The translations under genes were made by a program, and so were the position numbers. DNA of 64,000 nucleotides. Source: Streptomyces graminofaciens (lineage in GTDB: Bacteria; Actinomycetota; Actinomycetes; Streptomycetales; Streptomycetaceae). The stretch is taken from assembly GCF_030294945.1 (NCBI RefSeq), contig NZ_AP018448.1:8714501-8778500 (forward strand), in the 5' to 3' direction. Below are positions 1 through 64,000 of the stretch, piece by piece. The notes beneath the pieces are model-generated. The model searched no databases, had not been told where the DNA came from, and saw only the letters and a program-made list of their open reading frames with translations. Numbering within the stretch: position 1 is the stretch's first letter; each line of letters starts with the position of its first letter.

Positions 1-106
1 GGTGACGAAGGTGACGGGGGTGAGGGGCGACGGGGTGCGGGGGCCGGCTGTGCCGCCCCCCGCCGGACGCCTTGTTCCGGCGGCGGGCTCGCGTCCCGGC
101 TGGGTC

Positions 107-132
107 GGGAGGCTCGGGTGCCGGAGCCTCCC
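107..132. terminator. Hairpin downstream of the sigma gene
   Basis: A perfect 9-bp stem (GGGAGGCTC / GAGCCTCCC) with an 8-nt loop lies about 105 bp beyond the stop codon of the minus-strand sigma factor gene. There is no T-tract, which is usual for Streptomyces terminators. Nothing else with coding character is seen in positions 1-237. Confidence 0.45.
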
Positions 133-237
133 GGCTGGGGCCCGGAGGCTCCGGCGCCGAACCGCTGCCGGGCCGGCGGCCGTCGGCCGTCGGCCGAACT
201 GCCGTACGTCCGGTCGACGGCCGTGTCGGCCACCCGC

Positions 238-2166
238 TCAGCAGTTGCCACCAGGAGGGGTGGGCGGGGTGGGCGGGGTGGGCTCGGCCGGCTCCGGGTC
301 TGCCGGTGCCGGGTCCACGGGGGTGGGCGTCGTCGGTGCCGGGTCGGTGACCTCCGGCGTGGTGGGCGTCTCGTCGACCGGGGTGGGGTCCACGGGGGTC
401 GGGTCGGTCGGCTCCGGGGCCGGGGGAGTCTCCGGAGTCGGGTCCGTGGGGTAGCCGTCGCCCGGGGTTTCGGGCTCCGGCGTGTCCGTCACCGGGGTTT
501 CGGGCTCCGGGGTTTCGGGCTCCGGCGTGTCCGTCACCGGGGTTTCGGGCTCCGGGGTTTCGGGCTCCGGCGTGTCCGTCACCGGGGTTTCGGGCTCCGG
601 CGTCTCCGTGTCGGGGTCCTCTGCCCCGGGGTAGTCCGTGCCGGGGTCCTCCGTCCCGGGCGTCTCGGTGTCGGGCGTTCCCGGGGTCTCGGGCGTGTCC
701 GTGTCGGGCGTGCCCGGGGTCTCGGTCCCCGGTGTCTCCGGTGTCTCCGGTGTCTCCGGTGTCTCCGGCGTCTCGGGTGTCTCCACCTCAGGCGTCCCCG
801 GCCCCTCCGGCTCCGTCACCGGAGGGTCAGGCACGACCACACCCGTCCCGTCCCCGTCTCCGTCGCCTGAGCCCTCTCCCGTTCCCGCCTCCGTCCCCGT
901 TCCCGTTTCCTCGTCCCCGCCCTCCGCGGGCTCGTCCTCCTCGACAACCGGCCCCGTGACCTCCGGCGCCGTCCCCTCCCGCACCCCCGTGCCGCCGCCG
1001 TCGGCCGCCTCGTCGGCCCCCGGCCGGACAACCTCCGACACCGGCCCCCTGGCGCCGGCCGACGCGCCGGCATCCGCCGCGCCCCGTCCGTTGTCCGCCA
1101 ACGTCACGATGTCCCTGACCCGGTCCCGCCCGTCGGACTTCTCCGTGGCCGGCCCCTGCGGCAGCTGGGCCACCGGTGCCTCCGCGACCGGTATGCGCCG
1201 TAGCGGGACCGAGGACGGGCCGAGTGAGCCGAGGACGATGCCGGCCGCGACGGCGGCGGCAGCCGCGGCCGTGCCGACCGCGACCGCCGTCGGCGCCTTC
1301 ACCTTCGCCCCGCCGGTCACGGTGTGCTGTACCGCGTGCAGCAACTGACCCCCGCCGTGCGCGCCCAGCGCGGACGCCGAGGCGAAGGACGACAGCAGGT
1401 ACTTGCCGGTGCCGCCCACCGCGAACACCAGCAGGGCCGGGCCGACGAGCGCGGGCAGCCGGTCGTTCGTGCGCATCAGCGCCGCGAGCCGCGCCCGGCA
1501 GTCGTCGCACCCGTCGACATGCCCGAGCAACTGCTCGGACTGCCGCGCCGAGGCCGTACCGCGTACGTACGCGGGTATCCGCCCCCAATACGCCTCGCAC
1601 GCGGGATCGTTCGGCACCCCGGGCTGCACCCGCAGAAAGGCCTGGCGCATCCCCTCACGGGCCCGGTGCAGCAGCACCGCCGTCGCGCCCTGCTTGGCGC
1701 CGATGTGCCGCCCGACCGCCTCCAGCGGCTGCCCCTCCGCCTCGGCCAGCCACAACGCCTCCACCCACCGCTCGGGCAACTGCCCCAGCACCCGCACCAG
1801 CAGGTCGACGGAGGACACCTGCTCGGCCGGGTCGTCGGCGTGACCGCCGGCGGCACCCACGGGACCGCCCGCGCCACCCGCCTCGACCCGCTCGGCGGCG
1901 GTCAGCGGATCCTGCGGCGTCTCCCGCGTGGCGCTCCCGACGGCGGCCGCGAGATGACGGACCGTCGTCATCAGATACGCCGGTACGTTGTCGATCTCGT
2001 GCCCCGCGGACATCCGCCGCCAGACCCGGAAGTGCGCCTCCGCGACGAGATCCTCGGCCGCCCAGCTGTTCCGGGTGAGGGAGCGGGCGTACGCGACGAG
2101 CCGCGGGTGCTGCTCCTCGAAGATCTGCGTGTACTCGATGGTGGCGGTGGCGTGACCGTCGTTCAT
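238..2166 (-). CDS. ECF-type sigma factor fused to a zinc-finger anti-sigma-like domain, a membrane span and a Pro/Thr/Glu repeat tail
   Basis: The 642-aa protein begins with a sigma-70 region 2 (about residues 12-80) and region 4 (about 120-175), so it should direct RNA polymerase to specific promoters. It continues into a zinc-finger segment with His216, Cys220 and Cys223, the pattern seen in anti-sigma factors. A hydrophobic Ala/Val-rich segment at about 292-314 is a likely transmembrane helix. From about residue 415 the chain is a Pro-Glu-Thr low-complexity tail of over 200 residues, ending Gly-Gly-Asn-Cys. ECF factors are usually 160-300 aa, so more than half of this protein is extra. 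I infer a membrane-tethered sigma factor whose tail lies outside the membrane and whose own zinc domain restrains it. The ATG start has a GAGAG-type ribosome binding site. The gene is divergent from the SsgA-like gene. Confidence 0.85.
   Translation of the reverse strand: MNDGHATATIEYTQIFEEQHPRLVAYARSLTRNSWAAEDLVAEAHFRVWRRMSAGHEIDNVPAYLMTTVRHLAAAVGSATRETPQDPLTAAERVEAGGAGGPVGAAGGHADDPAEQVSSVDLLVRVLGQLPERWVEALWLAEAEGQPLEAVGRHIGAKQGATAVLLHRAREGMRQAFLRVQPGVPNDPACEAYWGRIPAYVRGTASARQSEQLLGHVDGCDDCRARLAALMRTNDRLPALVGPALLVFAVGGTGKYLLSSFASASALGAHGGGQLLHAVQHTVTGGAKVKAPTAVAVGTAAAAAAVAAGIVLGSLGPSSVPLRRIPVAEAPVAQLPQGPATEKSDGRDRVRDIVTLADNGRGAADAGASAGARGPVSEVVRPGADEAADGGGTGVREGTAPEVTGPVVEEDEPAEGGDEETGTGTEAGTGEGSGDGDGDGTGVVVPDPPVTEPEGPGTPEVETPETPETPETPETPETPGTETPGTPDTDTPETPGTPDTETPGTEDPGTDYPGAEDPDTETPEPETPVTDTPEPETPEPETPVTDTPEPETPEPETPVTDTPEPETPGDGYPTDPTPETPPAPEPTDPTPVDPTPVDETPTTPEVTDPAPTTPTPVDPAPADPEPAEPTPPTPPTPPGGNC
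464..600. repeat. 45-bp tandem repeat in the sigma factor tail
   Basis: The motif CGTGTCCGTC recurs at 481, 526 and 571, exactly 45 bp apart. Each unit encodes a 15-residue block of Glu-Pro-Glu-Thr-Pro type. The period is a multiple of three, so copy-number changes would keep the reading frame. Shorter Glu-Thr-Pro repeats continue to about 830. Confidence 0.85.
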
Positions 2167-2253
2167 GGCAGGAACGCTCTCTCAGTGGCCTGCTGATGGG
2201 ACGACGATGATTTTGTATGGCCAGATGGCAAAAAGTTAAACAATCTACAGAAG

Positions 2254-2267
2254 GTGATACACGTCAC
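2254..2267. promoter_or_regulatory. Candidate Crp-type operator
   Basis: The sequence GTG-ATACAC-GTCAC fits the GTG-N6-GNCAC pattern reported for Streptomyces Crp sites. It sits in the AT-richer divergent spacer between the sigma gene and the SsgA-like gene, about 100 bp upstream of the latter's start. This is motif matching only. Confidence 0.35.
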
Positions 2268-2367
2268 AGTGAGTTACTTCTGTATCGGCGTAATACCGGG
2301 CCCCTCCCCGAGGTCGAGAAGGCACAGCACCTCACGACCGCCGACGCCGCCCGAATCGGAGCCCCCC

Positions 2368-2781
2368 ATGCACACCGTTCTCGAACAGCCCGCCCTCGCC
2401 CGCCTGGTCACCCCCGACTACGAGGAGGTCCCCGTACGCGTCACCCTGCGCTACACCTCCGCCGACCCCTTCGCCGTGCACATCGACTTCCCGCCCGCGG
2501 CCTCGGCCGACGACGAGGGCGTGACCTGGACGTTCGCCCGCACCCTCCTCGCCGAGGGTCTCACCGCCCCGACCGGCATCGGCGACGTCCACATCTGGCC
2601 CTGCGGCCCGACCCGCACGGTCGTCGAACTCCACTCCCCGTACGGCATGGCCATGATCCTCTTCGGCAGAGCCGCCCTCCACCGCTTCCTGCGCCGCTCG
2701 TTCACGGTCGTCGCACCGGGCGGAGAAGACCTGGAACCGGTCCTCGACGACGGCCTCGCCTCCCTCCTGGGCGGGGTGTGA
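2368..2781 (+). CDS. SsgA-family sporulation and cell division regulator
   Basis: The 137-aa protein has the SsgA-like (SALP) pattern: a beta-rich N-terminus with Arg-Tyr-x-x-Ala-Asp-Pro-(Phe/Tyr)-Ala-Val-His, then Trp-(T)-Phe-Ala-Arg-x-Leu-Leu-x-x-Gly and Thr-Gly-x-Gly-Asp-Val. Members are about 130-145 aa, are confined to sporulating actinomycetes, and steer septum placement and wall remodelling during sporulation. The ATG at 2368 is chosen because the family starts here; an upstream in-frame ATG at 2254 would add 38 non-homologous residues and overlap the putative Crp site. It stands alone, divergent from the sigma factor. I cannot tell which SsgA-G paralogue it matches. Confidence 0.85.
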   Translation: MHTVLEQPALARLVTPDYEEVPVRVTLRYTSADPFAVHIDFPPAASADDEGVTWTFARTLLAEGLTAPTGIGDVHIWPCGPTRTVVELHSPYGMAMILFGRAALHRFLRRSFTVVAPGGEDLEPVLDDGLASLLGGV

Positions 2782-2834
2782 CCGCGTGCGCCGGTCCCTC
2801 GGCCGGGCCGTACCAGGGCCCGCCGGAAGGGCCC

Positions 2835-3013
2835 TAGGGCCTGTTCCAGGTTTCCCGCCTGCCCCGCGACGCCCGGCACGGCACCTCGCCGCACGGCCGG
2901 ATCATCCAAGTACGTCCAGTACGAGGACGATCCGGCCGCACGCCGAGGCACCGCGCCGGACGCCGCAGGGCCCGCCCTACGGGCGGACGACGGGAAACCT
3001 GGAACAGGCCCTA
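2835..3013. mobile_element. 179-bp palindromic MITE-like element
   Basis: The outer 23 bp (2835-2857 and 2991-3013) are perfect inverted repeats beginning TAGGGCCTGTTCCAGG. The interior is also largely self-complementary, with matching CGGCC / GGCCG and GCGAGG / CCTCGC blocks, so the whole element can fold into one long hairpin. It has no ORF. CTAG is present at both outer edges and may be the target site. The TAG at its right edge serves as the stop codon of the minus-strand sortase. It has the size and form of a miniature inverted-repeat element that would need a transposase in trans. Confidence 0.75.
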
Positions 3014-3757
3014 GACGAGATGCGCGAAGACCACCAGGTTCTCCGTGTAGTCCTTGGCCTCGTGGTCGTAGCTCCCGGCGCAGGTGATCAGGCGCACCTG
3101 GGCCTGGTCCGTGTCGGCGTACACGCGCTCGTTCGGAAAGCGGTCCTTCTCGAAGGACTCCGAGCCGTCGACGACGAAGGAGGCCTTGCTCCCGTCCTCC
3201 CGCACGACATGGAACTCGTCGCCCTTCTTCAGGTCGCTGAGGCTCGCGAACACGGCCGGGGACGTCGCGGTGTCCACATGCCCGGCGATGATCGAGGTGC
3301 CCGCCTCGCCCGGGGAGACGCCCTTGGCGTACCAGCCGACGAGATTGGTGTCCTTGGCCGGAGGGGGCTCCAACTGCCCCGAGCGGTCGATGGCGAGGTC
3401 GGTGAAGGGGGCGTCGACGAAGATCTTCGGAATGACGAGACGGGTCGGCCGGGACCGGGGCAGCCGCTTGCCCGCCGACCGCGTGTCCGAGGGCGCGGAC
3501 GGTGCGGCGGATTCGGAGGCGGGGACCTGCGGGGCGTGTCGCGCGGGACCGGACGACTCCTTGTCGCCGTCCCCACCGGAGCCCCCGACCACGATCACTG
3601 TGGCGACGAGTACGACGAGGCCCCAGAACACGGCCGCGCTCACCCGGGCCAACCGCCGGGACGACCTTCCGGAGAGCGCTCCGGACGATGCGCCCGCAGA
3701 GGTGCCGGACGCTTTTTCGGATGTGGGTGAGGAAGGGGAAGGAGGGCTGGCTGCCAT
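3011..3757 (-). CDS. Class E/F sortase
   Basis: The 248-aa protein has a Ser-rich cytoplasmic N-terminus, one membrane span (about 41-58), a Pro/Ser linker and a sortase domain from about 100. The catalytic His160 is in Ala-Gly-His-Val-Asp and Cys226 in Thr-Cys-Ala-Gly-Ser-Tyr. The arginine usually found shortly after the cysteine is not obvious: the segment reads Asp-Tyr-Thr-Glu-Asn. Sortases cleave a C-terminal sorting signal and join the protein to peptidoglycan outside the membrane. I start at ATG 3757; an upstream in-frame ATG (3820) would add 21 atypical residues. The stop codon is supplied by the adjacent palindromic element, so the last residues may have been replaced by its insertion. 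The gene lies downstream of a wall-protein candidate. Confidence 0.85.
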   Translation of the reverse strand: MAASPPSPSSPTSEKASGTSAGASSGALSGRSSRRLARVSAAVFWGLVVLVATVIVVGGSGGDGDKESSGPARHAPQVPASESAAPSAPSDTRSAGKRLPRSRPTRLVIPKIFVDAPFTDLAIDRSGQLEPPPAKDTNLVGWYAKGVSPGEAGTSIIAGHVDTATSPAVFASLSDLKKGDEFHVVREDGSKASFVVDGSESFEKDRFPNERVYADTDQAQVRLITCAGSYDHEAKDYTENLVVFAHLV

Positions 3758-3924
3758 CGAAGGACGACCTCGCTCGGGTGCGGAGGGGAGCGGACACGAC
3801 GCGGACACAACGGGGAGCACGGGGGTTGGTGATGCGGTGGGACGACGGCCGGGCCGCCACCGGAGAACCGGAGTGCTGGGGTGGCGACCCGGACCGCTAT
3901 CGCGGCTATGGCGTCAGGCACGGC

Positions 3925-4374
3925 TCAGACCCCGCTTTCGGCGGCCTTCTTGCGTCGCAGCGCGTACATCCCGGTGCCGAGGACGCCCAGCGCGGCCAGC
4001 CCGCCGCCGGTGACACCCGGCGAGGCGAGCCCGCCGCCACCCGTGTGAATCCCGCCCTTCGGCTTGTCGTGGTCGCCGCCCCACTCCTTGTCCTCCTTGT
4101 CCTCCTTGTCCTCCTTGCCCTCCCAGTCCTTCTCCTCCTTGGCGCCCCAGTCCTTCTCCTCCTTGCCCTCCTTGCCGCTCCACTCCTTGTCCTGCTTGCT
4201 TTCCCACTCCTTGCCGTGGTCGCCCTGGTCGGTCTCCGACGAGTGGCTCTCCTTGCTGACCGCGGAGTCGCCGCGGCTCCAGTCTTCCGCCGAGTCGGCG
4301 AAGGCGGTGGGCGCGGTGACCGCGAGGGCGGCCGAGACCGTCGCCGCGGCGAACAGCATCCGGGCAGAACGCAT
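3925..4374 (-). CDS. Secreted Lys/Glu/Trp-repeat protein, possible sortase substrate
   Basis: The 149-aa protein has a signal peptide (1-26, Ala-Phe-Ala cleavage) and a strongly charged repeat region (about 50-105) built from short Glu-Lys-Glu/Asp-x-Trp units. A Gly-rich linker follows (Gly-Gly-Ile-His-Thr-Gly-Gly-Gly-Gly), then a hydrophobic stretch (about 123-140) and an Arg-Arg-Lys-Lys tail. The order of polar motif, hydrophobic span and basic tail is that of a cell-wall sorting signal, but no LPxTG or LAxTG is present. It lies 167 bp upstream of the sortase on the same strand, which suggests the two work together. The function of the charged domain is unknown. Confidence 0.75.
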   Translation of the reverse strand: MRSARMLFAAATVSAALAVTAPTAFADSAEDWSRGDSAVSKESHSSETDQGDHGKEWESKQDKEWSGKEGKEEKDWGAKEEKDWEGKEDKEDKEDKEWGGDHDKPKGGIHTGGGGLASPGVTGGGLAALGVLGTGMYALRRKKAAESGV

Positions 4375-4545
4375 GTCAGTGTCCTTCCGCCAAGCCCGAG
4401 CAGCTGGCCCTACGTCAGCTCAAGTGACCCGGCCCTGGCGTGATCCACCGTCAGTCAGGCCGCGCGGTCCCACCATCCGGGGCCGTCGCACGGGTTACAG
4501 CCCCACTCCGATGGGCGCATTCCGGCCCCCGTGAACAGCCCTCGC

Positions 4546-5454
4546 TCACGCGCCGCCCACGTACTCCGTCAGTACCTCACCCACTGCCCGCCGCCCCACC
4601 TCTGCGAGCACGTGCCCCTTGTCCCGGTAGTAGTGCTCCGCGACGAGTCCGAAGCACAGGGCCCAGCCACGTCCCCGTGCCCAGGTCGCGTCGTCGGCGT
4701 CGGCGGCCTCCCGGAAGCGGGCGCGGGTGCCGGAGGTGAAGAGGGTCCAGGCCGGCATCAGATCGCAGGCGGGGTCGCCCACCCCGAGGCCGCCGAAGTC
4801 GATGACCGCGCCGAGTCGGCCGCCGCGGGTGAGGAGATTGCCCGGCAGCAGGTCCGCGTGGACCCAGACGGGGTCGCCCGTCCACTGGGGGAGCGCCAGC
4901 GTCTCCTCCCAGAGCGCGGTCGCGGCGACCGCGTCCACCGAGCCGTCGGCACCCAGCTCCCGGATCGCGTCCCGCACCCAGCGGTCCTCCACACCCACCG
5001 GCCCGCCCCGGAAGGAGACGGGCCCACCGATGGCGTCCACCTTCCGCAGCGCCGCCACGAAACCACCCAACATATCGGCGCCAGCGGCGAGTTCGGTGAT
5101 GGGGGCGTCGTAGGCGTTCTCCCCGTCCAGCCACCGCAGCACCGACCACGGCAGCGGATACCCCTCCCCGGGCTCCCCCTTGCCGAGCGGCTCCGGCACG
5201 GGCAGCGGCAGCAGCGGGGCGAGCCTGGGCAGCCACCGGTGCTCCTTGTCGGCCTGCGCGGCGCCATCGGGCTTCCGGGGCAGCCGTACGACCATGTCGT
5301 CGCCCAGCCGGTACATGACGTTGTCGGTCCCGGCGGCCGGCGCCGGCGTGAGCGGCAGCCCGGCCCAGTGCGGGAACTGCCGCGCGAGCAGCCGCCGTAC
5401 GAGCGTCTCGTCGATGTCGAGCTCGTCGGCGTGCAGTCTGGCCCTGGAGGTCAT
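4546..5454 (-). CDS. Aminoglycoside phosphotransferase-family protein
   Basis: This 302-aa protein has the protein-kinase-like fold of the APH/choline kinase family. It shows the catalytic loop His-Ala-Asp-Leu-Leu-Pro-Gly-Asn and the metal-binding Ile-Asp-Phe-Gly-Gly segment, with Gly-Asp-Pro-Ala-Cys-Asp-Leu following. The start at ATG 5454 is the family start; the open frame extends 66 codons upstream through low-complexity sequence with (GGCTTC) repeats and is not homologous. Substrate cannot be assigned: such chromosomal Streptomyces genes may phosphorylate small alcohols, sugars or macrolide/aminoglycoside compounds. It diverges from the gamma-glutamylcyclotransferase gene. Confidence 0.8.
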   Translation of the reverse strand: MTSRARLHADELDIDETLVRRLLARQFPHWAGLPLTPAPAAGTDNVMYRLGDDMVVRLPRKPDGAAQADKEHRWLPRLAPLLPLPVPEPLGKGEPGEGYPLPWSVLRWLDGENAYDAPITELAAGADMLGGFVAALRKVDAIGGPVSFRGGPVGVEDRWVRDAIRELGADGSVDAVAATALWEETLALPQWTGDPVWVHADLLPGNLLTRGGRLGAVIDFGGLGVGDPACDLMPAWTLFTSGTRARFREAADADDATWARGRGWALCFGLVAEHYYRDKGHVLAEVGRRAVGEVLTEYVGGA

Positions 5455-5699
5455 GGGTCTCCGTAGGTCGCGTGGCAGGGGGACGGTGGAGCGTAACCAC
5501 GCCCGCCGCGCACCGGCCACGCAATTAGCGGAGTCTGTGTCTGCCCACGGACACCGCGCTCCACGTCGCCGCCACCGCGTTGTGCTCGGTGCTCCCCGCA
5601 TCGCCCCCAGCTTGTCGTTGCCGAAGCCGAAGCCGAAGCCGAAGCCGGTCACGGTCGAGCCGTTGCACGTGGTTGCCGTCCTTGGAGGATTGGAGAACG

Positions 5700-6131
5700 A
5701 TGCGGACGATGCTCATGCTCCCCTTCTTCGTCTACGGCACCCTCCGCCCCGGCGAGCCCAACCACGACCTCTTCCTGCGCGGCCGCACCCACGCCGAGGA
5801 ACCGGCCACGATGCGCGGCGTGGTCCTCTACGACGGCCCCGGGTACCCGTACGCCGTCGAGGAGCCCGGGAGCGCCGACGGGCTCGTGACCGGAGAGGTG
5901 GTCACCGCCCGCCCCGAGGCGTACGGCGAACTCCTGCGCTCCCTCGACCTGCTGGAGGAGTACGCGCCGGGCGACCCCGCCAACCTGTACGAGCGGGTGG
6001 AGCGCCCGGCGACCCTCGACGACGGCACGGTCGTACGGGCCTGGGTGTACGTGGCGGCCCCGGCCGTCGCCGTCCGTCTGCGGGCGTGGGGCAAGCTGAT
6101 CGAGGGCGGGGACTGGCGGGCGCGCCGCTGA
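5700..6131 (+). CDS. Gamma-glutamylcyclotransferase (AIG2-like) family protein
   Basis: The 143-aa protein opens with Phe-Val-Tyr-Gly-Thr-Leu-Arg-Pro-Gly, the family signature that forms the substrate pocket, and keeps the Leu-Leu-Glu-Glu-Tyr segment at mid-chain expected for the fold. Members convert gamma-glutamyl amines or amino acids to 5-oxoproline, though many are untested. The ATG at 5700 is preceded by GGAG about 8 nt upstream; further Met codons at 5709 and 5715 are possible starts. It is convergent with helR, separated by a strong hairpin. Confidence 0.8.
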   Translation: MRTMLMLPFFVYGTLRPGEPNHDLFLRGRTHAEEPATMRGVVLYDGPGYPYAVEEPGSADGLVTGEVVTARPEAYGELLRSLDLLEEYAPGDPANLYERVERPATLDDGTVVRAWVYVAAPAVAVRLRAWGKLIEGGDWRARR

Positions 6132-6139
6132 CCGGAGCC

Positions 6140-6166
6140 GGCCGCCGGGGACGCACCCCGGCGGCC
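6140..6166. terminator. Bidirectional hairpin between convergent genes
   Basis: A perfect 11-bp GC stem (GGCCGCCGGGG / CCCCGGCGGCC) with a 5-nt loop lies between the end of the cyclotransferase gene and the end of helR. It can serve both strands. Confidence 0.7.
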
Positions 6167-6186
6167 TGCGGTCGCCGGTGCCGGCG

Positions 6187-8370
6187 TCAGGGGCTCGTGA
6201 GCACGACGAGCTGCTGGGTCGCCCGGGTCATCGCGACATAGCGGTCGACCGCTCCCTCGACGCCCGTGCCGAACTTCTCGGGGTCGACGAGGACGACCAG
6301 GTCGAACTCGAGCCCCTTCGACAGCTCCGGGGTCAGCGACCGGACGCGGGAAGTCGCCCGGAACCTGCCCTCCCCGATGTCACCCGCGCCGATGACGCAG
6401 GCGATCCCGTCGGCGTGCTCGGCGAGCCAGCGGTCGAGGACGGCGTCCAGTTCCGCGACGGATCCGTGGACGACGGGGACGCCGCTGCTGCGGATGGAGG
6501 TCGGCACATTCGCGTCCGGGAGCACGGCCCGCACGACCGGCGCGGCCTCCGTCATGATCTCCTCCGGCGTCCGGTAGTTGACGCTCAGCGAGGCCACGTC
6601 GATCCGGTCGAGCCCGATCCGCGCGAGCCGCTCCTGCCACGACTCCGTGAACCCGTGCCTGGCCTGGGCACGGTCGCCGACGATGGTGAAGCTCCGGGAC
6701 GGGCAGCGCAGCAGCAGCATCTGCCACTCCGCGTCGGTGAGTTCCTGGGCCTCGTCGACCACGATGTGCGCGAACGGCCCGGCGAGCACGTCCGGTTCGA
6801 GAACCGGCAGCGCGCTCTCGTCGACCAGGCTGGCCTTGGCGTCCTCGCCGCGCAACATGGTCACCAGGCCTTCGCCGTCGTCACCGTCGGCGCCGGAGCC
6901 GGACACGGCCTCGATCAGGTTGTCGACGACCCGCTCCATCTGCTCGCGCTGGTCGGCGAGGACGGCCTTGTTCCGGCGCTTGCGCCGGGCCGTCTCCGGG
7001 TCGCCGAGCCGCTGCCGTGCCGCGTCCAGCAGCGGCAGGTCGGACACCGTCCAGGCCTGGGCGTCCGCGCGCTGGAGCTTTCGCACCTCGTCGCGGTCGA
7101 GCCAGGGAGCGCACAGCCGCAGATAGGCGGGTACCGACCACAGGTCGGAGACGAGGTCGGCCGCTTCGAGCAGCGGCCACGCGCGGTTGAAGGCGGTGAG
7201 CAGCTCCCTGTTCTGCCGCAGCGACTTGCGGAGCAGTTCGGGCGAGGCGTCGCCTTCGTGCGCGTCCACCAGGATCGTGAGCAGTTCCTCCCAGACCTGG
7301 TCGCGCGCCTCGTTGTGCGGAGTGCCGGGTTCCGCCGCGTCGAACGCCGCGGCCCAGTCGTCGGCGCTCAGCCAGATGTCGTTCCAGTGGGTCGTGACCG
7401 TCATCCCCTCGCCGGGCGGCTCCTCGTAGAACCTGACGGCCTTCTCGATCCCCTTCACCAGGTCCGCGGACGACTTCAGCCGGGCCACGTCCGGGTCGGA
7501 CTCGGCCGTGGCCGCCGCTCCCTCGGCGACGAGGTCCCGCAGGATGCAGGTCTGCACGCCCTCCTCGCCGAGGCTGGGCAGGACGTCCGCGACATAGGCC
7601 AGATAGGGCCGGTGCGGACCGACGAACAGGACGCCGCCCCGACGGTGACCGAGGCGGGGGTCGGAGTAGAGGAGATAGGCGGAGCGGTGCAGCGCGACGA
7701 CGGTCTTGCCCGTGCCGGGCCCGCCGTCGACGACGAGGGCGCCCCGGGATCCCGCGCGGATGATGGCGTCCTGGTCGGCCTGGATGGTGGCGAGCACGTC
7801 ACGCATCCGCTCCGACCGGTTGGTGCCCAGGCTGGCGATGAAGGCGGACTGGTCGTCGAGCGCGGCGTGCCCTTCGAGCTCGTCGGCGGTGAACACCTCG
7901 TCCCAGTAGTCGCTGATCCGGCCACGGGTCCAGCGATACCGGCGGCGGCTCGCCAGCCCCATCGGGTTGGCGTGGGTCGCCGCGAAGAACGGCTCGGCCG
8001 CGGGGGAGCGCCAGTCGAGCAGCAGCCGGCGCCCCGTGCTGTCGGTGAGGCCGAGCCGTCCGACGTACACGGGCTCGGCGTCGTCCGCCCCGGCCATGTG
8101 CCCGAGGCACAGGTCGAGCCCGAACCGGCGCAGGGTGCGCAGCCGACTGGTCAGCCGATGGATCTCGATGTCCCGCTCCATCGCCTGCCGCCCCATGCCG
8201 CCGGGCGCCCTGCGCTCGGCGTCGAGACGGCCGGACAGCTCGGCGATCGACTGCTCCAGACACTCCGCGACGGCGGCGAAGTGCTCCTCGTCCCGACCGA
8301 TCAGCGCCGGATCGGCCTTGGGGGCGAGCCGCTCGGGCAGGTCGAACGCGCTAGTGCTAAGCGGGCTCAC
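6187..8370 (-). CDS. helR: HelR-type RNA polymerase-recycling ATPase (rifamycin tolerance)
   Basis: The 727-aa protein is a UvrD/HelD-like superfamily 1 ATPase. It has an N-terminal coiled-coil arm, Walker A at 216-223 (Gly-Gly-Pro-Gly-Thr-Gly-Lys-Thr), a Walker B-like Asp-Glu-Ala-Gln-Glu segment in the second half, and C-terminal motifs Asn-Tyr-Arg-Thr and Met-Thr-Arg-Ala-Thr. HelR proteins in actinomycetes bind RNA polymerase, dislodge rifamycins from it and recycle stalled complexes. The start is GTG 8370, with GAGGGA about 10 nt upstream. The strongest evidence for HelR rather than generic HelD is the rifamycin-associated element 60 bp upstream. It is probably transcribed alone. Confidence 0.85.
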   Translation of the reverse strand: MSPLSTSAFDLPERLAPKADPALIGRDEEHFAAVAECLEQSIAELSGRLDAERRAPGGMGRQAMERDIEIHRLTSRLRTLRRFGLDLCLGHMAGADDAEPVYVGRLGLTDSTGRRLLLDWRSPAAEPFFAATHANPMGLASRRRYRWTRGRISDYWDEVFTADELEGHAALDDQSAFIASLGTNRSERMRDVLATIQADQDAIIRAGSRGALVVDGGPGTGKTVVALHRSAYLLYSDPRLGHRRGGVLFVGPHRPYLAYVADVLPSLGEEGVQTCILRDLVAEGAAATAESDPDVARLKSSADLVKGIEKAVRFYEEPPGEGMTVTTHWNDIWLSADDWAAAFDAAEPGTPHNEARDQVWEELLTILVDAHEGDASPELLRKSLRQNRELLTAFNRAWPLLEAADLVSDLWSVPAYLRLCAPWLDRDEVRKLQRADAQAWTVSDLPLLDAARQRLGDPETARRKRRNKAVLADQREQMERVVDNLIEAVSGSGADGDDGEGLVTMLRGEDAKASLVDESALPVLEPDVLAGPFAHIVVDEAQELTDAEWQMLLLRCPSRSFTIVGDRAQARHGFTESWQERLARIGLDRIDVASLSVNYRTPEEIMTEAAPVVRAVLPDANVPTSIRSSGVPVVHGSVAELDAVLDRWLAEHADGIACVIGAGDIGEGRFRATSRVRSLTPELSKGLEFDLVVLVDPEKFGTGVEGAVDRYVAMTRATQQLVVLTSP

Positions 8371-8430
8371 GTAGAAGATCCCTCATTTCCGCAGGTCCAG
8401 ACGGTAAGCCCAGTGATGATGCGCCACACA

Positions 8431-8450
8431 GGGGCCCTTGCCGCAACCCC
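8431..8450 (-). promoter_or_regulatory. Rifamycin-associated element (RAE)
   Basis: Read on the minus strand the site is GGGGTTGCGGCAAGGGCCCC. It matches the published RAE inverted repeat (GGGG-C-TTGCGGCAAG-CCCC) in its whole core, with small length differences at the flanks. RAEs precede actinomycete genes for rifamycin inactivation or protection and make them rifamycin-inducible. It lies 60 bp upstream of the helR start. I do not see a convincing -35/-10 pair. Confidence 0.8.
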
Positions 8451-8485
8451 CAGGGTGCGCTATAGCTTGGTAGTGGCGGAGGGAG

Positions 8486-8713
8486 CCCCTGTAAGGGGCG
8501 CTGGGTTGTGCCATTCTGCGACTCCGCCGCGTGGGCGCGATCAACCACAACGATCCAGCACCCGCCAACGCACGAAGCCCCCCGAGCTCTCAAGCGCAAG
8601 CCCGAGCTCTCAAGCGCAAGCCGGCGGGGTGGAAGGGGCGGCAGCCCCTGGAGGACGGGACGCGGACGGGACGCGGACGGGACGGACAGGGGCGGCGGGG
8701 GCGAAAAGATCCC
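8486..8713. repeat. Intergenic repeat family, copy A
   Basis: This stretch between the alpha-galactosidase and helR holds no gene. It begins with a hairpin (GCCCC-TGTAA-GGGGC, 8486-8500) and carries the motif family GTGGGCGCGA-CAACCAC also found near 15790, 18590 and 22140. It then has a 20-bp tandem duplication containing GAGCTCTCAAGCGCAAG (about 8586-8622) and an 11-bp repeat, GGGACGCGGAC (about 8657-8685). The hairpin may end alpha-galactosidase transcription. Confidence 0.6.
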
Positions 8714-10858
8714 CTAGACCACAGTCACCCGCAGAACCACCACCATCGGCGCCTCAGGCATCCGAACCCGCACCCCCACCCCGTCCCACTCCGCCGTGCC
8801 CCCCGTCACCTGCGGATGCACCACCTCCACCCGCACCCCACGCTCCCCGAGCCCCGCCACCCGCGGCACCGCAAGCACCCGCTCGGCGACGTCCCCACCC
8901 CGCCGCCACACGCTCACATACACCGGCCCCGCCTCCACGTCGGCCCCCCGCACCCCCAACGCGACCCAGTCGTCTTCCCACCCCGGCAGCCCCAACGGCC
9001 AGAAGGCGACAGCCGCCCCCAGATCCCCCCGGATCTCCTTGTACGCGGCCAACGCCTCCCGCACCAGCCCCCGCTGACGCTCTGTCATTCCATCCAGCCG
9101 CCCGGACAGATGCACCCGCCCCAACAGCGCCGACCCGAGCGTGAACGCGATCTCGGCGTCCGTGTACGACGGCTGGGGATACGCCCACACGGCCCCCTGC
9201 TCGGGCGGCACAGCCGTAGGCGCGGAGGCCGCGATCGGCGGACAACGCAGCGGATCCTGCTGATCGGACGTGGACTGCACCTGCGCCACCGCCAGCGAGG
9301 CGCCGTCCATCCGCATACCGCCCGACGCACAGTTCTCCACGACCAGCCCGGGGTGCCGGTCCAGGACCGACGACAGCCAGGCGAGCCACGCCCGGGAGTG
9401 GTCCAGATGCCCCGGCGCCGATGTCGTGATGTTGTAGTCGAGCTTCAGATAGCCGACTCCCCACTCGCCGATGATCCGATCGACCGTCCGATCGAGATGC
9501 GCACGCGCCGCCGGATGGGTCAGGTCCAGCTGATGACGGCCCTGCTCGGTCACCCGGCTGCCGTCCGCGTGCCGCAGGAACGCCTCGTCCGGCAGCTCCC
9601 GGGCGAGTGGGCTGCGCACCCCGACGACCTCCGGCTCCAGCCACAGCCCCGGCACCATCCCGCGCTCCCGGATCCGGTCGAGCACGACCCCGATGCCCCC
9701 GCCGGGGAACCGCCGGGCCGACGGCAGCCACGCTCCGACGCTGTCCCACCAGCCCCCGCCCGCTCCCTCCCCCTCGGGCTCGTCGTCGTACCACCCGGCG
9801 TCGACACAGAAGTACTCGGCACCGACCTCCGCCGCCGCGTCGATCAGCGGCAACAGCTTCTCCGTCGTCGGGTCGCCCATCAGCGTGTTCATGTAGTCGT
9901 TGAAGACGATCGGCAGCCGCTCGTGGTCCGGGTGCGGACGGCGGACGAGCCGGCGGTACGCCGTCAGCTCGGCCAGAGCCCCGTCGAAGCACGTACCGAG
10001 CGCGAGCGCCGCCCACTCGCCCGTGAACTCCCCGCCGGGCGCCAGGACCTCACGCCACTGGTGCTCGTCGTGGTTCGGACCGCCGAGCGCCAGATACGTG
10101 TGCCCCTCCGCCTCGCCGGCCTCCCAGCTCCAGCTCGACGCCGACTCGATCTGCCACAGCCAGCTCCGCGCGTCCGTACGGTGCACCAGACCGCCCATCG
10201 CCAGATGCCCGTCGGTGGGCCAGCTGCCGCGCCCGGCGAGACGGGCCGCCGCGTGCCCGGTGTGCCCGTGCGCCTCCCGGTTGATGTCGGGCACGGAGTC
10301 CCGCAGCGGCTCGGCGTACCAACGGCACTCCGCGCCCCAGTCGTTGCGCGCCCGGAACACCAGCAGCTCGTCGGCGCCGGGCAGCCCGCCCACGAGCAGA
10401 CTGCCCACCGAGCGCGCGGTGACGGTTCCGGCGCCGTCGTTGCGCAGCCGCACCCGGGAGCGCAGAACGGCGACGCCGTCCGGTGAGGCGTACTCGACGA
10501 AGGCGGTCAACCCGCTTGCCGCGTCGCGGAGTTCGAAGGTCAGCCGGTGCCAGCCGTCGCCGTACGTGGAGCGGTGCGCCCGGTACGTCATACGCCGCCC
10601 GAGCGCCGTGCCCGTGAAACGCGGGCCCGAGTAGCCGACGCCGTCACCGAGCAGGACGACATCCAGGAGCGGGAGCGTGACCTCGGCCTTGCCCTCCTCG
10701 GGCACCGCCGGCTCGGGATCGCCGGGGTGCCGTACGCGCACCAGCCGGGGTGTGTCGCCGCTCAGGTCGAAGTCGGCGGTCAGCGCGGAGTGGCCCCAGC
10801 GGTAGGAGAGGCTCCACGGGTAGGAGCGGGTCCACCGGTCTCTGTCGTCCTGCGGCAT
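8714..10858 (-). CDS. Alpha-galactosidase, glycoside hydrolase family 36
   Basis: The 714-aa protein has an N-terminal beta-sandwich (about 1-300) and a (beta/alpha)8 barrel containing the GH36 signatures: Asn-Asp-Tyr-Met-Asn, Trp-Tyr-Asp-Asp-Glu, the nucleophile Asp in Tyr-Leu-Lys-Leu-Asp-Tyr-Asn and the acid/base Asp in Ser-Asp-Gln-Gln-Asp. The Glu-Asn-Cys-Ala-Ser-Gly-Gly segment of the family is also present. It releases alpha-1,6-linked galactose from raffinose-type oligosaccharides or galactomannan fragments. No signal peptide is visible, so it should act in the cytosol on imported sugars. No transporter gene is beside it. Start ATG 10858. Confidence 0.88.
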   Translation of the reverse strand: MPQDDRDRWTRSYPWSLSYRWGHSALTADFDLSGDTPRLVRVRHPGDPEPAVPEEGKAEVTLPLLDVVLLGDGVGYSGPRFTGTALGRRMTYRAHRSTYGDGWHRLTFELRDAASGLTAFVEYASPDGVAVLRSRVRLRNDGAGTVTARSVGSLLVGGLPGADELLVFRARNDWGAECRWYAEPLRDSVPDINREAHGHTGHAAARLAGRGSWPTDGHLAMGGLVHRTDARSWLWQIESASSWSWEAGEAEGHTYLALGGPNHDEHQWREVLAPGGEFTGEWAALALGTCFDGALAELTAYRRLVRRPHPDHERLPIVFNDYMNTLMGDPTTEKLLPLIDAAAEVGAEYFCVDAGWYDDEPEGEGAGGGWWDSVGAWLPSARRFPGGGIGVVLDRIRERGMVPGLWLEPEVVGVRSPLARELPDEAFLRHADGSRVTEQGRHQLDLTHPAARAHLDRTVDRIIGEWGVGYLKLDYNITTSAPGHLDHSRAWLAWLSSVLDRHPGLVVENCASGGMRMDGASLAVAQVQSTSDQQDPLRCPPIAASAPTAVPPEQGAVWAYPQPSYTDAEIAFTLGSALLGRVHLSGRLDGMTERQRGLVREALAAYKEIRGDLGAAVAFWPLGLPGWEDDWVALGVRGADVEAGPVYVSVWRRGGDVAERVLAVPRVAGLGERGVRVEVVHPQVTGGTAEWDGVGVRVRMPEAPMVVVLRVTVV

Positions 10859-10969
10859 GCGATCCCCCCGGGTCGGCCGTCGTGCCGAGTCTCCACCACA
10901 CAGGATCTACGCATCGGAACGCATGAAAGTTCAAGCGATTCGCGGAACGATGTCGTCGATCAGGGCGGC

Positions 10970-11057
10970 AGGGGGAATGCCAGGGGGAATGACAAGGGGA
11001 ATGTCAGGGGGGAACGACAAGGGGAATGTCAGGGGGGAACGACAAGGGGAATGTCAG
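10970..11057. repeat. Tandem AGGGGGAATG repeat array
   Basis: An 88-bp run of G-rich direct repeats. The last part is a 25-bp unit, AAGGGGAATGTC followed by AGGGGGGAACGAC, present about 2.5 times. The first part has two degenerate copies. It lies between the alpha-galactosidase promoter region and the nasA stop codon. Confidence 0.85.
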
Positions 11058-11073
11058 CGAAATGTACGGCGGT

Positions 11074-13155
11074 TCACTTCCCGACGGTCTCCAGCCGCAC
11101 CGCGCACGCCTTGAACTCCGGCATGCGTGAGGTGGGGTCGAGGGCGGGGTTCGTCAGCGTGTTGGCCCGGCCCTCGCCCGGCCAGTGGAACGGCATGAAC
11201 ACCGTGTCGGGGCGGATGTTCGTCGTGATGCGCGCCGGCGCCACGGCCCGGCCCCGCCGGGAGACCACGGCCACCGGGTCGCCCTCGGCCGCCCCGAGCC
11301 GCTCGGCCAGCCGGGGATGCAGTTCCACGAACGGGCCGGGCGCGGCGGCGTTCAGCTCGTCGACCCGGCGGGTCTGCGCGCCGGACTGGTACTGCGCCAC
11401 GACCCGCCCGGTGGTCAGCAGCACCGGGTACTCCTCGTCCGGCTCCTCGGCGATCGCCCGGTGCGACACGGGCGCGAACACCGCCCGCCCGTCCTCGGTG
11501 GCGAACCGGTCGAGGAAGAGCCGGGGCGTGCCCGGGTGCGCCTCCTCGGCCGCTGTGGGACAGGGCCAGAACACCCCGTTCTCCTCCGCCAGCCGCCGGT
11601 AGGTGATCCCCGAGTAGTCCGCCGCCCCGCCCGCACTGGCCCGGCGCAGCTCCTCGAAGACCTCCTCGGCGTCGGTCGAGAAGCCCTTCTCGACGCCCAG
11701 CCGGGCGGCCAGCTCGTGCATGACCTCCAGGTCGCTGCGGACGCCGTCCGGCGGGGTGATCGCGCGCCGCCGCAGCAGCACCCGGCCCTCCAGATTGGTC
11801 GTCGTGCCGGTCTCCTCGGCCCACTGGGTAACCGGCAGCACGACATCCGCGAGCTCGGCCGTCTCCGAGAGCACGACATCGCACACCGCGAGGAAGTCCA
11901 GCGACCTGATCCGGTCCTCGATGTGCGCGGCGCGCGGCGCGGACACCACCGGGTTCGACCCCATGAGCAGCAGCGAGCGGATGTCGGTGCCGAGTGCGTC
12001 AAGGAGCTCGTACGCGCTCCGGCCGGGCCCCGGCAGCGAGTCCGGGTCGACGCCCCACACCTCGGCCACGTGCCGCCGCGCCTCGGGGTCGACGAGCTTG
12101 CGGTAGCCGGGCAGCTGGTCGGCCTTCTGGCCGTGTTCCCGCCCGCCCTGCCCGTTGCCCTGCCCGGTGAGACAGCCGTACCCGGACAGCGGCCGTCCGG
12201 CGCGGCCCGTCGCCAGCGTCAGGTTGATCCACGCGCCGACGGTGTCCGTGCCCTTGGACTGCTGCTCCGGCCCGCGTGCGGTGAGCACCATCGCGTTCTC
12301 CGGCTCGCAGAACAGCCGTACCGCCTCGCGGAGTTGGGGAACGGACACCCCCGTGATCCGTTCCACGTACTCCGGCCAGTGCGCCATCGCCGCGGCCCGG
12401 GCTTCTTCCCAGCCGCTGGTCCGCTCCCGGATGTACTCCTCGTCCGTCCGTCCCTCGGCGACGATCAGATGCAGCAGTCCGAGCGCCAGCGCGAGATCGG
12501 TGCCGGGGCGCGGGGACAGATGCAGATCGGCCTGCTCGGCCGTGCGGGTGCGACGCGGATCGATGACGATCAGCGTGCCGCCGTTCTCCTTCAGCTCGGT
12601 GAGATAGCGCAGAGCGGGCGGCATGGTCTCCGCGAGGTTCGAGCCGACGAGGACGACACACCCGGTCTTCGGGATGTCCTCCAGCGGGAACGGCAGCCCC
12701 CGGTCGAGACCGAACGCCTTCATCCCGGCGGCCGCCGCGGAGGACATGCAGAAGCGGCCGTTGTAGTCGATCTGCGAGGTGCGGAGCACGATCCGCGCGA
12801 ACTTGCCGAGCAGATACGCCTTCTCGTTGGTGAGCCCGCCGCCGCCGAACACTCCGCACGCGTCCGGGCCATGTTCCGTACGCGTGCGGGTGAGCCCCTC
12901 GGCGATCCGGTCGAGTGCCTCCTCCCAGGAGGCGGGCTCCAGGACGCCCGCCCTTCTGACCAGGGGAGTGGTCAGCCGGACCCGGGACGAGAGCACCGCC
13001 GGCGCCGTACGTCCCTTGCCGCACAGCGCGCCCCGGTTCACCGGGAAGTCCGGGCGCTCGACCACCGCGACGCCACCCTCCGGCTCGGGCGTGAGGCTCA
13101 TCCCGCACTGCAGGGCGCAGTACGGGCAGTGGGTGGGCGTCGCGGAGGTCTGCAT
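11074..13155 (-). CDS. nasA: Assimilatory nitrate reductase catalytic subunit
   Basis: The 693-aa molybdopterin enzyme starts with a [4Fe-4S] motif (Cys10, Cys13, Cys17, Cys45) and continues through the bis-MGD domains to a C-terminal dinucleotide-binding domain containing His-Pro-Arg-Leu-Ala-Glu-Arg. It reduces nitrate to nitrite in the cytosol for nitrogen assimilation. The length and the Cys-Pro-Tyr-Cys start fit NasA rather than respiratory NarG (over 1200 aa). A two-part GlnR-type box just upstream and the nearby sirohydrochlorin chelatase (siroheme for nitrite reductase) support this. Start ATG 13155; the ribosome binding site is weak. Confidence 0.88.
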   Translation of the reverse strand: MQTSATPTHCPYCALQCGMSLTPEPEGGVAVVERPDFPVNRGALCGKGRTAPAVLSSRVRLTTPLVRRAGVLEPASWEEALDRIAEGLTRTRTEHGPDACGVFGGGGLTNEKAYLLGKFARIVLRTSQIDYNGRFCMSSAAAAGMKAFGLDRGLPFPLEDIPKTGCVVLVGSNLAETMPPALRYLTELKENGGTLIVIDPRRTRTAEQADLHLSPRPGTDLALALGLLHLIVAEGRTDEEYIRERTSGWEEARAAAMAHWPEYVERITGVSVPQLREAVRLFCEPENAMVLTARGPEQQSKGTDTVGAWINLTLATGRAGRPLSGYGCLTGQGNGQGGREHGQKADQLPGYRKLVDPEARRHVAEVWGVDPDSLPGPGRSAYELLDALGTDIRSLLLMGSNPVVSAPRAAHIEDRIRSLDFLAVCDVVLSETAELADVVLPVTQWAEETGTTTNLEGRVLLRRRAITPPDGVRSDLEVMHELAARLGVEKGFSTDAEEVFEELRRASAGGAADYSGITYRRLAEENGVFWPCPTAAEEAHPGTPRLFLDRFATEDGRAVFAPVSHRAIAEEPDEEYPVLLTTGRVVAQYQSGAQTRRVDELNAAAPGPFVELHPRLAERLGAAEGDPVAVVSRRGRAVAPARITTNIRPDTVFMPFHWPGEGRANTLTNPALDPTSRMPEFKACAVRLETVGK

Positions 13156-13178
13156 ACCGTTCAGCGTGCGTCGAGCGT

Positions 13179-13216
13179 GTTACGCGCCGCGACGAACCTC
13201 GTTACGCGGCCGGGAC
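13179..13216 (+). promoter_or_regulatory. GlnR-type box upstream of nasA
   Basis: GTTAC occurs at 13179-13183 and again at 13201-13205, exactly 22 bp apart, as expected for the a1 and a2 half-sites of GTnAC-N6-GaAAC-N6-GTnAC-N6-GaAAC. The b positions read CGACG and GGGAC and match less well. The site ends 24 bp from the nasA start. GlnR is the global nitrogen regulator of actinomycetes and activates nitrate assimilation genes. Confidence 0.6.
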
Positions 13217-13431
13217 GGGGACCTCCCGACGGGCCCGGCGACGGCGTGAGGGCCCCGTCTGTCCCGGTTCTGTCACCGTCTGCGGTCGCGGTACCGAGAG
13301 GCGCCTCGACGTCCGTCTCGGCGTGCTAGGAACTACGGGCGCCACCGGGACGGGGGTCACCCGGTACGACCGATGTGGCGCGTGTCCTGTCACATGGCCC
13401 CATAGGGCCGTAGGGGGAGAGGTAACCCGTA

Positions 13432-13941
13432 GTGAACCGCATGCGCACGACCGCCGCCGTCCTGGGCGCAGCCGGCGCCCTGACCGCCGCTCAGCTGGGC
13501 CTCGCCGGGGCCGCGTCCGCGTCGACCGCCGCGCCGACCGAGGCCGCCTGCCCGATGGAGGTCACCTACCTGTCGAAGTTCTACCTGGACAAGAACAACT
13601 GGGTGACCAACGGCGGCCTCCGCTTCGGCCTCAAGAACGTGAGCAAGAAGCAGACCTTCAAGGAGGTCAGCCTCAAGGTCCAGAACACCAAGGGCCTGCG
13701 CTTCGGCAAGGCGACCGTGACGACCAAGGGCGCCCGGATCACCCAGAAGACGAACCAGATCGTCAAGATCGCCGCCAAGACGCTGAAGCCGGGCAAGAGC
13801 GCCGCCTTCAAGGTCAGCACACACATGCTGAACACCCAGAAGTACGAGGTGAAGTTCACCGTGTACGGCAAGACCTCGGCCGGCAAGAAGTGGGCCTGCG
13901 CCGTGGACCAGGGCACGTGGGGCACCGTCCACCAGAGCTAG
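13432..13941 (+). CDS. Small secreted protein of unknown function
   Basis: The 169-aa protein has a clear signal peptide (1-30, ending Ala-Ala-Ser-Ala). The mature part is Lys-, Thr- and Val-rich, with two cysteines (one near its start, one near the C-terminus) that may form a disulfide. It looks like a compact extracellular beta-rich domain. I do not recognise a family. Start GTG 13432, preceded by GGGGGAGAGG. It diverges from nasA, so the same 276-bp spacer holds both promoters. Confidence 0.75.
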   Translation: MNRMRTTAAVLGAAGALTAAQLGLAGAASASTAAPTEAACPMEVTYLSKFYLDKNNWVTNGGLRFGLKNVSKKQTFKEVSLKVQNTKGLRFGKATVTTKGARITQKTNQIVKIAAKTLKPGKSAAFKVSTHMLNTQKYEVKFTVYGKTSAGKKWACAVDQGTWGTVHQS

Positions 13942-13961
13942 CTCCTGCCGTTCGGATCACG

Positions 13962-13983
13962 CCTGGGCCGGTCGGGGCCCAGG
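13962..13983. terminator. Hairpin between convergent genes
   Basis: An 8-bp stem (CCTGGGCC / GGCCCAGG) with a 6-nt loop lies in the 49-bp gap between the secreted protein and the SanA/YdcF-like gene and can serve both. Confidence 0.6.
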
Positions 13984-13990
13984 GCACGCC

Positions 13991-14695
13991 CTAGCGGTCC
14001 GAGGCGAGCGCCTGAGCCACTCCCGGTTCCTCGGGTCCGAGGAACCGGGGGTCCGGCTCGAACAGCGCGTCCAGGGAGGCCTTGCCCGCGGCGAACAGCT
14101 CCCGGGTGGCGCCGTAGTACCAGGTCTCGTCGTGCCGGTCCTGGACGCCGACGCCGTACGACTCGACGCCCGCCTCCTGGCACAGGGCGACCGCGCGGCG
14201 GATGTGGAAGGCCTGGCTGATGAGGATCGCCCGGTCGACACCGAAGATCTTCTTGGCACGGACACAGGAGTCCCAGGTGTCGAACCCGGCGTAGTCGCTG
14301 ACGATGCGCTTGTCGGGAACGCCGTGCTCGGTGAGATACGTGCGCATCGCGTCCGGCTCGTCGTACTCCTTGCGGCTGTTGTCACCGGTGACCAGCAGGA
14401 CCTCGACCCGGCCCGAGCGGTACAGCTCCGCCGCCGCGTTCAGCCGACGCGCCAGATACGGCGACGGCTCGCCGTTCCACAGCCCCGCGCCGAAGACCAT
14501 CGCCACCTTCGTTCGCGGTACATCCGCGGTCGTCCGGAGCCGGCCGTCGGCGGCCGTGAACATCCACGTGGCGGGAAGCAGCGCCAGTACGCACAGCAGC
14601 ATGACCACCTGCACGGCCCGCCGCCGCCCCGCACGCGTACGCGGCATACGAGGCAGACGCAGCCGCCGCTCCACGCGTCGCAGCACGCCTCGCAT
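13991..14695 (-). CDS. SanA/YdcF-like DUF218 membrane protein
   Basis: The 234-aa protein has a basic N-terminus, one membrane span (about 27-48) and a DUF218 domain. The domain shows Val-Phe-Gly-Ala-Gly-Leu-Trp near its start, Leu-Val-Thr-Gly-Asp-Asn, and a Ser-Gln-Ala-Phe-His-Ile-Arg-Arg-Ala segment. Homologues such as E. coli SanA affect envelope permeability to vancomycin; the chemistry is not established. I start at ATG 14695 (GGGGGATC upstream); an in-frame ATG at 14758 would add 21 residues with no visible ribosome binding site. Confidence 0.75.
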   Translation of the reverse strand: MRGVLRRVERRLRLPRMPRTRAGRRRAVQVVMLLCVLALLPATWMFTAADGRLRTTADVPRTKVAMVFGAGLWNGEPSPYLARRLNAAAELYRSGRVEVLLVTGDNSRKEYDEPDAMRTYLTEHGVPDKRIVSDYAGFDTWDSCVRAKKIFGVDRAILISQAFHIRRAVALCQEAGVESYGVGVQDRHDETWYYGATRELFAAGKASLDALFEPDPRFLGPEEPGVAQALASDR

Positions 14696-14926
14696 CACCG
14701 TGATCCCCCGTCCGCCCCGACCGGTCTTCGACCGTCTCCGTCCTCGGCAAGACGTCATCCGCAGCGATCCGGTTCATTGTCCACACCGTGACACGCTTCA
14801 CTCGGATCAGCGGAAAGGGCAGGTCAGCACGCCTCACACACCCCTACCCGCCCACTGTGATCCCGTGGAAAACACCCGTTATTCGGGCGCAACCGGAAGG
14901 CAACGTCCTCCCGCCACCATCGGTTC

Positions 14927-15742
14927 ATGACGGCGACTCACCAGAGGACCACTCAGCCGGCCGGCCAGCTCGGTCGCGTCTCCCGCGACGGAACCCGGCG
15001 CCGCCCCGCCGCGCCCGCCCTGGTCCTCGTGGCCCACGGCAGCCGTGACCCCCGCGCACTGGCCACCGTGCGGGCCCTCATAGACCGCGTACGCGAGCAG
15101 CGCCCCGGTCTCTCCGTTCACCTCGGCCACATCGAGCTGAACGAGCCCCTGCTCCCCGACACGCTCGCCGCCCTCGGTGACCGGGAGGCGGTACTCGTCC
15201 CGCTCCTCCTCAGCCGCGGCTACCACGTCAAGCAGGACATCCCCGAGATGGCCGCGGCAGCGGAGGCACGCACGCGCGTGGCCGCCCCGCTCGGCCCGCA
15301 CCCCCTCCTGGTGGAGACCCTCCACACCCGCCTCGTCGAGGCCGGCTGGCGCACCGGGACGAACGAGCGCGCCGCCGTCGTCCTGGCCGCCGCCGGTTCC
15401 CGCGACCCCGAGGCGGCCGTCGACGCGGGCCGCACCGCCGCGCTCCTCGCCGACCGCCTGGGCGTCCCCGTCGTCAACGCGTACGCCTCCGCCGCCGCCC
15501 CCACGGTCCACGAAGCCGTCCGCTCCCTGACCGCGAGCGGCCACCACCGCATAGCCGTGGCCTCCTACTTCACGGCCCCCGGCCGCTTCGCGACGGAGTG
15601 CGCGAACGCGGCCCCTCGGATCGCCGCGGCCCCCCTGGGCGCCCACCCGGCAATGGCCCGCCTGGTCCTGCACCGCTACGACGAGGCGATGGCGACGCCG
15701 GGGACGATCGTGCAGCGGGCGCTGGCAGGAGCACCCCTTTAG
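14927..15742 (+). CDS. Sirohydrochlorin chelatase, CbiX family
   Basis: The 271-aa protein has two tandem CbiX-type half-domains. The first opens with Leu-Val-Ala-His-Gly-Ser-Arg-Asp, where the His binds metal, and the second with Leu-Ala-Ala-Ala-Gly-Ser-Arg-Asp at about residue 160. The motif Gly-His-Ile-Glu-Leu-Asn-Glu-Pro is conserved. It inserts ferrous iron into sirohydrochlorin to make siroheme, the cofactor of nitrite and sulfite reductases. It is close to nasA, though on the opposite strand. The first 30 residues are a non-conserved extension, so a slightly later start is possible. Confidence 0.82.
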   Translation: MTATHQRTTQPAGQLGRVSRDGTRRRPAAPALVLVAHGSRDPRALATVRALIDRVREQRPGLSVHLGHIELNEPLLPDTLAALGDREAVLVPLLLSRGYHVKQDIPEMAAAAEARTRVAAPLGPHPLLVETLHTRLVEAGWRTGTNERAAVVLAAAGSRDPEAAVDAGRTAALLADRLGVPVVNAYASAAAPTVHEAVRSLTASGHHRIAVASYFTAPGRFATECANAAPRIAAAPLGAHPAMARLVLHRYDEAMATPGTIVQRALAGAPL

Positions 15743-15760
15743 GCACGCGGGCTGTATCGA

Positions 15761-15812
15761 TGTGGGGCTCCGCCGCGTGGGCGCGAGCAACCACGAACAA
15801 CCCGCACCCGCC
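15761..15812. repeat. Intergenic repeat family, copy B
   Basis: A short copy of the repeat family, with GTGGGCGCGAGCAACCACGA followed by a CCCGCACCCGCC block. It lies between the sirohydrochlorin chelatase and dgt. Confidence 0.6.
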
Positions 15813-15876
15813 GTAAAACAGAACCCGGCAGACGAGTAGGCCCCCTTTTGTCACACCCTCCGCTTACTGTCGAGAC

Positions 15877-17163
15877 ATGGAAGGCGAAAACCACATCTCA
15901 CCCCCCGGCTACGACCCGACTTCGGCCGAACGCTGGGTCACAGAGCCGGACAAACGCCCAGGCCGCACCGCCTTCCAACGCGACCGCGCCCGCGTACTGC
16001 ACTCCGCGGCGTTGAGACGTCTCGCAGGCAAAACCCAAGTGGTGACGCCCGGCACCCGCAGTCAAGCCTGGGACGCCAGCCCCCGCACCCGCCTGACGCA
16101 CTCCCTGGAGTGCGCCCAGGTCGGCCGAGAACTGGGCGCCGCCCTCGGCTGCGACCCGGACCTCGTCGAGGCGGCCTGCCTCTCGCACGACCTCGGCCAC
16201 CCCCCGTTCGGCCACAACGGCGAACAGGCCCTCAACGAATTCGCCGAGGACTGCGGCGGCTTCGAGGGCAACGCCCAGTCCCTGAGGCTCCTGACCCGCA
16301 TCGAACCCAAACGCTTCACCGCCGAAGGCACCCGCTCGGTGGGCCTCAACCTCACCCGCGCCACCCTGGACGCCGCCACCAAGTACCCCTGGTCGCGCGG
16401 CTCCCACCCCACCGACCCCAAGTCGCCGAAGTTCGGCGTCTACGAGGACGACCGCCCGGTGTTCGACTGGGTCAGAGAGGGCGCCCCCGGCACCCGTACG
16501 ACCTTCGAGGCGCAGGTCATGGACTGGTCCGACGACGTGGCGTACTCGGTGCACGACCTGGAGGACGGTCTGCACGCCGGCCACATCGACCCCAACGTCC
16601 TGCAGGCCGAGCCGGAACGGCAGGCGGTGTTCGAGGTGGCCCGCGGCCGTTACGTCCCCGCCGACACCGACCCGGCCGAGCTCGCCGAGGCCCTCGACCG
16701 CCTGCTGGACCAGGAGTGGTGGCCGCACGGCTACGACGGATCGGCCGTCGCGCAGGCCCGGTTGAAGGACGCCACCAGCCAGCTCATCGGCCGCTTCTGC
16801 CTGGCCGCCGAGGGCGCGACCCGACAGGCGTACGGCAGCGGCCGCCTCAGCCGGTACGCCGCCGAACTCGTCGTCCCGCACGGGACCCGGCTGGAGTGCG
16901 CGGTGCTCAAGGCCGTCGCCGACCGGTATGTGATGCAGCGCGCCGAGCAGGCGCGGCTCCGCGCCGACCAGCGGATCGTCGTCGCCGAACTGGCCGAGGC
17001 GCTCACGGCCCGCGCACCCGACGGACTCGAACCCCAGTTCCGTGCCACGTTCGACCGGGCGCCGGACGACCGCGCGCGCAAGCGGGTGATCGTCGACCAG
17101 ATCGCCTCCCTCACCGACGCCTCGGCCCGCACGCTGCACGCGAGACTGACGAGACGGGTGTGA
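15877..17163 (+). CDS. dgt: Deoxyguanosinetriphosphate triphosphohydrolase-like protein
   Basis: The 428-aa HD-domain enzyme carries the metal ligands His in Arg-Leu-Thr-His-Ser, His-Asp in Leu-Ser-His-Asp-Leu-Gly-His, and the later Asp of Met-Asp-Trp-Ser-Asp-Asp-Val. It contains Gly-His-Asn-Gly-Glu and the Ala-Ser-Pro-Arg-Thr-Arg-Leu-Thr-His box of dGTPases. It hydrolyses dNTPs to deoxynucleosides plus triphosphate, tuning pools for replication. It lies upstream of a flavoprotein gene and dnaG in an order I remember as conserved in Streptomyces. Start ATG 15877. Confidence 0.88.
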
Positions 17164-17268
17164 CTCGTACGTGACCCTCCGTGGCCTGATCGGGTCACTC
17201 CCTCTTCCCGCTTCACGCAGTGTGCGGGACGCTCGCATATGGCGGCACCCTCAAAGAGGAGGCAACAA

Positions 17269-18534
17269 GTGGTCGACGCGGATCAGACATTCGTGATCGT
17301 CGGAGGTGGTCTCGCCGGCGCCAAGGCGGCCGAGACGCTCCGCGCGGAGGGTTTCACCGGCCGCGTGATACTGATCTGCGACGAGCGCGACCACCCCTAC
17401 GAGCGTCCGCCCCTGTCCAAGGGCTATCTGCTCGGCAAGGAAGAACGCGACAGTGTCTTCGTCCACGAGCCGTCCTGGTACGCGCGCAACGACATCGAAC
17501 TGCACCTCGGCCAGACCGTCGACGCGATCGACCGCACCGCGAAGACCGTCCGCTTCGGCGACGACGGCACCCTCGTCCACTACGACAAACTGCTCCTCGC
17601 GACCGGCGCCGAACCCCGCCGTCTGGACATCCCGGGCACGGACCTCGCGGGCGTCCACCACCTGCGGCGCCTCGCCCACGCCGAGCGCCTCAAGGGCGTC
17701 CTCACCGCCCTCGGCCGGGACAACGGGCATCTGGTGATCGCCGGCGCGGGCTGGATCGGCCTGGAGGTGGCGGCCGCGGCCCGTGAATACGGCGCGGAGG
17801 TCACGGTCGTCGAGCCCGAGGCCACCCCGCTGCACGGCGTCCTCGGCCCCGAGCTGGGCAACCTCTTCGCCGAGCTGCACCGCGAGCACGGCGTCCGCTT
17901 CCACTTCGGCGCGAAACTCACCGGGATCGTCGGCCAGGACGGCATGGTCCTGGCGGCCCGCACCGACACGGGCGACGAGCACCCGGCGCACGACGTCCTC
18001 GCGGCGATCGGCGCGGCCCCGCGGGTCGGACTCGCCGAAGCCGCGGGCCTGGAGATCGCCGACCGCGCCCACGGCGGGGGAGTGGTGGTCGACGCACAGC
18101 TGCGCACCTCGGACCCCTCGATCTACGCGGCCGGCGACGTCGTGTCGTTCCCGCACGCCCTCTTCGACACCCGCCTGCGCGTCGAGCACTGGGCCAACGC
18201 GCTGAACGGCGGCCCGGCGGCGGCCCGCGCGATGCTCGGCCGTGACGTCACGTACGACCGTGTGCCCTACTTCTTCTCCGACCAGTACGACATGGGGATG
18301 GAGTACTCGGGATGGGCGCCCCCGGGCTCCTACGACCAGGTGGTGATCCGCGGGGACGCGGGGAAGCGGGAGTTCATCGCGTTCTGGGTGAAGGAGGGGA
18401 GGGTGCTGGCCGGGATGAACGTGAACGTGTGGGATGTCACTGAGCCGATCCAGCGGCTGATCCGGTCCCGGGCGCGGGTGGATGTGGAGGCGCTGTCGAG
18501 TCCACAGGTCTCGTTGGAGGGCCTGATCCCCTAA
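17269..18534 (+). CDS. NAD(P)/FAD-dependent ferredoxin reductase-like protein
   Basis: The 421-aa flavoprotein has an N-terminal FAD-binding Gly-Gly-Gly-Leu-Ala-Gly motif (about residues 11-16), the Arg-Pro-Pro-Leu-Ser-Lys box of the ferredoxin/rubredoxin/putidaredoxin reductase family, a second Rossmann motif (Gly-Ala-Gly-Trp-Ile-Gly, about 165-170) for NAD(P)H and Tyr-Ala-Ala-Gly-Asp-Val near residue 287. A C-terminal dimer domain follows. It should pass electrons from NAD(P)H to a ferredoxin or other carrier; the partner is not encoded nearby. GTG 17269 is chosen because AGAGGAGG lies 7 nt upstream; ATG 17239 would bypass it. Confidence 0.85.
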   Translation: MVDADQTFVIVGGGLAGAKAAETLRAEGFTGRVILICDERDHPYERPPLSKGYLLGKEERDSVFVHEPSWYARNDIELHLGQTVDAIDRTAKTVRFGDDGTLVHYDKLLLATGAEPRRLDIPGTDLAGVHHLRRLAHAERLKGVLTALGRDNGHLVIAGAGWIGLEVAAAAREYGAEVTVVEPEATPLHGVLGPELGNLFAELHREHGVRFHFGAKLTGIVGQDGMVLAARTDTGDEHPAHDVLAAIGAAPRVGLAEAAGLEIADRAHGGGVVVDAQLRTSDPSIYAAGDVVSFPHALFDTRLRVEHWANALNGGPAAARAMLGRDVTYDRVPYFFSDQYDMGMEYSGWAPPGSYDQVVIRGDAGKREFIAFWVKEGRVLAGMNVNVWDVTEPIQRLIRSRARVDVEALSSPQVSLEGLIP

Positions 18535-18565
18535 GGGGCTGCGGGATGGGGGGCGTGGGGCCGAG

Positions 18566-18646
18566 TGCGGGTGGTGTGTGGTTGCTCGCGCCCACGCGGC
18601 GCAGCCGCAGATCACATACAGCCCCGCGCCCCTTACGGGGGCGCTC
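18566..18646. repeat. Intergenic repeat family, copy C (inverted)
   Basis: An inverted copy of the family (TGTGGTTGCTCGCGCCCACG) is followed by the hairpin GCGCCCC-TTACG-GGGGCGC at about 18628-18646. It lies between the flavoprotein gene and dnaG and may end the upstream transcript. Confidence 0.6.
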
Positions 18647-18688
18647 CCGTGCCCCGTGGCTGTCGGCGGACCCCCTTAGAATCACTGC

Positions 18689-20590
18689 GTGGCAGGACGG
18701 ATCAACGACGAGGACGTGAAGGCGGTTCGGGACGCGGTCCCGATCGACGCCGTGGTGTCCGAGTACCTCCAGCTGCGCAACGCGGGCGGAGGGAACCTCA
18801 AGGGGCTCTGCCCGTTCCACGACGAGAAGTCGCCCTCCTTCCAGGTCAGCCCGAGCAAGGGGCTCTTCCACTGCTTCGGCTGCCAGGAGGGCGGCGACAC
18901 CATCACGTTCGTGATGAAGGTCGACCACCTCTCCTTCTCGGAGGCGGTCGAGCGGCTCGCCGCCCAGGCCGGCATCACCCTTCGCTATGAGCAGGGCGGG
19001 TACAACCCCTCCCACCAGCGCGGCGAGCGCATCCGCCTGGTCGAGGCGCACAAGATCGCCGCCGAGTGGTACGCGGAGCAGCTGGCCACCAGCCCCGAGG
19101 CCGAGACCGGCCGGATCTTCCTCGCCGAGCGCGGCTTCGACCAGGCCGCCGCCGTCCACTTCGGTGTCGGCTACAGCCCCCAGGGCTGGGACCACCTCAC
19201 GAGCTACCTTCGCGGCAAGGGCTTCACCGACAAGGAGCTGCTCCTCTCCGGACTGTCGCAGGAAAGCCGCCGCAACCCCATCGACCGTTTCCGTGGCCGC
19301 CTGATGTGGCCCATCCGGGACATCGCGGGGGACGTCGTCGGCTTCGGCGCCCGCAAGCTCTACGAGGCGGACAACGGCCCGAAGTACCTGAACACCCCCG
19401 ACACGGCGATCTACAAGAAGTCCCAGGTCCTGTACGGCATCGACCTGGCCAAGCAACACATCGCCAAGGCCAGCCGGGCCGTCGTCGTCGAGGGCTACAC
19501 CGACGTCATGGCCTGCCACCTCGCCGGCGTCACCACCGCCATCGCCACCTGCGGCACGGCCTTCGGCGGCGACCACATCAAGATCCTCCGCCGGCTGCTG
19601 ATGGACAACGGCAGCGCACGCGTGATCTTCACCTTCGACGGCGACGCGGCCGGCCAGAAGGCGGCCCTGCGCGCCTTCGAGGACGACCAGAAGTTCGCCG
19701 CCGAGACATACATCGCGATCGCGCCGGACGGCATGGACCCGTGCGACCTGCGTCTCGCCAAGGGTGACGAGGCGGTCGCGGACCTGGCCGAGCCTCGCAC
19801 CCCGCTGTTCAAGTTCGCGCTCCAACAGATCGTGCAGCGCTACGACCTGAACACGGCCGGGGGCCGGGCGGCGGCCCTGGACGAGGCGGCTCCCGTGGCC
19901 GCCCGGATCAAGGAGCGCACCGCGCGCCGCGAGATGGCTGTGGAGCTCGCGGGCCTGGTCGGCATCCTCGACCCGGAGTTCGTGGTGGACCGGGTCGGCT
20001 TCCTCCACCGACGCGGCTCCGGCCAGGGCCAGGGCCCGGCACCGAGAACCGGCCGCGCGGGGGAGCCCCAGGGAGTCACATCCGCCCGCCCCTTCGCGGG
20101 CCCACCCCTGACGCTGCGCAACCCGGCGGCGAAGACGGAACGCGAACTGCTCAAACTGGCCCTCCAGCGACCGGAGTTGGTCTCCCCGGCCTTCGACGCG
20201 TTCGAGGTCGACGAGTTCACCGCCGAGCCGTACGCCGCCGTGCGTCGGGTCATCGGTGACGCCGGCGGCGTCGAGTACGGCGTGCAGAACCCGCAGGACT
20301 ACGTGGTCCAGGCCCGCGAGGTGGCGCCGGACGACGCCGTCCGCGCGATGGTCACCGAACTGGCCGTCGAACCGATCATGCGCCGCACGGTCGACGAGAT
20401 GTACGCGGGCATGGTCCTGGTCACGGTCCGCCGCCGAGCGGTGGAGCGCCGCATCCTCGACGTCCAGTCCACCTTCACCCGCCTGTCGACCGTCGGAGAC
20501 CCGGCGGCCCTGGCCGCCGCCCAGAACGAACTGTGGGTCCTCCAGCAGTACGACCAGGCGTTGCGGGAGCGCGGCGCGGAAGCGCTCTGA
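18689..20590 (+). CDS. dnaG: DNA primase
   Basis: The 633-aa protein has the N-terminal CHC2 zinc ribbon (Cys-Pro-Phe-His ... Cys-Phe-Gly-Cys within the first 65 residues). The catalytic core has a Toprim domain with Val-Glu-Gly-Tyr-Thr-Asp-Val and Asp-Gly-Asp-Ala-Ala-Gly, followed by a C-terminal DnaB-interacting domain. It makes RNA primers at the replication fork. Start GTG 18689. The length is normal and no damage is seen. Confidence 0.95.
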   Translation: MAGRINDEDVKAVRDAVPIDAVVSEYLQLRNAGGGNLKGLCPFHDEKSPSFQVSPSKGLFHCFGCQEGGDTITFVMKVDHLSFSEAVERLAAQAGITLRYEQGGYNPSHQRGERIRLVEAHKIAAEWYAEQLATSPEAETGRIFLAERGFDQAAAVHFGVGYSPQGWDHLTSYLRGKGFTDKELLLSGLSQESRRNPIDRFRGRLMWPIRDIAGDVVGFGARKLYEADNGPKYLNTPDTAIYKKSQVLYGIDLAKQHIAKASRAVVVEGYTDVMACHLAGVTTAIATCGTAFGGDHIKILRRLLMDNGSARVIFTFDGDAAGQKAALRAFEDDQKFAAETYIAIAPDGMDPCDLRLAKGDEAVADLAEPRTPLFKFALQQIVQRYDLNTAGGRAAALDEAAPVAARIKERTARREMAVELAGLVGILDPEFVVDRVGFLHRRGSGQGQGPAPRTGRAGEPQGVTSARPFAGPPLTLRNPAAKTERELLKLALQRPELVSPAFDAFEVDEFTAEPYAAVRRVIGDAGGVEYGVQNPQDYVVQAREVAPDDAVRAMVTELAVEPIMRRTVDEMYAGMVLVTVRRRAVERRILDVQSTFTRLSTVGDPAALAAAQNELWVLQQYDQALRERGAEAL

Positions 20591-20913
20591 GGATTCCGCG
20601 GAACCCGACAGAACGCGCTTCCACGCCCTCTCAGCAGCGCATTCCCGGGAAAACACGAACGGCTGAGTGACCGATGGGTCACGCACCGGACGCAAAAAGT
20701 CACCGCACGCCCCTCGTGGCGGCTGTGTGTCGTACTCCACACTGGGTTCCGGTGCCTGAGTCCTCGGAGCGCGGCCGACCCGTCCCCCCACGGGTCCGAG
20801 ATCCCCGCGGTTCCGCTCGATGAGTACGGGATGGACGGCGGCGGGGCCGCCGCGCCATCCCAGACGTACCGCTGTCGTACGCCTTGGCAGCGACATTCCT
20901 GGAGGTCGCCCCC

Positions 20914-22047
20914 GTGCAGACCCAGACCCTCGTCCAGAACGACAGCAGTACCGAGATCAGTACCGACGGCGCGGAGACCGACGCGGAGACCGACGTCATC
21001 ACGGCGGTTCCCGCGCAGAGCCGCGCCGCGCACCACCCCGAGGCAGGCCCGGACGGCCCGCCCGAGGAACCGGCGGAGCTCGCGGAGCCCCCTGAGCCCG
21101 TCGAAGTACCGACGCGCGCGCGTGCCGACACCAGTGGCCCGTCCTCGGACCTGTTCCGCCAGTACCTCCGCGAGATCGGCCGTGTCCCGCTCCTGACGGC
21201 CGCCGAGGAGGTCGAACTCGCCCGCCGGGTCGAGGCAGGCCTGTTCGCGGAGGAGAAGCTGAGCAACACCCCCGATCTGGACAGCCAGTTGGCCCTCGAC
21301 CTGGACCGTCTGGTCGTCATGGGCCGCATGGCCAAGCGCCGCCTGATCGAGGCGAACCTGCGGCTGGTCGTGTCTGTGGCGAAGCGTTACGTCGGCCGTG
21401 GCCTGACGATGCTCGACCTGGTCCAGGAGGGCAACCTGGGCCTCATCCGGGCGGTCGAGAAGTTCGACTACGCCCGCGGCTACAAGTTCTCCACGTACGC
21501 GACCTGGTGGATCCGCCAGGCCATGTCCCGGGCCCTCGCCGACCAGGCCCGGACGATCCGCGTCCCGGTCCACGTCGTGGAACTGATCAACCGCGTGGTC
21601 CGCGTCCAGCGCCGCATGCTCCAGGAGCGGGGCCACGAGCCGACCCCGGAGGAGGTGGCGGCCCACCTGGACCTGCTGCCCGAACGCGTCAGCGAGGTCC
21701 TCCGCCTCGCCCAGGAGCCGGTGTCCCTCCACGCGCCCGTGGGCGAGGAGGACGATGTGGCCCTCGGCGACCTCATCGAGGACGGCGACGCGACGAGCCC
21801 GGTCGAATCGGCGGCGTTCCTGCTCCTCCGCGAACACCTCGAAGCGGTCCTGTCGACCCTGGGCGAACGCGAACGCAAGGTCGTCCAACTCCGCTACGGC
21901 CTGGCGGACGGCCGCCCCCGCACGCTGGAGGAGATAGGTCGCATCTTCGGCGTGACCCGCGAACGCATCCGGCAGATCGAATCCAAAACCCTGAACAAAC
22001 TCAGGGACCACGCCTTCGCGGACCAGCTGAGGGGCTACTTGGACTGA
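20914..22047 (+). CDS. hrdA: RNA polymerase principal-type sigma factor HrdA
   Basis: The 377-aa group 1/2 sigma factor has region 1.2 (from about residue 72), region 2 with [11 protein letters not shown] and the Tyr-Ala-Thr-Trp-Trp-Ile-Arg-Gln promoter-melting segment, region 3, and region 4.2 with [10 protein letters not shown]. It recognises vegetative -10/-35 promoters. Its short acidic N-terminus and position after dnaG fit HrdA rather than the essential HrdB (over 500 aa). I start at GTG 20914, with GGAGGT 8 nt upstream; a TTG at 20884 is in frame but lacks such a site. Confidence 0.87.
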
Positions 22048-22074
22048 GAAGTCTCCGACAAGCTCCTGGGGCCG

Positions 22075-22262
22075 CGCTCTGCGGGCCTGGAAAGGCAGGG
22101 GCGCAGCCCCGTCTTTCCAGGGGCGCGGGGAACCGCGCGAGCAACCACGACGAACCCGCACCCGCCAACGCACCGACCCCACCCGAGCTCTCAGGCGCAG
22201 GCGGGGTCGAAGGGGCGGCCGCCCCTGGGGATGGGACGGGCAGGGGCGGCGGGGGCGAACCA
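22075..22262. repeat. Intergenic repeat family, copy D (longest)
   Basis: This copy fills the gap between the convergent hrdA and ABC transporter genes. It includes the hairpin-forming GGAAAGGCAGGGGC / GTCTTTCCAGGGGC block, the core GCGCGAGCAACCACGACG and the tail GAGCTCTCAGGCGCAGGCGG also seen in copy A. No ORF is present. Confidence 0.65.
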
Positions 22263-22287
22263 AACCAGGCCCGCCCCCCCGGCGAAC

Positions 22288-24222
22288 TCAATCCACCTCA
22301 GCCACAGCCTCCGCGAACTGCGCCTTGTACAACCGCGCATACGCCCCATCCGCCGCCAACAACTCGGCATGAGCGCCCTGCTCGACGATCGCCCCGTTCT
22401 CCATCACCAAAATCGTGTCGGCATCCCGAATCGTCGACAACCGATGCGCGATCACGAACGAGGTCCGCCCGTGCGCCAACTTGGCCATGGCCTTCTGGAT
22501 CAGCACCTCGGTCCGCGTGTCCACGGAACTCGTCGCCTCGTCCAGCACCAGAATCACCGGATCGGACAGAAACGCCCGAGCGATGGTGATCAGCTGCTTC
22601 TCACCCGCGCTGACCCCCGTCCCCTCGTCGTCGATCACCGTGTCGTACCCGTCCGGCAACGTCCGCACGAACCGATCCGCGTGCGCCGCCCGAGCCGCCT
22701 CCTCGATCTCCCCCCGGCTGACCTTCCGCGACGTGGCCGCCCCGTACGCGATGTTCTCGGCGATGGTCCCCCCGAACAGCCAGGTGTCCTGAAGCACCAT
22801 CCCGATGCCGTCCCGAAGCTCGTCCCGGGACATGGCCGCGATATCGACACCGTCCAGCGTGATACGCCCACCGGTGACCTCGTAGAACCGCATCAGCAGG
22901 TTCACCAGAGTCGTCTTCCCGGCCCCGGTCGGCCCCACGATCGCCACGGTGTGCCCAGGCTCGACGACCAGCGACAGATCCTCGATGAGCGGCTTCTCGG
23001 GCTCGTACCGGAAGGACACGCCCTCCAGCGCCACCCGCCCCCGCAGCTCCTCCGGCCGTACGCCGGGCACGGGGTCGGCCTGCTGCTCCTCCGCGTCCAG
23101 CAGCTCGAAGATCCGCTCGGCGGACGCCACACCCGACTGCACCAGGTTCGCCATCGAGGCCACCTGAGTCAGCGGCATCGAGAACTGGCGGGAGTACTGG
23201 ATGAAGGCCTGCACATCACCGATCGACAGCGTGCCCGACGCGACCCGCAGTCCACCCACCACGGCCACCAGCACATAGTTGATGTTCGACACGAAGAACA
23301 TCAGCGGCTGCATGATCCCGCTGTTGAACTGGGCCTTGAACCCGGCCTCGTACAGCCGGTCGTTCTCCTCCGCGAACCGCCGCGCGGACTCCTCCTGCCG
23401 CCCGAACACCTTCACGAGCGTGTGCCCGGTGTACATCTCCTCGATGTGCGCGTTGAGCTTCCCGGTGACCCGCCACTGCGCCACGAAGTGCGGTTGCGAC
23501 CGCTTGCCCACCCGCGTGGCGATGACGAACGACAGCGGCACGGTCACCAACGCGACCAGCGCCAGCAACGGCGACACCCAGAACATCATCACCAGCACAC
23601 CGATGATCGTCAGCAGCGAGTTGATGAGCTGCCCCATCGACTGCTGCAACGTCTGCCCGATGTTGTCGATGTCGTTCGTCGCCCGGCTCAGCACCTCACC
23701 CCGCTGCCGCTGGTCGAAGTACGACAGCGGCAGCCGCGACAGCTTCGCCTGAAGCTCCTCGCGCATCCGGTACACGGTCCGGTTGATGGCCCGGTTGGAG
23801 AGCCGCGTGGACACCGCCATCAGCAGCCCGGCGACCAGGAAGATGCCAAGGGCAACCAGCAGCACGCCGCCGACCGCCCCGAAATCGATGCCCTTGCCGG
23901 GCGTGAAGTCCGTCCCCTGCAACATGTCGGCGACGCCGCCGTCCCCGCCGGCACGCATGCCCTCGAGCACCTCGGCCTTGGTCCTGCCCGCCGGCATCTC
24001 GCGCCCCACGACCCCCGCGAACACGAGGTCGGTCGCCTTGCCGAGTATCCACGGCCCCAGCACCGACATCCCGACGCTGAGCACTCCGCACACGAGCATC
24101 GCGTACATCGTGAACCGCTCGGGCCTGAACTGCGCGAGCAGCCGTTTCCCGGACCCCTTGAAGTCCATGGAGTGCTGATCGGGGCCTCCGGCGCCCGCCA
24201 TCCGTGCCAACGGCCCGGCCAT
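22288..24222 (-). CDS. ABC exporter half-transporter (catalytic partner)
   Basis: This 644-aa half-transporter has six membrane spans in its first 380 residues and a nucleotide-binding domain with Walker A Gly-Pro-Thr-Gly-Ala-Gly-Lys-Thr, an intact Walker B (Leu-Val-Leu-Asp-Glu) and an intact switch His (Ala-His-Arg-Leu-Ser-Thr). The signature motif is altered to Val-Ser-Ala-Gly-Glu-Lys-Gln. A long extracytoplasmic loop after the first span is unusual. The start ATG overlaps the stop of the upstream ABC gene by one base, so the two are coupled and should form a heterodimer. The frame is open further upstream only as an overlap. Export substrate unknown. Confidence 0.88.
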   Translation of the reverse strand: MAGPLARMAGAGGPDQHSMDFKGSGKRLLAQFRPERFTMYAMLVCGVLSVGMSVLGPWILGKATDLVFAGVVGREMPAGRTKAEVLEGMRAGGDGGVADMLQGTDFTPGKGIDFGAVGGVLLVALGIFLVAGLLMAVSTRLSNRAINRTVYRMREELQAKLSRLPLSYFDQRQRGEVLSRATNDIDNIGQTLQQSMGQLINSLLTIIGVLVMMFWVSPLLALVALVTVPLSFVIATRVGKRSQPHFVAQWRVTGKLNAHIEEMYTGHTLVKVFGRQEESARRFAEENDRLYEAGFKAQFNSGIMQPLMFFVSNINYVLVAVVGGLRVASGTLSIGDVQAFIQYSRQFSMPLTQVASMANLVQSGVASAERIFELLDAEEQQADPVPGVRPEELRGRVALEGVSFRYEPEKPLIEDLSLVVEPGHTVAIVGPTGAGKTTLVNLLMRFYEVTGGRITLDGVDIAAMSRDELRDGIGMVLQDTWLFGGTIAENIAYGAATSRKVSRGEIEEAARAAHADRFVRTLPDGYDTVIDDEGTGVSAGEKQLITIARAFLSDPVILVLDEATSSVDTRTEVLIQKAMAKLAHGRTSFVIAHRLSTIRDADTILVMENGAIVEQGAHAELLAADGAYARLYKAQFAEAVAEVD

Positions 24223-25955
24223 CAGGCTGCCTCCGCTTCCGTGAGCTGGGAGAGGACGATCTCGCGGTACGTCTCGTTGTCCGCCATCAGCTCGTGGTGG
24301 CGTCCGGTGCCGACGACCCGGCCCTCGTCGAGGACCACGATCCGGTCGGCGTCCCGGATGGTCGCCACACGCTGGGCGACGATCACGACGGTCGCCTCGG
24401 CGGTCTCGCGGGACAGGGCCGACCGCAGGGCCGCGTCCGTCGCGTAGTCGAGCGCGGAGAACGAGTCGTCGAACAGATAGATCTCCGGGCGCTGCACCAG
24501 CGTCCGCGCGATCGCGAGCCGCTGCCGCTGCCCGCCCGACACATTGGTCCCGCCCTGCGCGATGGGGGAGTCCAGCCCGTTCTCGAGGTTGGACACGAAC
24601 TCCTTCGCCTGCGCGACCTCCAGCGCGTGCCACAGCTCCTCGTCGGTGGCGTCCGGATTGCCGTACCGCAGATTCGTCGCCACCGTCCCGGAGAAGAGGT
24701 ACGGCTTCTGCGGCACCAGGCTCACCGTCCTGGCCAGCAGCTGGGGATCCAGCGTCCGTACGTCCACGCCGTCCACGAGCACCTCGCCCTCGGTGACGTC
24801 GAACAGCCGGGGCACCAGCCCGAGCAGCGTAGACTTCCCGCTGCCCGTGGACCCGATGAAGGCGGTCGTCTCACCCGGCCGCGCCACGACCTCGATGGCC
24901 TTGAGCACCGGCTCCTCGGCACCCGGATACCTGAATCCCGCGCCCCGGATCTCCAGGAACCCGCTCCGCCGCAGCTCCCGTACGGGCTCGACGGGCGGTA
25001 CGACACTGGTCTCGGTGTCGAGCACCTCCTGGATGCGCTCGGCGCACACCTCGGCGCGCGGCATCATCATGAACATGAAAGTGGCCATCATCACAGCCAT
25101 GACGATCTGCATCAGATAGGCGAGGAACGCGGTGAGGGCGCCGATCTCCATCCCGCCGCTGTCGATCCGATGGGCGCCGAACCAGACCACCGCGATCGAC
25201 GAGAAGTTGATGACCGTCATCACGATCGGGAACATCAGCGCCAGCATCCGGCCCGTTCCCAGGGACACGTCCGTCAGCTCGACGTTCGCCTTGCGGAAGC
25301 GGTCCTTCTCGTAGTCGTCCTTCACGAAGGCACGGATGACACGGTTGCCAGTGATCTGCTCGCGCAGCACCTGGTTCACGGTGTCGAGCCGCTCCTGCAT
25401 CGTGCGGAACAGCGGGCGCAGCCGGCGCACGATCAGGCTCACGGAGACACCGAGCACCGGAACGACCGCCAGCAGCACCCCCGACAGCGGCACGTCCAGC
25501 CCGAGCGCCAGCACGATGCCGCCGACGCACATGATCGGCGCCGACACCACCAGCGTGAACGTCATCAGGGTGAGCATCTGCACCTGCTGGACGTCGTTCG
25601 TCGTCCGCGTGATCAGCGAAGGCGCCCCGAAGTGACCGACCTCACGTGCCGAGAACGACTGGACCCGGTCGAAGACGCCTGCCCGGATGTCCCGGCCGAC
25701 CGCCGACGCGGTACGGGCGCCGTAGTACACGGCCCCCATGTTGCAGACGACCTGCACCAGCGAGACGCCGATCATCAGGGCCCCGAAGGACAGGATGTAG
25801 CCGGTGTCGCCCTCGACGACACCGTTGTCGATGATGTCCGCGTTGAGAGTGGGCAGGTAGAGCGTGGCGCAGGTCTGCACGAACTGCAGCAGCACCAGCA
25901 GGGCGATGGGTTTCTTGTACGGGCGGAGATACGTCCGTAGTAGTCGTATGAGCAC
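24222..25955 (-). CDS. ABC exporter half-transporter (degenerate-site partner)
   Basis: This 577-aa half-transporter has six membrane spans, then a nucleotide-binding domain with Walker A Gly-Ser-Thr-Gly-Ser-Gly-Lys-Ser and a normal signature (Val-Ser-Gly-Gly-Gln). The Walker B catalytic Glu is Asp (Leu-Phe-Asp-Asp-Ser) and the switch His is Gln (Ala-Gln-Arg-Val). With its partner it forms one working and one degenerate ATP site, as in heterodimeric exporters of the TM287/288 and BmrCD type. I start at GTG 25955, which gives the usual Leu-Ile-Arg-Leu-Leu-Arg N-terminus and has GAGAGA upstream; an in-frame start at 25997 is possible. Confidence 0.88.
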   Translation of the reverse strand: MLIRLLRTYLRPYKKPIALLVLLQFVQTCATLYLPTLNADIIDNGVVEGDTGYILSFGALMIGVSLVQVVCNMGAVYYGARTASAVGRDIRAGVFDRVQSFSAREVGHFGAPSLITRTTNDVQQVQMLTLMTFTLVVSAPIMCVGGIVLALGLDVPLSGVLLAVVPVLGVSVSLIVRRLRPLFRTMQERLDTVNQVLREQITGNRVIRAFVKDDYEKDRFRKANVELTDVSLGTGRMLALMFPIVMTVINFSSIAVVWFGAHRIDSGGMEIGALTAFLAYLMQIVMAVMMATFMFMMMPRAEVCAERIQEVLDTETSVVPPVEPVRELRRSGFLEIRGAGFRYPGAEEPVLKAIEVVARPGETTAFIGSTGSGKSTLLGLVPRLFDVTEGEVLVDGVDVRTLDPQLLARTVSLVPQKPYLFSGTVATNLRYGNPDATDEELWHALEVAQAKEFVSNLENGLDSPIAQGGTNVSGGQRQRLAIARTLVQRPEIYLFDDSFSALDYATDAALRSALSRETAEATVVIVAQRVATIRDADRIVVLDEGRVVGTGRHHELMADNETYREIVLSQLTEAEAA

Positions 25956-26064
25956 GCGAGATCTCTCGGAGTCGGCGACGGGGATGGGATGCACCACCCC
26001 CCATCGTCGAACACTCCACCCGTGTTACCTCAACTGAATTAACCCGACCGGTGCCCAGCGGCCC

Positions 26065-27519
26065 TCAGGCGCGGAAAGCCCCCGGATGGGTCTGCTCCCG
26101 AACCGACACGTACTGCTGCCGTACCGCCTGCCCCACAGCCAGCTCGTCCCCCGGATCCAGCAGCTGCGCGGCCGCCCCGGGCCAGACGGGCGGCATACGG
26201 GGATCGAGAGTCCCCTGCGAGACGCCCAGCGCCCACGCGGCCTGGCGCGCCGCGCCGACCGCCGCGTAGTCCGCCGGCTGCGGTACGACCACCGGCACCC
26301 CGAACAGCGCGGGCGCCGCCGCCTGCACCGCGGGCAGCTCGGCCACCGCGCCGAGCAGGAAGATCCGCCGTACGTCGACCCCGCGCCCGCGCAGCACGTC
26401 CAGCGCGTCCGCGAGCCCGCACAGCATGCCCTCGAACGCGGCCCGCGCGAAGTGCTCCGGCCGCATCGACTCCCGCCGCAGCCCGGCCAGGGTCCCGGCG
26501 GTGTGCGGCAGGTTCGGCGTCCGCTCGCCCTCCAGATAGGGCAGCAGCACCAGCCCGTGCGAACCGGGCGTGGACTTCATCGCGAGGTCGGACAGCCCCT
26601 CCAGATCGGGCACCCCGAGCATCTCAGTGGCGCCCCGCAGCGTCCGTACGGCGTTGAGCGTCGTGACCACCGGCAGGTGCATCCCGGTCGCATCGGCCAA
26701 CGAGGTGATCATCCCGCTGGAGTCGACGAGCGCCTCGTGGTGTACGGCCATGACGGACCCGGAGGCCCCGAGCGACACCACGGCGTCACCGAGCCCTATG
26801 CCCAGCCCGAAGGCCGCGGCCATGGTCTCGCCGGTGCCGGCGGAGATGAGGAGCCCCTCCGGCGTCGTACCGGCGGCGTCCGAGGGCCCGAGCACCTCGG
26901 GCAGCATCACCTGGTGGCCGAGCGCCAGCTCGACGAGATCGGTCCGGTACTGGCCGGTCGCCGCGTTCCAGTACCCGGTCCCCGAGGCGCCCCCTCGGTC
27001 GGTGGTCCTCCTGACCGGCCGCCCGAGCAACTGCCACACCAGCCAGTCGTGGGCCTGGAGCAGCACGGCCGTACGCATCGCGGCATCCGGTTCGGTACGG
27101 CTCATCCAGCGCAGCTTGGTCACGGGCTGCGCGGCCCCCGGGACGCACCCGACGGCCTCCGCCCACGCCCCGCGCCCCCCGAGCGCGTCGACGAGATCGG
27201 CGGCCGCGACCTGCGACCGCCTGTCGCCGCCGACCATCGCCGGACGCACGGTGTTGCCCTGCGCGTCCAGCGCGATCAGCCCGTTCTGCTGCGAGGACAC
27301 CCCGATCGCCTGCACACCTTCGAGCAGCCCGCCGCCGGCCGCCTCCCCCAGGGACAGCAGCCATGCCTGCGGATCGACGTCCGACGGACGCCCCCCGCCG
27401 TCGGCCGACTCCAACGGGTGCGGGGCATACCCCTGCCTGAGCACGGCCCCTGTGTCCGAGTCACAGACGACAATGCGCGTAAAATCGGGCGAACTATCCA
27501 GCCCGGCGACTATCCCCAT
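26065..27519 (-). CDS. FGGY-family carbohydrate kinase (xylulokinase-like)
   Basis: The 484-aa protein has the two-domain actin/hexokinase-like fold of FGGY kinases: Gly-Leu-Asp-Ser-Ser at the N-terminus, Gln-Gln-Asn-Gly in the first domain, and a C-terminal Gly-Ala-Val-Ala-Glu-Leu-Pro segment. The order and length best resemble xylulokinases, which phosphorylate D-xylulose for the pentose phosphate pathway. No isomerase or sugar transporter is adjacent, so the substrate is open. ATG 27519 is the family start; the frame is open 63 codons upstream without homology. The ribosome binding site is weak. Confidence 0.8.
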   Translation of the reverse strand: MGIVAGLDSSPDFTRIVVCDSDTGAVLRQGYAPHPLESADGGGRPSDVDPQAWLLSLGEAAGGGLLEGVQAIGVSSQQNGLIALDAQGNTVRPAMVGGDRRSQVAAADLVDALGGRGAWAEAVGCVPGAAQPVTKLRWMSRTEPDAAMRTAVLLQAHDWLVWQLLGRPVRRTTDRGGASGTGYWNAATGQYRTDLVELALGHQVMLPEVLGPSDAAGTTPEGLLISAGTGETMAAAFGLGIGLGDAVVSLGASGSVMAVHHEALVDSSGMITSLADATGMHLPVVTTLNAVRTLRGATEMLGVPDLEGLSDLAMKSTPGSHGLVLLPYLEGERTPNLPHTAGTLAGLRRESMRPEHFARAAFEGMLCGLADALDVLRGRGVDVRRIFLLGAVAELPAVQAAAPALFGVPVVVPQPADYAAVGAARQAAWALGVSQGTLDPRMPPVWPGAAAQLLDPGDELAVGQAVRQQYVSVREQTHPGAFRA

Positions 27520-27643
27520 GCCATAAATTCTGCCGCACGGGAAGGGGTGGGGCGTGCCGGGCGCCGGGGTTCGGGCCCGCAGGGGGCGCGAGGCCCTGGC
27601 GTATGCGGCTCCGCCGCGTTCCTCGGCGCCCTCGGCGGAGCGT

Positions 27644-27943
27644 CTACGTGTTGCTGGTCCCCCAGTCGTCCCCGACGGAGCCGTTGCGCTCCCGGAGCGA
27701 CCGGACACGCCCGGCGACCGAGTCGGGCACCCGGTCCCCGACCTTCTCGCTGACCAGGTGGTACGCCTTGCCCACGAAGACGCGGCCCTGCTGGGCCGCC
27801 GACTCCGCGGTGTTGCGTACGGCCGGGTTCTGGGCGACGTGCTGTGCGGATTTCTTCAACTGCTCGTAGCGTTCGCGCCCCGCGCGTGTGCCCAGCACGT
27901 ATCCCAGGGCCAGTCCGACGACGAACGTGAGCCGATAGCGCAT
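27644..27943 (-). CDS. Small YtxH-like membrane protein
   Basis: A 99-aa protein with an N-terminal glycine-rich hydrophobic segment (Val-Gly-Leu-Ala-Leu-Gly-Tyr-Val-Leu-Gly) followed by Thr-Arg-Ala-Gly-Arg-Glu-Arg-Tyr-Glu and an amphipathic helical tail. This is the pattern of YtxH-domain proteins of unknown role. ATG 27943 has AAGGAAGGGTGG upstream. It ends 120 bp downstream of the kinase start on the same strand. Confidence 0.7.
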   Translation of the reverse strand: MRYRLTFVVGLALGYVLGTRAGRERYEQLKKSAQHVAQNPAVRNTAESAAQQGRVFVGKAYHLVSEKVGDRVPDSVAGRVRSLRERNGSVGDDWGTSNT

Positions 27944-28118
27944 GGCGGCCACCCTTCCTTGCGTCTGCTTCTGCGTCTGCGTCGCCCCGGCGTGGGACGC
28001 GGGGCGCGGGGAGTATCGATTGGCGGAGCACCCCCCAGCTTGCGCTAATGTATGTGTCGCAGCGAGCGCACGCCCCCTGGCGAATACCCAGGTGAGTGCG
28101 TTCGATGCAACGAGGCAT

Positions 28119-28191
28119 TCCTCCGTAGCTCAATTGGCAGAGCAGCCGGCTGTTAACCGGCAGGTTACTGGTTCGAGTCCAGTCGGGGGAG
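28119..28191 (+). tRNA. tRNA-Asn (GTT), copy 1
   Basis: The cloverleaf folds well. The acceptor stem is TCCTCCG with CGGGGGA, the D-stem starts GCTC, the anticodon loop is CTGTTAA with anticodon GTT, and the T-arm is ACTGG-TTCGAGT-CCAGT. The discriminator base is G and no CCA is encoded. Confidence 0.95.
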
Positions 28192-28197
28192 CTTCGA

Positions 28198-28270
28198 TCT
28201 TCCGTAGCTCAATTGGCAGAGCAGCCGGCTGTTAACCGGCAGGTTACTGGTTCGAGTCCAGTCGGGAGAG
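28198..28270 (+). tRNA. tRNA-Asn (GTT), copy 2
   Basis: This copy is identical to the first in all internal arms and differs only in the acceptor stem (TCTTCCG with CGGGAGA, compensating). It begins 7 bp after the first copy ends, so the two are a tandem duplication, probably transcribed together. Confidence 0.95.
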
Positions 28271-28281
28271 CAACCTGAAGG

Positions 28282-28304
28282 AGGGCCCCGACGGGGTCCT
28301 TTTT
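28282..28304 (+). terminator. Intrinsic terminator after the tRNA-Asn pair
   Basis: An 8-bp stem (AGGGCCCC / GGGGTCCT, one G-T pair) with a GAC loop is followed by TTTTT, a classic rho-independent form that is rare in this genome type. Confidence 0.8.
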
Positions 28305-28447
28305 CATGTCCGGGGGAACCGCGCGAGCCGCGCCGAAGTCCTCAAGGTCAAGAAGCGCATGCGAAGGCCGACCATCCGAAGCAGGAGATCGTATGAGCGG
28401 CTATGCTGCGGCAGACGGCGCGCACAAATGTGCGCGACACGCCGTAC

Positions 28448-28524
28448 GGGGCGGTAGCTCAGCCGGTTAGAGCAGCGGACTCATAATCCGTCGGCCGTGG
28501 GTTCGAGTCCCACCCGCCCCACCA
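28448..28524 (+). tRNA. tRNA with CAT anticodon (elongator Met or Ile2), integration target
   Basis: The acceptor stem is GGGGCGG with CCGCCCC, the anticodon loop is CTCATAA, the T-arm is GTGGG-TTCGAGT-CCCAC, the discriminator is A and CCA is encoded (28522-28524). Sequence alone does not tell me whether C34 is modified to lysidine (isoleucine) or left for methionine. The last 48 bp are repeated at 49538 and 55335, so the gene has been an attachment site; it remains complete at this end. Confidence 0.9.
28477..28524 (+). repeat. Attachment-site repeat 1 (tRNA 3' half)
   Basis: A 48-bp segment from the anticodon stem through the encoded CCA is identical to 49538-49585 and 55335-55382. It marks the left boundary of the accreted island. 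Confidence 0.9.
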
Positions 28525-28665
28525 ATGCAGGTCTCTGACCTGCGGAAACGTTCATTTTTGGGTGTCGGATCGTCAACTTTGCCTGAACGGACTGAATCCG
28601 CTGCTCGCGAGTCTGGGGCCAGGTTGGTCTGCGTCGGCTGACGTTCCTCTGACCTGCACGTATGC
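28525..28665 (+). repeat. Element left-end block 1
   Basis: The sequence after the tRNA resembles 49586-49728 over about 140 bp. Both contain CTGACCTGC at two places 113-114 bp apart (28535 and 28649 here) and the shared phrase CTGAATCCGCTGCTCG. It is non-coding. I infer the left attachment arm of an integrated element. Confidence 0.7.
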
Positions 28666-29304
28666 GCGCGGATGCGTGGCTGGTGAGACGTGTTCTGGTC
28701 GGCTCTGCTGCGACAGGGCAATGAATTGAGGCCATCCTGAGGCCGACGGTACCGGGGAAGCGTGTCGATGGCGGCGGGACCAACCGTGCTCCCGCGGGTT
28801 CTGCCTGGTGGTCTTTTCGTTGCCGAGCCGAGCAAATGCACGTTCGAGAGCCTGTTCGCCGCAGGACCGGTACGCAAGGGGTTGTGTCCGGTTTGATCAC
28901 GTGATGTGGAGGATGGCGAGGGGGCGGAAAGCGTTGCTGGCGGGGTGGGAGAGTCGGCGGCGACGTTCGCGTGGTCTTCGCCCGCCACGGCTTCTGCCGT
29001 GCCGAAGCCGACCAGCTTGAGCACCGGACTCGAAACCGAGCTGATCGGCGCGCGGAGGGGCGCCGCGAGCGGGTCTTGCGGCGCGACGAAGGCGACGAAG
29101 ACGGTCTCGGTTTCGTCAGGCCGGTGACCGGACACCTCGGGAACCACGGCCCAGGCGTGGCGACGCTGCCCGCGGACGGACCGTCAGCGCACAGACGCGT
29201 GACCCGGGTCTGTCGCGCCTGGCCAAGAGCCTGTCGCCTGTCGCCTACCCGCCGGCTGCCGGAACTTCGACGATCGAGACAGACACGATCCGAGGGGAAG
29301 ACAG
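28666..29304. other. Non-coding stretch before the molybdoenzyme
   Basis: I see no gene with Streptomyces-like codon bias in this 640-bp stretch; the minus-strand frames that cross it run into the tRNA. It should contain the promoter of the molybdoenzyme, whose start has GAGGGGAAGACAG just upstream. Confidence 0.5.
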
Positions 29305-31452
29305 ATGAGCGCAACAGCAGCGACCACCGGTACTGTCGAGGTGCGGGGTGCGTGTCCGCACGACTGCCCCGACACCTGCGCGATGAGGATCACCGTCACG
29401 GACGGCAAGGCCGTGAGCGTGACCGGCGACCGGGAGCACCCGTACACGCGCGGTGGCCTGTGTGTGAAGGTCGACAATTATCTGGACCGGGTGTACAGCC
29501 CGGACCGTGTGCTGTACCCGATGCGGCGCACGGGGCCGAAGGGCAGCGGACAGTTCGAGCGGATCACCTGGGATCAGGCGCTGGACGAGATCGCGGACCG
29601 GTTCCGGGCGATCTCCGCGGAGTTCGGGCCCGAGGCCGTCATGCCGTGCAGCTACCTCGGCACGCAGGGGATCCTCAACGGCCTCAACGTGGGCGACCCC
29701 TTCTTCGCCAAGCTGGGCGCCACCATCGCCGAGCGCACCTACTGCGACTCCGGCTCGTGCACCGCGTACACGATGACCATCGGCGACTGTGCGGGAGTGG
29801 ACCCCGAAAGCCTCGTCCACTCCAAGTTCATCCTGATCTGGGCCTGCAACGTGATGAGCACCAATCTTCACCTGTGGCCGTTCATCGCCGAAGCCCGCAA
29901 GCGGGGCGCCACCGTGGTCGTGGTGGACCCGGTGAAGACCCGTACCGCGAAGGCGGCCGACTGGCACATCCCGATCCGGCCGGGCACCGACGGTGCCCTC
30001 GCGCTGGCGATGATGAACGTGATCATCGAAGAGGGACTCACCGATGACGACTACATCGCCGACTACACCGTCGGATACGAGGAGTTGGCCGAGCGCGTAC
30101 GGAAGTACTCACCGGAGTGGGCCGCCGAGGAGACCGGCGTTCCGGCCGAGGACATCCGTAAGCTGGCCCGGGCGTACGCCACCACACAGCCGTCCGTCAT
30201 CCGGATCGGTGTGGCCGTCGAGCGGCACGCCGGCGGTGGCCAGACGGTACGGGCGCTCGCCTGTCTGCCCGGACTGGTCGGCGCGTGGCGCAAGCCCGGT
30301 GGCGGGATTCTTCAGCTGCCGCTGTGGGCGTTCCCCGTCAACTGGGGCGCGATGATGCACCCGGAGATGCTCGAACCCGGCAAGCGGGTCGTGAACCAGT
30401 ATCTGCTGGGGCAGGCGCTGACCGGCGGTCTCGACCTGGACCCGCCCATCAAGGCGCTGGTGGTCTACAACTCCAACCCGGTGGTCGTGTGCCCGGACCA
30501 GGAGAGGCTGATCGAGGGGCTGCAGCGGGACGACCTGTTCACCGTGGTCAGTGAGCAGTTCATGACCGACACCGCCCAGTTCGCCGACATCGTGCTGCCC
30601 GCCACCACCCAGCTGGAGCAGGACGACATCATGTTCTCCTGGGGCCACCTCTACGTCACCTACAACCACCGCTCGATCGAGCCGCTCGGCGAAGCCGTGC
30701 CCAACACGGAGCTGTTCCGGCGGCTGGCGGCGCGCATGGGCTTCACCGAGCCGGTGTTCCGGCGCACGGACGAGGAGATGATCGCCGAGGCGTTCGACTG
30801 GTCGGCGCCCGCAATGCAGGGCATCACCCTCGAGTCACTGCGGGAGAAGGGCTGGCAGCGGCTGACCGTGCCGCCCCCGGACCAGTACGCCCCCTACGCG
30901 GAGGGCAACTTCCCCACCCCGTCCGGCAAGGTGGAGCTCAAATCCTCCATCGCGGAAGCCGTAGGCAACTTCGTGGTGCCGCTGTTCCGGCAAGGCTCCA
31001 ACGACCACCAGCCGGGCACGCCGGTCGATCCGCTGCCGCACTACATCCCGCCTCGCGAATCGGCGCGCGCGAACCCCGAACTGGCCGCGCGGCATCCGCT
31101 CAACCTGGTCACCCCGAAGCCGCATGCCTACCTGAACTCCAGCAGCGCCAACCTGCCGCTCCACCGGCGCGTGCAGGGGGAGCCCACCGTCCTCATCCAC
31201 CCCGACGACGCCGCCGAGCGCGGTATCGCCACCGGCGACGACGTGCGGGTGTTCAACGACCGCGGCTCGTTCGTGGTGAAGGCGAAGGCGGACAAGTCCG
31301 TCCTGGCGGGCGTCGCCGTGTCGGCGTACGGCGGCTGGCGCATGCACACGAAGTCGCTGTCCACGATGGCGTCCCTGAACCCCACCGCCTTCGCCGACCT
31401 GGGCAACGCGCCCACGTTCTCCGACACCCTCGTCCAGATAGAGAAGGCCTGA
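29305..31452 (+). CDS. Molybdopterin-dependent oxidoreductase, DMSO reductase superfamily
   Basis: The 715-aa enzyme has a [4Fe-4S] motif (Cys17, Cys21, Cys25, Cys53), bis-MGD binding domains and a C-terminal molydopterin-dinucleotide domain with His-Pro-Asp-Asp-Ala. The expected molybdenum-ligand region reads Thr-Tyr-Cys-Asp-Ser-Gly-Ser-Cys (147-152), so Cys147, Ser149 or Cys152 could be the ligand; I cannot decide. No Tat signal is visible, so it is cytosolic. With the ferredoxin and ferredoxin reductase genes that follow it forms a NAD(P)H-linked chain. The substrate is unknown; formate, sulfoxide or hydroxylation-type chemistry is possible. It is the lead gene of cassette A. Confidence 0.82.
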   Translation: MSATAATTGTVEVRGACPHDCPDTCAMRITVTDGKAVSVTGDREHPYTRGGLCVKVDNYLDRVYSPDRVLYPMRRTGPKGSGQFERITWDQALDEIADRFRAISAEFGPEAVMPCSYLGTQGILNGLNVGDPFFAKLGATIAERTYCDSGSCTAYTMTIGDCAGVDPESLVHSKFILIWACNVMSTNLHLWPFIAEARKRGATVVVVDPVKTRTAKAADWHIPIRPGTDGALALAMMNVIIEEGLTDDDYIADYTVGYEELAERVRKYSPEWAAEETGVPAEDIRKLARAYATTQPSVIRIGVAVERHAGGGQTVRALACLPGLVGAWRKPGGGILQLPLWAFPVNWGAMMHPEMLEPGKRVVNQYLLGQALTGGLDLDPPIKALVVYNSNPVVVCPDQERLIEGLQRDDLFTVVSEQFMTDTAQFADIVLPATTQLEQDDIMFSWGHLYVTYNHRSIEPLGEAVPNTELFRRLAARMGFTEPVFRRTDEEMIAEAFDWSAPAMQGITLESLREKGWQRLTVPPPDQYAPYAEGNFPTPSGKVELKSSIAEAVGNFVVPLFRQGSNDHQPGTPVDPLPHYIPPRESARANPELAARHPLNLVTPKPHAYLNSSSANLPLHRRVQGEPTVLIHPDDAAERGIATGDDVRVFNDRGSFVVKAKADKSVLAGVAVSAYGGWRMHTKSLSTMASLNPTAFADLGNAPTFSDTLVQIEKA

Positions 31453-31454
31453 CC

Positions 31455-31781
31455 ATGGCTTACGTCGTGACCGACGCCTGCGTGGACATCCTCGACCAGT
31501 CCTGCGTCGAGGAATGTCCGGTGGACTGCATCTACCAGGGGGACCGGATGATGTACATCCACCCCGACGAATGCGTCGACTGCGGGAAGTGCATGACCGT
31601 CTGCCCCAGCGACGCGATCCACTGGGAGCACAGGATTCCCGTGGAACTGGCCCCGTTCACCACGGCTGCCGTCGAGTTCTTCGAAGAGCACGAGGACGCG
31701 GCCGGCGGTGCGTCCTCGCGCGGACCCGTCGGTGTCGACCACCCCCTGCTGCGGGAAAGGCGTGCCACCGGTGAAGGCTGA
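31455..31781 (+). CDS. fdxA: 7Fe ferredoxin, FdxA type
   Basis: The 108-aa protein has eight cysteines in the 7Fe pattern: Cys9, Cys17, Cys21 and Cys25 in the first half, and Cys40, Cys43, Cys46 and Cys50 in the second. It should carry a [3Fe-4S] and a [4Fe-4S] cluster. It starts 2 bp after the oxidoreductase stop and so is its probable electron donor or acceptor. The C-terminal 55 residues extend beyond the core and end in a charged tail. Confidence 0.88.
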
Positions 31782-32778
31782 GCACGAGATCGGCTGCGGC
31801 GCCGACGGGTACGCCAGCGACCTGCTGATCGTCGGCGCCGGGCCGGTCGGTCTCTACGCGGCCTACTACGCCGGGTTCCGGGGCATGTCGGTCACGGTGA
31901 TCGACGCGCTCGACCAGCCCGGCGGCCAGATGGCGGCGCTGTATCCCGAGAAGAAGGTCTACGACGTCGCCGGATTCCCTGCCGTGAAGGCGCAGGACCT
32001 CGTCGACGCCCTGGTGGGGCAGGCGTCGCAGGCGAAGCCCCGGTACCTGCTGGGCCACACCGCGCAGGCCCTTGAGGACACGGCGGACGGCATCGCCGTC
32101 ACCACCCACCGGGGCACCGTGGTGACGGCGAAGGCCGTACTGGTCACCGGCGGGATCGGCAGTTTCACGCCGCGCCCGCTGCCCGCGGGCTCCGAGTACG
32201 AGAACCGCGGCCTGCGCTACTTCGTGCCGAAGCCGGCCGAACTCACCGGCGCCGACGTGGTGGTCGTCGGCGGCGGGGACTCCGCGGTGGACTGGGCGCT
32301 GGCGCTCGAACCCCTCGCCCGCTCGGTCGCGCTGGTCCACCGCCGGCCGCGGTTCCGGGCACACGAGCACAGCGTCCGGCTGCTGCGCACGTCGTCGGTG
32401 CGGCTGTACACCCCGCACGAGGTACAGCGGATCAGCGGCGAGACCCGCGTGGAACAGGTGGAGTTGAGCAACCTCGAGACCGGCGCGACCGAGAGCCTGC
32501 GGGCGGATGCCGTGGTGGCGGCGCTCGGCTTCGTCGCGAACCTCGGCCCGCTCGCGACGTGGGGGCTTCAGATGCGGGGCCGGCACATCGTGGTCGACCG
32601 GACCATGCGCACCAGCCGGCCGCGCGTGTACGCCGCGGGCGACATCGCCGACTACGACGGCAAGGTCGCGCTGATCTCGGTCGGTTTCGGCGAGGCCGCA
32701 CTCGCGGTGAACCACCTCGCCCCCGTGGTCGATCCCACGCTGGGCACCGTGCCGGGGCACTCCAGCGACGGCCTGTGA
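31771..32778 (+). CDS. Ferredoxin-NAD(P)+ reductase of the thioredoxin-reductase-like type
   Basis: The 335-aa flavoprotein has an FAD motif (Val-Gly-Ala-Gly-Pro-Val-Gly), a Gly-Gly-Gln-Met segment and an NADPH motif (Val-Gly-Gly-Gly-Asp-Ser-Ala). It lacks the Cys-x-x-Cys of thioredoxin reductase. That combination defines the YumC-type ferredoxin-NADP reductases, which fits the ferredoxin gene it overlaps by 11 bp. GTG 31771 is preferred (GGGAAAGG 10 nt upstream); GTG 31762 is also possible. It should link the molybdoenzyme to the NAD(P)H pool. Confidence 0.82.
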
Positions 32779-32785
32779 GCGGCCC

Positions 32786-33745
32786 TTACGCCCGGGCCCG
32801 AGCGCGGTAGGCGGTCGGCGAGGTGCCGTACACCTCGCGGAACGCCCGGCTGAACACGGCGAGATCGGTGAACCCCCAGCGGACGCAGATCTCGGTGAGG
32901 GTGGCTTCGCCTCCCCGGTGGGTCAGCAGGTCGCGCCGGCACCGCTCCAGCCTCTGCCGCCGGATCACCTGGGACACCGTCTGTCCCCGGCCGGCGAACA
33001 TCCGCTGGAGCTGGCGTGTCGACACGAAGTGCGCCTGCGCGACGCGTTCCGGGGACAGGTCCGGATCACCGAGATGCTCCGCGATGTAGGTGTCGATCTG
33101 CCGCAGCAGGCTCGCGTGGCGGTCGGTGCCGGCGCCGAAGCCATGTGCCTCTGTCGCGATGGTCGCCACCAGGTCGCCGATCTCGTCGGCGATCCGGATG
33201 GCGCCCCCTTCGCTGATGGCCGGCTTCTCGACGAGCAGGTCGGTCAGCATCCTGCTCAGCACCCCGGTGATACCGCTGCCGCCGTCCAGCGTCCGGCAGG
33301 TCAGCCTGGCCGACTCGCTGTCGCTGAGCCGGATCGTGTCGCGGGGCCAGGTGAAGACGGCGATGTCCCAGCAGGGGGAGCCGGCACCCGAGCGAAGCGA
33401 CCAGTGAAAGGGCCGCTCCGTCTCGTAGACGACGAAGTCGCCGGGGCGGAGCACCGCGTCGTGCCCGTCCTGCTCGGCACGCGCCGCACCGCGGCGGACC
33501 AGGCAGACCTGGAGGTAGCGGTCGCCGTCGCGCCGCAGCAGTTCCTTCGTACGGAGGACGTCCTGGTCCACCGAGCGGACTCCCGACACCCGGAGGTGGC
33601 CGAGGAAGTCGCTGCGCACGGCGCCGTCGAATGTGCCGCCGTCCCGCTCGACGTCCACGTCCAGGCTGACGAAATGGTCCCGGAGGAGCTCCCGCCAGAC
33701 CTCTCGCCGGCTGGTGTTCGTCTCGTTCGAGCCCACCACCGTCAT
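32786..33745 (-). CDS. AraC-family transcriptional regulator
   Basis: The 319-aa protein has an N-terminal ligand-binding region of the AraC-binding-like type (about 1-190, with Pro-Gly-Asp-Phe-Val-Val-Tyr) and a C-terminal double helix-turn-helix ending in Trp-Gly-Phe-Thr-Asp-Leu-Ala-Val-Phe-Ser-Arg-Ala-Phe-Arg. It ends 7 bp from the reductase stop, convergent, and is divergent from moaE across a 241-bp spacer. It probably controls the molybdoenzyme module, the moa genes or both. Start ATG 33745. Confidence 0.85.
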   Translation of the reverse strand: MTVVGSNETNTSRREVWRELLRDHFVSLDVDVERDGGTFDGAVRSDFLGHLRVSGVRSVDQDVLRTKELLRRDGDRYLQVCLVRRGAARAEQDGHDAVLRPGDFVVYETERPFHWSLRSGAGSPCWDIAVFTWPRDTIRLSDSESARLTCRTLDGGSGITGVLSRMLTDLLVEKPAISEGGAIRIADEIGDLVATIATEAHGFGAGTDRHASLLRQIDTYIAEHLGDPDLSPERVAQAHFVSTRQLQRMFAGRGQTVSQVIRRQRLERCRRDLLTHRGGEATLTEICVRWGFTDLAVFSRAFREVYGTSPTAYRARARA

Positions 33746-33986
33746 GGCCTACCTCGCTCGTATCCCGTGTCCACTCGGCTCGGCGTTGCACGAATACTCG
33801 TCCACCAGAGTGTCGGCCATGTCCAGAGGCGGATCGTTGTTGCCGTGTAAATAACTGGAAAACCCTGATTCAGCGGCACGTACCCGTCGTCGCCGGTCAA
33901 ATGCCTGTCGCGCGGAGTCCGGTACGGCAGGCCCGGGCCGGTGAGGATGAACGCCAGTGCCGGTCCAGAACGCGAGGGAACACATC

Positions 33987-34538
33987 GTGACAGCCGTCGT
34001 GAATGATCAGATCCGCAGTCCGGAAGAACCGGTCGAGGACGTCCGAGTGGCCCTGACCCCGGACCGCGTCCCGGTCGCCGAGGCGATCGAATGGGCGACC
34101 GTGCCGCACTGTGGCGCGGTCGTCACGTTCACCGGTACGGTGCGCGACCACAACGACGACCTGGAGGGCCACCGCACCGGGATCGTAGGGATCGACTACG
34201 AGGCGTTCGACCGGCACGTGGAGCCGCGACTCCGCCAGATCGCCCAAGCCGCCCGGGACCGGTGGCCCGCCCTCGGGCGCGTGGCGTTGTTCCACCGCGT
34301 CGGGCCGGTGCCGGTCACCGAGGCGAGCATCCTGGTCGTGGTCTCCGCACCCCACCGCGGCGAGGCGTTCACCGCGGCCCGCTTCTGCATCGACGTCCTC
34401 AAGGACTCCGTTCCGGTATGGAAACGCGAATACAGCGGGGACGGCACGAGCGGCTGGGTGGCGACCGGGAACCGGATCGACGACGTCCCCGCCGCGGCGC
34501 ACCGCTGGTGCCTCGCCCGGAACCCGGAACCGGCATGA
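33987..34538 (+). CDS. moaE: Molybdopterin synthase large subunit MoaE
   Basis: The 183-aa protein has the MoaE pattern: Ala-Val-Val-Thr-Phe-Thr-Gly-Thr-Val-Arg-Asp, a central Leu-Phe-His-Arg-Val-Gly segment, and the active-site Lys region Asp-Val-Leu-Lys-Asp-Ser-Val-Pro-Val-Trp-Lys-Arg-Glu. With MoaD it converts cyclic pyranopterin monophosphate to molybdopterin. GTG 33987 has GAGGGA 7 nt upstream; GTG 33957 is a weaker alternative. Its stop overlaps the moaA start (ATGA). Confidence 0.9.
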   Translation: MTAVVNDQIRSPEEPVEDVRVALTPDRVPVAEAIEWATVPHCGAVVTFTGTVRDHNDDLEGHRTGIVGIDYEAFDRHVEPRLRQIAQAARDRWPALGRVALFHRVGPVPVTEASILVVVSAPHRGEAFTAARFCIDVLKDSVPVWKREYSGDGTSGWVATGNRIDDVPAAAHRWCLARNPEPA

Positions 34539-35551
34539 TGATGATGCCCGTCGCCGACCGCCGGTACCGTCACCTTCGCGACCTGCGGATCTCCATCACC
34601 GACCGGTGCAACCTCCGATGCCGGTACTGCATGCCGCGCGAGCATTTCGGCCCGGGGCACCATTACCTCGACCCCGCCGACCTGCTGACCTTCGACGAGA
34701 TCGCGCGCCTGGCGCGGGTGTTCGCCTTCCTCGGCGTGCGCAAGATCCGGCTCACCGGGGGTGAGCCGCTGCTGCGTCGCGGCGTCGCGGACCTCGTGGC
34801 GCTGCTCGCCGCGGTACCCGGGCTCGATCTCGCGATGACGACCAACGGGCTGCTGTTGCCGGCCTTCGCGGAGCGCCTCGCACAGGCCGGGCTGCGCCGG
34901 GTGACGGTGAGCCTGGACGCGCTCGACGACGCCGTGTTCCGGGCGGTCGCCGACACCGCGGTGCCGGTGCGCCGGGTCCTCGAAGGGATCGACGCGGCCG
35001 CACGCGCCGGCCTCAACCCCGTCAAGGTGAACATGGTGGTGAAGCGGGGAGTCAACGACGGCTGCGTGCTGCCGATGGTCGAGCGGTTCCGGGGCAGCGG
35101 CCACATCCTGCGCTTCATCGAGTACATGGACGTAGGGGCCACGAACGAGTGGCAGCTCGGTGAGGTGCTGCCCGCCGCCGAGATCGTGCGCCTGATCGAC
35201 GGCCGTTACCCGCTCGAACCTCTCGACGCGACCGGCGTCGGTGAGGTGGCCACCCGCTACCGCTTCCTGGACGGCGCCGGGGAGATCGGTGTCATCGGCT
35301 CGGTGACGCGGCCGTTCTGCGGGGACTGCACGCGAGCCCGGCTGTCCGCCGAGGGGAAGGTCCACACGTGCCTGTTCTCCTCCGGCGGGACCGACCTGCG
35401 GGCGTTGCTGCGAGCGGGCGCCTCCGACGAGGAACTGTGCTCCGCCGTGCGCGCACTCTGGGGCGCCCGGGAGGACCGCTATTCGGAGTTGCGCGGAAGC
35501 CGCGCACCCTCGCGCGGTGATCGGGTGGAGATGTCCTACATCGGTGGGTGA
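34535..35551 (+). CDS. moaA: GTP 3',8-cyclase MoaA
   Basis: The 338-aa radical SAM enzyme has the N-terminal cluster motif Cys-Asn-Leu-Arg-Cys-Arg-Tyr-Cys and the second cluster (Cys-Gly-Asp-Cys, then Cys 14 residues on), and ends in the conserved Gly-Gly. It makes the first molybdopterin intermediate from GTP; MoaC, the next enzyme, is not in the window. The start lies in a run of four ATG codons (34535-34546), overlapping the moaE stop by 4 bp. Confidence 0.92.
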   Translation: MMMMPVADRRYRHLRDLRISITDRCNLRCRYCMPREHFGPGHHYLDPADLLTFDEIARLARVFAFLGVRKIRLTGGEPLLRRGVADLVALLAAVPGLDLAMTTNGLLLPAFAERLAQAGLRRVTVSLDALDDAVFRAVADTAVPVRRVLEGIDAAARAGLNPVKVNMVVKRGVNDGCVLPMVERFRGSGHILRFIEYMDVGATNEWQLGEVLPAAEIVRLIDGRYPLEPLDATGVGEVATRYRFLDGAGEIGVIGSVTRPFCGDCTRARLSAEGKVHTCLFSSGGTDLRALLRAGASDEELCSAVRALWGAREDRYSELRGSRAPSRGDRVEMSYIGG

Positions 35552-35576
35552 CCTGGAACGAAGGGGAGATTGGCTC

Positions 35577-35822
35577 ATGCCCACAATGCTGCTGTTCGCG
35601 GCCGCGCGGGAGGCGGCGGGCCGAGGGCGCGACGTGATTCCCGGCGGCACGCTCGGCGAGGTGCTCGACGAGGCACGCCGGCGCTACGGCGGTGAGTTCG
35701 CCCACGTGCTGGCGAACTCACGGGTGTGGTTCAACGGAGAGATGCTGAACGACGCGATGTACGGCGCCCCGTGCGTGGCCGGCGACGAGATCGCCGTGCT
35801 GCCACCGATCAGCGGCGGATGA
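35577..35822 (+). CDS. moaD: Molybdopterin synthase small subunit MoaD
   Basis: The 81-aa ubiquitin-like protein ends in Pro-Pro-Ile-Ser-Gly-Gly. The terminal Gly-Gly is the thiocarboxylate carrier needed for sulfur transfer in molybdopterin synthase. It lies 25 bp after moaA with AAGGGGAGA upstream, completing moaE-moaA-moaD. These genes could support cofactor supply for the molybdoenzyme of the same cassette. Confidence 0.9.
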   Translation: MPTMLLFAAAREAAGRGRDVIPGGTLGEVLDEARRRYGGEFAHVLANSRVWFNGEMLNDAMYGAPCVAGDEIAVLPPISGG

Positions 35823-36062
35823 TCACACGTGGTCCTGCTCTCCGTCGACGGTTACCGCGCCGCGTTGACGGCACTACCCGGCCGGCGACCCCGAGTCGCC
35901 CGGCGCCGGAACCATGCGCCGGTGCTGGGTCGCGAAACCGTCCTCGGATCCGCCGAGTTCGGGCACGCGCCCACACCGTTGCGGGTGTCGCGGAAGAAGG
36001 CATTTCAGTTTCGGAGCAATGCCGTGAGATGAGGAATCGAAGATGAAGTACAGGTACCTGTA

Positions 36063-36545
36063 ATGAGCAACGTCACTGGCAGATCCATGACCTGTGAATC
36101 CGCTGTGCGGAGTCGCGTCGCAGATGTCATGGTCACCTGTCCCAAGACCCTGGGACCGCTCTCCAGGGTGGACGACCTCCGAGCTTTTTTCAGCGACGAT
36201 CACGTCCACATGGCCCTGGTCGTCCACCCGGACGACGGACGGCTCATGACGACGATCGAGCGACCGGACATCCCCGAATCCGCCTCCAATTCCGCGGCCG
36301 TCACGGAGTTCGGAACTCTCGTCGGCAGAACGGTGCTGGCGTCATACCCACTTGATGCTGCTACAACAGCGATGAGATTCGAGGCGCGACGTCGGTTGGC
36401 GGTGGTCGATGATTTCGGTCGACTGCTGGGTCTGCTATGCCTGAAGCGAGACGGAACCGGATACTGTTCGAATGAAGGGATCCGCGCCCGTGCTGACGAA
36501 AGGGAACGAGCGCACTCTTCGTCTCCGATGAGCTGTTCCCGGTAA
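36063..36545 (+). CDS. CBS-domain protein
   Basis: The 160-aa protein has the paired CBS pattern, with Val-Ala-Asp-Val-Met at the start of the first motif, Asp-Asp-His-Val-His-Met-Ala-Leu-Val-Val, and Arg-Arg-Leu-Ala-Val-Val-Asp-Asp-Phe-Gly-Arg-Leu-Leu-Gly in the second. CBS pairs bind adenosyl nucleotides and tune partner proteins. The C-terminal 30 residues are not conserved in type. Codon use is less GC-biased than its neighbours. The link to the moa genes is positional only; the ribosome binding site is weak. Confidence 0.65.
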   Translation: MSNVTGRSMTCESAVRSRVADVMVTCPKTLGPLSRVDDLRAFFSDDHVHMALVVHPDDGRLMTTIERPDIPESASNSAAVTEFGTLVGRTVLASYPLDAATTAMRFEARRRLAVVDDFGRLLGLLCLKRDGTGYCSNEGIRARADERERAHSSSPMSCSR

Positions 36546-36833
36546 CCGTCGGCCACCGTCCGTGAGTGCGAGGTGCGTCGCGTGATCTGCGGCATCCCCA
36601 AGTTCAGGCAGATGCAGGGCCCCTGGTAGGAACGATCTTGCGACAGAAAGATCCGACCGAAGGGACTCACGCGCCGACCGGCACCGGAGCCCACTCCGGG
36701 GTTGAGGCCACGATGCGCAACACCCCGCCCTCTGGGCTCGCTTGCTCCACCCGCACTCCGCTCAGGTGCGGCAACACCCCTCGGTGACAAGACCTATGTC
36801 CTCGGCTGACCCGATCCACGAGCGCAGCCTCTG
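36546..36833. other. Non-coding stretch after the CBS gene
   Basis: I see no convincing gene here. Short minus-strand frames cross it but have no recognisable domain. It leads into the orphan right-end block. Confidence 0.4.
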
Positions 36834-37056
36834 CGCGTTGGAAGGTCAATCCGCTGCGGGCGAGTTCGAGACCCTTTTCCGAGCTGGCGCGATCGTCCCC
36901 CAAACCTTTGGTCTGGTCCCGTTGAGCCTCATTGAGGCCGCGTTGGGGCCGCAAGGACAGGAACAGACCGACAAGGGTTGAGGAGCACCGACATACATCA
37001 ACCCACCTGACCTGCAAGAACGGCGTGAATCGGCACTGATTGGTAAGGGCCGCCCA
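36834..37056 (+). repeat. Orphan element right-end block
   Basis: About 220 bp resemble the sequences just left of the att repeats at 49538 and 55335. Shared phrases include AATCCGCTGCG, GCCTCATTGAGGCCG, GGAACAGACCGACAAGG and CTGACCTGCAAGAACG (37007). The tRNA repeat that should follow is missing; an ISL3-type transposase remnant begins instead. I infer the right end of cassette A, whose core site was lost. Confidence 0.65.
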
Positions 37057-37245
37057 GCCCTTCACGCGGGAGGCGAAGACCCCGCAGGCCGGGCAGGCCC
37101 TGGCCGAGGCATCCGCCGTGGCCAGATGGACCCGGCGCCCACCGCACTGAAGCCGCTCGACCCGCATGACGGACACCCCGTCGAGGTCCAGCAGCAACGT
37201 CGTATCGTTGACCAAGCCCGTGGCTCCCAGACGATCATTCTGCCT
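37056..37245 (-). pseudogene. ISL3-family transposase N-terminal remnant
   Basis: Minus-strand translation gives Val-Asn-Asp-Thr-Thr-Leu-Leu-Leu-Asp-Leu-Asp-Gly-Val, then Val-Glu-Arg and Ala-Cys-Pro-Ala-Cys-Gly-Val-Phe-Ala-Ser-Arg-Val-Lys-Gly. This is the N-terminal zinc-binding part of an ISL3-type transposase. It breaks off at the orphan right-end block, leaving roughly the first 60 of about 400 residues. It marks the A/B cassette junction. Confidence 0.55.
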
Positions 37246-37418
37246 AGAGAACAGAAATGATCGCCCAGGACCACGGGCGTCCTGCGTCCAGGGCCACCAA
37301 CAGCCCACCCACCACCATGCAGTGACTGTCAGTCAGCGCACACGAAGGGCACACCGCTCAAGTTCGAAGACCCAGATTGGCGAGAGAACGTGAGACGAGG
37401 CTGAGAAGGCGATGGAGA

Positions 37419-38357
37419 TCAGCTCAGACCGGCGGACGTGAGCCAGGCCTTGGCGACGTCGCTCATGTCGTCGAGCTTGGCGACCTTGCTGTTCAGCTCC
37501 ATGAGTCCCTCGGTGGTCAGCGCCGCGGACACGGCGTTGAGGGTGCTGGTGACGGTGGGGGTGACCTTGTCCTTGTTGATGACGGGCAGGATGTTCTCGG
37601 CCAGGAAGAGGTTCTTGTCGTCCTTGAGGGTGACGAGCTTGTTCTTGGCGATGGCGGGGTCCGTACTGGTCAGGTCACCGACCTGCACCTGGTTGTTGGT
37701 GATGGCGGCGAGGGTCAGCGGGCCTCCGGCGTCCAGCGAGACGAACTTCTTGAAGGACAACCCGTAGACGCTCTTCAGCCCGACCACGCCGTTGACCCGG
37801 GTCTTCCACTCCGGCGGTGCGCCCAGTGCCATCGTGCCGGCCACCGGGGCGAGGTCGGAGATGGTGGTGAGGTCGTGGGCGGTCGCCGTCTTCTGGGTGA
37901 CGGCCAGCACGTCCTTGTCCTCCGCCGTGGACTGCTTGAGCGCGGAGATGCCAGAGGGCAGCGCCTTGGTCAGCGCGGCGGAGACCTCGGCCGGGCTGCT
38001 GGCCTTCGTCTTCGGGTCGAAGTACTGGAGCAGCGCGCCCGTGTACTCCGGGAGGAGATCGATCGAGCCGTCCTTGAGCGCGGGGATGTACGTCTCCCGG
38101 CTGCCGATGTTCAGCCGGGTCTTGACCTTGACGCCCTTGGCCTTCAGCGCCTCCGCGTAGATGGTGGCGAGGAGTTGGCTCTCCGTGAAGTTCGCCGACC
38201 CGACGGTGATGGTGTCGGCGGCGGACGAGGCGCCGGCCGTGGCGCTGGTGCTCATAGGGTCACCGCCGCTGCCGCACGCGGTGAGGACGAGGGCGCCGGT
38301 GGCGGTCAAGGCCGCGAGGCCGAGGAGCTTCTTGCTTCTTGTGGACGCGCTGTTCAT
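37419..38357 (-). CDS. OpuC/ProX-type betaine ABC transporter substrate-binding lipoprotein
   Basis: The 312-aa protein has a lipoprotein signal peptide (Leu-Thr-Ala-Cys, about residues 24-27) and a type II periplasmic binding fold of the OpuAC/OsmF kind, beginning Ile-Thr-Val-Gly-Ser-Ala-Asn-Phe-Thr-Glu-Ser. This family binds glycine betaine, choline, carnitine and, in the EgtU branch, ergothioneine. It starts 10 bp after the permease stop and is the last gene of the iclR-transporter operon. The neighbouring catabolic operon suggests uptake for use as nutrient rather than osmoprotection. Confidence 0.85.
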   Translation of the reverse strand: MNSASTRSKKLLGLAALTATGALVLTACGSGGDPMSTSATAGASSAADTITVGSANFTESQLLATIYAEALKAKGVKVKTRLNIGSRETYIPALKDGSIDLLPEYTGALLQYFDPKTKASSPAEVSAALTKALPSGISALKQSTAEDKDVLAVTQKTATAHDLTTISDLAPVAGTMALGAPPEWKTRVNGVVGLKSVYGLSFKKFVSLDAGGPLTLAAITNNQVQVGDLTSTDPAIAKNKLVTLKDDKNLFLAENILPVINKDKVTPTVTSTLNAVSAALTTEGLMELNSKVAKLDDMSDVAKAWLTSAGLS

Positions 38358-38367
38358 GGGACTCTCT

Positions 38368-39111
38368 TCACTGTGCGGTGGCGGTGGCGGTGGCGGATGC
38401 CGGTACTGCGGGAGGGGAAGTGCGGCGGGAGACCCTGCGGGTGAGGCCGGGCGAGACGAGGAGCCTGGCCAGCCCGAGCAGGAGGAGTTCGACGGCCAGG
38501 GCGAGCGCGGCGACGAGGATCGCTCCGCCCGCCATCTGCGCGTAGTCGCTCTGGGCGAGGCCGTCGATGAGGAACCGGCCGAGACCGCCGAGCGAGACGT
38601 AAGCAGCCACGGTCGCGGTCGCGATGATCTGGAGCGCCGCGGCCCGGATCCCGGACAGGATCAGCGGCAGCGCGCACGGCAGTTGAACGCGCAGCAGGAT
38701 GTCCCGGCCACGCCAGCCCATGCCGCGCGCGGCGTCGACGGCAGCGGCGTCCACCGCGAAGACACCCGCGTAGGTGTTGGTCAGGATCGGCGGCACCGCG
38801 AGCAGGACGAGCACGATCAGGCTCGGAATGGTGAACGCCAGGTCGGAGGCGATGTGCGGGGTGATCAGCAGCACCGCGATCATCAGCACACCCAGCGTCG
38901 GCAGGGCACGCAGCGCGTTGGCGAGGCCGCCGACCAGGAAGGCGCCGCGCCCGGTGTGACCGATCAGGAGGCCGACGGGCACGCCGATGACGAGGGCGAT
39001 GGTCAGCGCCATGCCGGACAGTTCGAGGTGGGCCAGGGTCTGGGCGGGGATGCCGTCGGGACCGCTCCAGTTGACGGGATCGGTGAGCCAGCCGGTGATG
39101 CTCGTGCTCAT
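38368..39111 (-). CDS. OpuC-type ABC transporter permease 1
   Basis: The 247-aa protein has about six membrane spans and the coupling segment Gly-Met-Gly-Trp-Arg-Gly-Arg-Asp-Ile-Leu-Leu-Arg-Val-Gln-Leu-Pro with Ala-Leu-Pro-Leu-Ile-Leu-Ser-Gly-Ile-Arg, typical of OpuCB/OpuCD. The start ATG 39111 overlaps the previous permease stop (ATGA). The open frame continues upstream only as an overlap. The C-terminal 30 residues are Ala/Thr-rich. Confidence 0.87.
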   Translation of the reverse strand: MSTSITGWLTDPVNWSGPDGIPAQTLAHLELSGMALTIALVIGVPVGLLIGHTGRGAFLVGGLANALRALPTLGVLMIAVLLITPHIASDLAFTIPSLIVLVLLAVPPILTNTYAGVFAVDAAAVDAARGMGWRGRDILLRVQLPCALPLILSGIRAAALQIIATATVAAYVSLGGLGRFLIDGLAQSDYAQMAGGAILVAALALAVELLLLGLARLLVSPGLTRRVSRRTSPPAVPASATATATAQ

Positions 39112-39761
39112 CGGGCGGACCTCCTGGGCTGCCAAGGGGTGAGCGAGTGGCCGGCGAGCAGGATCAGCCCGTCCAGCACCAGCGCGATGACCAGGCTCAG
39201 TACGACGCCGGTGACGATCGGGGTGAAGAAGTGCAGCTGGAAGCCCTGCGTGAACAGCGAGCCGAGCTGCGGCACACCGAGCAGCGCGGCCATCGACACG
39301 ATGCTGACGTTGGAGACCGCCGCGACCCGCAGCCCGGCGGCGATGACCGGTACGGCGATGGGCAGTTCGATCCGTATCAGCCGCTGGTGCGACCGGTAGC
39401 CCATGGCGTGGGCGGACTGGATGACGTCGGCGGGTACGGCCGCCAGCCCGTCGGCCACGACCCGCACCAGGAGCGCCGTTGTGTAGACGCTCAGCGCGAT
39501 GACCACGTTGACCGGGTCGAGGATCCGGGTGCCGAGCAACTTCGGCAGCAGGATGAACAGAGCGAGGGAGGGCACCGTGTAGACCAGCCCGGCCAGCGCC
39601 ACCAGCATCGGGTAGAGCCGGCGGCTGCGGTGGGCCAGCCGGCCCAGCGGCAGCGCGACCAGCAGGCCGATGAGCAGCGGCAGTATGGACAGCCAGAGGT
39701 GCCATGCGGTGAGGTCGGCGATCTCTCCGGCGTTGCGGCGGAGCCATTCCGCGGCGGTCAC
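39108..39761 (-). CDS. OpuC-type ABC transporter permease 2
   Basis: The 217-aa permease is a paralogue of the next gene, with five to six membrane spans and the segment Ala-Met-Gly-Tyr-Arg-Ser-His-Gln-Arg-Leu-Ile-Arg-Ile-Glu-Leu-Pro. The GTG start at 39761 overlaps the ATPase stop (GTGA) and its stop overlaps the next start, so all three are translationally coupled. Two different permeases per transporter is normal for the OpuC type. Confidence 0.87.
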   Translation of the reverse strand: MTAAEWLRRNAGEIADLTAWHLWLSILPLLIGLLVALPLGRLAHRSRRLYPMLVALAGLVYTVPSLALFILLPKLLGTRILDPVNVVIALSVYTTALLVRVVADGLAAVPADVIQSAHAMGYRSHQRLIRIELPIAVPVIAAGLRVAAVSNVSIVSMAALLGVPQLGSLFTQGFQLHFFTPIVTGVVLSLVIALVLDGLILLAGHSLTPWQPRRSAR

Positions 39762-40972
39762 AGGTGGCTCCCGGCGGGGGCCTCGGCGGCGGACCCGGCG
39801 GCGGGCTCGACGGACCCGGCGGTGACCCCTGCGGCGGACTCGACGGCGGACCCGGCGATGGCCCCCGCAGGGGCGGTCACCGACGCGGCCTCTTCGATCG
39901 CGCGGGCCACGGCTGTCGGCGACACGGTCCCGGCCAGGTGCCCTTCGGCGTCGACCAGGACACCGCGACCGCTGGGAGAGGACAGTGCCGCGTCCAGCAG
40001 TTCGCGGAGGGTGCCGTCCGTACGGGCCGTGGTGGCGCTGAGGTTGAGGTCCTGCTCGGTGACCCGGTCGCCGTCGAGCCGGTCGAGCGCGGCCCAGCCG
40101 ATCGGCTCACCGCCGGGGGCGGTGACCAGGATCCAGCCGTCCAGCGCCGCCGCCTCGGCCTCGGCGCGCGTCGCGCCGAGCACGACGGCAGGCTCGGCGG
40201 CGGGAATCACGCCGTCTCCCGTACCGGCGAAGCCCAGCGCCCGGTAGCCCCGGTCACGGCCGACGAAGCCCGCGACGAAGGCGTCGGCGGGCCGGGCCAG
40301 CAGCTCGGCCGGGGCCGCGGCCTGTGCGAGCCGCCCGCCCTCGCGGAGCACCGCGACCTGGTCGCCGAGCTTGAGCGCCTCGTCGATGTCATGGGTGACC
40401 AGCACGATCGTCTTGCCGATCTCGCGCTGGAGGCGGAGGAACTCCTCCTGCAACTGGGCGCGTACGACCGGGTCGACGGCGCTGAACGGCTCGTCCATCA
40501 GCAGGTAGGGCGGGTCGGCGGCCAGCGCGCGGGCGACACCGACGCGCTGCTGCTGGCCGCCGGACAACTGCCAGGGGTAGCGGTCGGCGAACTGCGGGCC
40601 GAGGCCGACCCGTTCCAGCAGTTCCAGGGCCCGGGTCCGGGCCTCGCGGCGGCCGAGCCCGAGGAGCCGGGGCAGCGCCATGACGTTGTCGGCGACGTTC
40701 TTGTGCGGGAAGAGGCCGGCGTGCTGGATGACGTAACCGATCTTCCGCCGCAGCTCGGTGGCGTCGGTCCCGGAGACCGGCTGTCCGCCCAGCGTGATGG
40801 TGCCGGAGGTGGGCTCGATCAGGCGGTTGACCATGCGCATGGAGGTGGTCTTGCCGCAGCCGGACGGCCCCACCAGAACGGTGATCTTCCCGGTCGGTGC
40901 CTCCAGGCTGAGCCGGTCGACGGCGACCGTACCGTCCGGATATGCCTTGGTGACGTTGTCGAATCGGATCAT
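39758..40972 (-). CDS. OpuC/ProV-type ABC transporter ATPase
   Basis: The 404-aa ATPase has Walker A Gly-Pro-Ser-Gly-Cys-Gly-Lys-Thr, signature Leu-Ser-Gly-Gly-Gln-Gln-Gln-Arg, Walker B Leu-Leu-Met-Asp-Glu-Pro and switch Thr-His-Asp-Ile-Asp-Glu-Ala. A C-terminal CBS-like region (about 245-370) follows, which in OpuA-type ATPases senses ionic strength. The last 35 residues are Ala/Gly/Ser-rich and atypical. It overlaps the iclR stop by 4 bp, so regulator and transporter are one operon. Confidence 0.88.
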   Translation of the reverse strand: MIRFDNVTKAYPDGTVAVDRLSLEAPTGKITVLVGPSGCGKTTSMRMVNRLIEPTSGTITLGGQPVSGTDATELRRKIGYVIQHAGLFPHKNVADNVMALPRLLGLGRREARTRALELLERVGLGPQFADRYPWQLSGGQQQRVGVARALAADPPYLLMDEPFSAVDPVVRAQLQEEFLRLQREIGKTIVLVTHDIDEALKLGDQVAVLREGGRLAQAAAPAELLARPADAFVAGFVGRDRGYRALGFAGTGDGVIPAAEPAVVLGATRAEAEAAALDGWILVTAPGGEPIGWAALDRLDGDRVTEQDLNLSATTARTDGTLRELLDAALSSPSGRGVLVDAEGHLAGTVSPTAVARAIEEAASVTAPAGAIAGSAVESAAGVTAGSVEPAAGSAAEAPAGSHL

Positions 40973-41679
40973 GACATTCTCTCCGTTACGGGGCCGTATG
41001 TCGGCTGTGCCAGCTGTGCCGGCGGCGGTAGCTGCCCGCCGAGCGAACGCGACAGGTCGTGGGCCTCACCGGCGAGCCGGACCCCGATCCGTACGACCTT
41101 GTCGCCGCGCAGCCGGTAGTCGGGGACCACCACGCTCAGGGCGGCGATCACCCTGGACCCGGTGAGCAGTGGTGCCGCGATCGCGGTGACGTCGTTCTCG
41201 ACGCCGTCCTCCACGACGACGTAACCCCGGGCCGGCGTCTCCCCCGCGAACACCGCCCCGACCGCGCTGGCGCGCCGGGGGATCGTCCGGCCCACCCAAC
41301 TGGTGTGCCGGACCGAGTGAGTGCCCTCGGTGATCGCGATGTACAGGGCGGTGTCCTCGTGCGAGGGGATGCTCAGGTACACCGACTCCCGGGTCACCGC
41401 GACGATCCGTTCCATCGCCTCGCGGCAGTACGGCACCAGGGACTCGTGACTCAGGGCCCGTGCCCCGAACTGCACGATCCGGGTGCCGGGGCGGAACGAT
41501 CCGTCGGCCTCGCGTCGTACGAAACCGCCGTTCTCCAGCGCGCGCAAGAGGCGCAGCGCGGTGCTGGCCGCCAGCCCGGTCTCCCGGGCGCTCTCCGCCA
41601 GGGTGATGGCCCCGTGCTCGCAGACCACGCCGAGCAGAGCCATCGCCCGCTCCGCAGTCCGTGTCGACGTTTCACCCAT
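40969..41679 (-). CDS. IclR-family transcriptional regulator
   Basis: The 236-aa protein has an N-terminal winged helix-turn-helix (Ile-Thr-Leu-Ala-Glu-Ser-Ala-Arg-Glu-Thr-Gly-Leu-Ala-Ala-Ser-Thr-Ala) and a C-terminal effector domain of IclR type with Arg-Gly-Tyr-Val-Val-Val-Glu-Asp-Gly-Val. IclR regulators commonly control catabolic operons and respond to a pathway metabolite. It is first in the transporter operon and divergent from the lyase operon, so it probably controls both. Start ATG 41679 with AGGAGG 7 nt upstream. Confidence 0.88.
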   Translation of the reverse strand: MGETSTRTAERAMALLGVVCEHGAITLAESARETGLAASTALRLLRALENGGFVRREADGSFRPGTRIVQFGARALSHESLVPYCREAMERIVAVTRESVYLSIPSHEDTALYIAITEGTHSVRHTSWVGRTIPRRASAVGAVFAGETPARGYVVVEDGVENDVTAIAAPLLTGSRVIAALSVVVPDYRLRGDKVVRIGVRLAGEAHDLSRSLGGQLPPPAQLAQPTYGPVTERMS

Positions 41680-42022
41680 GCCCCACCTCCTGAATAGGTC
41701 GCAACACTAGGGACGGTTCTTTTCAGATGTATTCAGTACGGTTTCTGTTGAGTGAATCCCGATTGCCACCAGACGGAATACGCGAAACGCATGGTGGCGA
41801 TTTGCGCACGAAGAGTCACCGCCCGGCAGGAGAAATTCTCCCCGAAGGGCTGGATTGCACTGCCACAGATATGCGCGGAGCCCGAAAGAACATCCTGAGC
41901 AGGCCGCTCTGCCACCTGGTGGCAATCGGGTTTCATCGGGCAGAAACCTCGGCGAGTGAGACGTGAAACCGGGCGTCCATAGCGTCCGATTCCATACACA
42001 CGCACCGCTGGGAAGGAATACC
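41680..42022. promoter_or_regulatory. Divergent promoter region with inverted repeats
   Basis: This 343-bp spacer between iclR and the lyase operon is AT-richer than its flanks and has no ORF. A 15-bp sequence (CCCGATTGCCACCAG, 41756-41770) recurs as its exact inverted repeat at 41919-41933, and a related ATGGTGGCGATTTG lies near 41791. These spaced half-sites are candidate IclR operators and could loop the region. I cannot pick -10/-35 boxes with confidence. Confidence 0.5.
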
Positions 42023-43564
42023 GTGAGTGATTCTCGGGAGCCGGTGGCCATCGGATCCACGCCGCTGTCCATTGACGACATCGTGGCGGTGGCGCGGCAC
42101 GGCGCCCCGGTGCTGCTCACCGAGGAAGCCGCCCTGGCGGTCAAGGGCATGCGCGTCCGGATGCTCGCGGGCCTCGACGCGGACGGACCGCCCGTCTACG
42201 GGCTCACCACGGGCGTCGGCGACCTCTACGACGTGTCGGTCGCCCCGGAGCACGTGTCGTCGGCCCAGCTGAAGATGCTCAAGAGCCATGCCTGCGGGGT
42301 GGGCGAGCCCTACCCGCCCGAAGTTATGCGCGCCATGATCCTCCTGATCGTGCGGGCGATGGCCCAGGGCCGCAGCGGAGTGGGCCTCGGTCTGGTCGAG
42401 ACCCTCGTCGCGATGCTCAACCGAGGCGTCACCCCCTGGTCCCCCGGCCGCGGCTCGGTCGGCTATCTGATCGGCACCGCACACATCGGCCTGGTCACGG
42501 CCGGTCTCGGCCGGGCGTACTTCGAGGGCGAGCTGCTGCCCGGCGCCGAGGCGATGCGCCGCGCCGGTCTGCCCGTTCTCGAACTGGGCCCCCGCGAGGG
42601 CCACGCCCTGGTCAGCGGCACGTACGAGGTGACCGCGATGGCGGCGCTCGCCGTCCACGACGCCCGGCTGCTGACCGCCGCCGCCGACATAGCGGCGGCG
42701 ATGAGCCTGGAGGCCCTGCGCGGCAACGACCGCGCCTTCGACCCCCGCGTCCAGCAGGTCCGCCCGCACCCCGGCCAGGCGGCCACCGCCGCGAACCTGC
42801 GCGCCCTGCTCGACGGCAGCGCGATCGTGGCGGCGCACCGTCACCACCGCCTCCAGGACCCGCTGAGCCTGCGCTGCGCGCCCCAGGTCCACGGCAGCGT
42901 GCGCGACGCGCTGGACTACGCCGAGCGCACGGTCACCATCGAGGCCAACTCGATCACCGACAACCCGCTGTTCTCCGTCGCCGGCGACGAGCTCACCGCC
43001 CACACCGGCGGCAACGGCCACGGCGCCCCGGTCGCCATGGCACTGGACGTCCTCGCCATCGCCGTCACCCACCTGCTCAACATCTCCGAGCGGCGCACCG
43101 ACCGCCTCACCAACGCCCACTTCAGCGAACTGCCGGCCTTCCTCGCGGCCCCCGGCGGCGAGGACTCCGGCTTCATGATCCCGCAGTACGTCGCCGCCTC
43201 GCTGGCCGCCGAGGCCCGCGCACTCGCCCAGCCCGCCTCCGTGCACAACATCCCGACCTCGGCGATGCAGGAGGACCACGTCAGCATGGGCGTCCCCGCC
43301 GGCTGGCAGGCCCGGCAGGCGGTCGAGTACGCACAGCAGGGCCTCGGCATCGAGATCCTGGCGGCGGCGCAGGGGCTGGAGCACCACGGCACCCTGCGCC
43401 CGGGAGCCGGGACGGGGGCCGCGTACCGAGCGGTCCGGGAACGGGTGGCCGTCCTGGAGGAGGACCGCGAGATGTACCCCGACCTCGCGGCGGCCCGGGA
43501 GCTGGTCGCGGACGGCAGCCTCGTGGCGGCCGTGGAAGCAGTAGTGGGAGGACTGGCCCGATGA
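42023..43564 (+). CDS. Histidine ammonia-lyase homologue lacking the MIO cofactor triad
   Basis: The 513-aa protein follows the HAL fold end to end: Tyr59 in Val-Tyr-Gly-Leu-Thr-Thr-Gly, His89 in Ser-His-Ala-Cys-Gly-Val-Gly-Glu, Gln278 and Arg284 around Leu-Arg-Cys-x-Pro-Gln-Val, Glu-Ala-Asn-Ser-x-Thr-Asp-Asn-Pro, and Glu417 in Gln-Glu-Asp-His-Val-Ser-Met. Where HAL has Gly-Ser-Val-Gly-Ala-Ser-Gly-Asp it reads Gly-Ser-Val-Gly-Tyr-Leu-Ile-Gly, so the Ala-Ser-Gly that cyclises to MIO is absent. The usual Asn195 is Ser198 and Tyr280 is Leu281. It cannot deaminate histidine by the MIO route. MIO-independent relatives such as ergothionase eliminate trimethylamine from a trimethylated histidine, which fits the betaine transporter nearby. 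GTG 42023 has GGAAGGA upstream. Confidence 0.82.
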   Translation: MSDSREPVAIGSTPLSIDDIVAVARHGAPVLLTEEAALAVKGMRVRMLAGLDADGPPVYGLTTGVGDLYDVSVAPEHVSSAQLKMLKSHACGVGEPYPPEVMRAMILLIVRAMAQGRSGVGLGLVETLVAMLNRGVTPWSPGRGSVGYLIGTAHIGLVTAGLGRAYFEGELLPGAEAMRRAGLPVLELGPREGHALVSGTYEVTAMAALAVHDARLLTAAADIAAAMSLEALRGNDRAFDPRVQQVRPHPGQAATAANLRALLDGSAIVAAHRHHRLQDPLSLRCAPQVHGSVRDALDYAERTVTIEANSITDNPLFSVAGDELTAHTGGNGHGAPVAMALDVLAIAVTHLLNISERRTDRLTNAHFSELPAFLAAPGGEDSGFMIPQYVAASLAAEARALAQPASVHNIPTSAMQEDHVSMGVPAGWQARQAVEYAQQGLGIEILAAAQGLEHHGTLRPGAGTGAAYRAVRERVAVLEEDREMYPDLAAARELVADGSLVAAVEAVVGGLAR

Positions 43565-44784
43565 AGAGCACGGTGACGAGCGAGAACAACGCAGATCAGG
43601 GCCGCCCGCTGTCCGGCGTCAAGGTCCTCGACCTCTCCCGGGTCCTGGCCGGTCCGCTCTGCGGGGCGCTGCTCGGTGACCTCGGAGCCGAGGTCACCAA
43701 AGTCGAGATGCCCGGCGCCGGCGACGACTCCCGGCACTTTGCTCCTCACATCAACGGTGAGAGCTCGTACTTCATGATGCTCAACCGGGGCAAACGCGGC
43801 ATCACCCTCAACCTGAAGTCCGACGAGGGCCGCGACCTGCTGCACCGCCTGGTGCGCGACACGGACATCCTGATCGAGAACTACCGGCCCGGCGTCACCG
43901 ACCGCCTCGGCATCGACTACGACACCCTGTCCGCCGTCAACCCGCGCCTGGTGTACGTCAGCATCTCCGGCTTCGGCCAGACCGGACCACTCGCCCACCG
44001 CCCCGCCTACGACCACATCATCCAGGCCATGGGCGGCATCATGAGCCTCACCGGCTGGCCCGGCACCGGCCCGACCCGCGTCGGCGAGTCCATCGGCGAC
44101 GTCGTCGCCGGGATGTACGGCTCGTACGGTGCCCTGGCCGCGCTCCGGCAACGCGACGTCACCGGGCACGGGCAGCACGTGGATGTCGCCATGCTCGACT
44201 CCGTGCTGTCCCTGCTCGTCGTGTCGCTGTCCCAGTTCACCGCCGACGGCACCGAACCCGAGCGGATCGGCAACCGTCATCCGGTCTCCGCCCCCATGGA
44301 CAGCTTCCCCGCCCGCGACGGACAGGTCGTCCTCGCGGTCGCCAACGACGCCCTCTTCGCCCGTCTGTGCAAGGAGACCGGCATGCCCGAACTCCTCGAC
44401 GACCCCCGCTTCGCCACGGACGCCCAGCGCGCCCGCCACCACGCCGAACTCCGGGTACTGATCGAGAACTGGACGCGTGGCCTGACGGTCGACCAGGCCG
44501 TGAACCGGCTGGAGGCGGCGGGCGTACCGGCAGGTCCCATCTGGAGCCTCAAGGAGGCCCTGGACAGCGACCACGCGCAGCAGCGACAGCTGCTGGGCAC
44601 CGCACGGCACCCGGTGGCCGGCGAGGTCGCCGTGATGCGACAGCCCGTCCGCTTCTCCGGAGCGCAGCCCGCCGCCCCCGCACCCGCGCCGGTCCTCGGG
44701 CAGCACACGGACGAGGTGCTGGCCGCCGCGCTCGGGCTGAGCCCCGACGAGATCGCGGGCCTGCGCGCCCGTGGCGCGATCTGA
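43561..44784 (+). CDS. Class III CoA-transferase (CaiB/BaiF family)
   Basis: The 407-aa protein has the family-III fold with Val-Leu-Asp-Leu-Ser-Arg-Val-Leu-Ala-Gly-Pro near its start, Asn-Tyr-Arg-Pro-Gly-Val, and the catalytic Asp in Ala-Met-Leu-Asp-Ser-Val. These enzymes move CoA between carboxylic acids, for example to carnitine or to aromatic acids. The start overlaps the lyase stop (ATGA), so it is made in step with the lyase and probably activates the product of that pathway, an acrylate such as urocanate being an obvious candidate. The acceptor is unproven. Confidence 0.87.
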   Translation: MKSTVTSENNADQGRPLSGVKVLDLSRVLAGPLCGALLGDLGAEVTKVEMPGAGDDSRHFAPHINGESSYFMMLNRGKRGITLNLKSDEGRDLLHRLVRDTDILIENYRPGVTDRLGIDYDTLSAVNPRLVYVSISGFGQTGPLAHRPAYDHIIQAMGGIMSLTGWPGTGPTRVGESIGDVVAGMYGSYGALAALRQRDVTGHGQHVDVAMLDSVLSLLVVSLSQFTADGTEPERIGNRHPVSAPMDSFPARDGQVVLAVANDALFARLCKETGMPELLDDPRFATDAQRARHHAELRVLIENWTRGLTVDQAVNRLEAAGVPAGPIWSLKEALDSDHAQQRQLLGTARHPVAGEVAVMRQPVRFSGAQPAAPAPAPVLGQHTDEVLAAALGLSPDEIAGLRARGAI

Positions 44785-44804
44785 GCCCTCGAATGGAGAG
44801 AGAC

Positions 44805-45680
44805 ATGCCGGAGAAGAAACTGCCCACCGTGGCGGTGATCGGCGCCGGGACCATGGGCGCGGGCATCGCCCAGGTCTTCGCCCGAGCGGGCTGCCGGGTA
44901 GCCCTGTGGTCCCGCAGCGAAGCCACCCTGGACGCCGCGCGCGCCCTCGTCCCGGACGAGGTCCTCCGCACGCGTTCGCTGTCGGAGGCGCTGGACGGCG
45001 CGGACGTGGTGAGCGAGAACGTCGCCGAAGTGGTCGCCCTCAAGCAGGACGTCCTCGCCTCGATCGAGGCCGCGGTGACACCGGACTGCCTGCTCACCAC
45101 CAACACCTCCAGCGTGCCGATCACCCTGCTGGGCACGGCACTTGACGATCCCGGCCGGTTCCTCGGCATGCACTGGTTCAATCCCGCGCCGGTCATGCCG
45201 CTCGTCGAACTCGTCGCCGGCGAGGCCACCACCGCGACGGCGATGGAGCGCGCCGAGTCGCTGACCCGGCGGCTCGGCAAGCTGCCCGTCGTCGTACGGG
45301 CGGATGTCCCCGGCTTCGTCGTCAACCGTATCCAGTACGCGGTGCTGCGCGAGGTGCTGCACCTGGTGGATTCGGGCGTGACCTCCGTGGCGGACGCCGA
45401 CCTGGCGGTGCGTACGACGCTCGCCCCACGCTGGGCGGCCTGCGGCCCACTGGAGCTGATGGACCTGGCCGGGCTGGACGTGGTCGAGCAGGTGTCGGCG
45501 ATCCTGATGCCCGAGCTGAGCCGCTCGGCCGAGGTGCCGGAGTCCGTGAGGAAACTGGTGGCCGAAGGCGCTCTGGGCGCCAAGTCGGGACGCGGCTTCT
45601 ACGAGTGGCCCGGCGAACGGGTCGACCGGGTCAAGGCCCACCGGGACGCCGTCGTCAGGCAGTTGACCCACGATGGCTGA
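44805..45680 (+). CDS. 3-hydroxyacyl-CoA dehydrogenase
   Basis: The 291-aa NAD-dependent enzyme has the N-terminal Gly-Ala-Gly-Thr-Met-Gly-Ala-Gly-Ile motif, the Asn-Thr-Ser-Ser segment, catalytic His-Trp-Phe-Asn-Pro-Ala-Pro, and the C-terminal dimer domain with Asp-Val-Pro-Gly-Phe-Val-Val-Asn-Arg. It oxidises an L-3-hydroxyacyl-CoA to the 3-oxo form. ATG 44805 has GGAGAGAG just upstream; ATG 44793 is an alternative. Its end overlaps the hydratase start by 8 bp. Confidence 0.88.
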   Translation: MPEKKLPTVAVIGAGTMGAGIAQVFARAGCRVALWSRSEATLDAARALVPDEVLRTRSLSEALDGADVVSENVAEVVALKQDVLASIEAAVTPDCLLTTNTSSVPITLLGTALDDPGRFLGMHWFNPAPVMPLVELVAGEATTATAMERAESLTRRLGKLPVVVRADVPGFVVNRIQYAVLREVLHLVDSGVTSVADADLAVRTTLAPRWAACGPLELMDLAGLDVVEQVSAILMPELSRSAEVPESVRKLVAEGALGAKSGRGFYEWPGERVDRVKAHRDAVVRQLTHDG

Positions 45681-46455
45681 CGGCACCGGCACCATTCTGA
45701 CCCGTACCGAGGATGCGGTCGGCCACGTCCGCCTCCACCGCCCCGAAGCGGCCAACGCGTTGAGCCGCGCCATGATGACGGCTCTGCTGGACGCCGTACG
45801 CGCCTGGGACGCCGACCCCGACGTCCGCTGCGTCGTCATCAGCGGCACGGAACGCCTCTTCGCGGCCGGCGCCGACATCGCCGACCTGGCGGAACTCTCG
45901 GAGTCCGGCCCGGTCGGCACGTACCTCGACGACTTCAGCGACCTGTGGGAGGCCCTGTACGCCACCCGCATCCCTCTCGTCGCGGCGGTCAACGGTCATG
46001 TCCTGGGCGGCGGCTGCGAACTCGCCATGATCTGCGACCTCGTCATCGCCTCGGACACCGCCCGCTTCGGCCAGCCCGAGCTGCGTCTCGGTGCGATCCC
46101 CGGTGCGGGCGGCACCCAACGCCTCGTCCGCGCGGTCGGCAAGGCCCTCGCGATGGACATGATCCTCACCGGCCGCACCATCACCGCCCCCGAAGCCCTC
46201 GCCGCCGGCCTCGTCAGCCGCGTCGTACCCCCCGACCAGCTCGACCGCACAGCCCACGACACGGCCCGCACCATCGCCGCCCACCCCGCGACCGCGGTCC
46301 GACTGGCGAAGGAGGCGGTGCTGACGGCCTTCGAGACGCCCCTCTCCGCCGGCATCCGCACCGAACGCCGCCTGGCCGCCCTCAACGCCTCCACCGACGA
46401 CCACACCCAGGGCCTGCGGGCCTTCCTCGACAAGCGCCGGAGCAACGAACGATGA
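45673..46455 (+). CDS. Enoyl-CoA hydratase/isomerase (crotonase family)
   Basis: The 260-aa crotonase-fold protein has the oxyanion-hole segments Ala-Ala-Gly-Ala-Asp-Ile and Gly-Gly-Gly-Cys-Glu-Leu, with the two catalytic Glu positions present (in Gly-Gly-Gly-Cys-Glu and in Pro-Glu-Leu-Arg-Leu-Gly). It should hydrate an unsaturated CoA ester, giving the substrate of the dehydrogenase encoded just upstream. Its stop overlaps the urocanase start (ATGA). Confidence 0.88.
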
Positions 46456-48119
46456 CTGGAATTTCTGGACCGAGGACCGTGCGCGCTCCCCGCGGGAGCT
46501 CGCTCAGCGCGCAGGGCTGGCAGCAGGAGGCGGCGCTGCGGATGCTGCAGAACAACCTGGATCCGGAAGTCGCCGAGCACCCCGACAAGCTCGTCGTCTA
46601 CGGCGGCACGGGAAAGGCGGCGCGGGACTGGCGGTCGTTCGACGCGATGGTCCGCACCCTGCGGACCCTGAAGCAGGACGAGACGATGCTGGTGCAGTCC
46701 GGCCGTCCGGTGGGGGTGATGCAGACCCACGAGTGGGCCCCGCGGGTCCTGATCGCCAACTCCAACCTGGTCGGCGACTGGGCCAACTGGGAGGAGTTCC
46801 GCCGCCTGGAGGCCCTGGGCCTGACCATGTACGGGCAGATGACCGCCGGTTCCTGGATCTATATCGGTACGCAGGGCATCCTCCAGGGCACCTACGAGAC
46901 CTTCTCCGCCGTCGCCGCGAAGAAGTTCGGCGGCACCCTCGAGGGCACGATCACGCTGACGGCCGGCCTCGGCGGCATGGGCGGCGCGCAGCCCCTCGCC
47001 GTGACCATGAACGACGGCGTCGCGATCTGCATCGACGTCGACCCGCGCGCCATCGAGCGCCGTATCGAGCACCGCTACCTCGACGTGCGCGCGGACTCGC
47101 TGCAGCACGCCCTGCAGCTGGCGGTGGAGGCCCGGGACGCCCGCCGGCCTCTGTCGATCGGCCTGCTCGGCAACGCGGCCGAACTGCTCCCGCAGATGCT
47201 CGCCGAGGGCGCCCCCATCGACATCGTGACCGACCAGACCTCGGCCCACGACCCCCTCGCCTACCTCCCCGTCGGCGTCGACTTCGACGACATGGCCGAC
47301 GCCGCGGCCAAGGACCCGGCGGGCTTCACCACCCGCGCCCGTGAGTCCATGGCCAAGCACGTCGAGGCGATGGTCGGCTTCATGGACGCCGGCGCCGAGG
47401 TCTTCGACTACGGCAACTCGATCCGCGGCGAGGCCCAACTCGCCGGATACGAGCGGGCGTTCGCCTTCCCCGGCTTCGTGCCTGCCTATATCCGGCCGCT
47501 GTTCAGCGAGGGCAAGGGGCCCTTCCGCTGGGCCGCCCTGTCCGGTGAGGCCTCCGACATCCACAAGACCGACAAGGCGATCCTGGAGCTCTTCCCGGAG
47601 AACGAATCCCTGCACCGCTGGATCAAGATGGCCGGCGAGCGCGTCCACTTCCAGGGCCTGCCCGCCCGTATCTGCTGGCTCGGCTACGGCGAGCGGGACA
47701 AGGCCGGCGAGCGGTTCAACGACATGGTCGCCAGTGGTGAGCTGGCCGCCCCGCTCGCCATCGGCCGCGACCACCTCGACTCGGGCTCCGTCGCCTCCCC
47801 GTACCGCGAGACCGAAGCCATGCTCGACGGCTCCGACGCGATCGCCGACTGGCCGCTGCTCAACGCCATGGTCAACGTGGCCTCCGGCGCGTCCTGGGTC
47901 TCCATCCACCACGGCGGCGGCGTCGGCATGGGGCGCTCCATCCACGCCGGCCAGGTCTCCGTCGCCGACGGCACCGCACTCGCCGGAGAGAAGCTGCGCC
48001 GCGTGCTGACCAACGACCCCGGCATGGGCGTCATCCGCCACGTCGACGCCGGCTACGACATCGCGGAGACGGTCGCCGACGAGCGGGGCGTCCGGGTGCC
48101 TATGCGCGAAGGCGTCTGA
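46452..48119 (+). CDS. hutU: Urocanate hydratase
   Basis: The 555-aa protein is full length and matches urocanase throughout: Tyr-Gly-Gly-Thr-Gly-Lys-Ala-Ala-Arg for NAD+, [11 protein letters not shown], the active-site Cys408 in Ala-Arg-Ile-Cys-Trp-Leu-Gly, and Arg-Asp-His-Leu-Asp-Ser-Gly-Ser-Val. It uses tightly bound NAD+ as an electrophile to hydrate urocanate to imidazolonepropionate. Its coupling to a MIO-less lyase instead of a true hutH is unusual. Related proteins hydrate thiourocanate in ergothioneine breakdown, so that substrate is also possible. No hutI or hutG is present. Confidence 0.9.
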
Positions 48120-48168
48120 TCCCCGGAACGCGCATCGCTCTCCCAGAACGCGCCGAGGTCACCGCCGC

Positions 48169-48545
48169 TCACTCCACGAACAGCCCGCGCGCCGCCTCCC
48201 CCGCGTCGAACTGCTCCAGCCGGGCCTGCGCGTCCGGCAGGTCGTCGCAGATCGCCTCCAGCAGCACCCGGCCCAGCAGCATCGGCGCGCGGGCGGTGTC
48301 GAAGGCGAGCCCGGTGCCGACGGCGGCCGGCAGCAGCAGGTCGGACACCTTGGCGACCGCCGCGAACGCGGAGTCGGCGACCCTGACGACGGTCAGTCCG
48401 GCCTCCTTCGCGTACGTCAGCGTGTCCACGACCTCGCGGGGATGCCAGGGCAGCGCGAAGCACAGCAGCGTGGAGGCGCCCGCGCGGACGGCCGCGTCGA
48501 TCTGGCCCTCGGCCTGGGCCCGGTGCACCAGCGCCGACGAGCTCC
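48169..48545 (-). pseudogene. RpiR-family regulator, SIS-domain fragment
   Basis: About 125 residues of a C-terminal sugar-isomerase (SIS) domain remain: Val-His-Arg-Ala-Gln-Ala-Glu-Gly, Leu-Pro-Trp-His-Pro-Arg-Glu-Val-Val-Asp-Thr-Leu, ending Leu-Phe-Val-Glu. The N-terminal helix-turn-helix is gone; at about 48545 the frame is replaced by the first residues of an IS5-type transposase. It lies 50 bp beyond hutU, convergent. It may be a former regulator of the catabolic operon. Confidence 0.7.
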
Positions 48546-48604
48546 CACTGCTCGTCGGTGACATCGCTCGGGTACGGCTTGCGCATGCTCATGCCACAAT
48601 CCAA
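48545..48604 (-). pseudogene. IS5-family transposase N-terminal remnant
   Basis: The residues Met-Arg-Lys-Pro-Tyr-Pro-Ser-Asp-Val-Thr-Asp-Glu-Gln-Trp-Glu-Leu are the conserved start of IS5-group transposases. The rest of the transposase is missing and the RpiR fragment follows in the same frame, so an insertion and deletion joined them. Confidence 0.65.
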
Positions 48605-48693
48605 GCGAACCTCGAACGCCCGACCGGCAACGATGCCCCAACATCACGCTATCGAGCGACCACAAGCCGGACGGAAGGTCACGTTCCGCACTC

Positions 48694-49335
48694 TCACGTC
48701 ATCGAGACGACGACCTTGCCGGCCTTCGCCCGGCCCTTCTCGACGTACTCCATGGCCTGGAGGGTCTCGTCGAACGGGAAGGCGCGGTCGACAATGGGGC
48801 GGATCTTCCCTGTGTCGACGAGGGAGGCGAGCTCGCGGAGCTGGTCGCCGCTGGCCTTCATGAACAGGAAGGAGTACGTGACGCCGAGCTTCTTGGCGCT
48901 GCGCCGCGTCTTGGCACTCAGGACGGTCGTGGCCGCGCGCATCACCGCGTTGAGGCCCAGCTCGCGGGCGACCTCCGCGTCGGGCGGGCCGGCCACGCTG
49001 ATGGCCAGGCCGCCGGGCTTGAGGATGCCGAAGGACTTGGCGAGGTTCTCGCCGCCGAGGGAGTCGAGTACGAAGTCGTAGCCCTCGAGCACCTCGGAGA
49101 AGTCCTGCGTGCGGTAGTCGATGACCTCGTCCGCGCCGAGCTCCTTCACCAGGTCGACCTTGGCGGTGCTGGCGGTGGAGGCCACGTGTGCGCCGAGCGC
49201 CTTGGCCAGTTGGACGGCGATGGAGCCGAGGCCCCCGGCGCCCGCGTGGATGAGGACCTTCTGGCCCGGCTGCACCTTGGCCCGCTCGACCAGGGCCTGC
49301 CAGGCGGTCAGCGCGACCAACTCCGCTGCGCGCGG
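48694..49335 (-). pseudogene. NADP-dependent alcohol dehydrogenase/quinone reductase, N-terminally truncated
   Basis: The remaining 210 residues of a zinc-free medium-chain dehydrogenase/reductase begin at Glu-Leu-Val-Ala-Leu-Thr-Ala-Trp-Gln-Ala-Leu. They include the Rossmann motif (Gly-Ala-Gly-Gly-Leu-Gly-Ser-Ile-Ala) and the C-terminus Gly-Lys-Val-Val-Val-Ser. The N-terminal catalytic domain, about 110 residues, is absent. The break coincides with the start of the right-end block, so formation of the cassette boundary probably cut the gene. Confidence 0.75.
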
Positions 49336-49339
49336 GTTC

Positions 49340-49537
49340 AAACCTCGTCCTTGAGCTGGAGCGATCGCCCTCTATCTCTGCAGTGCGATCCTGCCGGGCC
49401 TCATTGAGGCCGAGTTGAGGCCACAAGGACTGGAACAGACCGACAAGGGTGACGAGCCCCAACATGGATTACCGCATCTGACCTGCGAAAACGTCAGGGA
49501 TGAGCGTTGATCGGCAAGGACCGCCAAGATCCTCAAT
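49340..49537 (+). repeat. Element right-end block (cassette B)
   Basis: This block resembles 36834-37056 and 55103-55334. It has GGGCCTCATTGAGGCCGAG, GGAACAGACCGACAAGGG, CTGACCTGCGAAAACGT (49478) and GCCAAGATCCTCAA directly before the tRNA repeat. The motif lies 60 bp from the core, the same distance as in the 55-kb block. It is non-coding. Confidence 0.7.
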
Positions 49538-49585
49538 GGACTCATAATCCGTCGGCCGTGGGTTCGAGTCCCACCCGCCCCACCA
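49538..49585 (+). repeat. Attachment-site repeat 2 (tRNA 3' half)
   Basis: A 48-bp exact copy of tRNA positions 28477-28524, including the encoded CCA. The 5' half of the tRNA is absent, so this is not a functional tRNA gene. It separates cassettes B and C. Confidence 0.9.
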
Positions 49586-49728
49586 TGCAGGCCTCTGACC
49601 TGCGGAAACGTCTTAGCGGGCGTGCTGATTCAGGACTTTGGGCCACGGGGCTGAATCCGCTGCTCGTGAGTTCAACTCCGTGGCCGTTAGCGTGCGTTGG
49701 GGTCGCTCTGACCTGCGCAGACGTATCA
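49586..49728 (+). repeat. Element left-end block 2
   Basis: Related to 28525-28665 over about 140 bp, with CTGACCTGC motifs at 49595 and 49708 and the phrase CTGAATCCGCTGCTCG. Non-coding; the left arm of cassette C. From here to 49988 I see no gene. Confidence 0.7.
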
Positions 49729-49988
49729 GCTTCCGCTGAAGGATGGCGTCGTGGGTGGGCTGTGTGAGCGTCTGGACGTCGAATTCTGGACGCTGGCTGG
49801 ACACGAGGATCCGGAAGTGGTGCCCGGTGACGATGGGTGTCGGGAGACGGCCCAGGCCACCGCCACCTGACCGCCAGGCGGCCTGCCATCTTTCTCCCGG
49901 ACCGAGCATCCTGCCCCGGCACCGACTACCCACCCCCTGCAGCGACCCAAGGTGGTGCCATGAGTGCCGTGCTCCTGATCGCGAGAAG

Positions 49989-50020
49989 AGCCGGTCCGGA
50001 GCCCGAGCTCCGGACCGGCT
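49989..50020. terminator. Strong hairpin after dctA
   Basis: A perfect 13-bp stem (AGCCGGTCCGGAG / CTCCGGACCGGCT) with a 6-nt loop lies 11 bp beyond the dctA stop codon. Confidence 0.8.
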
Positions 50021-50031
50021 GTGTGGGTACG

Positions 50032-51465
50032 TCAGCCGACGGCCGGCACGGGGGCACGGTCCGTTCCGGCTGCTTCCTTGACGTCGGCGTCCCCGGCCTT
50101 CTCACCCGGTGCGGGATCGGCGTGCGGCGCGGGGGTGTGATCGGCCTCGGGGGCGGAGGTGTACGGAATCTCGCCGCGGAGGACGGCCCTGGCGCGGTCC
50201 TCGTCCAGCTCCCCTTCCCACTTGGCCACCGCCAGGGTCGCGACGCCGTTGCCGACCACGCTGGTCAGGGCACGGGCCTCGGACATGAAGCGGTCGATGC
50301 CGAAGATGAGCGCCAAGGCGGCCACGGGGACGTGCGGAACGGCGCTGAGGGTAGCGGCCAGGGCGATGAAGCCGGAGCCGGTGACCCCGGCGGCGCCCTT
50401 GGACGTGAGCAACATGACGGCGAGCATCGACAGCTGCTGGGTGAGGCTGAGGTCGATGCCGAGGGCCTGGGCGAGGAAGACCGAGCCCATGGTCAGGTAG
50501 ATCGCGGTGCCGTCGAGGTTGAAGGAGTATCCGGCGGGCAGTGTGATGCCCACGACCGGCTTGGAGGCGCCGGCGTGCTCCAGTTTCGCCATCATGCGCG
50601 GCAGCACCGGCTCGCTGGACGAGGTGCCGAGGACGATCAGCAGCTCCTCCTTGATGTAGCGGAGGAAGGGCAGCAGACGCAGGCCGTTGACCCGCATGAC
50701 CGCCCCGAGGATGACCAGGACGAAGAACAGGGCGGTGAGCCAGAAGGAGCCGACCAGCAGGAAGAGGTGACGCAGGGTGTCCAGACCGTAGTTGCCGATG
50801 GTGAAAGCCATGGAGCCGAAGGCGCCGATCGGGGCCAGCCGCATGATCCAGCGGATGAGCGTGAACAGGACCTTGGACAGCTTTTCGACGCCCTGGGTGA
50901 TCCCCGTGCCGGCCTCGCCGGCGGCGTTCAGGCCGAAGCCGAACAGGACCGAGACCAGTAGCACCGGCAGGATCTCGTGGCCGGTCAGCGCGCCGGGCAG
51001 GGTGTCCGGAATGTTGGAGAGGACGAACGCGGAGACGCTCTCGTGGCTCTGAGTGGCCTCCGGCGGCAGGCCCTCGGTGGAGAGGGTGGAGGGATCGACG
51101 TGCAGTCCGCTGCCGGGCTTGACGAGGTTGACGACGACCAGGCCGATCACCATGGCGACGGTGGTCAGGACTTCGAAGTAGATCAGCGCCTTGAGGCTGA
51201 CCCGCCCGACGGCACGCGCGTTGCCCATGGAGGCGATGCCGTGGACGACGGTACAGAAGATGACCGGCGCGATCATCATGCGTACCAGCGCGATGAAACC
51301 GTCGCCCAGGGGCTTCAGGTCGGCTCCGAACGACGGCCACAACCAGCCGACCGCGGCCCCGGCAAGGACACCGATCAGACACTGGACGTACAGCAGGGAC
51401 AGCAGTCGGCGGATGCGGCCGGATGGAGCGGTGACGGTGCCCGGGGCTGCGTCGTTGCGGCTCAT
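50032..51465 (-). CDS. dctA: C4-dicarboxylate transporter DctA (DAACS family)
   Basis: The 477-aa membrane protein has about eight spans plus two re-entrant loops. The family motifs Gly-Thr-Ser-Ser-Ser-Glu-Pro-Val-Leu-Pro, Pro-Ala-Gly-Tyr-Ser-Phe-Asn-Leu-Asp-Gly-Thr and Ser-Lys-Gly-Ala-Ala-Gly-Val-Thr-Gly-Ser-Gly-Phe are intact. It imports succinate, fumarate, malate or related acids with protons or sodium. The C-terminal 40 residues are a charged extension. The start ATG overlaps the PrpF stop (ATGA), so uptake and isomerisation of a dicarboxylate or tricarboxylate are coupled. Confidence 0.9.
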   Translation of the reverse strand: MSRNDAAPGTVTAPSGRIRRLLSLLYVQCLIGVLAGAAVGWLWPSFGADLKPLGDGFIALVRMMIAPVIFCTVVHGIASMGNARAVGRVSLKALIYFEVLTTVAMVIGLVVVNLVKPGSGLHVDPSTLSTEGLPPEATQSHESVSAFVLSNIPDTLPGALTGHEILPVLLVSVLFGFGLNAAGEAGTGITQGVEKLSKVLFTLIRWIMRLAPIGAFGSMAFTIGNYGLDTLRHLFLLVGSFWLTALFFVLVILGAVMRVNGLRLLPFLRYIKEELLIVLGTSSSEPVLPRMMAKLEHAGASKPVVGITLPAGYSFNLDGTAIYLTMGSVFLAQALGIDLSLTQQLSMLAVMLLTSKGAAGVTGSGFIALAATLSAVPHVPVAALALIFGIDRFMSEARALTSVVGNGVATLAVAKWEGELDEDRARAVLRGEIPYTSAPEADHTPAPHADPAPGEKAGDADVKEAAGTDRAPVPAVG

Positions 51466-52580
51466 GCGGGGCGTCCTTCCAGGACGGGAACGAGGAGTTC
51501 GGCTCGGGCGATGCGGCGGGCGGCGCGGTGCAGCAGCACCGTGGGGGAGGCGCTGTCCGCCGCGGGTACGGCCTGGGCGGTGACGACCCCGGCTGGGGTG
51601 CCCAGGCGCAGCGTGCCGTCGGCGGTCTGCCCGGCGACGCGATGGGCGAGGGTGCCGGGAGTCGCGGCTGCGGTGGCCAGTGCGACGGCCGAGGTGAGAC
51701 CGATCGCCGGGTGGGGTGCGTGCATGGAGACCATGCGGACGGCCAGGTCGTACTCGTCCGGTCCGACCGGGGTGCCGTCGGTGGTGCGGTAGGCAGCGGG
51801 GCGGGCGAGGACGCCGACCTTCGGCACGGCGTGGCTGACGGGATCATTCTCCTTGGCCAGGCCCATGGCAAGGGCGGCCTGACGGCGCAGCACGGTGAGC
51901 GCCGGCACCACCGCGGCGAACTCGGCCAGGGACTCGGTGCCTTGAAGACCGAAGGCCTTCGCCTCGAACAGCGCGGCTGGGGCACCGGCATCGACCAGGG
52001 ACGCCTCGATGGGACCGGCGGGCCCCGAGAGGGTGTCCAGGGAACGGCCGGTCGGCAGGGCACGACCCGTGGTCGAACCCGCCGGGTCCAGGAAGCCGAG
52101 CAGGACCGGCACACCGAGCGCGGCGGTGCCCGGCACCACCGCCGTGCCCTCTTCGGGGGCCGTACGCCCCGGAGTCGGGATGGTGCCGGTGAGGCGGGCC
52201 CCGGTGTTGACGTTGAGCATCCGCACCGTGGTGGAGTCCGACGTGATCGGCACCAGGCCGTTGTGGACGGCGTACAGAGCGACGGCGGTGGCGCAGTTGC
52301 CGCAATTGCTGGCCCATTCCACGTGCTCGTCACCGATACCGACCTGCGCGAACGCGTACTCGACGTCGATGCCCGGCTCGGCCGACCTCCGGACGATCGC
52401 GGCCTTGGAGGTCGTGGAGGAGGCACCGCCGACACCGTCGATCTGGCGGGGGTCGGCGGCGTTGTAGGCGGCGAGCAACAGGGTGTCGGCGTCCACGCCG
52501 GTCGCCACCACGTCGTGGTGGTCGAAGATCCAGCACTTGCTGGTTCCTCCGCGGATCATCTCGCCCTGCAGACGCAACAC
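51462..52580 (-). CDS. PrpF-family isomerase (methylaconitate/oxalomesaconate isomerase type)
   Basis: The 372-aa protein has the PrpF diaminopimelate-epimerase-like double fold. The signature Met-Ile-Arg-Gly-Gly-Thr-Ser-Lys lies near the start, and the Ser-Asn-Cys-Gly-Asn segment in mid-chain. Members shift double bonds in methylaconitate, 4-oxalomesaconate (GalD) or aconitate. Without prpB/prpC or gallate genes nearby, a role with the co-transcribed DctA in using an external tricarboxylate or aromatic breakdown product is likely, but the substrate is open. GTG 52580 follows GAGGAG by 6 nt; the frame is open 34 codons further without homology. Confidence 0.82.
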   Translation of the reverse strand: MLRLQGEMIRGGTSKCWIFDHHDVVATGVDADTLLLAAYNAADPRQIDGVGGASSTTSKAAIVRRSAEPGIDVEYAFAQVGIGDEHVEWASNCGNCATAVALYAVHNGLVPITSDSTTVRMLNVNTGARLTGTIPTPGRTAPEEGTAVVPGTAALGVPVLLGFLDPAGSTTGRALPTGRSLDTLSGPAGPIEASLVDAGAPAALFEAKAFGLQGTESLAEFAAVVPALTVLRRQAALAMGLAKENDPVSHAVPKVGVLARPAAYRTTDGTPVGPDEYDLAVRMVSMHAPHPAIGLTSAVALATAAATPGTLAHRVAGQTADGTLRLGTPAGVVTAQAVPAADSASPTVLLHRAARRIARAELLVPVLEGRPA

Positions 52581-52680
52581 AACGGTCTCCTCGTAGAAAC
52601 CCCGACGGCACTTCCGTGCGGGATGCGATCCACAGTGGGCGCGAAGAGCATGAAGTACAATCTCGGAAATCTGCATGGGC

Positions 52681-52697
52681 ATTAAGCTGAAGTTAAC
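52681..52697. promoter_or_regulatory. Candidate LysR-regulator site
   Basis: An interrupted TTAA-N7-TTAA dyad (ATTAAGCTGAAGTTAAC) lies 16 bp upstream of the lysR start in the 132-bp divergent spacer. It is a plausible autoregulatory T-N11-A type operator; motif evidence only. Confidence 0.35.
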
Positions 52698-52712
52698 GCT
52701 GGAGGTGGCGCT

Positions 52713-53621
52713 GTGCTCGACGTCCGGCGCATCCTGCTCTTCACCGAGGTCGCCCGCCGGGGCTCGGTCACCGCTACCGCACGGGCCCTCAACTACACGC
52801 CGTCAGCGGTGTCCCAGCAGGTCAGTCGCCTGGAAGTAGAAGCAGGGCAGCCCCTTCTGGAGCGCCATGCGCGGGGCGTCACACTCACCGACGCGGGACG
52901 CGCGCTGGCCGAGCGAGGGGAGCGGATCGAACGCGAACTGACGGCCGCGGAGAACGAGCTGGCCGACTTCGCGGGACTGCGCGCGGGCACCCTCCGGGTC
53001 GGAACCTTCCCCACCGTCGGCGCCTCCCTCCTCCCGCGGGCCGTGATCGCCTTCCGGGAAGCGCATCCGGACGTACGGCTGACGGTGCGCAGCGCCCGCA
53101 TCGCGGGCCTGTGGGCGATGCTGGAGAACCGGGAGATCGAGATGTCCCTGATGTGGGACTACGACTGGAACCGCATCGACCGCGAGGACATTGCCGTCAC
53201 CGCACTGGTCGACGACCCCCCGGCCCTCCTCGTCGGCCAGGGCCACCCCCTGGCCGACCGCCCTTCGGCCGCCCTCGCGGACTTCGCGAACGATCCCTGG
53301 ATCACCCGCGCCGACCACCACCCGGTGGCCGAGGCCCTCGCCCGCAGCTGCCACGCAGCCGGCTTCGAGCCGCAGATCGCCTACGAGGCCCACGACTACC
53401 AGGAGGCCCAGGCCATGGTCGCCGCCGGCATCGGCGTCGCCCTCGCCCCCACCCTTGCCCTGGAAGGCGTCCGAGCCGGTGTCAGCATCCTGCCGCTGCA
53501 ACCCGCCGGCCCGGTGCGCCGCATCCTCCTCGTCCGCATGAGCGACCACGCCCTCACCCCCGCCGCCCAGGCCTTCGCGGCCTTTCTCCGCAACAGCGCC
53601 GCCGCCGCTACGGCGTCATGA
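52713..53621 (+). CDS. LysR-family transcriptional regulator
   Basis: The 302-aa protein has an N-terminal winged helix-turn-helix (Gly-Ser-Val-Thr-Ala-Thr-Ala-Arg-Ala-Leu-Asn-Tyr-Thr-Pro-Ser-Ala-Val-Ser-Gln-Gln) and a C-terminal substrate-binding domain. GTG 52713 is preceded by GGAGG 7 nt upstream. It is divergent from prpF-like-dctA and by the usual LysR logic controls that operon. Confidence 0.88.
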   Translation: MLDVRRILLFTEVARRGSVTATARALNYTPSAVSQQVSRLEVEAGQPLLERHARGVTLTDAGRALAERGERIERELTAAENELADFAGLRAGTLRVGTFPTVGASLLPRAVIAFREAHPDVRLTVRSARIAGLWAMLENREIEMSLMWDYDWNRIDREDIAVTALVDDPPALLVGQGHPLADRPSAALADFANDPWITRADHHPVAEALARSCHAAGFEPQIAYEAHDYQEAQAMVAAGIGVALAPTLALEGVRAGVSILPLQPAGPVRRILLVRMSDHALTPAAQAFAAFLRNSAAAATAS

Positions 53622-53817
53622 CATGCCGCGCCGATAGGTCCGCGGTGACTTCGGCGCCGGTTGGTGGCGGCCGGACCGGCCCCGTCGAACATCCTCGGAC
53701 TGTTGGTGAAGAAGCCCCGCACGTTCTCGCCGACATAGGCCGGCGTCAGATCGCCGAAGCAGCGGGCCTGATCAGGGTCACGGTGCACCGCCGGTTAGCC
53801 AACTGGCAGGCGCTGCT

Positions 53818-54674
53818 TAAGACGTCGTCTCATTTGGAGTGCTGGGTAGTCTGCACGATGTGGTGATGGTCGAGCGCATGGTGCCGGACGAGTTGTGGGA
53901 ACTGTTCCAGTGGGTGGTCCCGCCTGCTCCATCGCGGCCGCAGGGCGGCGGTCGGCGGCGGTACGGGGATCGTGAGGTGCTGGCCGCGATCATCTTCGTG
54001 GCCACGACGGGTTGCACCTGGCGGCAGTTGCCGCCGGTCTTCGGCCCCTCGGGGCCGACCGCGCACCGGCGCTTCACCGAGTGGACCGCCGCCCGGGTCT
54101 GGGCGAAGCTGCACCGCGTCATCCTCGACGAACTGGGCTCGCGCGGAGAGTTGGACTGGTCACGTTGCGCGATCGACTCGGTGAACATGCGGGCCCTGAA
54201 AGGGGGGACCTGACAGGTCCGAATCCTGTAGACCGGGGCAAGAAGGGCTCGAAGGTCCACTTGATCACCGAGCGGACCGGTTTACCCCTCTCGGTCGGGA
54301 TCTCCGGCGCGAACCTGCATGACAGCCAGGCACTCGAGCCGCTGGTGCGCGGCATCCCGCCGATCCGCTCCCGCCGCGGCCCGCGCAGACGCCGGCCGGC
54401 CAAGCTGCACGCGGACAAAGGCTACGACTACGACCACCTGCGCCGATGGCTACGCAAGCGAGGTATCCGGCACCGCATCGCCCGCAAGGGCATCGAGTCC
54501 TCCACGCGACTCGGCCGACACCGTTGGACTATCGAGCGCACGATGTCATGGCTGGGCGGCTGCCGCCGTCTGCACCGCCGCTACGAACGCAAGGCCGAAC
54601 ACTTCCTGGCCTTCACCGCCATTGCCTGCAGCCTCATCTGCTACCGCAGACTCGCCAAATGAGACGACGTCTAA
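53818..54674 (+). mobile_element. IS5-group insertion sequence, complete
   Basis: The element spans 53821-54671 (851 bp), with terminal inverted repeats GACGTCGTCTCATTTGG and CCAAATGAGACGACGTC, perfect over 17 bp. A TAA target duplication flanks it (53818-53820 and 54672-54674), as expected for IS5/IS427 relatives. It sits inside the TetR gene. The perfect ends and target duplication suggest a recent insertion. Confidence 0.9.
53866..54662 (+). CDS. IS5-family transposase made by -1 frameshifting
   Basis: The first frame (from ATG 53866 to a stop at 54211-54213) encodes the helix-turn-helix and Ala-Ile-Asp-Ser-Val-Asn with the first catalytic Asp. The second frame, which is -1 relative to it, continues with Lys-Val-His-Leu-Ile-Thr, Ala-Asp-Lys-Gly-Tyr-Asp and Arg-Trp-Thr-Ile-Glu-Arg, giving the remaining DDE residues. 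A run of AAAGGGGGG at about 54198-54208 is the likely slip site. Joined, the product is about 265 aa, the usual length. Programmed frameshifting is common in this group, so it may be active. Confidence 0.85.
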
Positions 54675-55102
54675 GGCGCTCGCCTTGTCGGCGAAGCAGC
54701 AGTTCGTCGACGCGGTCGAGGAGGCGCGGCCCGATGCCGCTCCCGCGCTCGTCGCGCTGTACCGAGTGACGGCGAGGCCCACACGGAGGCCGCCGCCGAT
54801 TTCTGGGCGGAGATCGACACGCACACCGTCAGTCTCCTGACGCGGGCGCGGACCCTGGATTGGACGCGGCAGGTGTACTGCTCCCTCCTGAGTGAAGCCC
54901 TCGTTGGGCCGGGTGCCGACCAGGATCCAACCGCGCAGGACCCGGACGCGCTGGCCGCACTCGCCGTCGACACACTCCTGCTCGGCGCAGGGCCACGCGG
55001 CTGAGCGGCAACTGCTCGACGTGCGCCGGATCCACCGGCGCGCCGTGGGGGCGTCTCGGCCCCTGCTCCCCGCACCCGTGGAGTGGCGGTCGGAGTTTCC
55101 GT

Positions 55103-55334
55103 GCGCTGGAAGGGGAATCCGCTGCGTGCGAGTTTCGACAGCCTTTTCGAGCTGGCGGGATCGCCCTCGATGCCTTCGTTCTGGCCCCTTGGGGCCTCAT
55201 TGAGGCCGAGTTGAGGCCGCAAGGACAGGAACAGACTGACAAGGCTTTGGAAGCATCGGCAGAGGTTAACCCCTCTGGCCTGCAAAAACGTCTTGAACGA
55301 GCGTTGATCGGCAACAACCGCCAAGATCCTCAAA
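55103..55334 (+). repeat. Element right-end block (cassette C)
   Basis: Related to the blocks at 36834 and 49340. It shares AATCCGCTGCG, GGGCCTCATTGAGGCCGAG, GGAACAGACTGACAAGG, CTGGCCTGCAAAAACGT (55275) and GCCAAGATCCTCAA directly before the att repeat. It is non-coding. Confidence 0.7.
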
Positions 55335-55382
55335 GGACTCATAATCCGTCGGCCGTGGGTTCGAGTCCCACCCGCCCCACCA
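55335..55382 (+). repeat. Attachment-site repeat 3 (tRNA 3' half)
   Basis: An exact 48-bp copy of the tRNA 3' half (28477-28524). The sequence to its right does not resemble the element left-end blocks, so this is the right boundary of the cassette array. Confidence 0.9.
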
Positions 55383-55505
55383 CTCGCTACGCGAGGAGAA
55401 ACCTTCTGACCAGCAACTTTGTTGAGAGGGTGGTGCTTTGAGGGATCCTGGCGACCTTGGCACGACCATGGTTTCATGATCGTGAGGACAAATTGAGGAC
55501 GCAGG

Positions 55506-56280
55506 TCACGCGGCGGGGCGCAGTCCCTCATCCGGCCCTTCGTTCTCGGCCGCGGGCTCTGTCTCTGCGGCCTGGACCTGCTCCTTTTCCTTGCACCGCT
55601 TGTCCCGTCCTGAGCCTTTCTGCTCAGTCCGAGGGACGACCGCGATCGTGGACTCCGCCTCGGCCGTCAAGAGCTGCCGCAGGACGCTCGTGTACGTGTC
55701 CGAGGTGATCTGGCGCGAGCTGTGCCCCAGCCACTCCTGGACGACTTTGATGTCGGCCTTGCCCAGCAGTGCCAGCGTTGCCGGCAGGTGTCGCGTGTCG
55801 TGCAGCCGGGGGGGGCCCGACAGCCCCACGAGTCGGTTGAACCGACGACTGATCCGGTCGGGATGCAGGGGCTCACCGTTCTCGCGGGTCCAGACCCGGT
55901 TGCTTTCCACCCACGCCTCCTCGCCCGACCACTGCTCGTGCTCCCGGGCCTGGGTGGCCTGCCACTCCCGCCACAGCTCGCGGGTCTGAGAGTCGAGTGT
56001 GACGGTGCACACACTGTCCTGCTTCGGGGCTTCGTTGAACTGCCGGTAGGCGATCTCGACGATCTGTGCGGATATGCGGATATGCGGATATGCGGATATG
56101 CGGAACCATGAACCATCCAGGCTGACCTCCGGCCACGACAGTGCGCACATCTCGCCGCGGCGAGGACCGCGGAAGATGAACGCGTTCCATATGGTGCAGA
56201 GCCGGTCGTCGCTCACGGAGTCGAGGACCGCATGGACGCCGCCGTGCACGGACTGACCGAGCCGGCCGACCCCGACCAGC
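55506..56280 (-). pseudogene. Tyrosine integrase, truncated C-terminal part
   Basis: About 250 residues of the catalytic domain remain. They include the first Arg in Pro-Arg-Arg-Gly-Glu-Met, His-Asp-Thr-Arg-His, Leu-Gly-His-Ser-Ser and the Tyr nucleophile in Asp-Thr-Tyr-Thr-Ser-Val. The N-terminal core-binding and arm-binding domains are missing, replaced upstream by unrelated sequence and an ISAs1 remnant. An expanded ATATGCGG repeat interrupts the domain near 56070-56102. It lies 120 bp from att repeat 3, the usual place for the integrase of a tRNA-integrated element. Confidence 0.75.
56066..56103. repeat. ATATGCGG short tandem repeat
   Basis: The 8-bp unit ATATGCGG is repeated head to tail four to five times inside the integrase remnant, giving an Ile-Arg-Ile-Ser-Ala-Tyr-Pro-His pattern when translated. 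The period is not a multiple of three, so each slip changes the frame. Confidence 0.85.
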
Positions 56281-56429
56281 TCGACACCCTGTCCGCCGAC
56301 ACGGGTGACGACCGCTTCGACGGTCGCCGTTGAGCCCAGCCCAGCAGGAAACGGCCCCCAGAGGAAACCAGGGGCATTGCATGATCGAGTTCTGTCCGGG
56401 TTCGCCACGTGGGGCCGACGGCTCGTAGG

Positions 56430-56965
56430 GGCCGGTGCTAGTCGCGGCCGGTGTGTGACGGAGGACGGCGGCGATGTTGGTCTGGGCCGTCCTGGCGGAA
56501 GACGCGGATGTCGAGGTTGCGGCAAGGAAGCAGGAAGCCATGGCGCGGGGCAGGGCTCCGGTGCGGACCTAGGAGTCGTCCTCGCGGAACGTACGGTCAC
56601 ACGGACGTGGTGCAGGAGGTTTTCGATGCCCCAGTGGCCCCTGACCCAGGTGGAGAGCTCGGTACAGGGGGCATCGAAGACGACCAGGCTGGTGATCAGG
56701 TAGACGCGCTCGATGGTCAGCTTTCTGGTGCTCGGATCGCGGCGCCAGCGCATGACAGTTCTTCGACCTGCCAATCTTCGACCTGCCAATACAGGAGAGG
56801 ATCTCGTTGCTCATGGAGGCGGCCTGCCGTTGGGCCAGGACCACGCCGTGGTGGTCCATCGCGGCCGGCGGCCCGATTGCCGCGGCCGTCTTCGCACGCG
56901 AACCGCGTACCACCTTGCGGTCGATCCTCTCTGCTGTCCGGACACCCCTGGCACTACCGGGCATA
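56430..56965 (-). pseudogene. ISAs1-family transposase remnant
   Basis: Pieces of an ISAs1 transposase appear in different minus-strand frames: Lys-Val-Val-Arg-Gly-Ser-Arg-Ala-Lys-Thr with Ala-Met-Asp-His-His-Gly-Val-Val-Leu-Ala-Gln-Arg-Gln, then Arg-Val-Tyr-Leu-Ile-Thr-Ser-Leu with Trp-Val-Arg-Gly-His-Trp-Gly-Ile-Glu-Asn-Leu-Leu-His-His-Val, then Thr-Asn-Ile-Ala-Ala-Val-Leu-Arg-His. Several frameshifts and an internal duplication (CTTCGACCTGCCAAT, near 56760-56790) show it is dead. It abuts the truncated integrase. Confidence 0.75.
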
Positions 56966-57246
56966 ACGGTACGTCACTCGTCAGACCGGCGAACCGGGTG
57001 AAGCCTGTTCACGCGAGGCCCCTGACTTTTCAGCCGTCACCGCCGGCCGAGTTCTGGTGCTCACGGGCGGACGGCCCCTGAGGCTTCAGCCTTCGGTCCC
57101 GCCTGAAAGAGTGTGAACAGCACTAGCACTGCATGAGAAGGAAGCTGATACGGGCAGCCGGACGGATCGGCTTCATCAGCTCGGCAGGAAGGCACATGTC
57201 GGAGCCGTGCAGCAGGATACGCGTACGCGTGTGGGAGGGGATTGCT

Positions 57247-57846
57247 GTGGGAATCGGCTACAAGACGTCCTGGCTGGCCGTGCCCGGCGGCGACAGTGAG
57301 CAGGTCGCCGACGCGCTCGGGTTGCTCACGCGAGTGACAATGGACTGGGAGGCGGGGACACAAGCGGCGTACCGGCGAGGCGTCTTCGTAGCCTCTCCAG
57401 TGGACGGCTGGACGCTGGCTCACGGCCGGGTCCACCTCCCCGTCGGCGTTGAGGACAGCGGTCCGTCCCTCCTGTCCTGGCTTCGGTCACTCGGCCAGCG
57501 CCTGGGCGACTTTCAGTACTTCCGCACCGATCGCATCTGCGAGTACCACGCCTGGGCGAGAGTGGAAGCCGGCCAAGTCGTCCGGGCCTACTGCTATGAC
57601 GGTGACGTGCCCCTGCGACTCGGTGAGCCAACCGAGATCGAACGGCAACTGGGTGTCGGCATCAGGGGGGCGGAAGAGGGGAGGGCGTCCTGGAACGAAT
57701 CCGACTGGGACGACTGGTATGCCGCCATGCCATCCGAGAGGCACGTCATGGCCATCGCCAGGCACTGGGGAATCTGTCCTCTCGACATCCCGGAAGCGCC
57801 ACCGGCGGGCGACGGCATCTATGGCATTCCAGCCGGAGCCGAGTGA
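57247..57846 (+). CDS. Hypothetical cytosolic protein
   Basis: The 199-aa protein has no signal peptide or membrane span. It is Trp- and acid-rich with segments Gly-Asp-Phe-Gln-Tyr-Phe-Arg-Thr-Asp-Arg-Ile-Cys-Glu-Tyr-His-Ala-Trp-Ala and Tyr-Cys-Tyr-Asp-Gly-Asp. Its composition and position inside mobile debris resemble small immunity-like proteins, but I do not recognise the family and assign no function. GTG 57247 has GGGAGGGGA 7 nt upstream; an ATG at 57133 is in frame. Confidence 0.65.
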   Translation: MGIGYKTSWLAVPGGDSEQVADALGLLTRVTMDWEAGTQAAYRRGVFVASPVDGWTLAHGRVHLPVGVEDSGPSLLSWLRSLGQRLGDFQYFRTDRICEYHAWARVEAGQVVRAYCYDGDVPLRLGEPTEIERQLGVGIRGAEEGRASWNESDWDDWYAAMPSERHVMAIARHWGICPLDIPEAPPAGDGIYGIPAGAE

Positions 57847-57969
57847 CTTCAGTAGGCGCCGCGACAAGCGGCCCGTCGAGGATGAGCTGTGAGATTGGGA
57901 AGCTGCATCGCTCTACTGATCGTTTCGAACGGAATTCCAGTGTGCGGCTTGGCAGTTGGGTGTCGGATC

Positions 57970-58100
57970 GGCAGGATCTGAGACATCGACTTCCGGCAGG
58001 ACGGCCCAGACCAACATCGCCGCCGCCCTCCGTCACGCACCGGCCGTGACTAGCACCGGCCCCTACGAGCCCTCGGCCTCACGTGATGAACCCCTGACGG
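57970..58100 (+). pseudogene. Second ISAs1 transposase C-terminal fragment
   Basis: Plus-strand translation gives Thr-Asn-Ile-Ala-Ala-Ala-Leu-Arg-His-Ala-Pro and Thr-Ser-Thr-Gly-Pro-Tyr-Glu-Pro, the same C-terminal end as in the remnant near 56440 but in the opposite orientation. The two ISAs1 pieces thus flank the hypothetical gene as inverted fragments. Confidence 0.65.
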
Positions 58101-58146
58101 AACTCGATCAGTCAATTCCCCTGGTTGGTGTCCGGGGGCGGGTTGT

Positions 58147-58578
58147 TCACTCGTAGATGGCGGGCACATGGAGCCTGTCCCACGACCGCTGCCCGGGATT
58201 TCCGTCCGCGTCCGCGCCTGAGAAGCCGAGCTTGCGCTGCCACTTGGCGTAGGATTTCTGGTCCGCTTCGCTCCATTGGTAGTCGGGTCCGCCGGAGTAC
58301 GCCGAGCAGCCCTCCTCGATGAGGCGATAGCCCATGGCCTCGATGATCGGGCTACTCACGGACGGTTGAAAGAAGTCCTTTCCCGGGTAGGGCTCATACT
58401 CGCCGTCAGGCTCTTCGCCCGGTGGGGCCACGCGGACCCGCTGTCCTGGGTGTATGAGATTCGGATTGGTGATCTGCGGGTTCCACTCCCTGATCTGAGC
58501 CAGCGTCACGTGGAACCTGGCCGCGATTGCGGAGAGCGTATCGCCCTCCCTTACCACATAGAATTCGGTTGTCTTCAT
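58147..58578 (-). CDS. LysM and peptidoglycan-binding-like domain protein
   Basis: The 143-aa protein starts with one LysM domain (Tyr-Val-Val-Arg-Glu-Gly-Asp-Thr-Leu-Ser-Ala-Ile-Ala ... Ile-His-Pro-Gly-Gln, about residues 7-52). A second module follows with Gly-Tyr-Arg-Leu-Ile-Glu-Glu-Gly-Cys, Ala-Lys-Trp-Gln-Arg-Lys-Leu-Gly and Asp-Gly-Asn-Pro-Gly, the pattern of wall-binding domains in Streptomyces muralytic enzymes and phage lysins. There is no catalytic domain and no signal peptide. It may be a stand-alone binding module left by a larger enzyme. Start ATG 58578. Confidence 0.75.
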   Translation of the reverse strand: MKTTEFYVVREGDTLSAIAARFHVTLAQIREWNPQITNPNLIHPGQRVRVAPPGEEPDGEYEPYPGKDFFQPSVSSPIIEAMGYRLIEEGCSAYSGGPDYQWSEADQKSYAKWQRKLGFSGADADGNPGQRSWDRLHVPAIYE

Positions 58579-58801
58579 GCGGTCATTCTAGTGCGGAGTT
58601 AAGAACGGTGCGACAGGGGGAAATGGACGGAAGTGGCGACACGTCGCCAACGGTCTAACTCCGGCCGTATTTTACAATGGTGCGCGTCACGCGCAACTCG
58701 AATAGCAGCGAATGCGATCAGTTAAACATTCTTGAATTGAATTGCGAAACTATTCCACCGTGCAGGCGAGTTGGAAGCGTGCCGGGAACGGCATGAGGGC
58801 C
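58579..58801. other. AT-richer intergenic stretch
   Basis: No gene is seen. Positions about 58650-58760 are clearly lower in GC than the rest of the window and include runs such as TTAAACATTC and TTGAATTGAATTG, which suggests foreign origin or a promoter region for the LysM gene. Confidence 0.4.
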
Positions 58802-58941
58802 GCCTTCATGTTCTGCGCCACATCTCCGCCACGCTGTCACTGCTCGCGAAGAACGGCATCAAGGTGGTGCAGGGGCGGCTCGGGCAGAGCTCACGCCAGA
58901 TCACATCGGACACGTACACGAGCGTGCTGTCGCACTCATGA
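58802..58941 (+). pseudogene. Second tyrosine integrase C-terminal fragment
   Basis: Translation gives Leu-His-Val-Leu-Arg-His-Ile-Ser-Ala-Thr-Leu-Ser-Leu-Leu, Lys-Val-Val-Gln and Ser-Asp-Thr-Tyr-Thr-Ser-Val-Leu-Ser-His-Ser, then a stop. The His-x-x-Arg pair and the Tyr nucleophile are present, but the Leu-Gly-His motif reads Leu-Gly-Gln. Only about 45 residues remain, on the opposite strand to the fragment at 55506. From here to 59155 I see no gene. Confidence 0.75.
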
Positions 58942-59155
58942 CGGCCGAGGCGATATGTGTCCCACCGCCTGACCTGATTTCCCCCATTGGCCCCCGCGAT
59001 CGTGGAAGCGTGATCGAACAGGGCCGCCGCGATCCCTTAAGTCACCCGCCCCCAGCGAAGTTGCCGGCCAGATCGATTCTCCACAGGGCAATGATGGGTG
59101 CACTACGCAACCCGGGAGGCCACGGCCAGTCCCCGAATTACAGCGACGAAGAGGC

Positions 59156-59456
59156 CTACCAAGCCTTGGCCTTCCTCATTTTCCTGTTACGGCGGTTGGA
59201 CGTGGCTGAGCGCAAGATGAACGCAGCGCCGACTACCACTGATCCTCCGATGTCTGGCAGGGCGGACAGGACCAGGCCCGCCGTGGCCAGGAGTTCAAGG
59301 GCGCCGATGGCCTGGAGGGCGCCGGGGCTGAAGTCCTCGACCCATCGGGTGGCGGTGCCCATGCCGGCCGTCTTCTCCTTGGGCACGAACATCTTGGCGC
59401 TGCCGGCCAGTCAGACAGCGGCCAGCAGTGATCCACAGCGTGAGGTTCATCATCAG
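59156..59456 (-). pseudogene. DoxX-family membrane protein, broken
   Basis: The intact part (59156-59392) encodes Met-Phe-Val-Pro-Lys-Glu-Lys ... Gly-Ala-Leu-Gln-Ala-Ile-Gly-Ala-Leu-Glu-Leu-Leu-Ala-Thr-Ala-Gly-Leu, the central DoxX region. Upstream, the expected N-terminus (Met-Asn-Leu-Thr-Leu-Trp-Ile) can be read from 59456 but needs a frameshift and crosses an in-frame TGA (near 59418). The last membrane spans are also missing. DoxX genes are often neighbours of AhpD-like genes, as here. Confidence 0.65.
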
Positions 59457-59559
59457 CTCCTTCATCGAGGATTGCCCGCACCCCTGTGACGAGACAGCAA
59501 CCCCGCCTGTGCATCTCCGAACACCCCGGCAGCAGGCAGACGTGGGTCACACGCGTCCG

Positions 59560-59586
59560 TGTCACAGGGCGTCGGGCTACCTCGTC
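59560..59586 (+). promoter_or_regulatory. ECF41-type promoter of the AhpD-like gene
   Basis: TGTCACA (59560-59566) and CGTC (59583-59586) are separated by exactly 16 bp, the spacing and sequence described for ECF41 sigma factors. The box ends 40 bp upstream of the AhpD-like start. The ECF41-type sigma factor gene is the next gene downstream. Confidence 0.8.
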
Positions 59587-59626
59587 TCAGGGGGTGTAGC
59601 CACTGACGACCACGGAGGAGCACACG

Positions 59627-60100
59627 ATGGACGCGCGACTGAACTACTTCGCCAGCCCGAACCCCAGCAAGGCCCTCAAGTACTTCATGTCGGCGGGCAA
59701 GGCGCTCAAGGAATCCCCGCTGCCGGCCGCGACGCAGGAGTTGGTGGCGCTGCGCGTGAGCCAGATCAACGGCTGCGCCGTCTGCATCGACATGCACACA
59801 AAGGAGGCCGCCGCTGCCGGGGAGGCCCCGGTGCGGCTGAACCTGGTGGCGGCGTGGCGGGAGGCCACGGTCTTCACCGAGGCCGAACGCGTCGCGCTGG
59901 AGCTGGCGGAGCAGGGGACCCGGGTCGCGGACGCGGCCGGCGGGGTCAGCGACGAGGTCTGGGCGCGTGCCGCCGAGCACTACGACGAGGAGCAGCTCAC
60001 CGCCCTGGTGATCCTGGTGTCCTTCATGAACACGGCGAACCGGCTGAACATCATCACCCAGCAGCCGGCCGGCGACTACGAGGTCGGGCAGTTCCACTGA
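59627..60100 (+). CDS. AhpD-like carboxymuconolactone decarboxylase-family protein
   Basis: The 157-aa protein has the AhpD-type redox motif Cys-Ala-Val-Cys-Ile-Asp-Met-His at about residues 50-57 within the helical CMD fold. Such proteins act as alkylhydroperoxidase-type disulfide reductases. CMD proteins are among the usual partner genes of ECF41 sigma factors, and the promoter fits. ATG 59627 has GGAGGAG 8 nt upstream. Confidence 0.87.
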   Translation: MDARLNYFASPNPSKALKYFMSAGKALKESPLPAATQELVALRVSQINGCAVCIDMHTKEAAAAGEAPVRLNLVAAWREATVFTEAERVALELAEQGTRVADAAGGVSDEVWARAAEHYDEEQLTALVILVSFMNTANRLNIITQQPAGDYEVGQFH

Positions 60101-60253
60101 ACGGTCGTCGGCAACCGGCCCGGGCCCGGGCCCGGGCCGCGGGCTCCCGGCCCATGGGGCCTTGCTCTGCGCCACCGGTGGACCGGATGATCACCAGTAG
60201 ATGCCCGCGCCGACGAGTACGGCCGGGCGGGAGGACTGCAAGGGGGAGTCGGC

Positions 60254-61180
60254 GTGAGCAAGGTCGAGGAGTTCGAGGAGCTGCGGCCGCTGCTGTTCTC
60301 GATCGCCTACCGGATTCTGGGCAGCGTGGGTGAGGCCGAGGACGCGGTACAGGAGACCTGGCTGCGCTTCGACGGCTCGGCGACCCGGCCCACGTCGACC
60401 AAGGCCTTCTTGTCCGCCACGGTGACGCGGATCTCGATCGACGTGCTGCGCTCCGCACGGGTGAGGCGGGAGGAGTACGTCGGGCCGTGGTTCCCCGAGC
60501 CGCTGCTCACCGATCCCTATCAGGATCCGGCACGCTCAGCGGAACTGGCCGACTCTGTGTCGATGGCGGCGCTGCTGCTCCTGGAGCGGCTCAGCCCGCT
60601 GGAGCGGTCGGTGTTCGTGCTGCGGGAGGTGTTCGGCTTCGGCTTCGACGAGGTCGCCGCGGCGGTGGAGCGGTCGGAGGCGGCGTGCCGGCAGCTGCTG
60701 GTACGGGCGCGGCGGCACATGCAGGCCGGACGGCCACGGTTCGAAGCGGACCGTCAGGAGCGGCAGGAACTGGCGACGCGATTCTTCGACGCCCTCCGCG
60801 AAGGCGATGTAGTCGGCCTGCGGGATCTGCTCGCCGCCGACGTGTCGATGGTCGGGGACGGCGGCGGCAAGGCCCCGCAGCTGGCCAGGGCCGTCATCGG
60901 CGCCGAGAACGTGGCCCGGTTGCTCGCCTCCGTCTTCCCCTGGATGGCCCGGATCGAGGTGACCTTCGAGCCGCACGAGGTCAACGGCCAGCCCGGAGCG
61001 ATCTTCCGCGACCGGGACGGCAAGGTGCTCCACATCTTGGCCCTTGAGTTGCTCGATGGGCAGATCCAGACCATCCGCTCGGTGATCAACCCCGACAAGC
61101 TCGGCCACCTCGGGCCGGTCGCTGACGCCTGGGCTATCGACCGCGAGGTGAAGCAGGCCCGCCGCCAGCAGACGAAATGA
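60254..61180 (+). CDS. ECF41-group sigma factor with SnoaL-like C-terminal domain
   Basis: The 308-aa protein has sigma region 2 (about 8-75, Ala-Glu-Asp-Ala-Val-Gln-Glu-Thr-Trp-Leu-Arg), region 4 (about 108-160) and a C-terminal SnoaL-like domain (about 170-290) with Asn-Pro-Asp-Lys-Leu near its end. In ECF41 factors this extension replaces an anti-sigma factor and modulates activity. It should transcribe the AhpD-like gene from the promoter at 59560. GTG 60254 follows GGGGAG. A CCCGGG hexamer repeat (60116-60138) lies in the spacer before it. Confidence 0.9.
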   Translation: MSKVEEFEELRPLLFSIAYRILGSVGEAEDAVQETWLRFDGSATRPTSTKAFLSATVTRISIDVLRSARVRREEYVGPWFPEPLLTDPYQDPARSAELADSVSMAALLLLERLSPLERSVFVLREVFGFGFDEVAAAVERSEAACRQLLVRARRHMQAGRPRFEADRQERQELATRFFDALREGDVVGLRDLLAADVSMVGDGGGKAPQLARAVIGAENVARLLASVFPWMARIEVTFEPHEVNGQPGAIFRDRDGKVLHILALELLDGQIQTIRSVINPDKLGHLGPVADAWAIDREVKQARRQQTK

Positions 61181-61223
61181 CCTCGGGACTGGCGTGGGTC
61201 GGCTCGTTCACCGGCAGCTCATG

Positions 61224-61680
61224 TCAGCGGCCGCAGGGTGGCCGGTTCGCCTGTCCGGCGAGGTTGAGGTTGTGCAGGCGGGCTACACCGCGCATCGCGT
61301 GGTGCACGCCGTCGCCGCGGAGGCGGCAGTCGCGCGAGATCTTCCAGGTCTTCATGCGGGTAAAGACGTGGTCGACGCGGGCCCGGACCTGCCTGTGGCT
61401 CTTGTTGTGCGCCTGCTTCCAGTCGGGGAGTTCTTCGTCCGCGCTGCGACGGCGGTGAGGGATGACCAGTCCCGTTCCCCGGTAGCCGCCGTCGGCGATC
61501 GTTACGGTCTTCCCGACGGCGTCCTTCGCGCCGGACCCGGCCCAGGCCCGGCAGTCATTGCGGTTGCCCGGCAGTGGCCGGCCGAGCAGGACCACCAGCC
61601 GGGTGTCGGCGTCGACGACCACCTGATGGTTCGTCGAGTACCGATAGTTCTTCGACTGCTCAGCCACGGTGTGATCGCGG
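61224..61680 (-). pseudogene. IS5-family transposase, C-terminal half
   Basis: About 150 residues of a DDE transposase remain: Asn-His-Gln-Val-Val-Val-Asp-Ala-Asp-Thr-Arg-Leu-Val near the break, Ala-Asp-Gly-Gly-Tyr-Arg-Gly with the second Asp, and Ala-Arg-Val-Asp-His-Val-Phe-Thr-Arg-Met-Lys-Thr-Trp near the end, with Asp in place of the usual Glu. The N-terminal half is absent; the sequence breaks off about 80 bp before the P450 start. Confidence 0.75.
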
Positions 61681-61760
61681 GTCGGCGTGCGTGGGCTCAG
61701 CCCGGTGAACGGGGCTATCCAAGACGGCTCTGACGCCGTGAAGCGCTTAGGCTGCCAGCC

Positions 61761-62945
61761 ATGTCTACTGCGTTACCTGACCTGTCCGAGCTGTTCACTG
61801 ACCCTCATACGGCGTATGCCCGGCTTCGGGAGGCCGGGCCGGTTCACCGGATCATCGGGCCGGACCGGCTGCCCGTCTGGATCGTCACCCGCTACGCCGA
61901 TGTGCGGCAACTGCTGGCCGACCCGCGGCTCTCCTTGGACAAGACACACCGGCTTCCCGGCAACTACAGAGGCTTCTCGCTGCCTGCGGCCCTCGACGCC
62001 AACCTCCTGAACATGGACCCGCCCGACCACACCCGGATCAGGCGGCTGGTCGCCCAGGCATTCACCCCCGGCCATATCGAGCGGATGCGCCCAAGCATTC
62101 AGTTCCTGGCCGACCGGCTACTGGACAGCGTGGCCGACCGAGGGCACGCCGACCTCGTCGCCGAGTTCGCCGTACCGCTACCGATCACCGTCATCTGCGA
62201 TCTGCTCGGTGTGCCAGGTGACTCGCGCCTGGACTTCCGGGCCTGGACCGACGCGCTGGTCGCCCCGGATCCCGCAGACCCCGACAGGGCGAAGCACGCA
62301 GTGGCCGCCATGCTGGCGTACTTTCCCCAGCTGATGGCCGACAAGCGCCGCATGCCCGGCAACGACCTACTGTCCGATCTGGTCAACGTGCGCGACGGCA
62401 GCGACAGACTCACCGAGGACGAGCTGACGTCATTGGCGTTCCTCATCCTGTCCGCCGGCTACGAGAACACGGTGCAACTCATCGGCACCGCCGTGCTGGC
62501 GTTGCTGGACCACCCGGAGCAGTTGGCCGCGCTACGTGACGACCCAGCCAAAATCGAAGGTGCTGTGGAGGAGTTCGCACGCTTCGACGGCCCGGCGCTG
62601 CTCGCGATCCGCCGCTTCCCGGTCGAAGACGTGGAGATCGACGGGGTGACGATCCCGGCGGGGGAGACGGTCATGCTGTCGCTTGCCTCCGCCAACCGTG
62701 ACCCCGCCCGTTTCCGCGACCCCGACCACCTCGATGTGGACAGGCGGGACGGCGGGCATCTGGCGCTGGGGCACGGCATCCACTACTGCGTGGGCGCCCC
62801 GCTGGCACGGCTGGAAACACAGATCGCCGTGAGTACGCTGCTGCGCCGCTTCCCCGCCCTCGAACTGGACGTGCCGCGTGACGAACTGCGGTGGCGGCCC
62901 TCGATGCGGGCCCGCGGATTGGTCGCGCTGCCGGTGCGGTTCTGA
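61761..62945 (+). CDS. Cytochrome P450
   Basis: The 394-aa enzyme is a full-length bacterial class I P450. It has the helix C heme-propionate segment (Asp-Pro-Pro-Asp-His-Thr-Arg-Ile-Arg-Arg), helix I with Ser-Ala-Gly-Tyr-Glu-Asn-Thr, the Glu-x-x-Arg pair in Glu-Glu-Phe-Ala-Arg, and the heme-thiolate loop Leu-Gly-His-Gly-Ile-His-Tyr-Cys-Val-Gly. The first residue of that loop is Leu where Phe is usual, and helix I has Tyr-Glu-Asn where His-Glu-Thr is common. No ferredoxin, reductase or biosynthetic cluster is adjacent, so substrate and redox partner are unknown. Confidence 0.9.
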   Translation: MSTALPDLSELFTDPHTAYARLREAGPVHRIIGPDRLPVWIVTRYADVRQLLADPRLSLDKTHRLPGNYRGFSLPAALDANLLNMDPPDHTRIRRLVAQAFTPGHIERMRPSIQFLADRLLDSVADRGHADLVAEFAVPLPITVICDLLGVPGDSRLDFRAWTDALVAPDPADPDRAKHAVAAMLAYFPQLMADKRRMPGNDLLSDLVNVRDGSDRLTEDELTSLAFLILSAGYENTVQLIGTAVLALLDHPEQLAALRDDPAKIEGAVEEFARFDGPALLAIRRFPVEDVEIDGVTIPAGETVMLSLASANRDPARFRDPDHLDVDRRDGGHLALGHGIHYCVGAPLARLETQIAVSTLLRRFPALELDVPRDELRWRPSMRARGLVALPVRF

Positions 62946-62949
62946 CTGA

Positions 62950-63144
62950 TCGCGTTCGTGTCTGACCGCCGAGGCGATCAAGCTGCGCGGCAAGGGAGTC
63001 ATCACTGCCGAGGAGGCCACCGGCATCGTGATCACTACTCACGTGCGGACGAGGACCCCAGTCCAACTGTCCACGATCTCCGCCGCTGCTGCGATGCCCG
63101 TGCTGTACGTGGCGGACATCCGCATCGCCGCAACGGTCCTCTAA
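62950..63144 (+). pseudogene. Short gene remnant after the P450
   Basis: A 60-codon open stretch with good codon bias (Leu-Thr-Ala-Glu-Ala-Ile-Lys-Leu-Arg-Gly-Lys-Gly-Val-Ile-Thr-Ala-Glu-Glu-Ala) ends at a TAA (63142-63144) but has no start codon after the preceding in-frame stop. It looks like the C-terminal tail of a lost gene. Family not recognised. Confidence 0.4.
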
Positions 63145-63746
63145 AGGGAGCTGGCCATGGCGGCGAGCGGATCCTCGGAGCCGCGTGAGTGGCGGCGGTC
63201 GCGTTCGGTTGGTGACGATCGACACCAACAGCCCCAAGGCGTACGTCGACGAGGTGGTCCCCGCCGCCCTTGTCGGCTTCCGTTCCCACATGCGCGCACC
63301 GGAGTACGACTTCGACGGCGCCGCACCTCGATCGCCGTACCGATCCGGCTGCATGGAGAAGCCGCTGGGATGCGTCAACGTCACCTGGCGCAGGACGGCC
63401 ATGTCCGCGCAGCCGCTGCTCGTGGGTTTGGAGTCCGGCCCCGCTCGGGAGGGACCTTCAACCCCTCTGACCTGTGGTGGAGCAGAAGATCGAGATTGCT
63501 GCTCGCGGTCCGGGTGGCTGCCCTGAGGGCCGATGCCAAGACCCAGGGGCAGTACAGGGGCCGGGACGGCGCAGCCGTGTCCAAGGCGACGGTGTCTCCG
63601 GGCCGACTCGGTGTCCCGTTTGCTGGTTGTGCGGCATGGACACCAGTGGCTCGGCGCCTCTGCGCACTTCGGCCGCGCCCTCCCTGCCCCCTACGGGGTG
63701 CCGTCGGCGAATGCCGGGGGCTCGCCCGGACCGACTCCCGGGAACG
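63145..63746. other. Degraded stretch without a convincing gene
   Basis: Short frames occur, such as 63185-63526 on the plus strand (Leu-Val-Thr-Ile-Asp-Thr-Asn-Ser-Pro-Lys-Ala-Tyr-Val-Asp), which may be remnants. None has a recognisable domain or a clear ribosome binding site. The phrase CCCCTCTGACCTG at 63469-63481 resembles the cassette-end motif but lacks its flanks. Confidence 0.35.
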
Positions 63747-64000
63747 CTAGAACAGCGACACGCAGGAATTGCCGTCACCGACGAAGCAGACGTACAGCTT
63801 CACGTTGCGGACGCTGTACCCGTTGCTGTTCGCGTAGCCGGGGGTGCTGTTGGCGCCGTTGCTGTCCGAACCGAGCTTGGTGTAGCCGTGGTAGTTCCAC
63901 CCTCCGTTCTCCCACTTCTGGTAGGTGGTGTAGAGCCCCGCGCCCTTGCCGTCTGCGCAGTTGTCCCAGATCTCGAAGTCCCAGTTGGTGTCGTAGAGGG
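63747..64000 (-). CDS. C-terminal end of a secreted protein gene (partial)
   Basis: The last 84 codons of a minus-strand gene run in from the right edge and end at the TAG at 63747-63749. The translation is rich in Asn, Gly, Tyr and Trp (Leu-Tyr-Asp-Thr-Asn-Trp-Asp-Phe-Glu-Ile-Trp-Asp-Asn-Cys ... Val-Lys-Leu-Tyr-Val-Cys-Phe-Val-Gly-Asp), with three Cys. This is typical of an extracellular beta-rich domain. The start, and any signal peptide, lie outside the window. Family not recognised. Confidence 0.7.
   Translation of the reverse strand, partial: LYDTNWDFEIWDNCADGKGAGLYTTYQKWENGGWNYHGYTKLGSDSNGANSTPGYANSNGYSVRNVKLYVCFVGDGNSCVSLF

Follow-up and report, generated by a model that had tools for sequence, protein, structure and literature searches.

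A Candidate Hercynine Utilization Cassette with a MIO-Less HAL-Family Lyase and a Second Urocanase in Streptomyces graminofaciens

A Putative Hercynine Utilization Module

A ten-gene locus of Streptomyces graminofaciens probably constitutes a hercynine utilization module. Judged from its gene content, active-site residues and recurrence in other genomes, hercynine is the best candidate substrate, and the product of the lyase is probably urocanate. Fungi and actinobacteria make ergothioneine by way of hercynine (N-alpha,N-alpha,N-alpha-trimethyl-L-histidine). The S. graminofaciens genome encodes EgtD (375.9 bits, cut-off 290.9) and EgtC (311.5 bits, cut-off 218.65), and therefore the host should make hercynine itself. 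Elsewhere in the genome are hutI (353.9 bits), hutF (563.4 bits) and another hutU; the cassette could draw on the chromosomal hutI and hutF.

Organization of the Locus

The window, that is, the whole stretch of 64,000 nucleotides that was analyzed (contig NZ_AP018448.1), contained the five-gene lyase operon and the importer operon as ten intact reading frames (Table 1). The original prediction had described five genes in one direction, overlapping or with 20-bp spacing, divergent from an iclR-importer operon, and this layout was confirmed from the sequence. Overlaps of 4 nt were read at the lyase/CoA-transferase (43561–43564) and hydratase/urocanase (46452–46455) junctions and of 8 nt at the dehydrogenase/hydratase junction (45673–45680), while a 20-nt gap containing GGAGAG separates the CoA-transferase gene from ATG 44805 of the dehydrogenase. 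From the IclR gene to the binding-protein gene, neighboring genes of the importer operon share 4 nt, the one exception being the binding-protein gene, which follows after a 10-nt gap. In the divergent control region, a search for an operator palindrome returned only one weak 10-nt inverted repeat (41762–41771/41792–41801).

The lyase gene had been placed from 41963 onward. The gene stood, and GTG 42023 is the more likely start: it follows GGGAAGGA at 42010–42017 and gives a protein of 513 aa, as in database protein P0001 (513 aa, 98% identical). The GTG at 41963 would add 20 residues, which were modelled at pLDDT 29–35.

Table 1. Features of the candidate cassette and its surroundings (positions within the window).
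Feature	Position	Strand	Remarks
Substrate-binding protein, ABC importer	37419..38357	-	OpuAC domain PF04069
ABC importer permease 1	38368..39111	-	Start set to ATG 39111; domain scan done on 38368-39150, before this start was set
ABC importer permease 2	39108..39761	-	
ABC importer ATPase	39758..40972	-	ProV-like, under TIGR01186 cut-off (290.0 vs 326.6)
IclR-family regulator	40969..41679	-	
Divergent intergenic control region	41680..42022		
MIO-less HAL-family lyase, proposed hercynine trimethylamine-lyase	42023..43564	+	Alternative start 41963
Family III (CaiB/BaiF-type) CoA-transferase	43561..44784	+	
3-Hydroxyacyl-CoA dehydrogenase family protein	44805..45680	+	Family scan run on the protein from 44811, not from ATG 44805
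Enoyl-CoA hydratase family protein	45673..46455	+	
Urocanase (HutU), genome's second copy	46452..48119	+	
ORF resembling SIS part of RpiR-type regulator (by eye)	48169..48564	-	Pfam scan: no match

Active Site and Family Placement of the Lyase

The lyase has the PF00221 fold without the MIO triad. It carries GSVGYLIGTAH at the site where histidine ammonia-lyase (HAL) has GSVGASGDLAPLAH, so its initial description as MIO-less was right. Across 30 aligned window-type and syntenic lyases, the MIO Ala is replaced by Tyr168, Y280 by L and F329 by G in every row, and N195 by S in 27 and G in 3 (L301, S218 and G352 in the window protein correspond to HAL positions Tyr280, Asn195 and Phe329 in P. putida numbering). 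The 26 syntenic rows are those remaining once duplicates and pieces under 440 aa were filtered out, hence fewer than the 41 loci described below. Y53, H83, R283 and E414 were retained in 30/30 rows and Q277 in 29/30; these are presumably the imidazole and carboxylate contacts of histidine ammonia-lyase. Y280, F329 and N195 were all kept in 19/19 canonical HAL rows, which were picked by their [AC]SGD motif, include one gene twice (L112, L131) and exclude four Rhizobium rows, whose motif is GAADLAP. The 41 Firmicutes-type MIO-less rows had F (29), A (11) or P (1) at position 329 and retained N195 in 13. These two positions vary, so the Firmicutes-type rows share no more than the Tyr168 and Leu280 changes. 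Ergothionase-type lyases, encoded beside thiourocanate hydratases, had Leu at 280 and Ser at both 195 and 329 in 7/7 cases, and the solved ergothionase of Treponema denticola (6s7j), also a MIO-less PF00221 protein, has Leu at 280.

Window-type lyases formed one cross-phylum clade in both a 103-row tree (no duplicates and no lyase fragments shorter than 440 aa) and a 60-row tree (a subset of those rows plus 7 new ones). The seven lyases near thiourocanate hydratases formed a clade of their own, so that the window lyase is placed apart from the ergothionase type, with support of 100/100 and 100/99 for the two clades in the 60-row tree, from which 6s7j itself is absent. The window lyase is 30% identical to 6s7j, which ranks below HALs among the PDB matches of this protein and three relatives. 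Assignment as HutH was rejected, as there is no MIO (TIGR01225 hutH, 514.9 bits, under the cut-off of 539.15), and assignment as an ergothionase was rejected on the separate clade and the wrong hydratase partner.

The Urocanase and the Sister Loci

The window urocanase scored 900.9 bits against TIGR01228 (equivalog cut-off 375), 650.5 bits against thiourocanate hydratase NF058530 (under its cut-off of 930) and 686.5 bits against S-methylthiourocanate hydratase NF058531 (under its cut-off of 880), and shares 93% identity with the other HutU of the genome. By these family matches, it is a genuine urocanase. The HutUs of the clusters group by host lineage in three or more clades, with the window's placed among those of Streptomyces, as opposed to the single cross-phylum clade of the lyases; urocanase and lyase were thus brought together on more than one occasion.

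The importer was present at 38 of the 41 lyase loci, and a hut gene or HutC-like regulator lay within about 10 kb of the sister lyase at 35/41, in several phyla. By tblastn bit-score thresholds that we set ourselves, also for the HutC-like regulators, a HutU-family protein was found at 24/41 loci (two of them, L018 and L056, non-canonical), HutI at 21, HutF at 20 and HutG at 17. The window cassette itself is without HutI, HutF and HutG. Many proteobacterial clusters have a HutC-like regulator where the window has IclR, and 9/10 of the sister-cluster regulators scanned pass TIGR02018 HutC. Nineteen genomes, those of 20 loci with the exception of L024, were searched for further lyase and urocanase copies, and 15 entered the motif count; in three of these, all drafts, no PF00221 lyase other than the cassette lyase and no urocanase other than its HutU was found. 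One K. pneumoniae plasmid carries hutG-hutI-permease-hutU, importer-lyase and hutD-hutC-hutF (gene orders were taken from the annotation of 3/206 plasmid records). PMC12188710 deals with the chromosomal hutUH(T) of K. pneumoniae and not with this lyase cluster. Together, the true HutU, the frequent hut context, the genomes with a lone lyase and HutU, and the Klebsiella Hut set point to urocanate as the probable product and hercynine as the best candidate substrate.

It is rather unlikely that the substrate is a different histidine-type betaine, or an analogue with a C2 or N substituent (S-methylergothioneine, ergothioneine sulfonate or ring-methylated hercynine), and that the urocanase accepts substituted urocanate. 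This reading draws on L018 and L056, which share the lyase clade and importer and differ in the urocanase-family enzyme: the proteins near their lyases resemble S-methylthiourocanate hydratase, matching NF058531 best, under its cut-off (832.6 bits, a partial protein, and 752.1 bits). An Agrobacterium ergothioneine sulfonate pathway is also cited in the reference list of PMC13405746. Against such analogues, the HutU was canonical in the window, Microbacteriaceae, Bifidobacteriaceae and enteric clusters (886.7–1023.3 bits for those scanned), and the enteric clusters also contain HutI, HutF and HutG (a single representative of each was scanned, and all were over cut-off).

Ergothioneine degradation, with the lyase acting as an ergothionase and the urocanase hydrating thiourocanate, is unlikely. 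According to PMC13405746, an ergothionase is also known from Burkholderia sp. HME13. Thiourocanate hydratases over cut-off occurred in 17/297 genomes, and in 7 of the 9 regions fetched from these 17, the enzyme lay near a lyase of another family; the one such lyase queried had 6s7j as its top PDB match. Since these hydratases and their adjoining lyases belong to other families, and the window's partner enzyme is a true urocanase, the ergothioneine half of the original prediction, which had offered hercynine or ergothioneine, is contradicted. Comparison strongly favors the hercynine half, given the MIO-less lyase with a retained imidazole site, the genuine urocanase and the recurrent Hut/HutC neighbors.

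The Importer

The binding protein matched PF04069 with 169.7 bits, and its nearest solved structures are engineered nicotine and cytisine sensors, acetylcholine sensors and EgtUC. For the ergothioneine importer EgtU, PMC9732360 describes Phe293, Gly244 and Lys242 as ergothioneine determinants and Y341, Y419 and Y443 as cage residues. By profile alignment to EgtUC at about 27% identity, the cage residues correspond to Asp149, Thr230 and Glu254, and the ergothioneine determinants to Tyr105, Phe57 and Ala55, which also argues against ergothioneine. Glu375 and Arg379 are retained as E183 and R187. The protein thus shares the OpuAC fold with EgtU/OpuC/ProX importers and differs in a mostly replaced aromatic cage. 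An OpuC-type importer had been taken to imply a trimethylammonium ligand; the fold agrees, and the largely replaced cage and absent determinants do not, so the ligand of the binding protein stays putative.

The replaced cage tyrosines and the nicotine and cytisine sensors would also fit a non-quaternary ligand, with the lyase releasing another leaving group from a non-quaternary histidine derivative. We regard this as quite unlikely in view of the Leu at position 280, shared with 6s7j and its relatives, the retained E183 and R187, and the acetylcholine sensors and EgtUC among the near structures. That the cassette is a spare histidine-degradation operon whose lyase is an unusual or degenerate HAL, as the top PDB sequence matches of the lyase (HALs), its score over the broader NF006871 cut-off (531.8 bits, cut-off 524) and the annotation of its relatives as histidine or aromatic amino acid ammonia-lyases might suggest, is very improbable given the replaced MIO triad, Tyr280, Asn195 and Phe329, the separate [AC]SGD-motif copy also present in 12/15 genomes and the betaine-type importer.

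The CoA-Gene Trio and the Possibly Transferable Block

The original prediction gave the three CoA genes no role. For the CoA-transferase, the dehydrogenase and the enoyl-CoA hydratase, all NCBIfam matches listed, up to 25 each for the latter two, were under cut-off. The trio was complete at 25/41 loci, with or without HutU (by our thresholds, L017 was counted as complete, although its CoA-transferase and hydratase are 44% and 36% identical and lie further downstream). It is read as an accessory module, conceivably for beta-oxidation-type handling of urocanate or of an isomeric or analogous arylacrylate.

Positions 37398–48502 recur in S. griseoruber (L007) at 98.6% identity and 37047–48499 in a third genome of the genus (L153) at 98.8%; the flanks had no match in either. 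The other hutU of S. graminofaciens and that of S. griseoruber share 92.6% DNA identity. The right edge of the block (48499–48502) cuts across the ORF at 48169..48564. Pfam and PHROGs searches of the flanking ORFs (36667–37308 and 48053–48604) found no mobile-element families; by eye alone, insertion sequences might be read there. The near-identical block in unlike flanks makes the proposed mobile cassette reasonable but not proved, with no intact mobilizing element found in the flanks.

Proposed Pathway and Significance

In the proposed route, the ABC importer would take up hercynine and the lyase, going by its residues and context, would eliminate trimethylamine to give trans-urocanate. No MIO would be needed for this elimination because the quaternary ammonium is by itself a good leaving group. 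The cassette urocanase, as a family member, would convert urocanate to imidazolone propionate, which the chromosomal HutI and HutF would carry on towards glutamate; IclR probably controls cassette expression. Features in common with the Hut pathway are the HutU of the cassette and, in many sister clusters, HutI, HutF, HutG and a HutC-like regulator. Where a Hut cluster has HutH and a histidine permease, this one has the MIO-less lyase and an ABC importer of the betaine type. If the hercynine reading is true, the cassette lies in a Streptomyces that itself makes hercynine for ergothioneine, and import and breakdown must stay separate from synthesis.

A search of the open-access literature, mostly titles and the beginnings of abstracts, returned no hercynine lyase or bacterial hercynine-consuming route. 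We lean toward the broader reading that several phyla carry dedicated hercynine catabolism on transferable cassettes, entering the Hut pathway through a MIO-less hercynine lyase distinct from ergothionase, and that the "histidine" clusters on Klebsiella and Rhizobium plasmids may be hercynine clusters and an unrecognized source of trimethylamine. If so, a function could be assigned to a clade of lyases whose present annotation is histidine or aromatic amino acid ammonia-lyase, and the window-type lyase and ergothionase would be a pair of enzymes from separate clades, both MIO-less with Leu for Tyr280. Betaines derived from mushrooms or actinobacteria would then be a further possible source of trimethylamine.

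Gene organization and proposed transfer of the cassette

The source genome is a single contig of 11.6 Mb, of which the window covers positions 8,714,501–8,778,500. Reading of the gene junctions recovered the predicted layout of five genes in one direction, divergent from the IclR-importer genes. The translational overlaps and one 20-nt gap make a convincing case that the rightward genes form one putative operon. A GTG start at 42023 is more likely for the lyase than one at 41963, given a ribosome site and the length of a 98% identical database relative.

Features of the window in and around the cassette
Feature	Coordinates	Strand	Remark
Two tRNA-Asn and one tRNA-Met genes	28119-28524		left of cassette
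IclR, ATPase, two permeases, OpuAC-type binding protein			left of lyase, divergent from lyase operon
MIO-less lyase (PF00221)	42023-43564	+	more likely start GTG 42023
Family III CoA-transferase	43561-44784	+	
3-Hydroxyacyl-CoA dehydrogenase	44805-45680	+	
Enoyl-CoA hydratase	45673-46455	+	
Urocanase	46452-48119	+	
SDF-type dicarboxylate symporter, PrpF-family protein, divergent LysR regulator	50032-53621		right of cassette, separate small unit

The nearest named match of the lyase was from Streptomyces griseoruber DSM 40281 (99%), and at E 1e-120 the lyase occurred in three of 392 genomes of the genus, source genome included. Positions 37398–48502 were 98.6% identical to S. griseoruber and 37047–48499 were 98.8% identical to a third genome, both with non-matching flanks; the other hutU was 92.6% identical between the source genome and S. 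griseoruber. These values fit recent transfer, which is as far as we carry the original prediction of a mobile cassette. One 131-bp segment that overlaps the end of the tRNA-Met gene matched a site left of the S. griseoruber cassette; segments near 49.5 and 55.3 kb matched sites on both sides of that cassette.

Active site of the lyase

The lyase, a PF00221 member, carries GSVGYLIGTAH where histidine ammonia-lyases (HALs) have GSVGASGDLAPLAH. The MIO group cannot form in this replacement, so the enzyme is MIO-less as predicted. Of the 120 nearest proteins listed, 116 displayed the GSVGYL stretch, and the lines of the remaining four showed another stretch. Residue positions follow the numbering of P. 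putida HAL; PDB titles also carry Y280, F329 and D145. Across 30 window-type and syntenic lyases, Y53, H83, R283 and E414 were always retained, as was Q277 in 29. Tyr280 was replaced by Leu and Phe329 by Gly in all 30, and Asn195 by Ser (27) or Gly (3); all 19 canonical HALs had Tyr280, Phe329 and Asn195. A Firmicutes-type MIO-less group combined Tyr168 with Leu280 in 41/41 members, with changes at 195 and 329 that were not constant. An additional GSxGYL group (L024, 18740–20260; L026, 19727–21265; L151, 1459–2961; loci in other genomes) had Leu280, Asn195 and Ala329, and in trees it belonged neither with the window clade nor with the ergothionase-type lyases. The AlphaFold model (pLDDT 84.5) indicates the superfamily fold and does not discriminate between tyrosine aminomutase (top Z, 44.4), HAL (1b8f, 42.6) and ergothionase (6s7j, from Treponema denticola, 41.0).

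Comparison with ergothionase-type lyases

As a control, the thiourocanate hydratase model NF058530 was run on 297 genomes from the order of a Rhizobium, 17 of which exceeded the cut-off. Seven of nine fetched regions held a PF00221-type lyase of another kind nearby; the other two had no PF00221-type lyase within the 20 kb. The one such lyase queried had 6s7j as its best solved structure (168.6 bits vs. 134.7 for the best HAL). These lyases were 27.6–31.5% identical to the window lyase. In a tree that did not include 6s7j, they made up one clade (100/100) and the window and syntenic lyases another (100/99). Ergothionase descent of the window lyase was rejected on these separate clades. The thiourocanate-hydratase-linked lyases had Leu280, Ser195 and Ser329 in 7/7, and 6s7j has Leu at 280 with Phe retained at 329. 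Given these residues, the two lyase types probably perform the same chemistry, trimethylamine elimination without MIO, from different lineages. Both occur together in one Rhizobium genome.

Urocanase, probable product and importer

The cassette urocanase scored 900.9 bits on TIGR01228 (cut-off 375), and 650.5 and 686.5 bits on the thiourocanate and S-methylthiourocanate hydratase models, below their cut-offs of 930 and 880. It was 93% identical to the other HutU of the genome and nested within Streptomyces HutUs, which argues against the thiourocanate (ergothioneine) branch of the prediction. The lyase product is probably urocanate. To make urocanate, a lyase that lacks MIO and has an imidazole-type site needs a good leaving group; we infer that the substrate is a histidine derivative whose alpha-amino group already is one, with hercynine the obvious candidate.

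Cluster HutUs of Microbacteriaceae and Bifidobacteriaceae, and those of enterics, fell into their own clades with their host lineages; the accompanying lyases formed one cross-phylum clade. The urocanase gene is last in the window cassette; in Agreia, Microbacterium, Rathayibacter and a Bifidobacteriaceae bacterium it is flanked by the genes for binding protein and lyase, and in enterics it is upstream on the opposite strand. These trees and gene orders indicate that urocanase joined the window-type lyase more than once. At two loci (L018 and L056), lyases of the same clade are accompanied by S-methylthiourocanate-hydratase-like proteins in place of HutU, hinting that the substrate differs within the clade.

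The closest structures to the binding-protein model (pLDDT 89.3) were engineered sensors for cytisine, acetylcholine and nicotine, together with EgtUC of the ergothioneine importer EgtU. Residues were read by profile alignment against ergothioneine-bound EgtUC, as given in PMC9732360. E375 and R379 of EgtUC are retained (E183 and R187, identical across all 25 aligned sequences), whereas F293, N339, Y341, Y419 and Y443 correspond to Y105, D147, D149, T230 and E254, and K242, G244 and T296 to A55, F57 and A108. With contact residues mostly replaced, EgtU-type ergothioneine specificity is not expected. Of the predicted trimethylammonium importer, the OpuAC type and the E375/R379 pair stand, and the changes at Y341, Y419 and Y443 count against it; a trimethylammonium compound is a candidate ligand, and this is the weak point of the reading.

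Sister loci and the Hut pathway

Forty-one sister loci were chosen by the lyase alone; their neighbouring genes were called with our own thresholds, without a random-locus control. The CoA-transferase, dehydrogenase and hydratase (CoA trio) are clear members of their Pfam families and passed no NCBIfam cut-off among the matches listed. The trio was complete at 25/41 loci, both without nearby hut genes (Rhizobium) and with a full hut set (Kosakonia sacchari, Cedecea neteri), and was absent in the relatives Klebsiella michiganensis and Kosakonia quasisacchari; by this distribution it is accessory. Together its enzymes would convert an acrylate to a 3-oxoacyl-CoA, and candidate substrates are urocanate, one of its isomers, or the product of another betaine. 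In a Microbacterium cluster (L022, 14219–15430), the trio is followed by a protein above the NF006770 allantoate amidohydrolase cut-off.

The importer was present at 38/41 loci, and a hut gene or HutC-like regulator lay within ~10 kb at 35, with neither at six. Counts were 24 for the HutU family (including L018 and L056), 21 for HutI, 20 for HutF, 17 for HutG and 26 for HutC-like regulators. Of ten regulators scanned next to clusters in Rhizobium, Agrobacterium, Rouxiella, Rahnella, Pseudomonas and Burkholderia, nine passed the TIGR02018 cut-off for HutC (220); the exception, from Burkholderia, scored 217.2. None of the ten reached the stricter NF011575. The HutC inducer is histidine or urocanate, according to PMC12977541.

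A K. pneumoniae plasmid record (L089, NZ_CP092405.1) had hutG-hutI-cytosine permease-hutU, followed by the importer and lyase genes and by hutD-hutC-hutF. By gene content this is a whole Hut route, differing from the known pathway in that the MIO-less lyase replaces HutH. The lyase within this complete Hut set is annotated as an aromatic amino acid ammonia-lyase. Plasmid records with lyase relatives (E 1e-80 or better) numbered 206, including 162 from Klebsiella; the annotation of three records was examined, one being from Klebsiella. The draft genomes of Rathayibacter tanaceti, Rosenbergiella epipactidis and Pectobacterium betavasculorum gave no PF00221 match besides the MIO-less lyase and no urocanase match besides its HutU; the remaining 12 of the 15 genomes additionally had an [AC]SGD-motif copy. 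Among 39 other loci, mostly Firmicutes, 15 also encoded a local HutU with 62% identity or more, and three of these scanned on TIGR01228 scored 982.7–1000.5 bits.

No hercynine lyase was described in the titles and abstract openings listed by searches of an open-access library (subscription journals lie mostly outside it), and none of the window lyase's eight NCBIfam matches bears that name. Ergothionase chemistry and the Hut pathway are each already known; what would be new here is the proposed coupling of ergothionase-like chemistry to the Hut pathway. Chromosomal HutI (353.9 bits) and HutF (563.4 bits), adjoining the genome's other HutU, would supply the later steps after the cassette urocanase. 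EgtD and EgtC were both over cut-off in the source genome, which therefore probably makes hercynine for ergothioneine; with such synthesis of its own, control of the cassette would be of interest.
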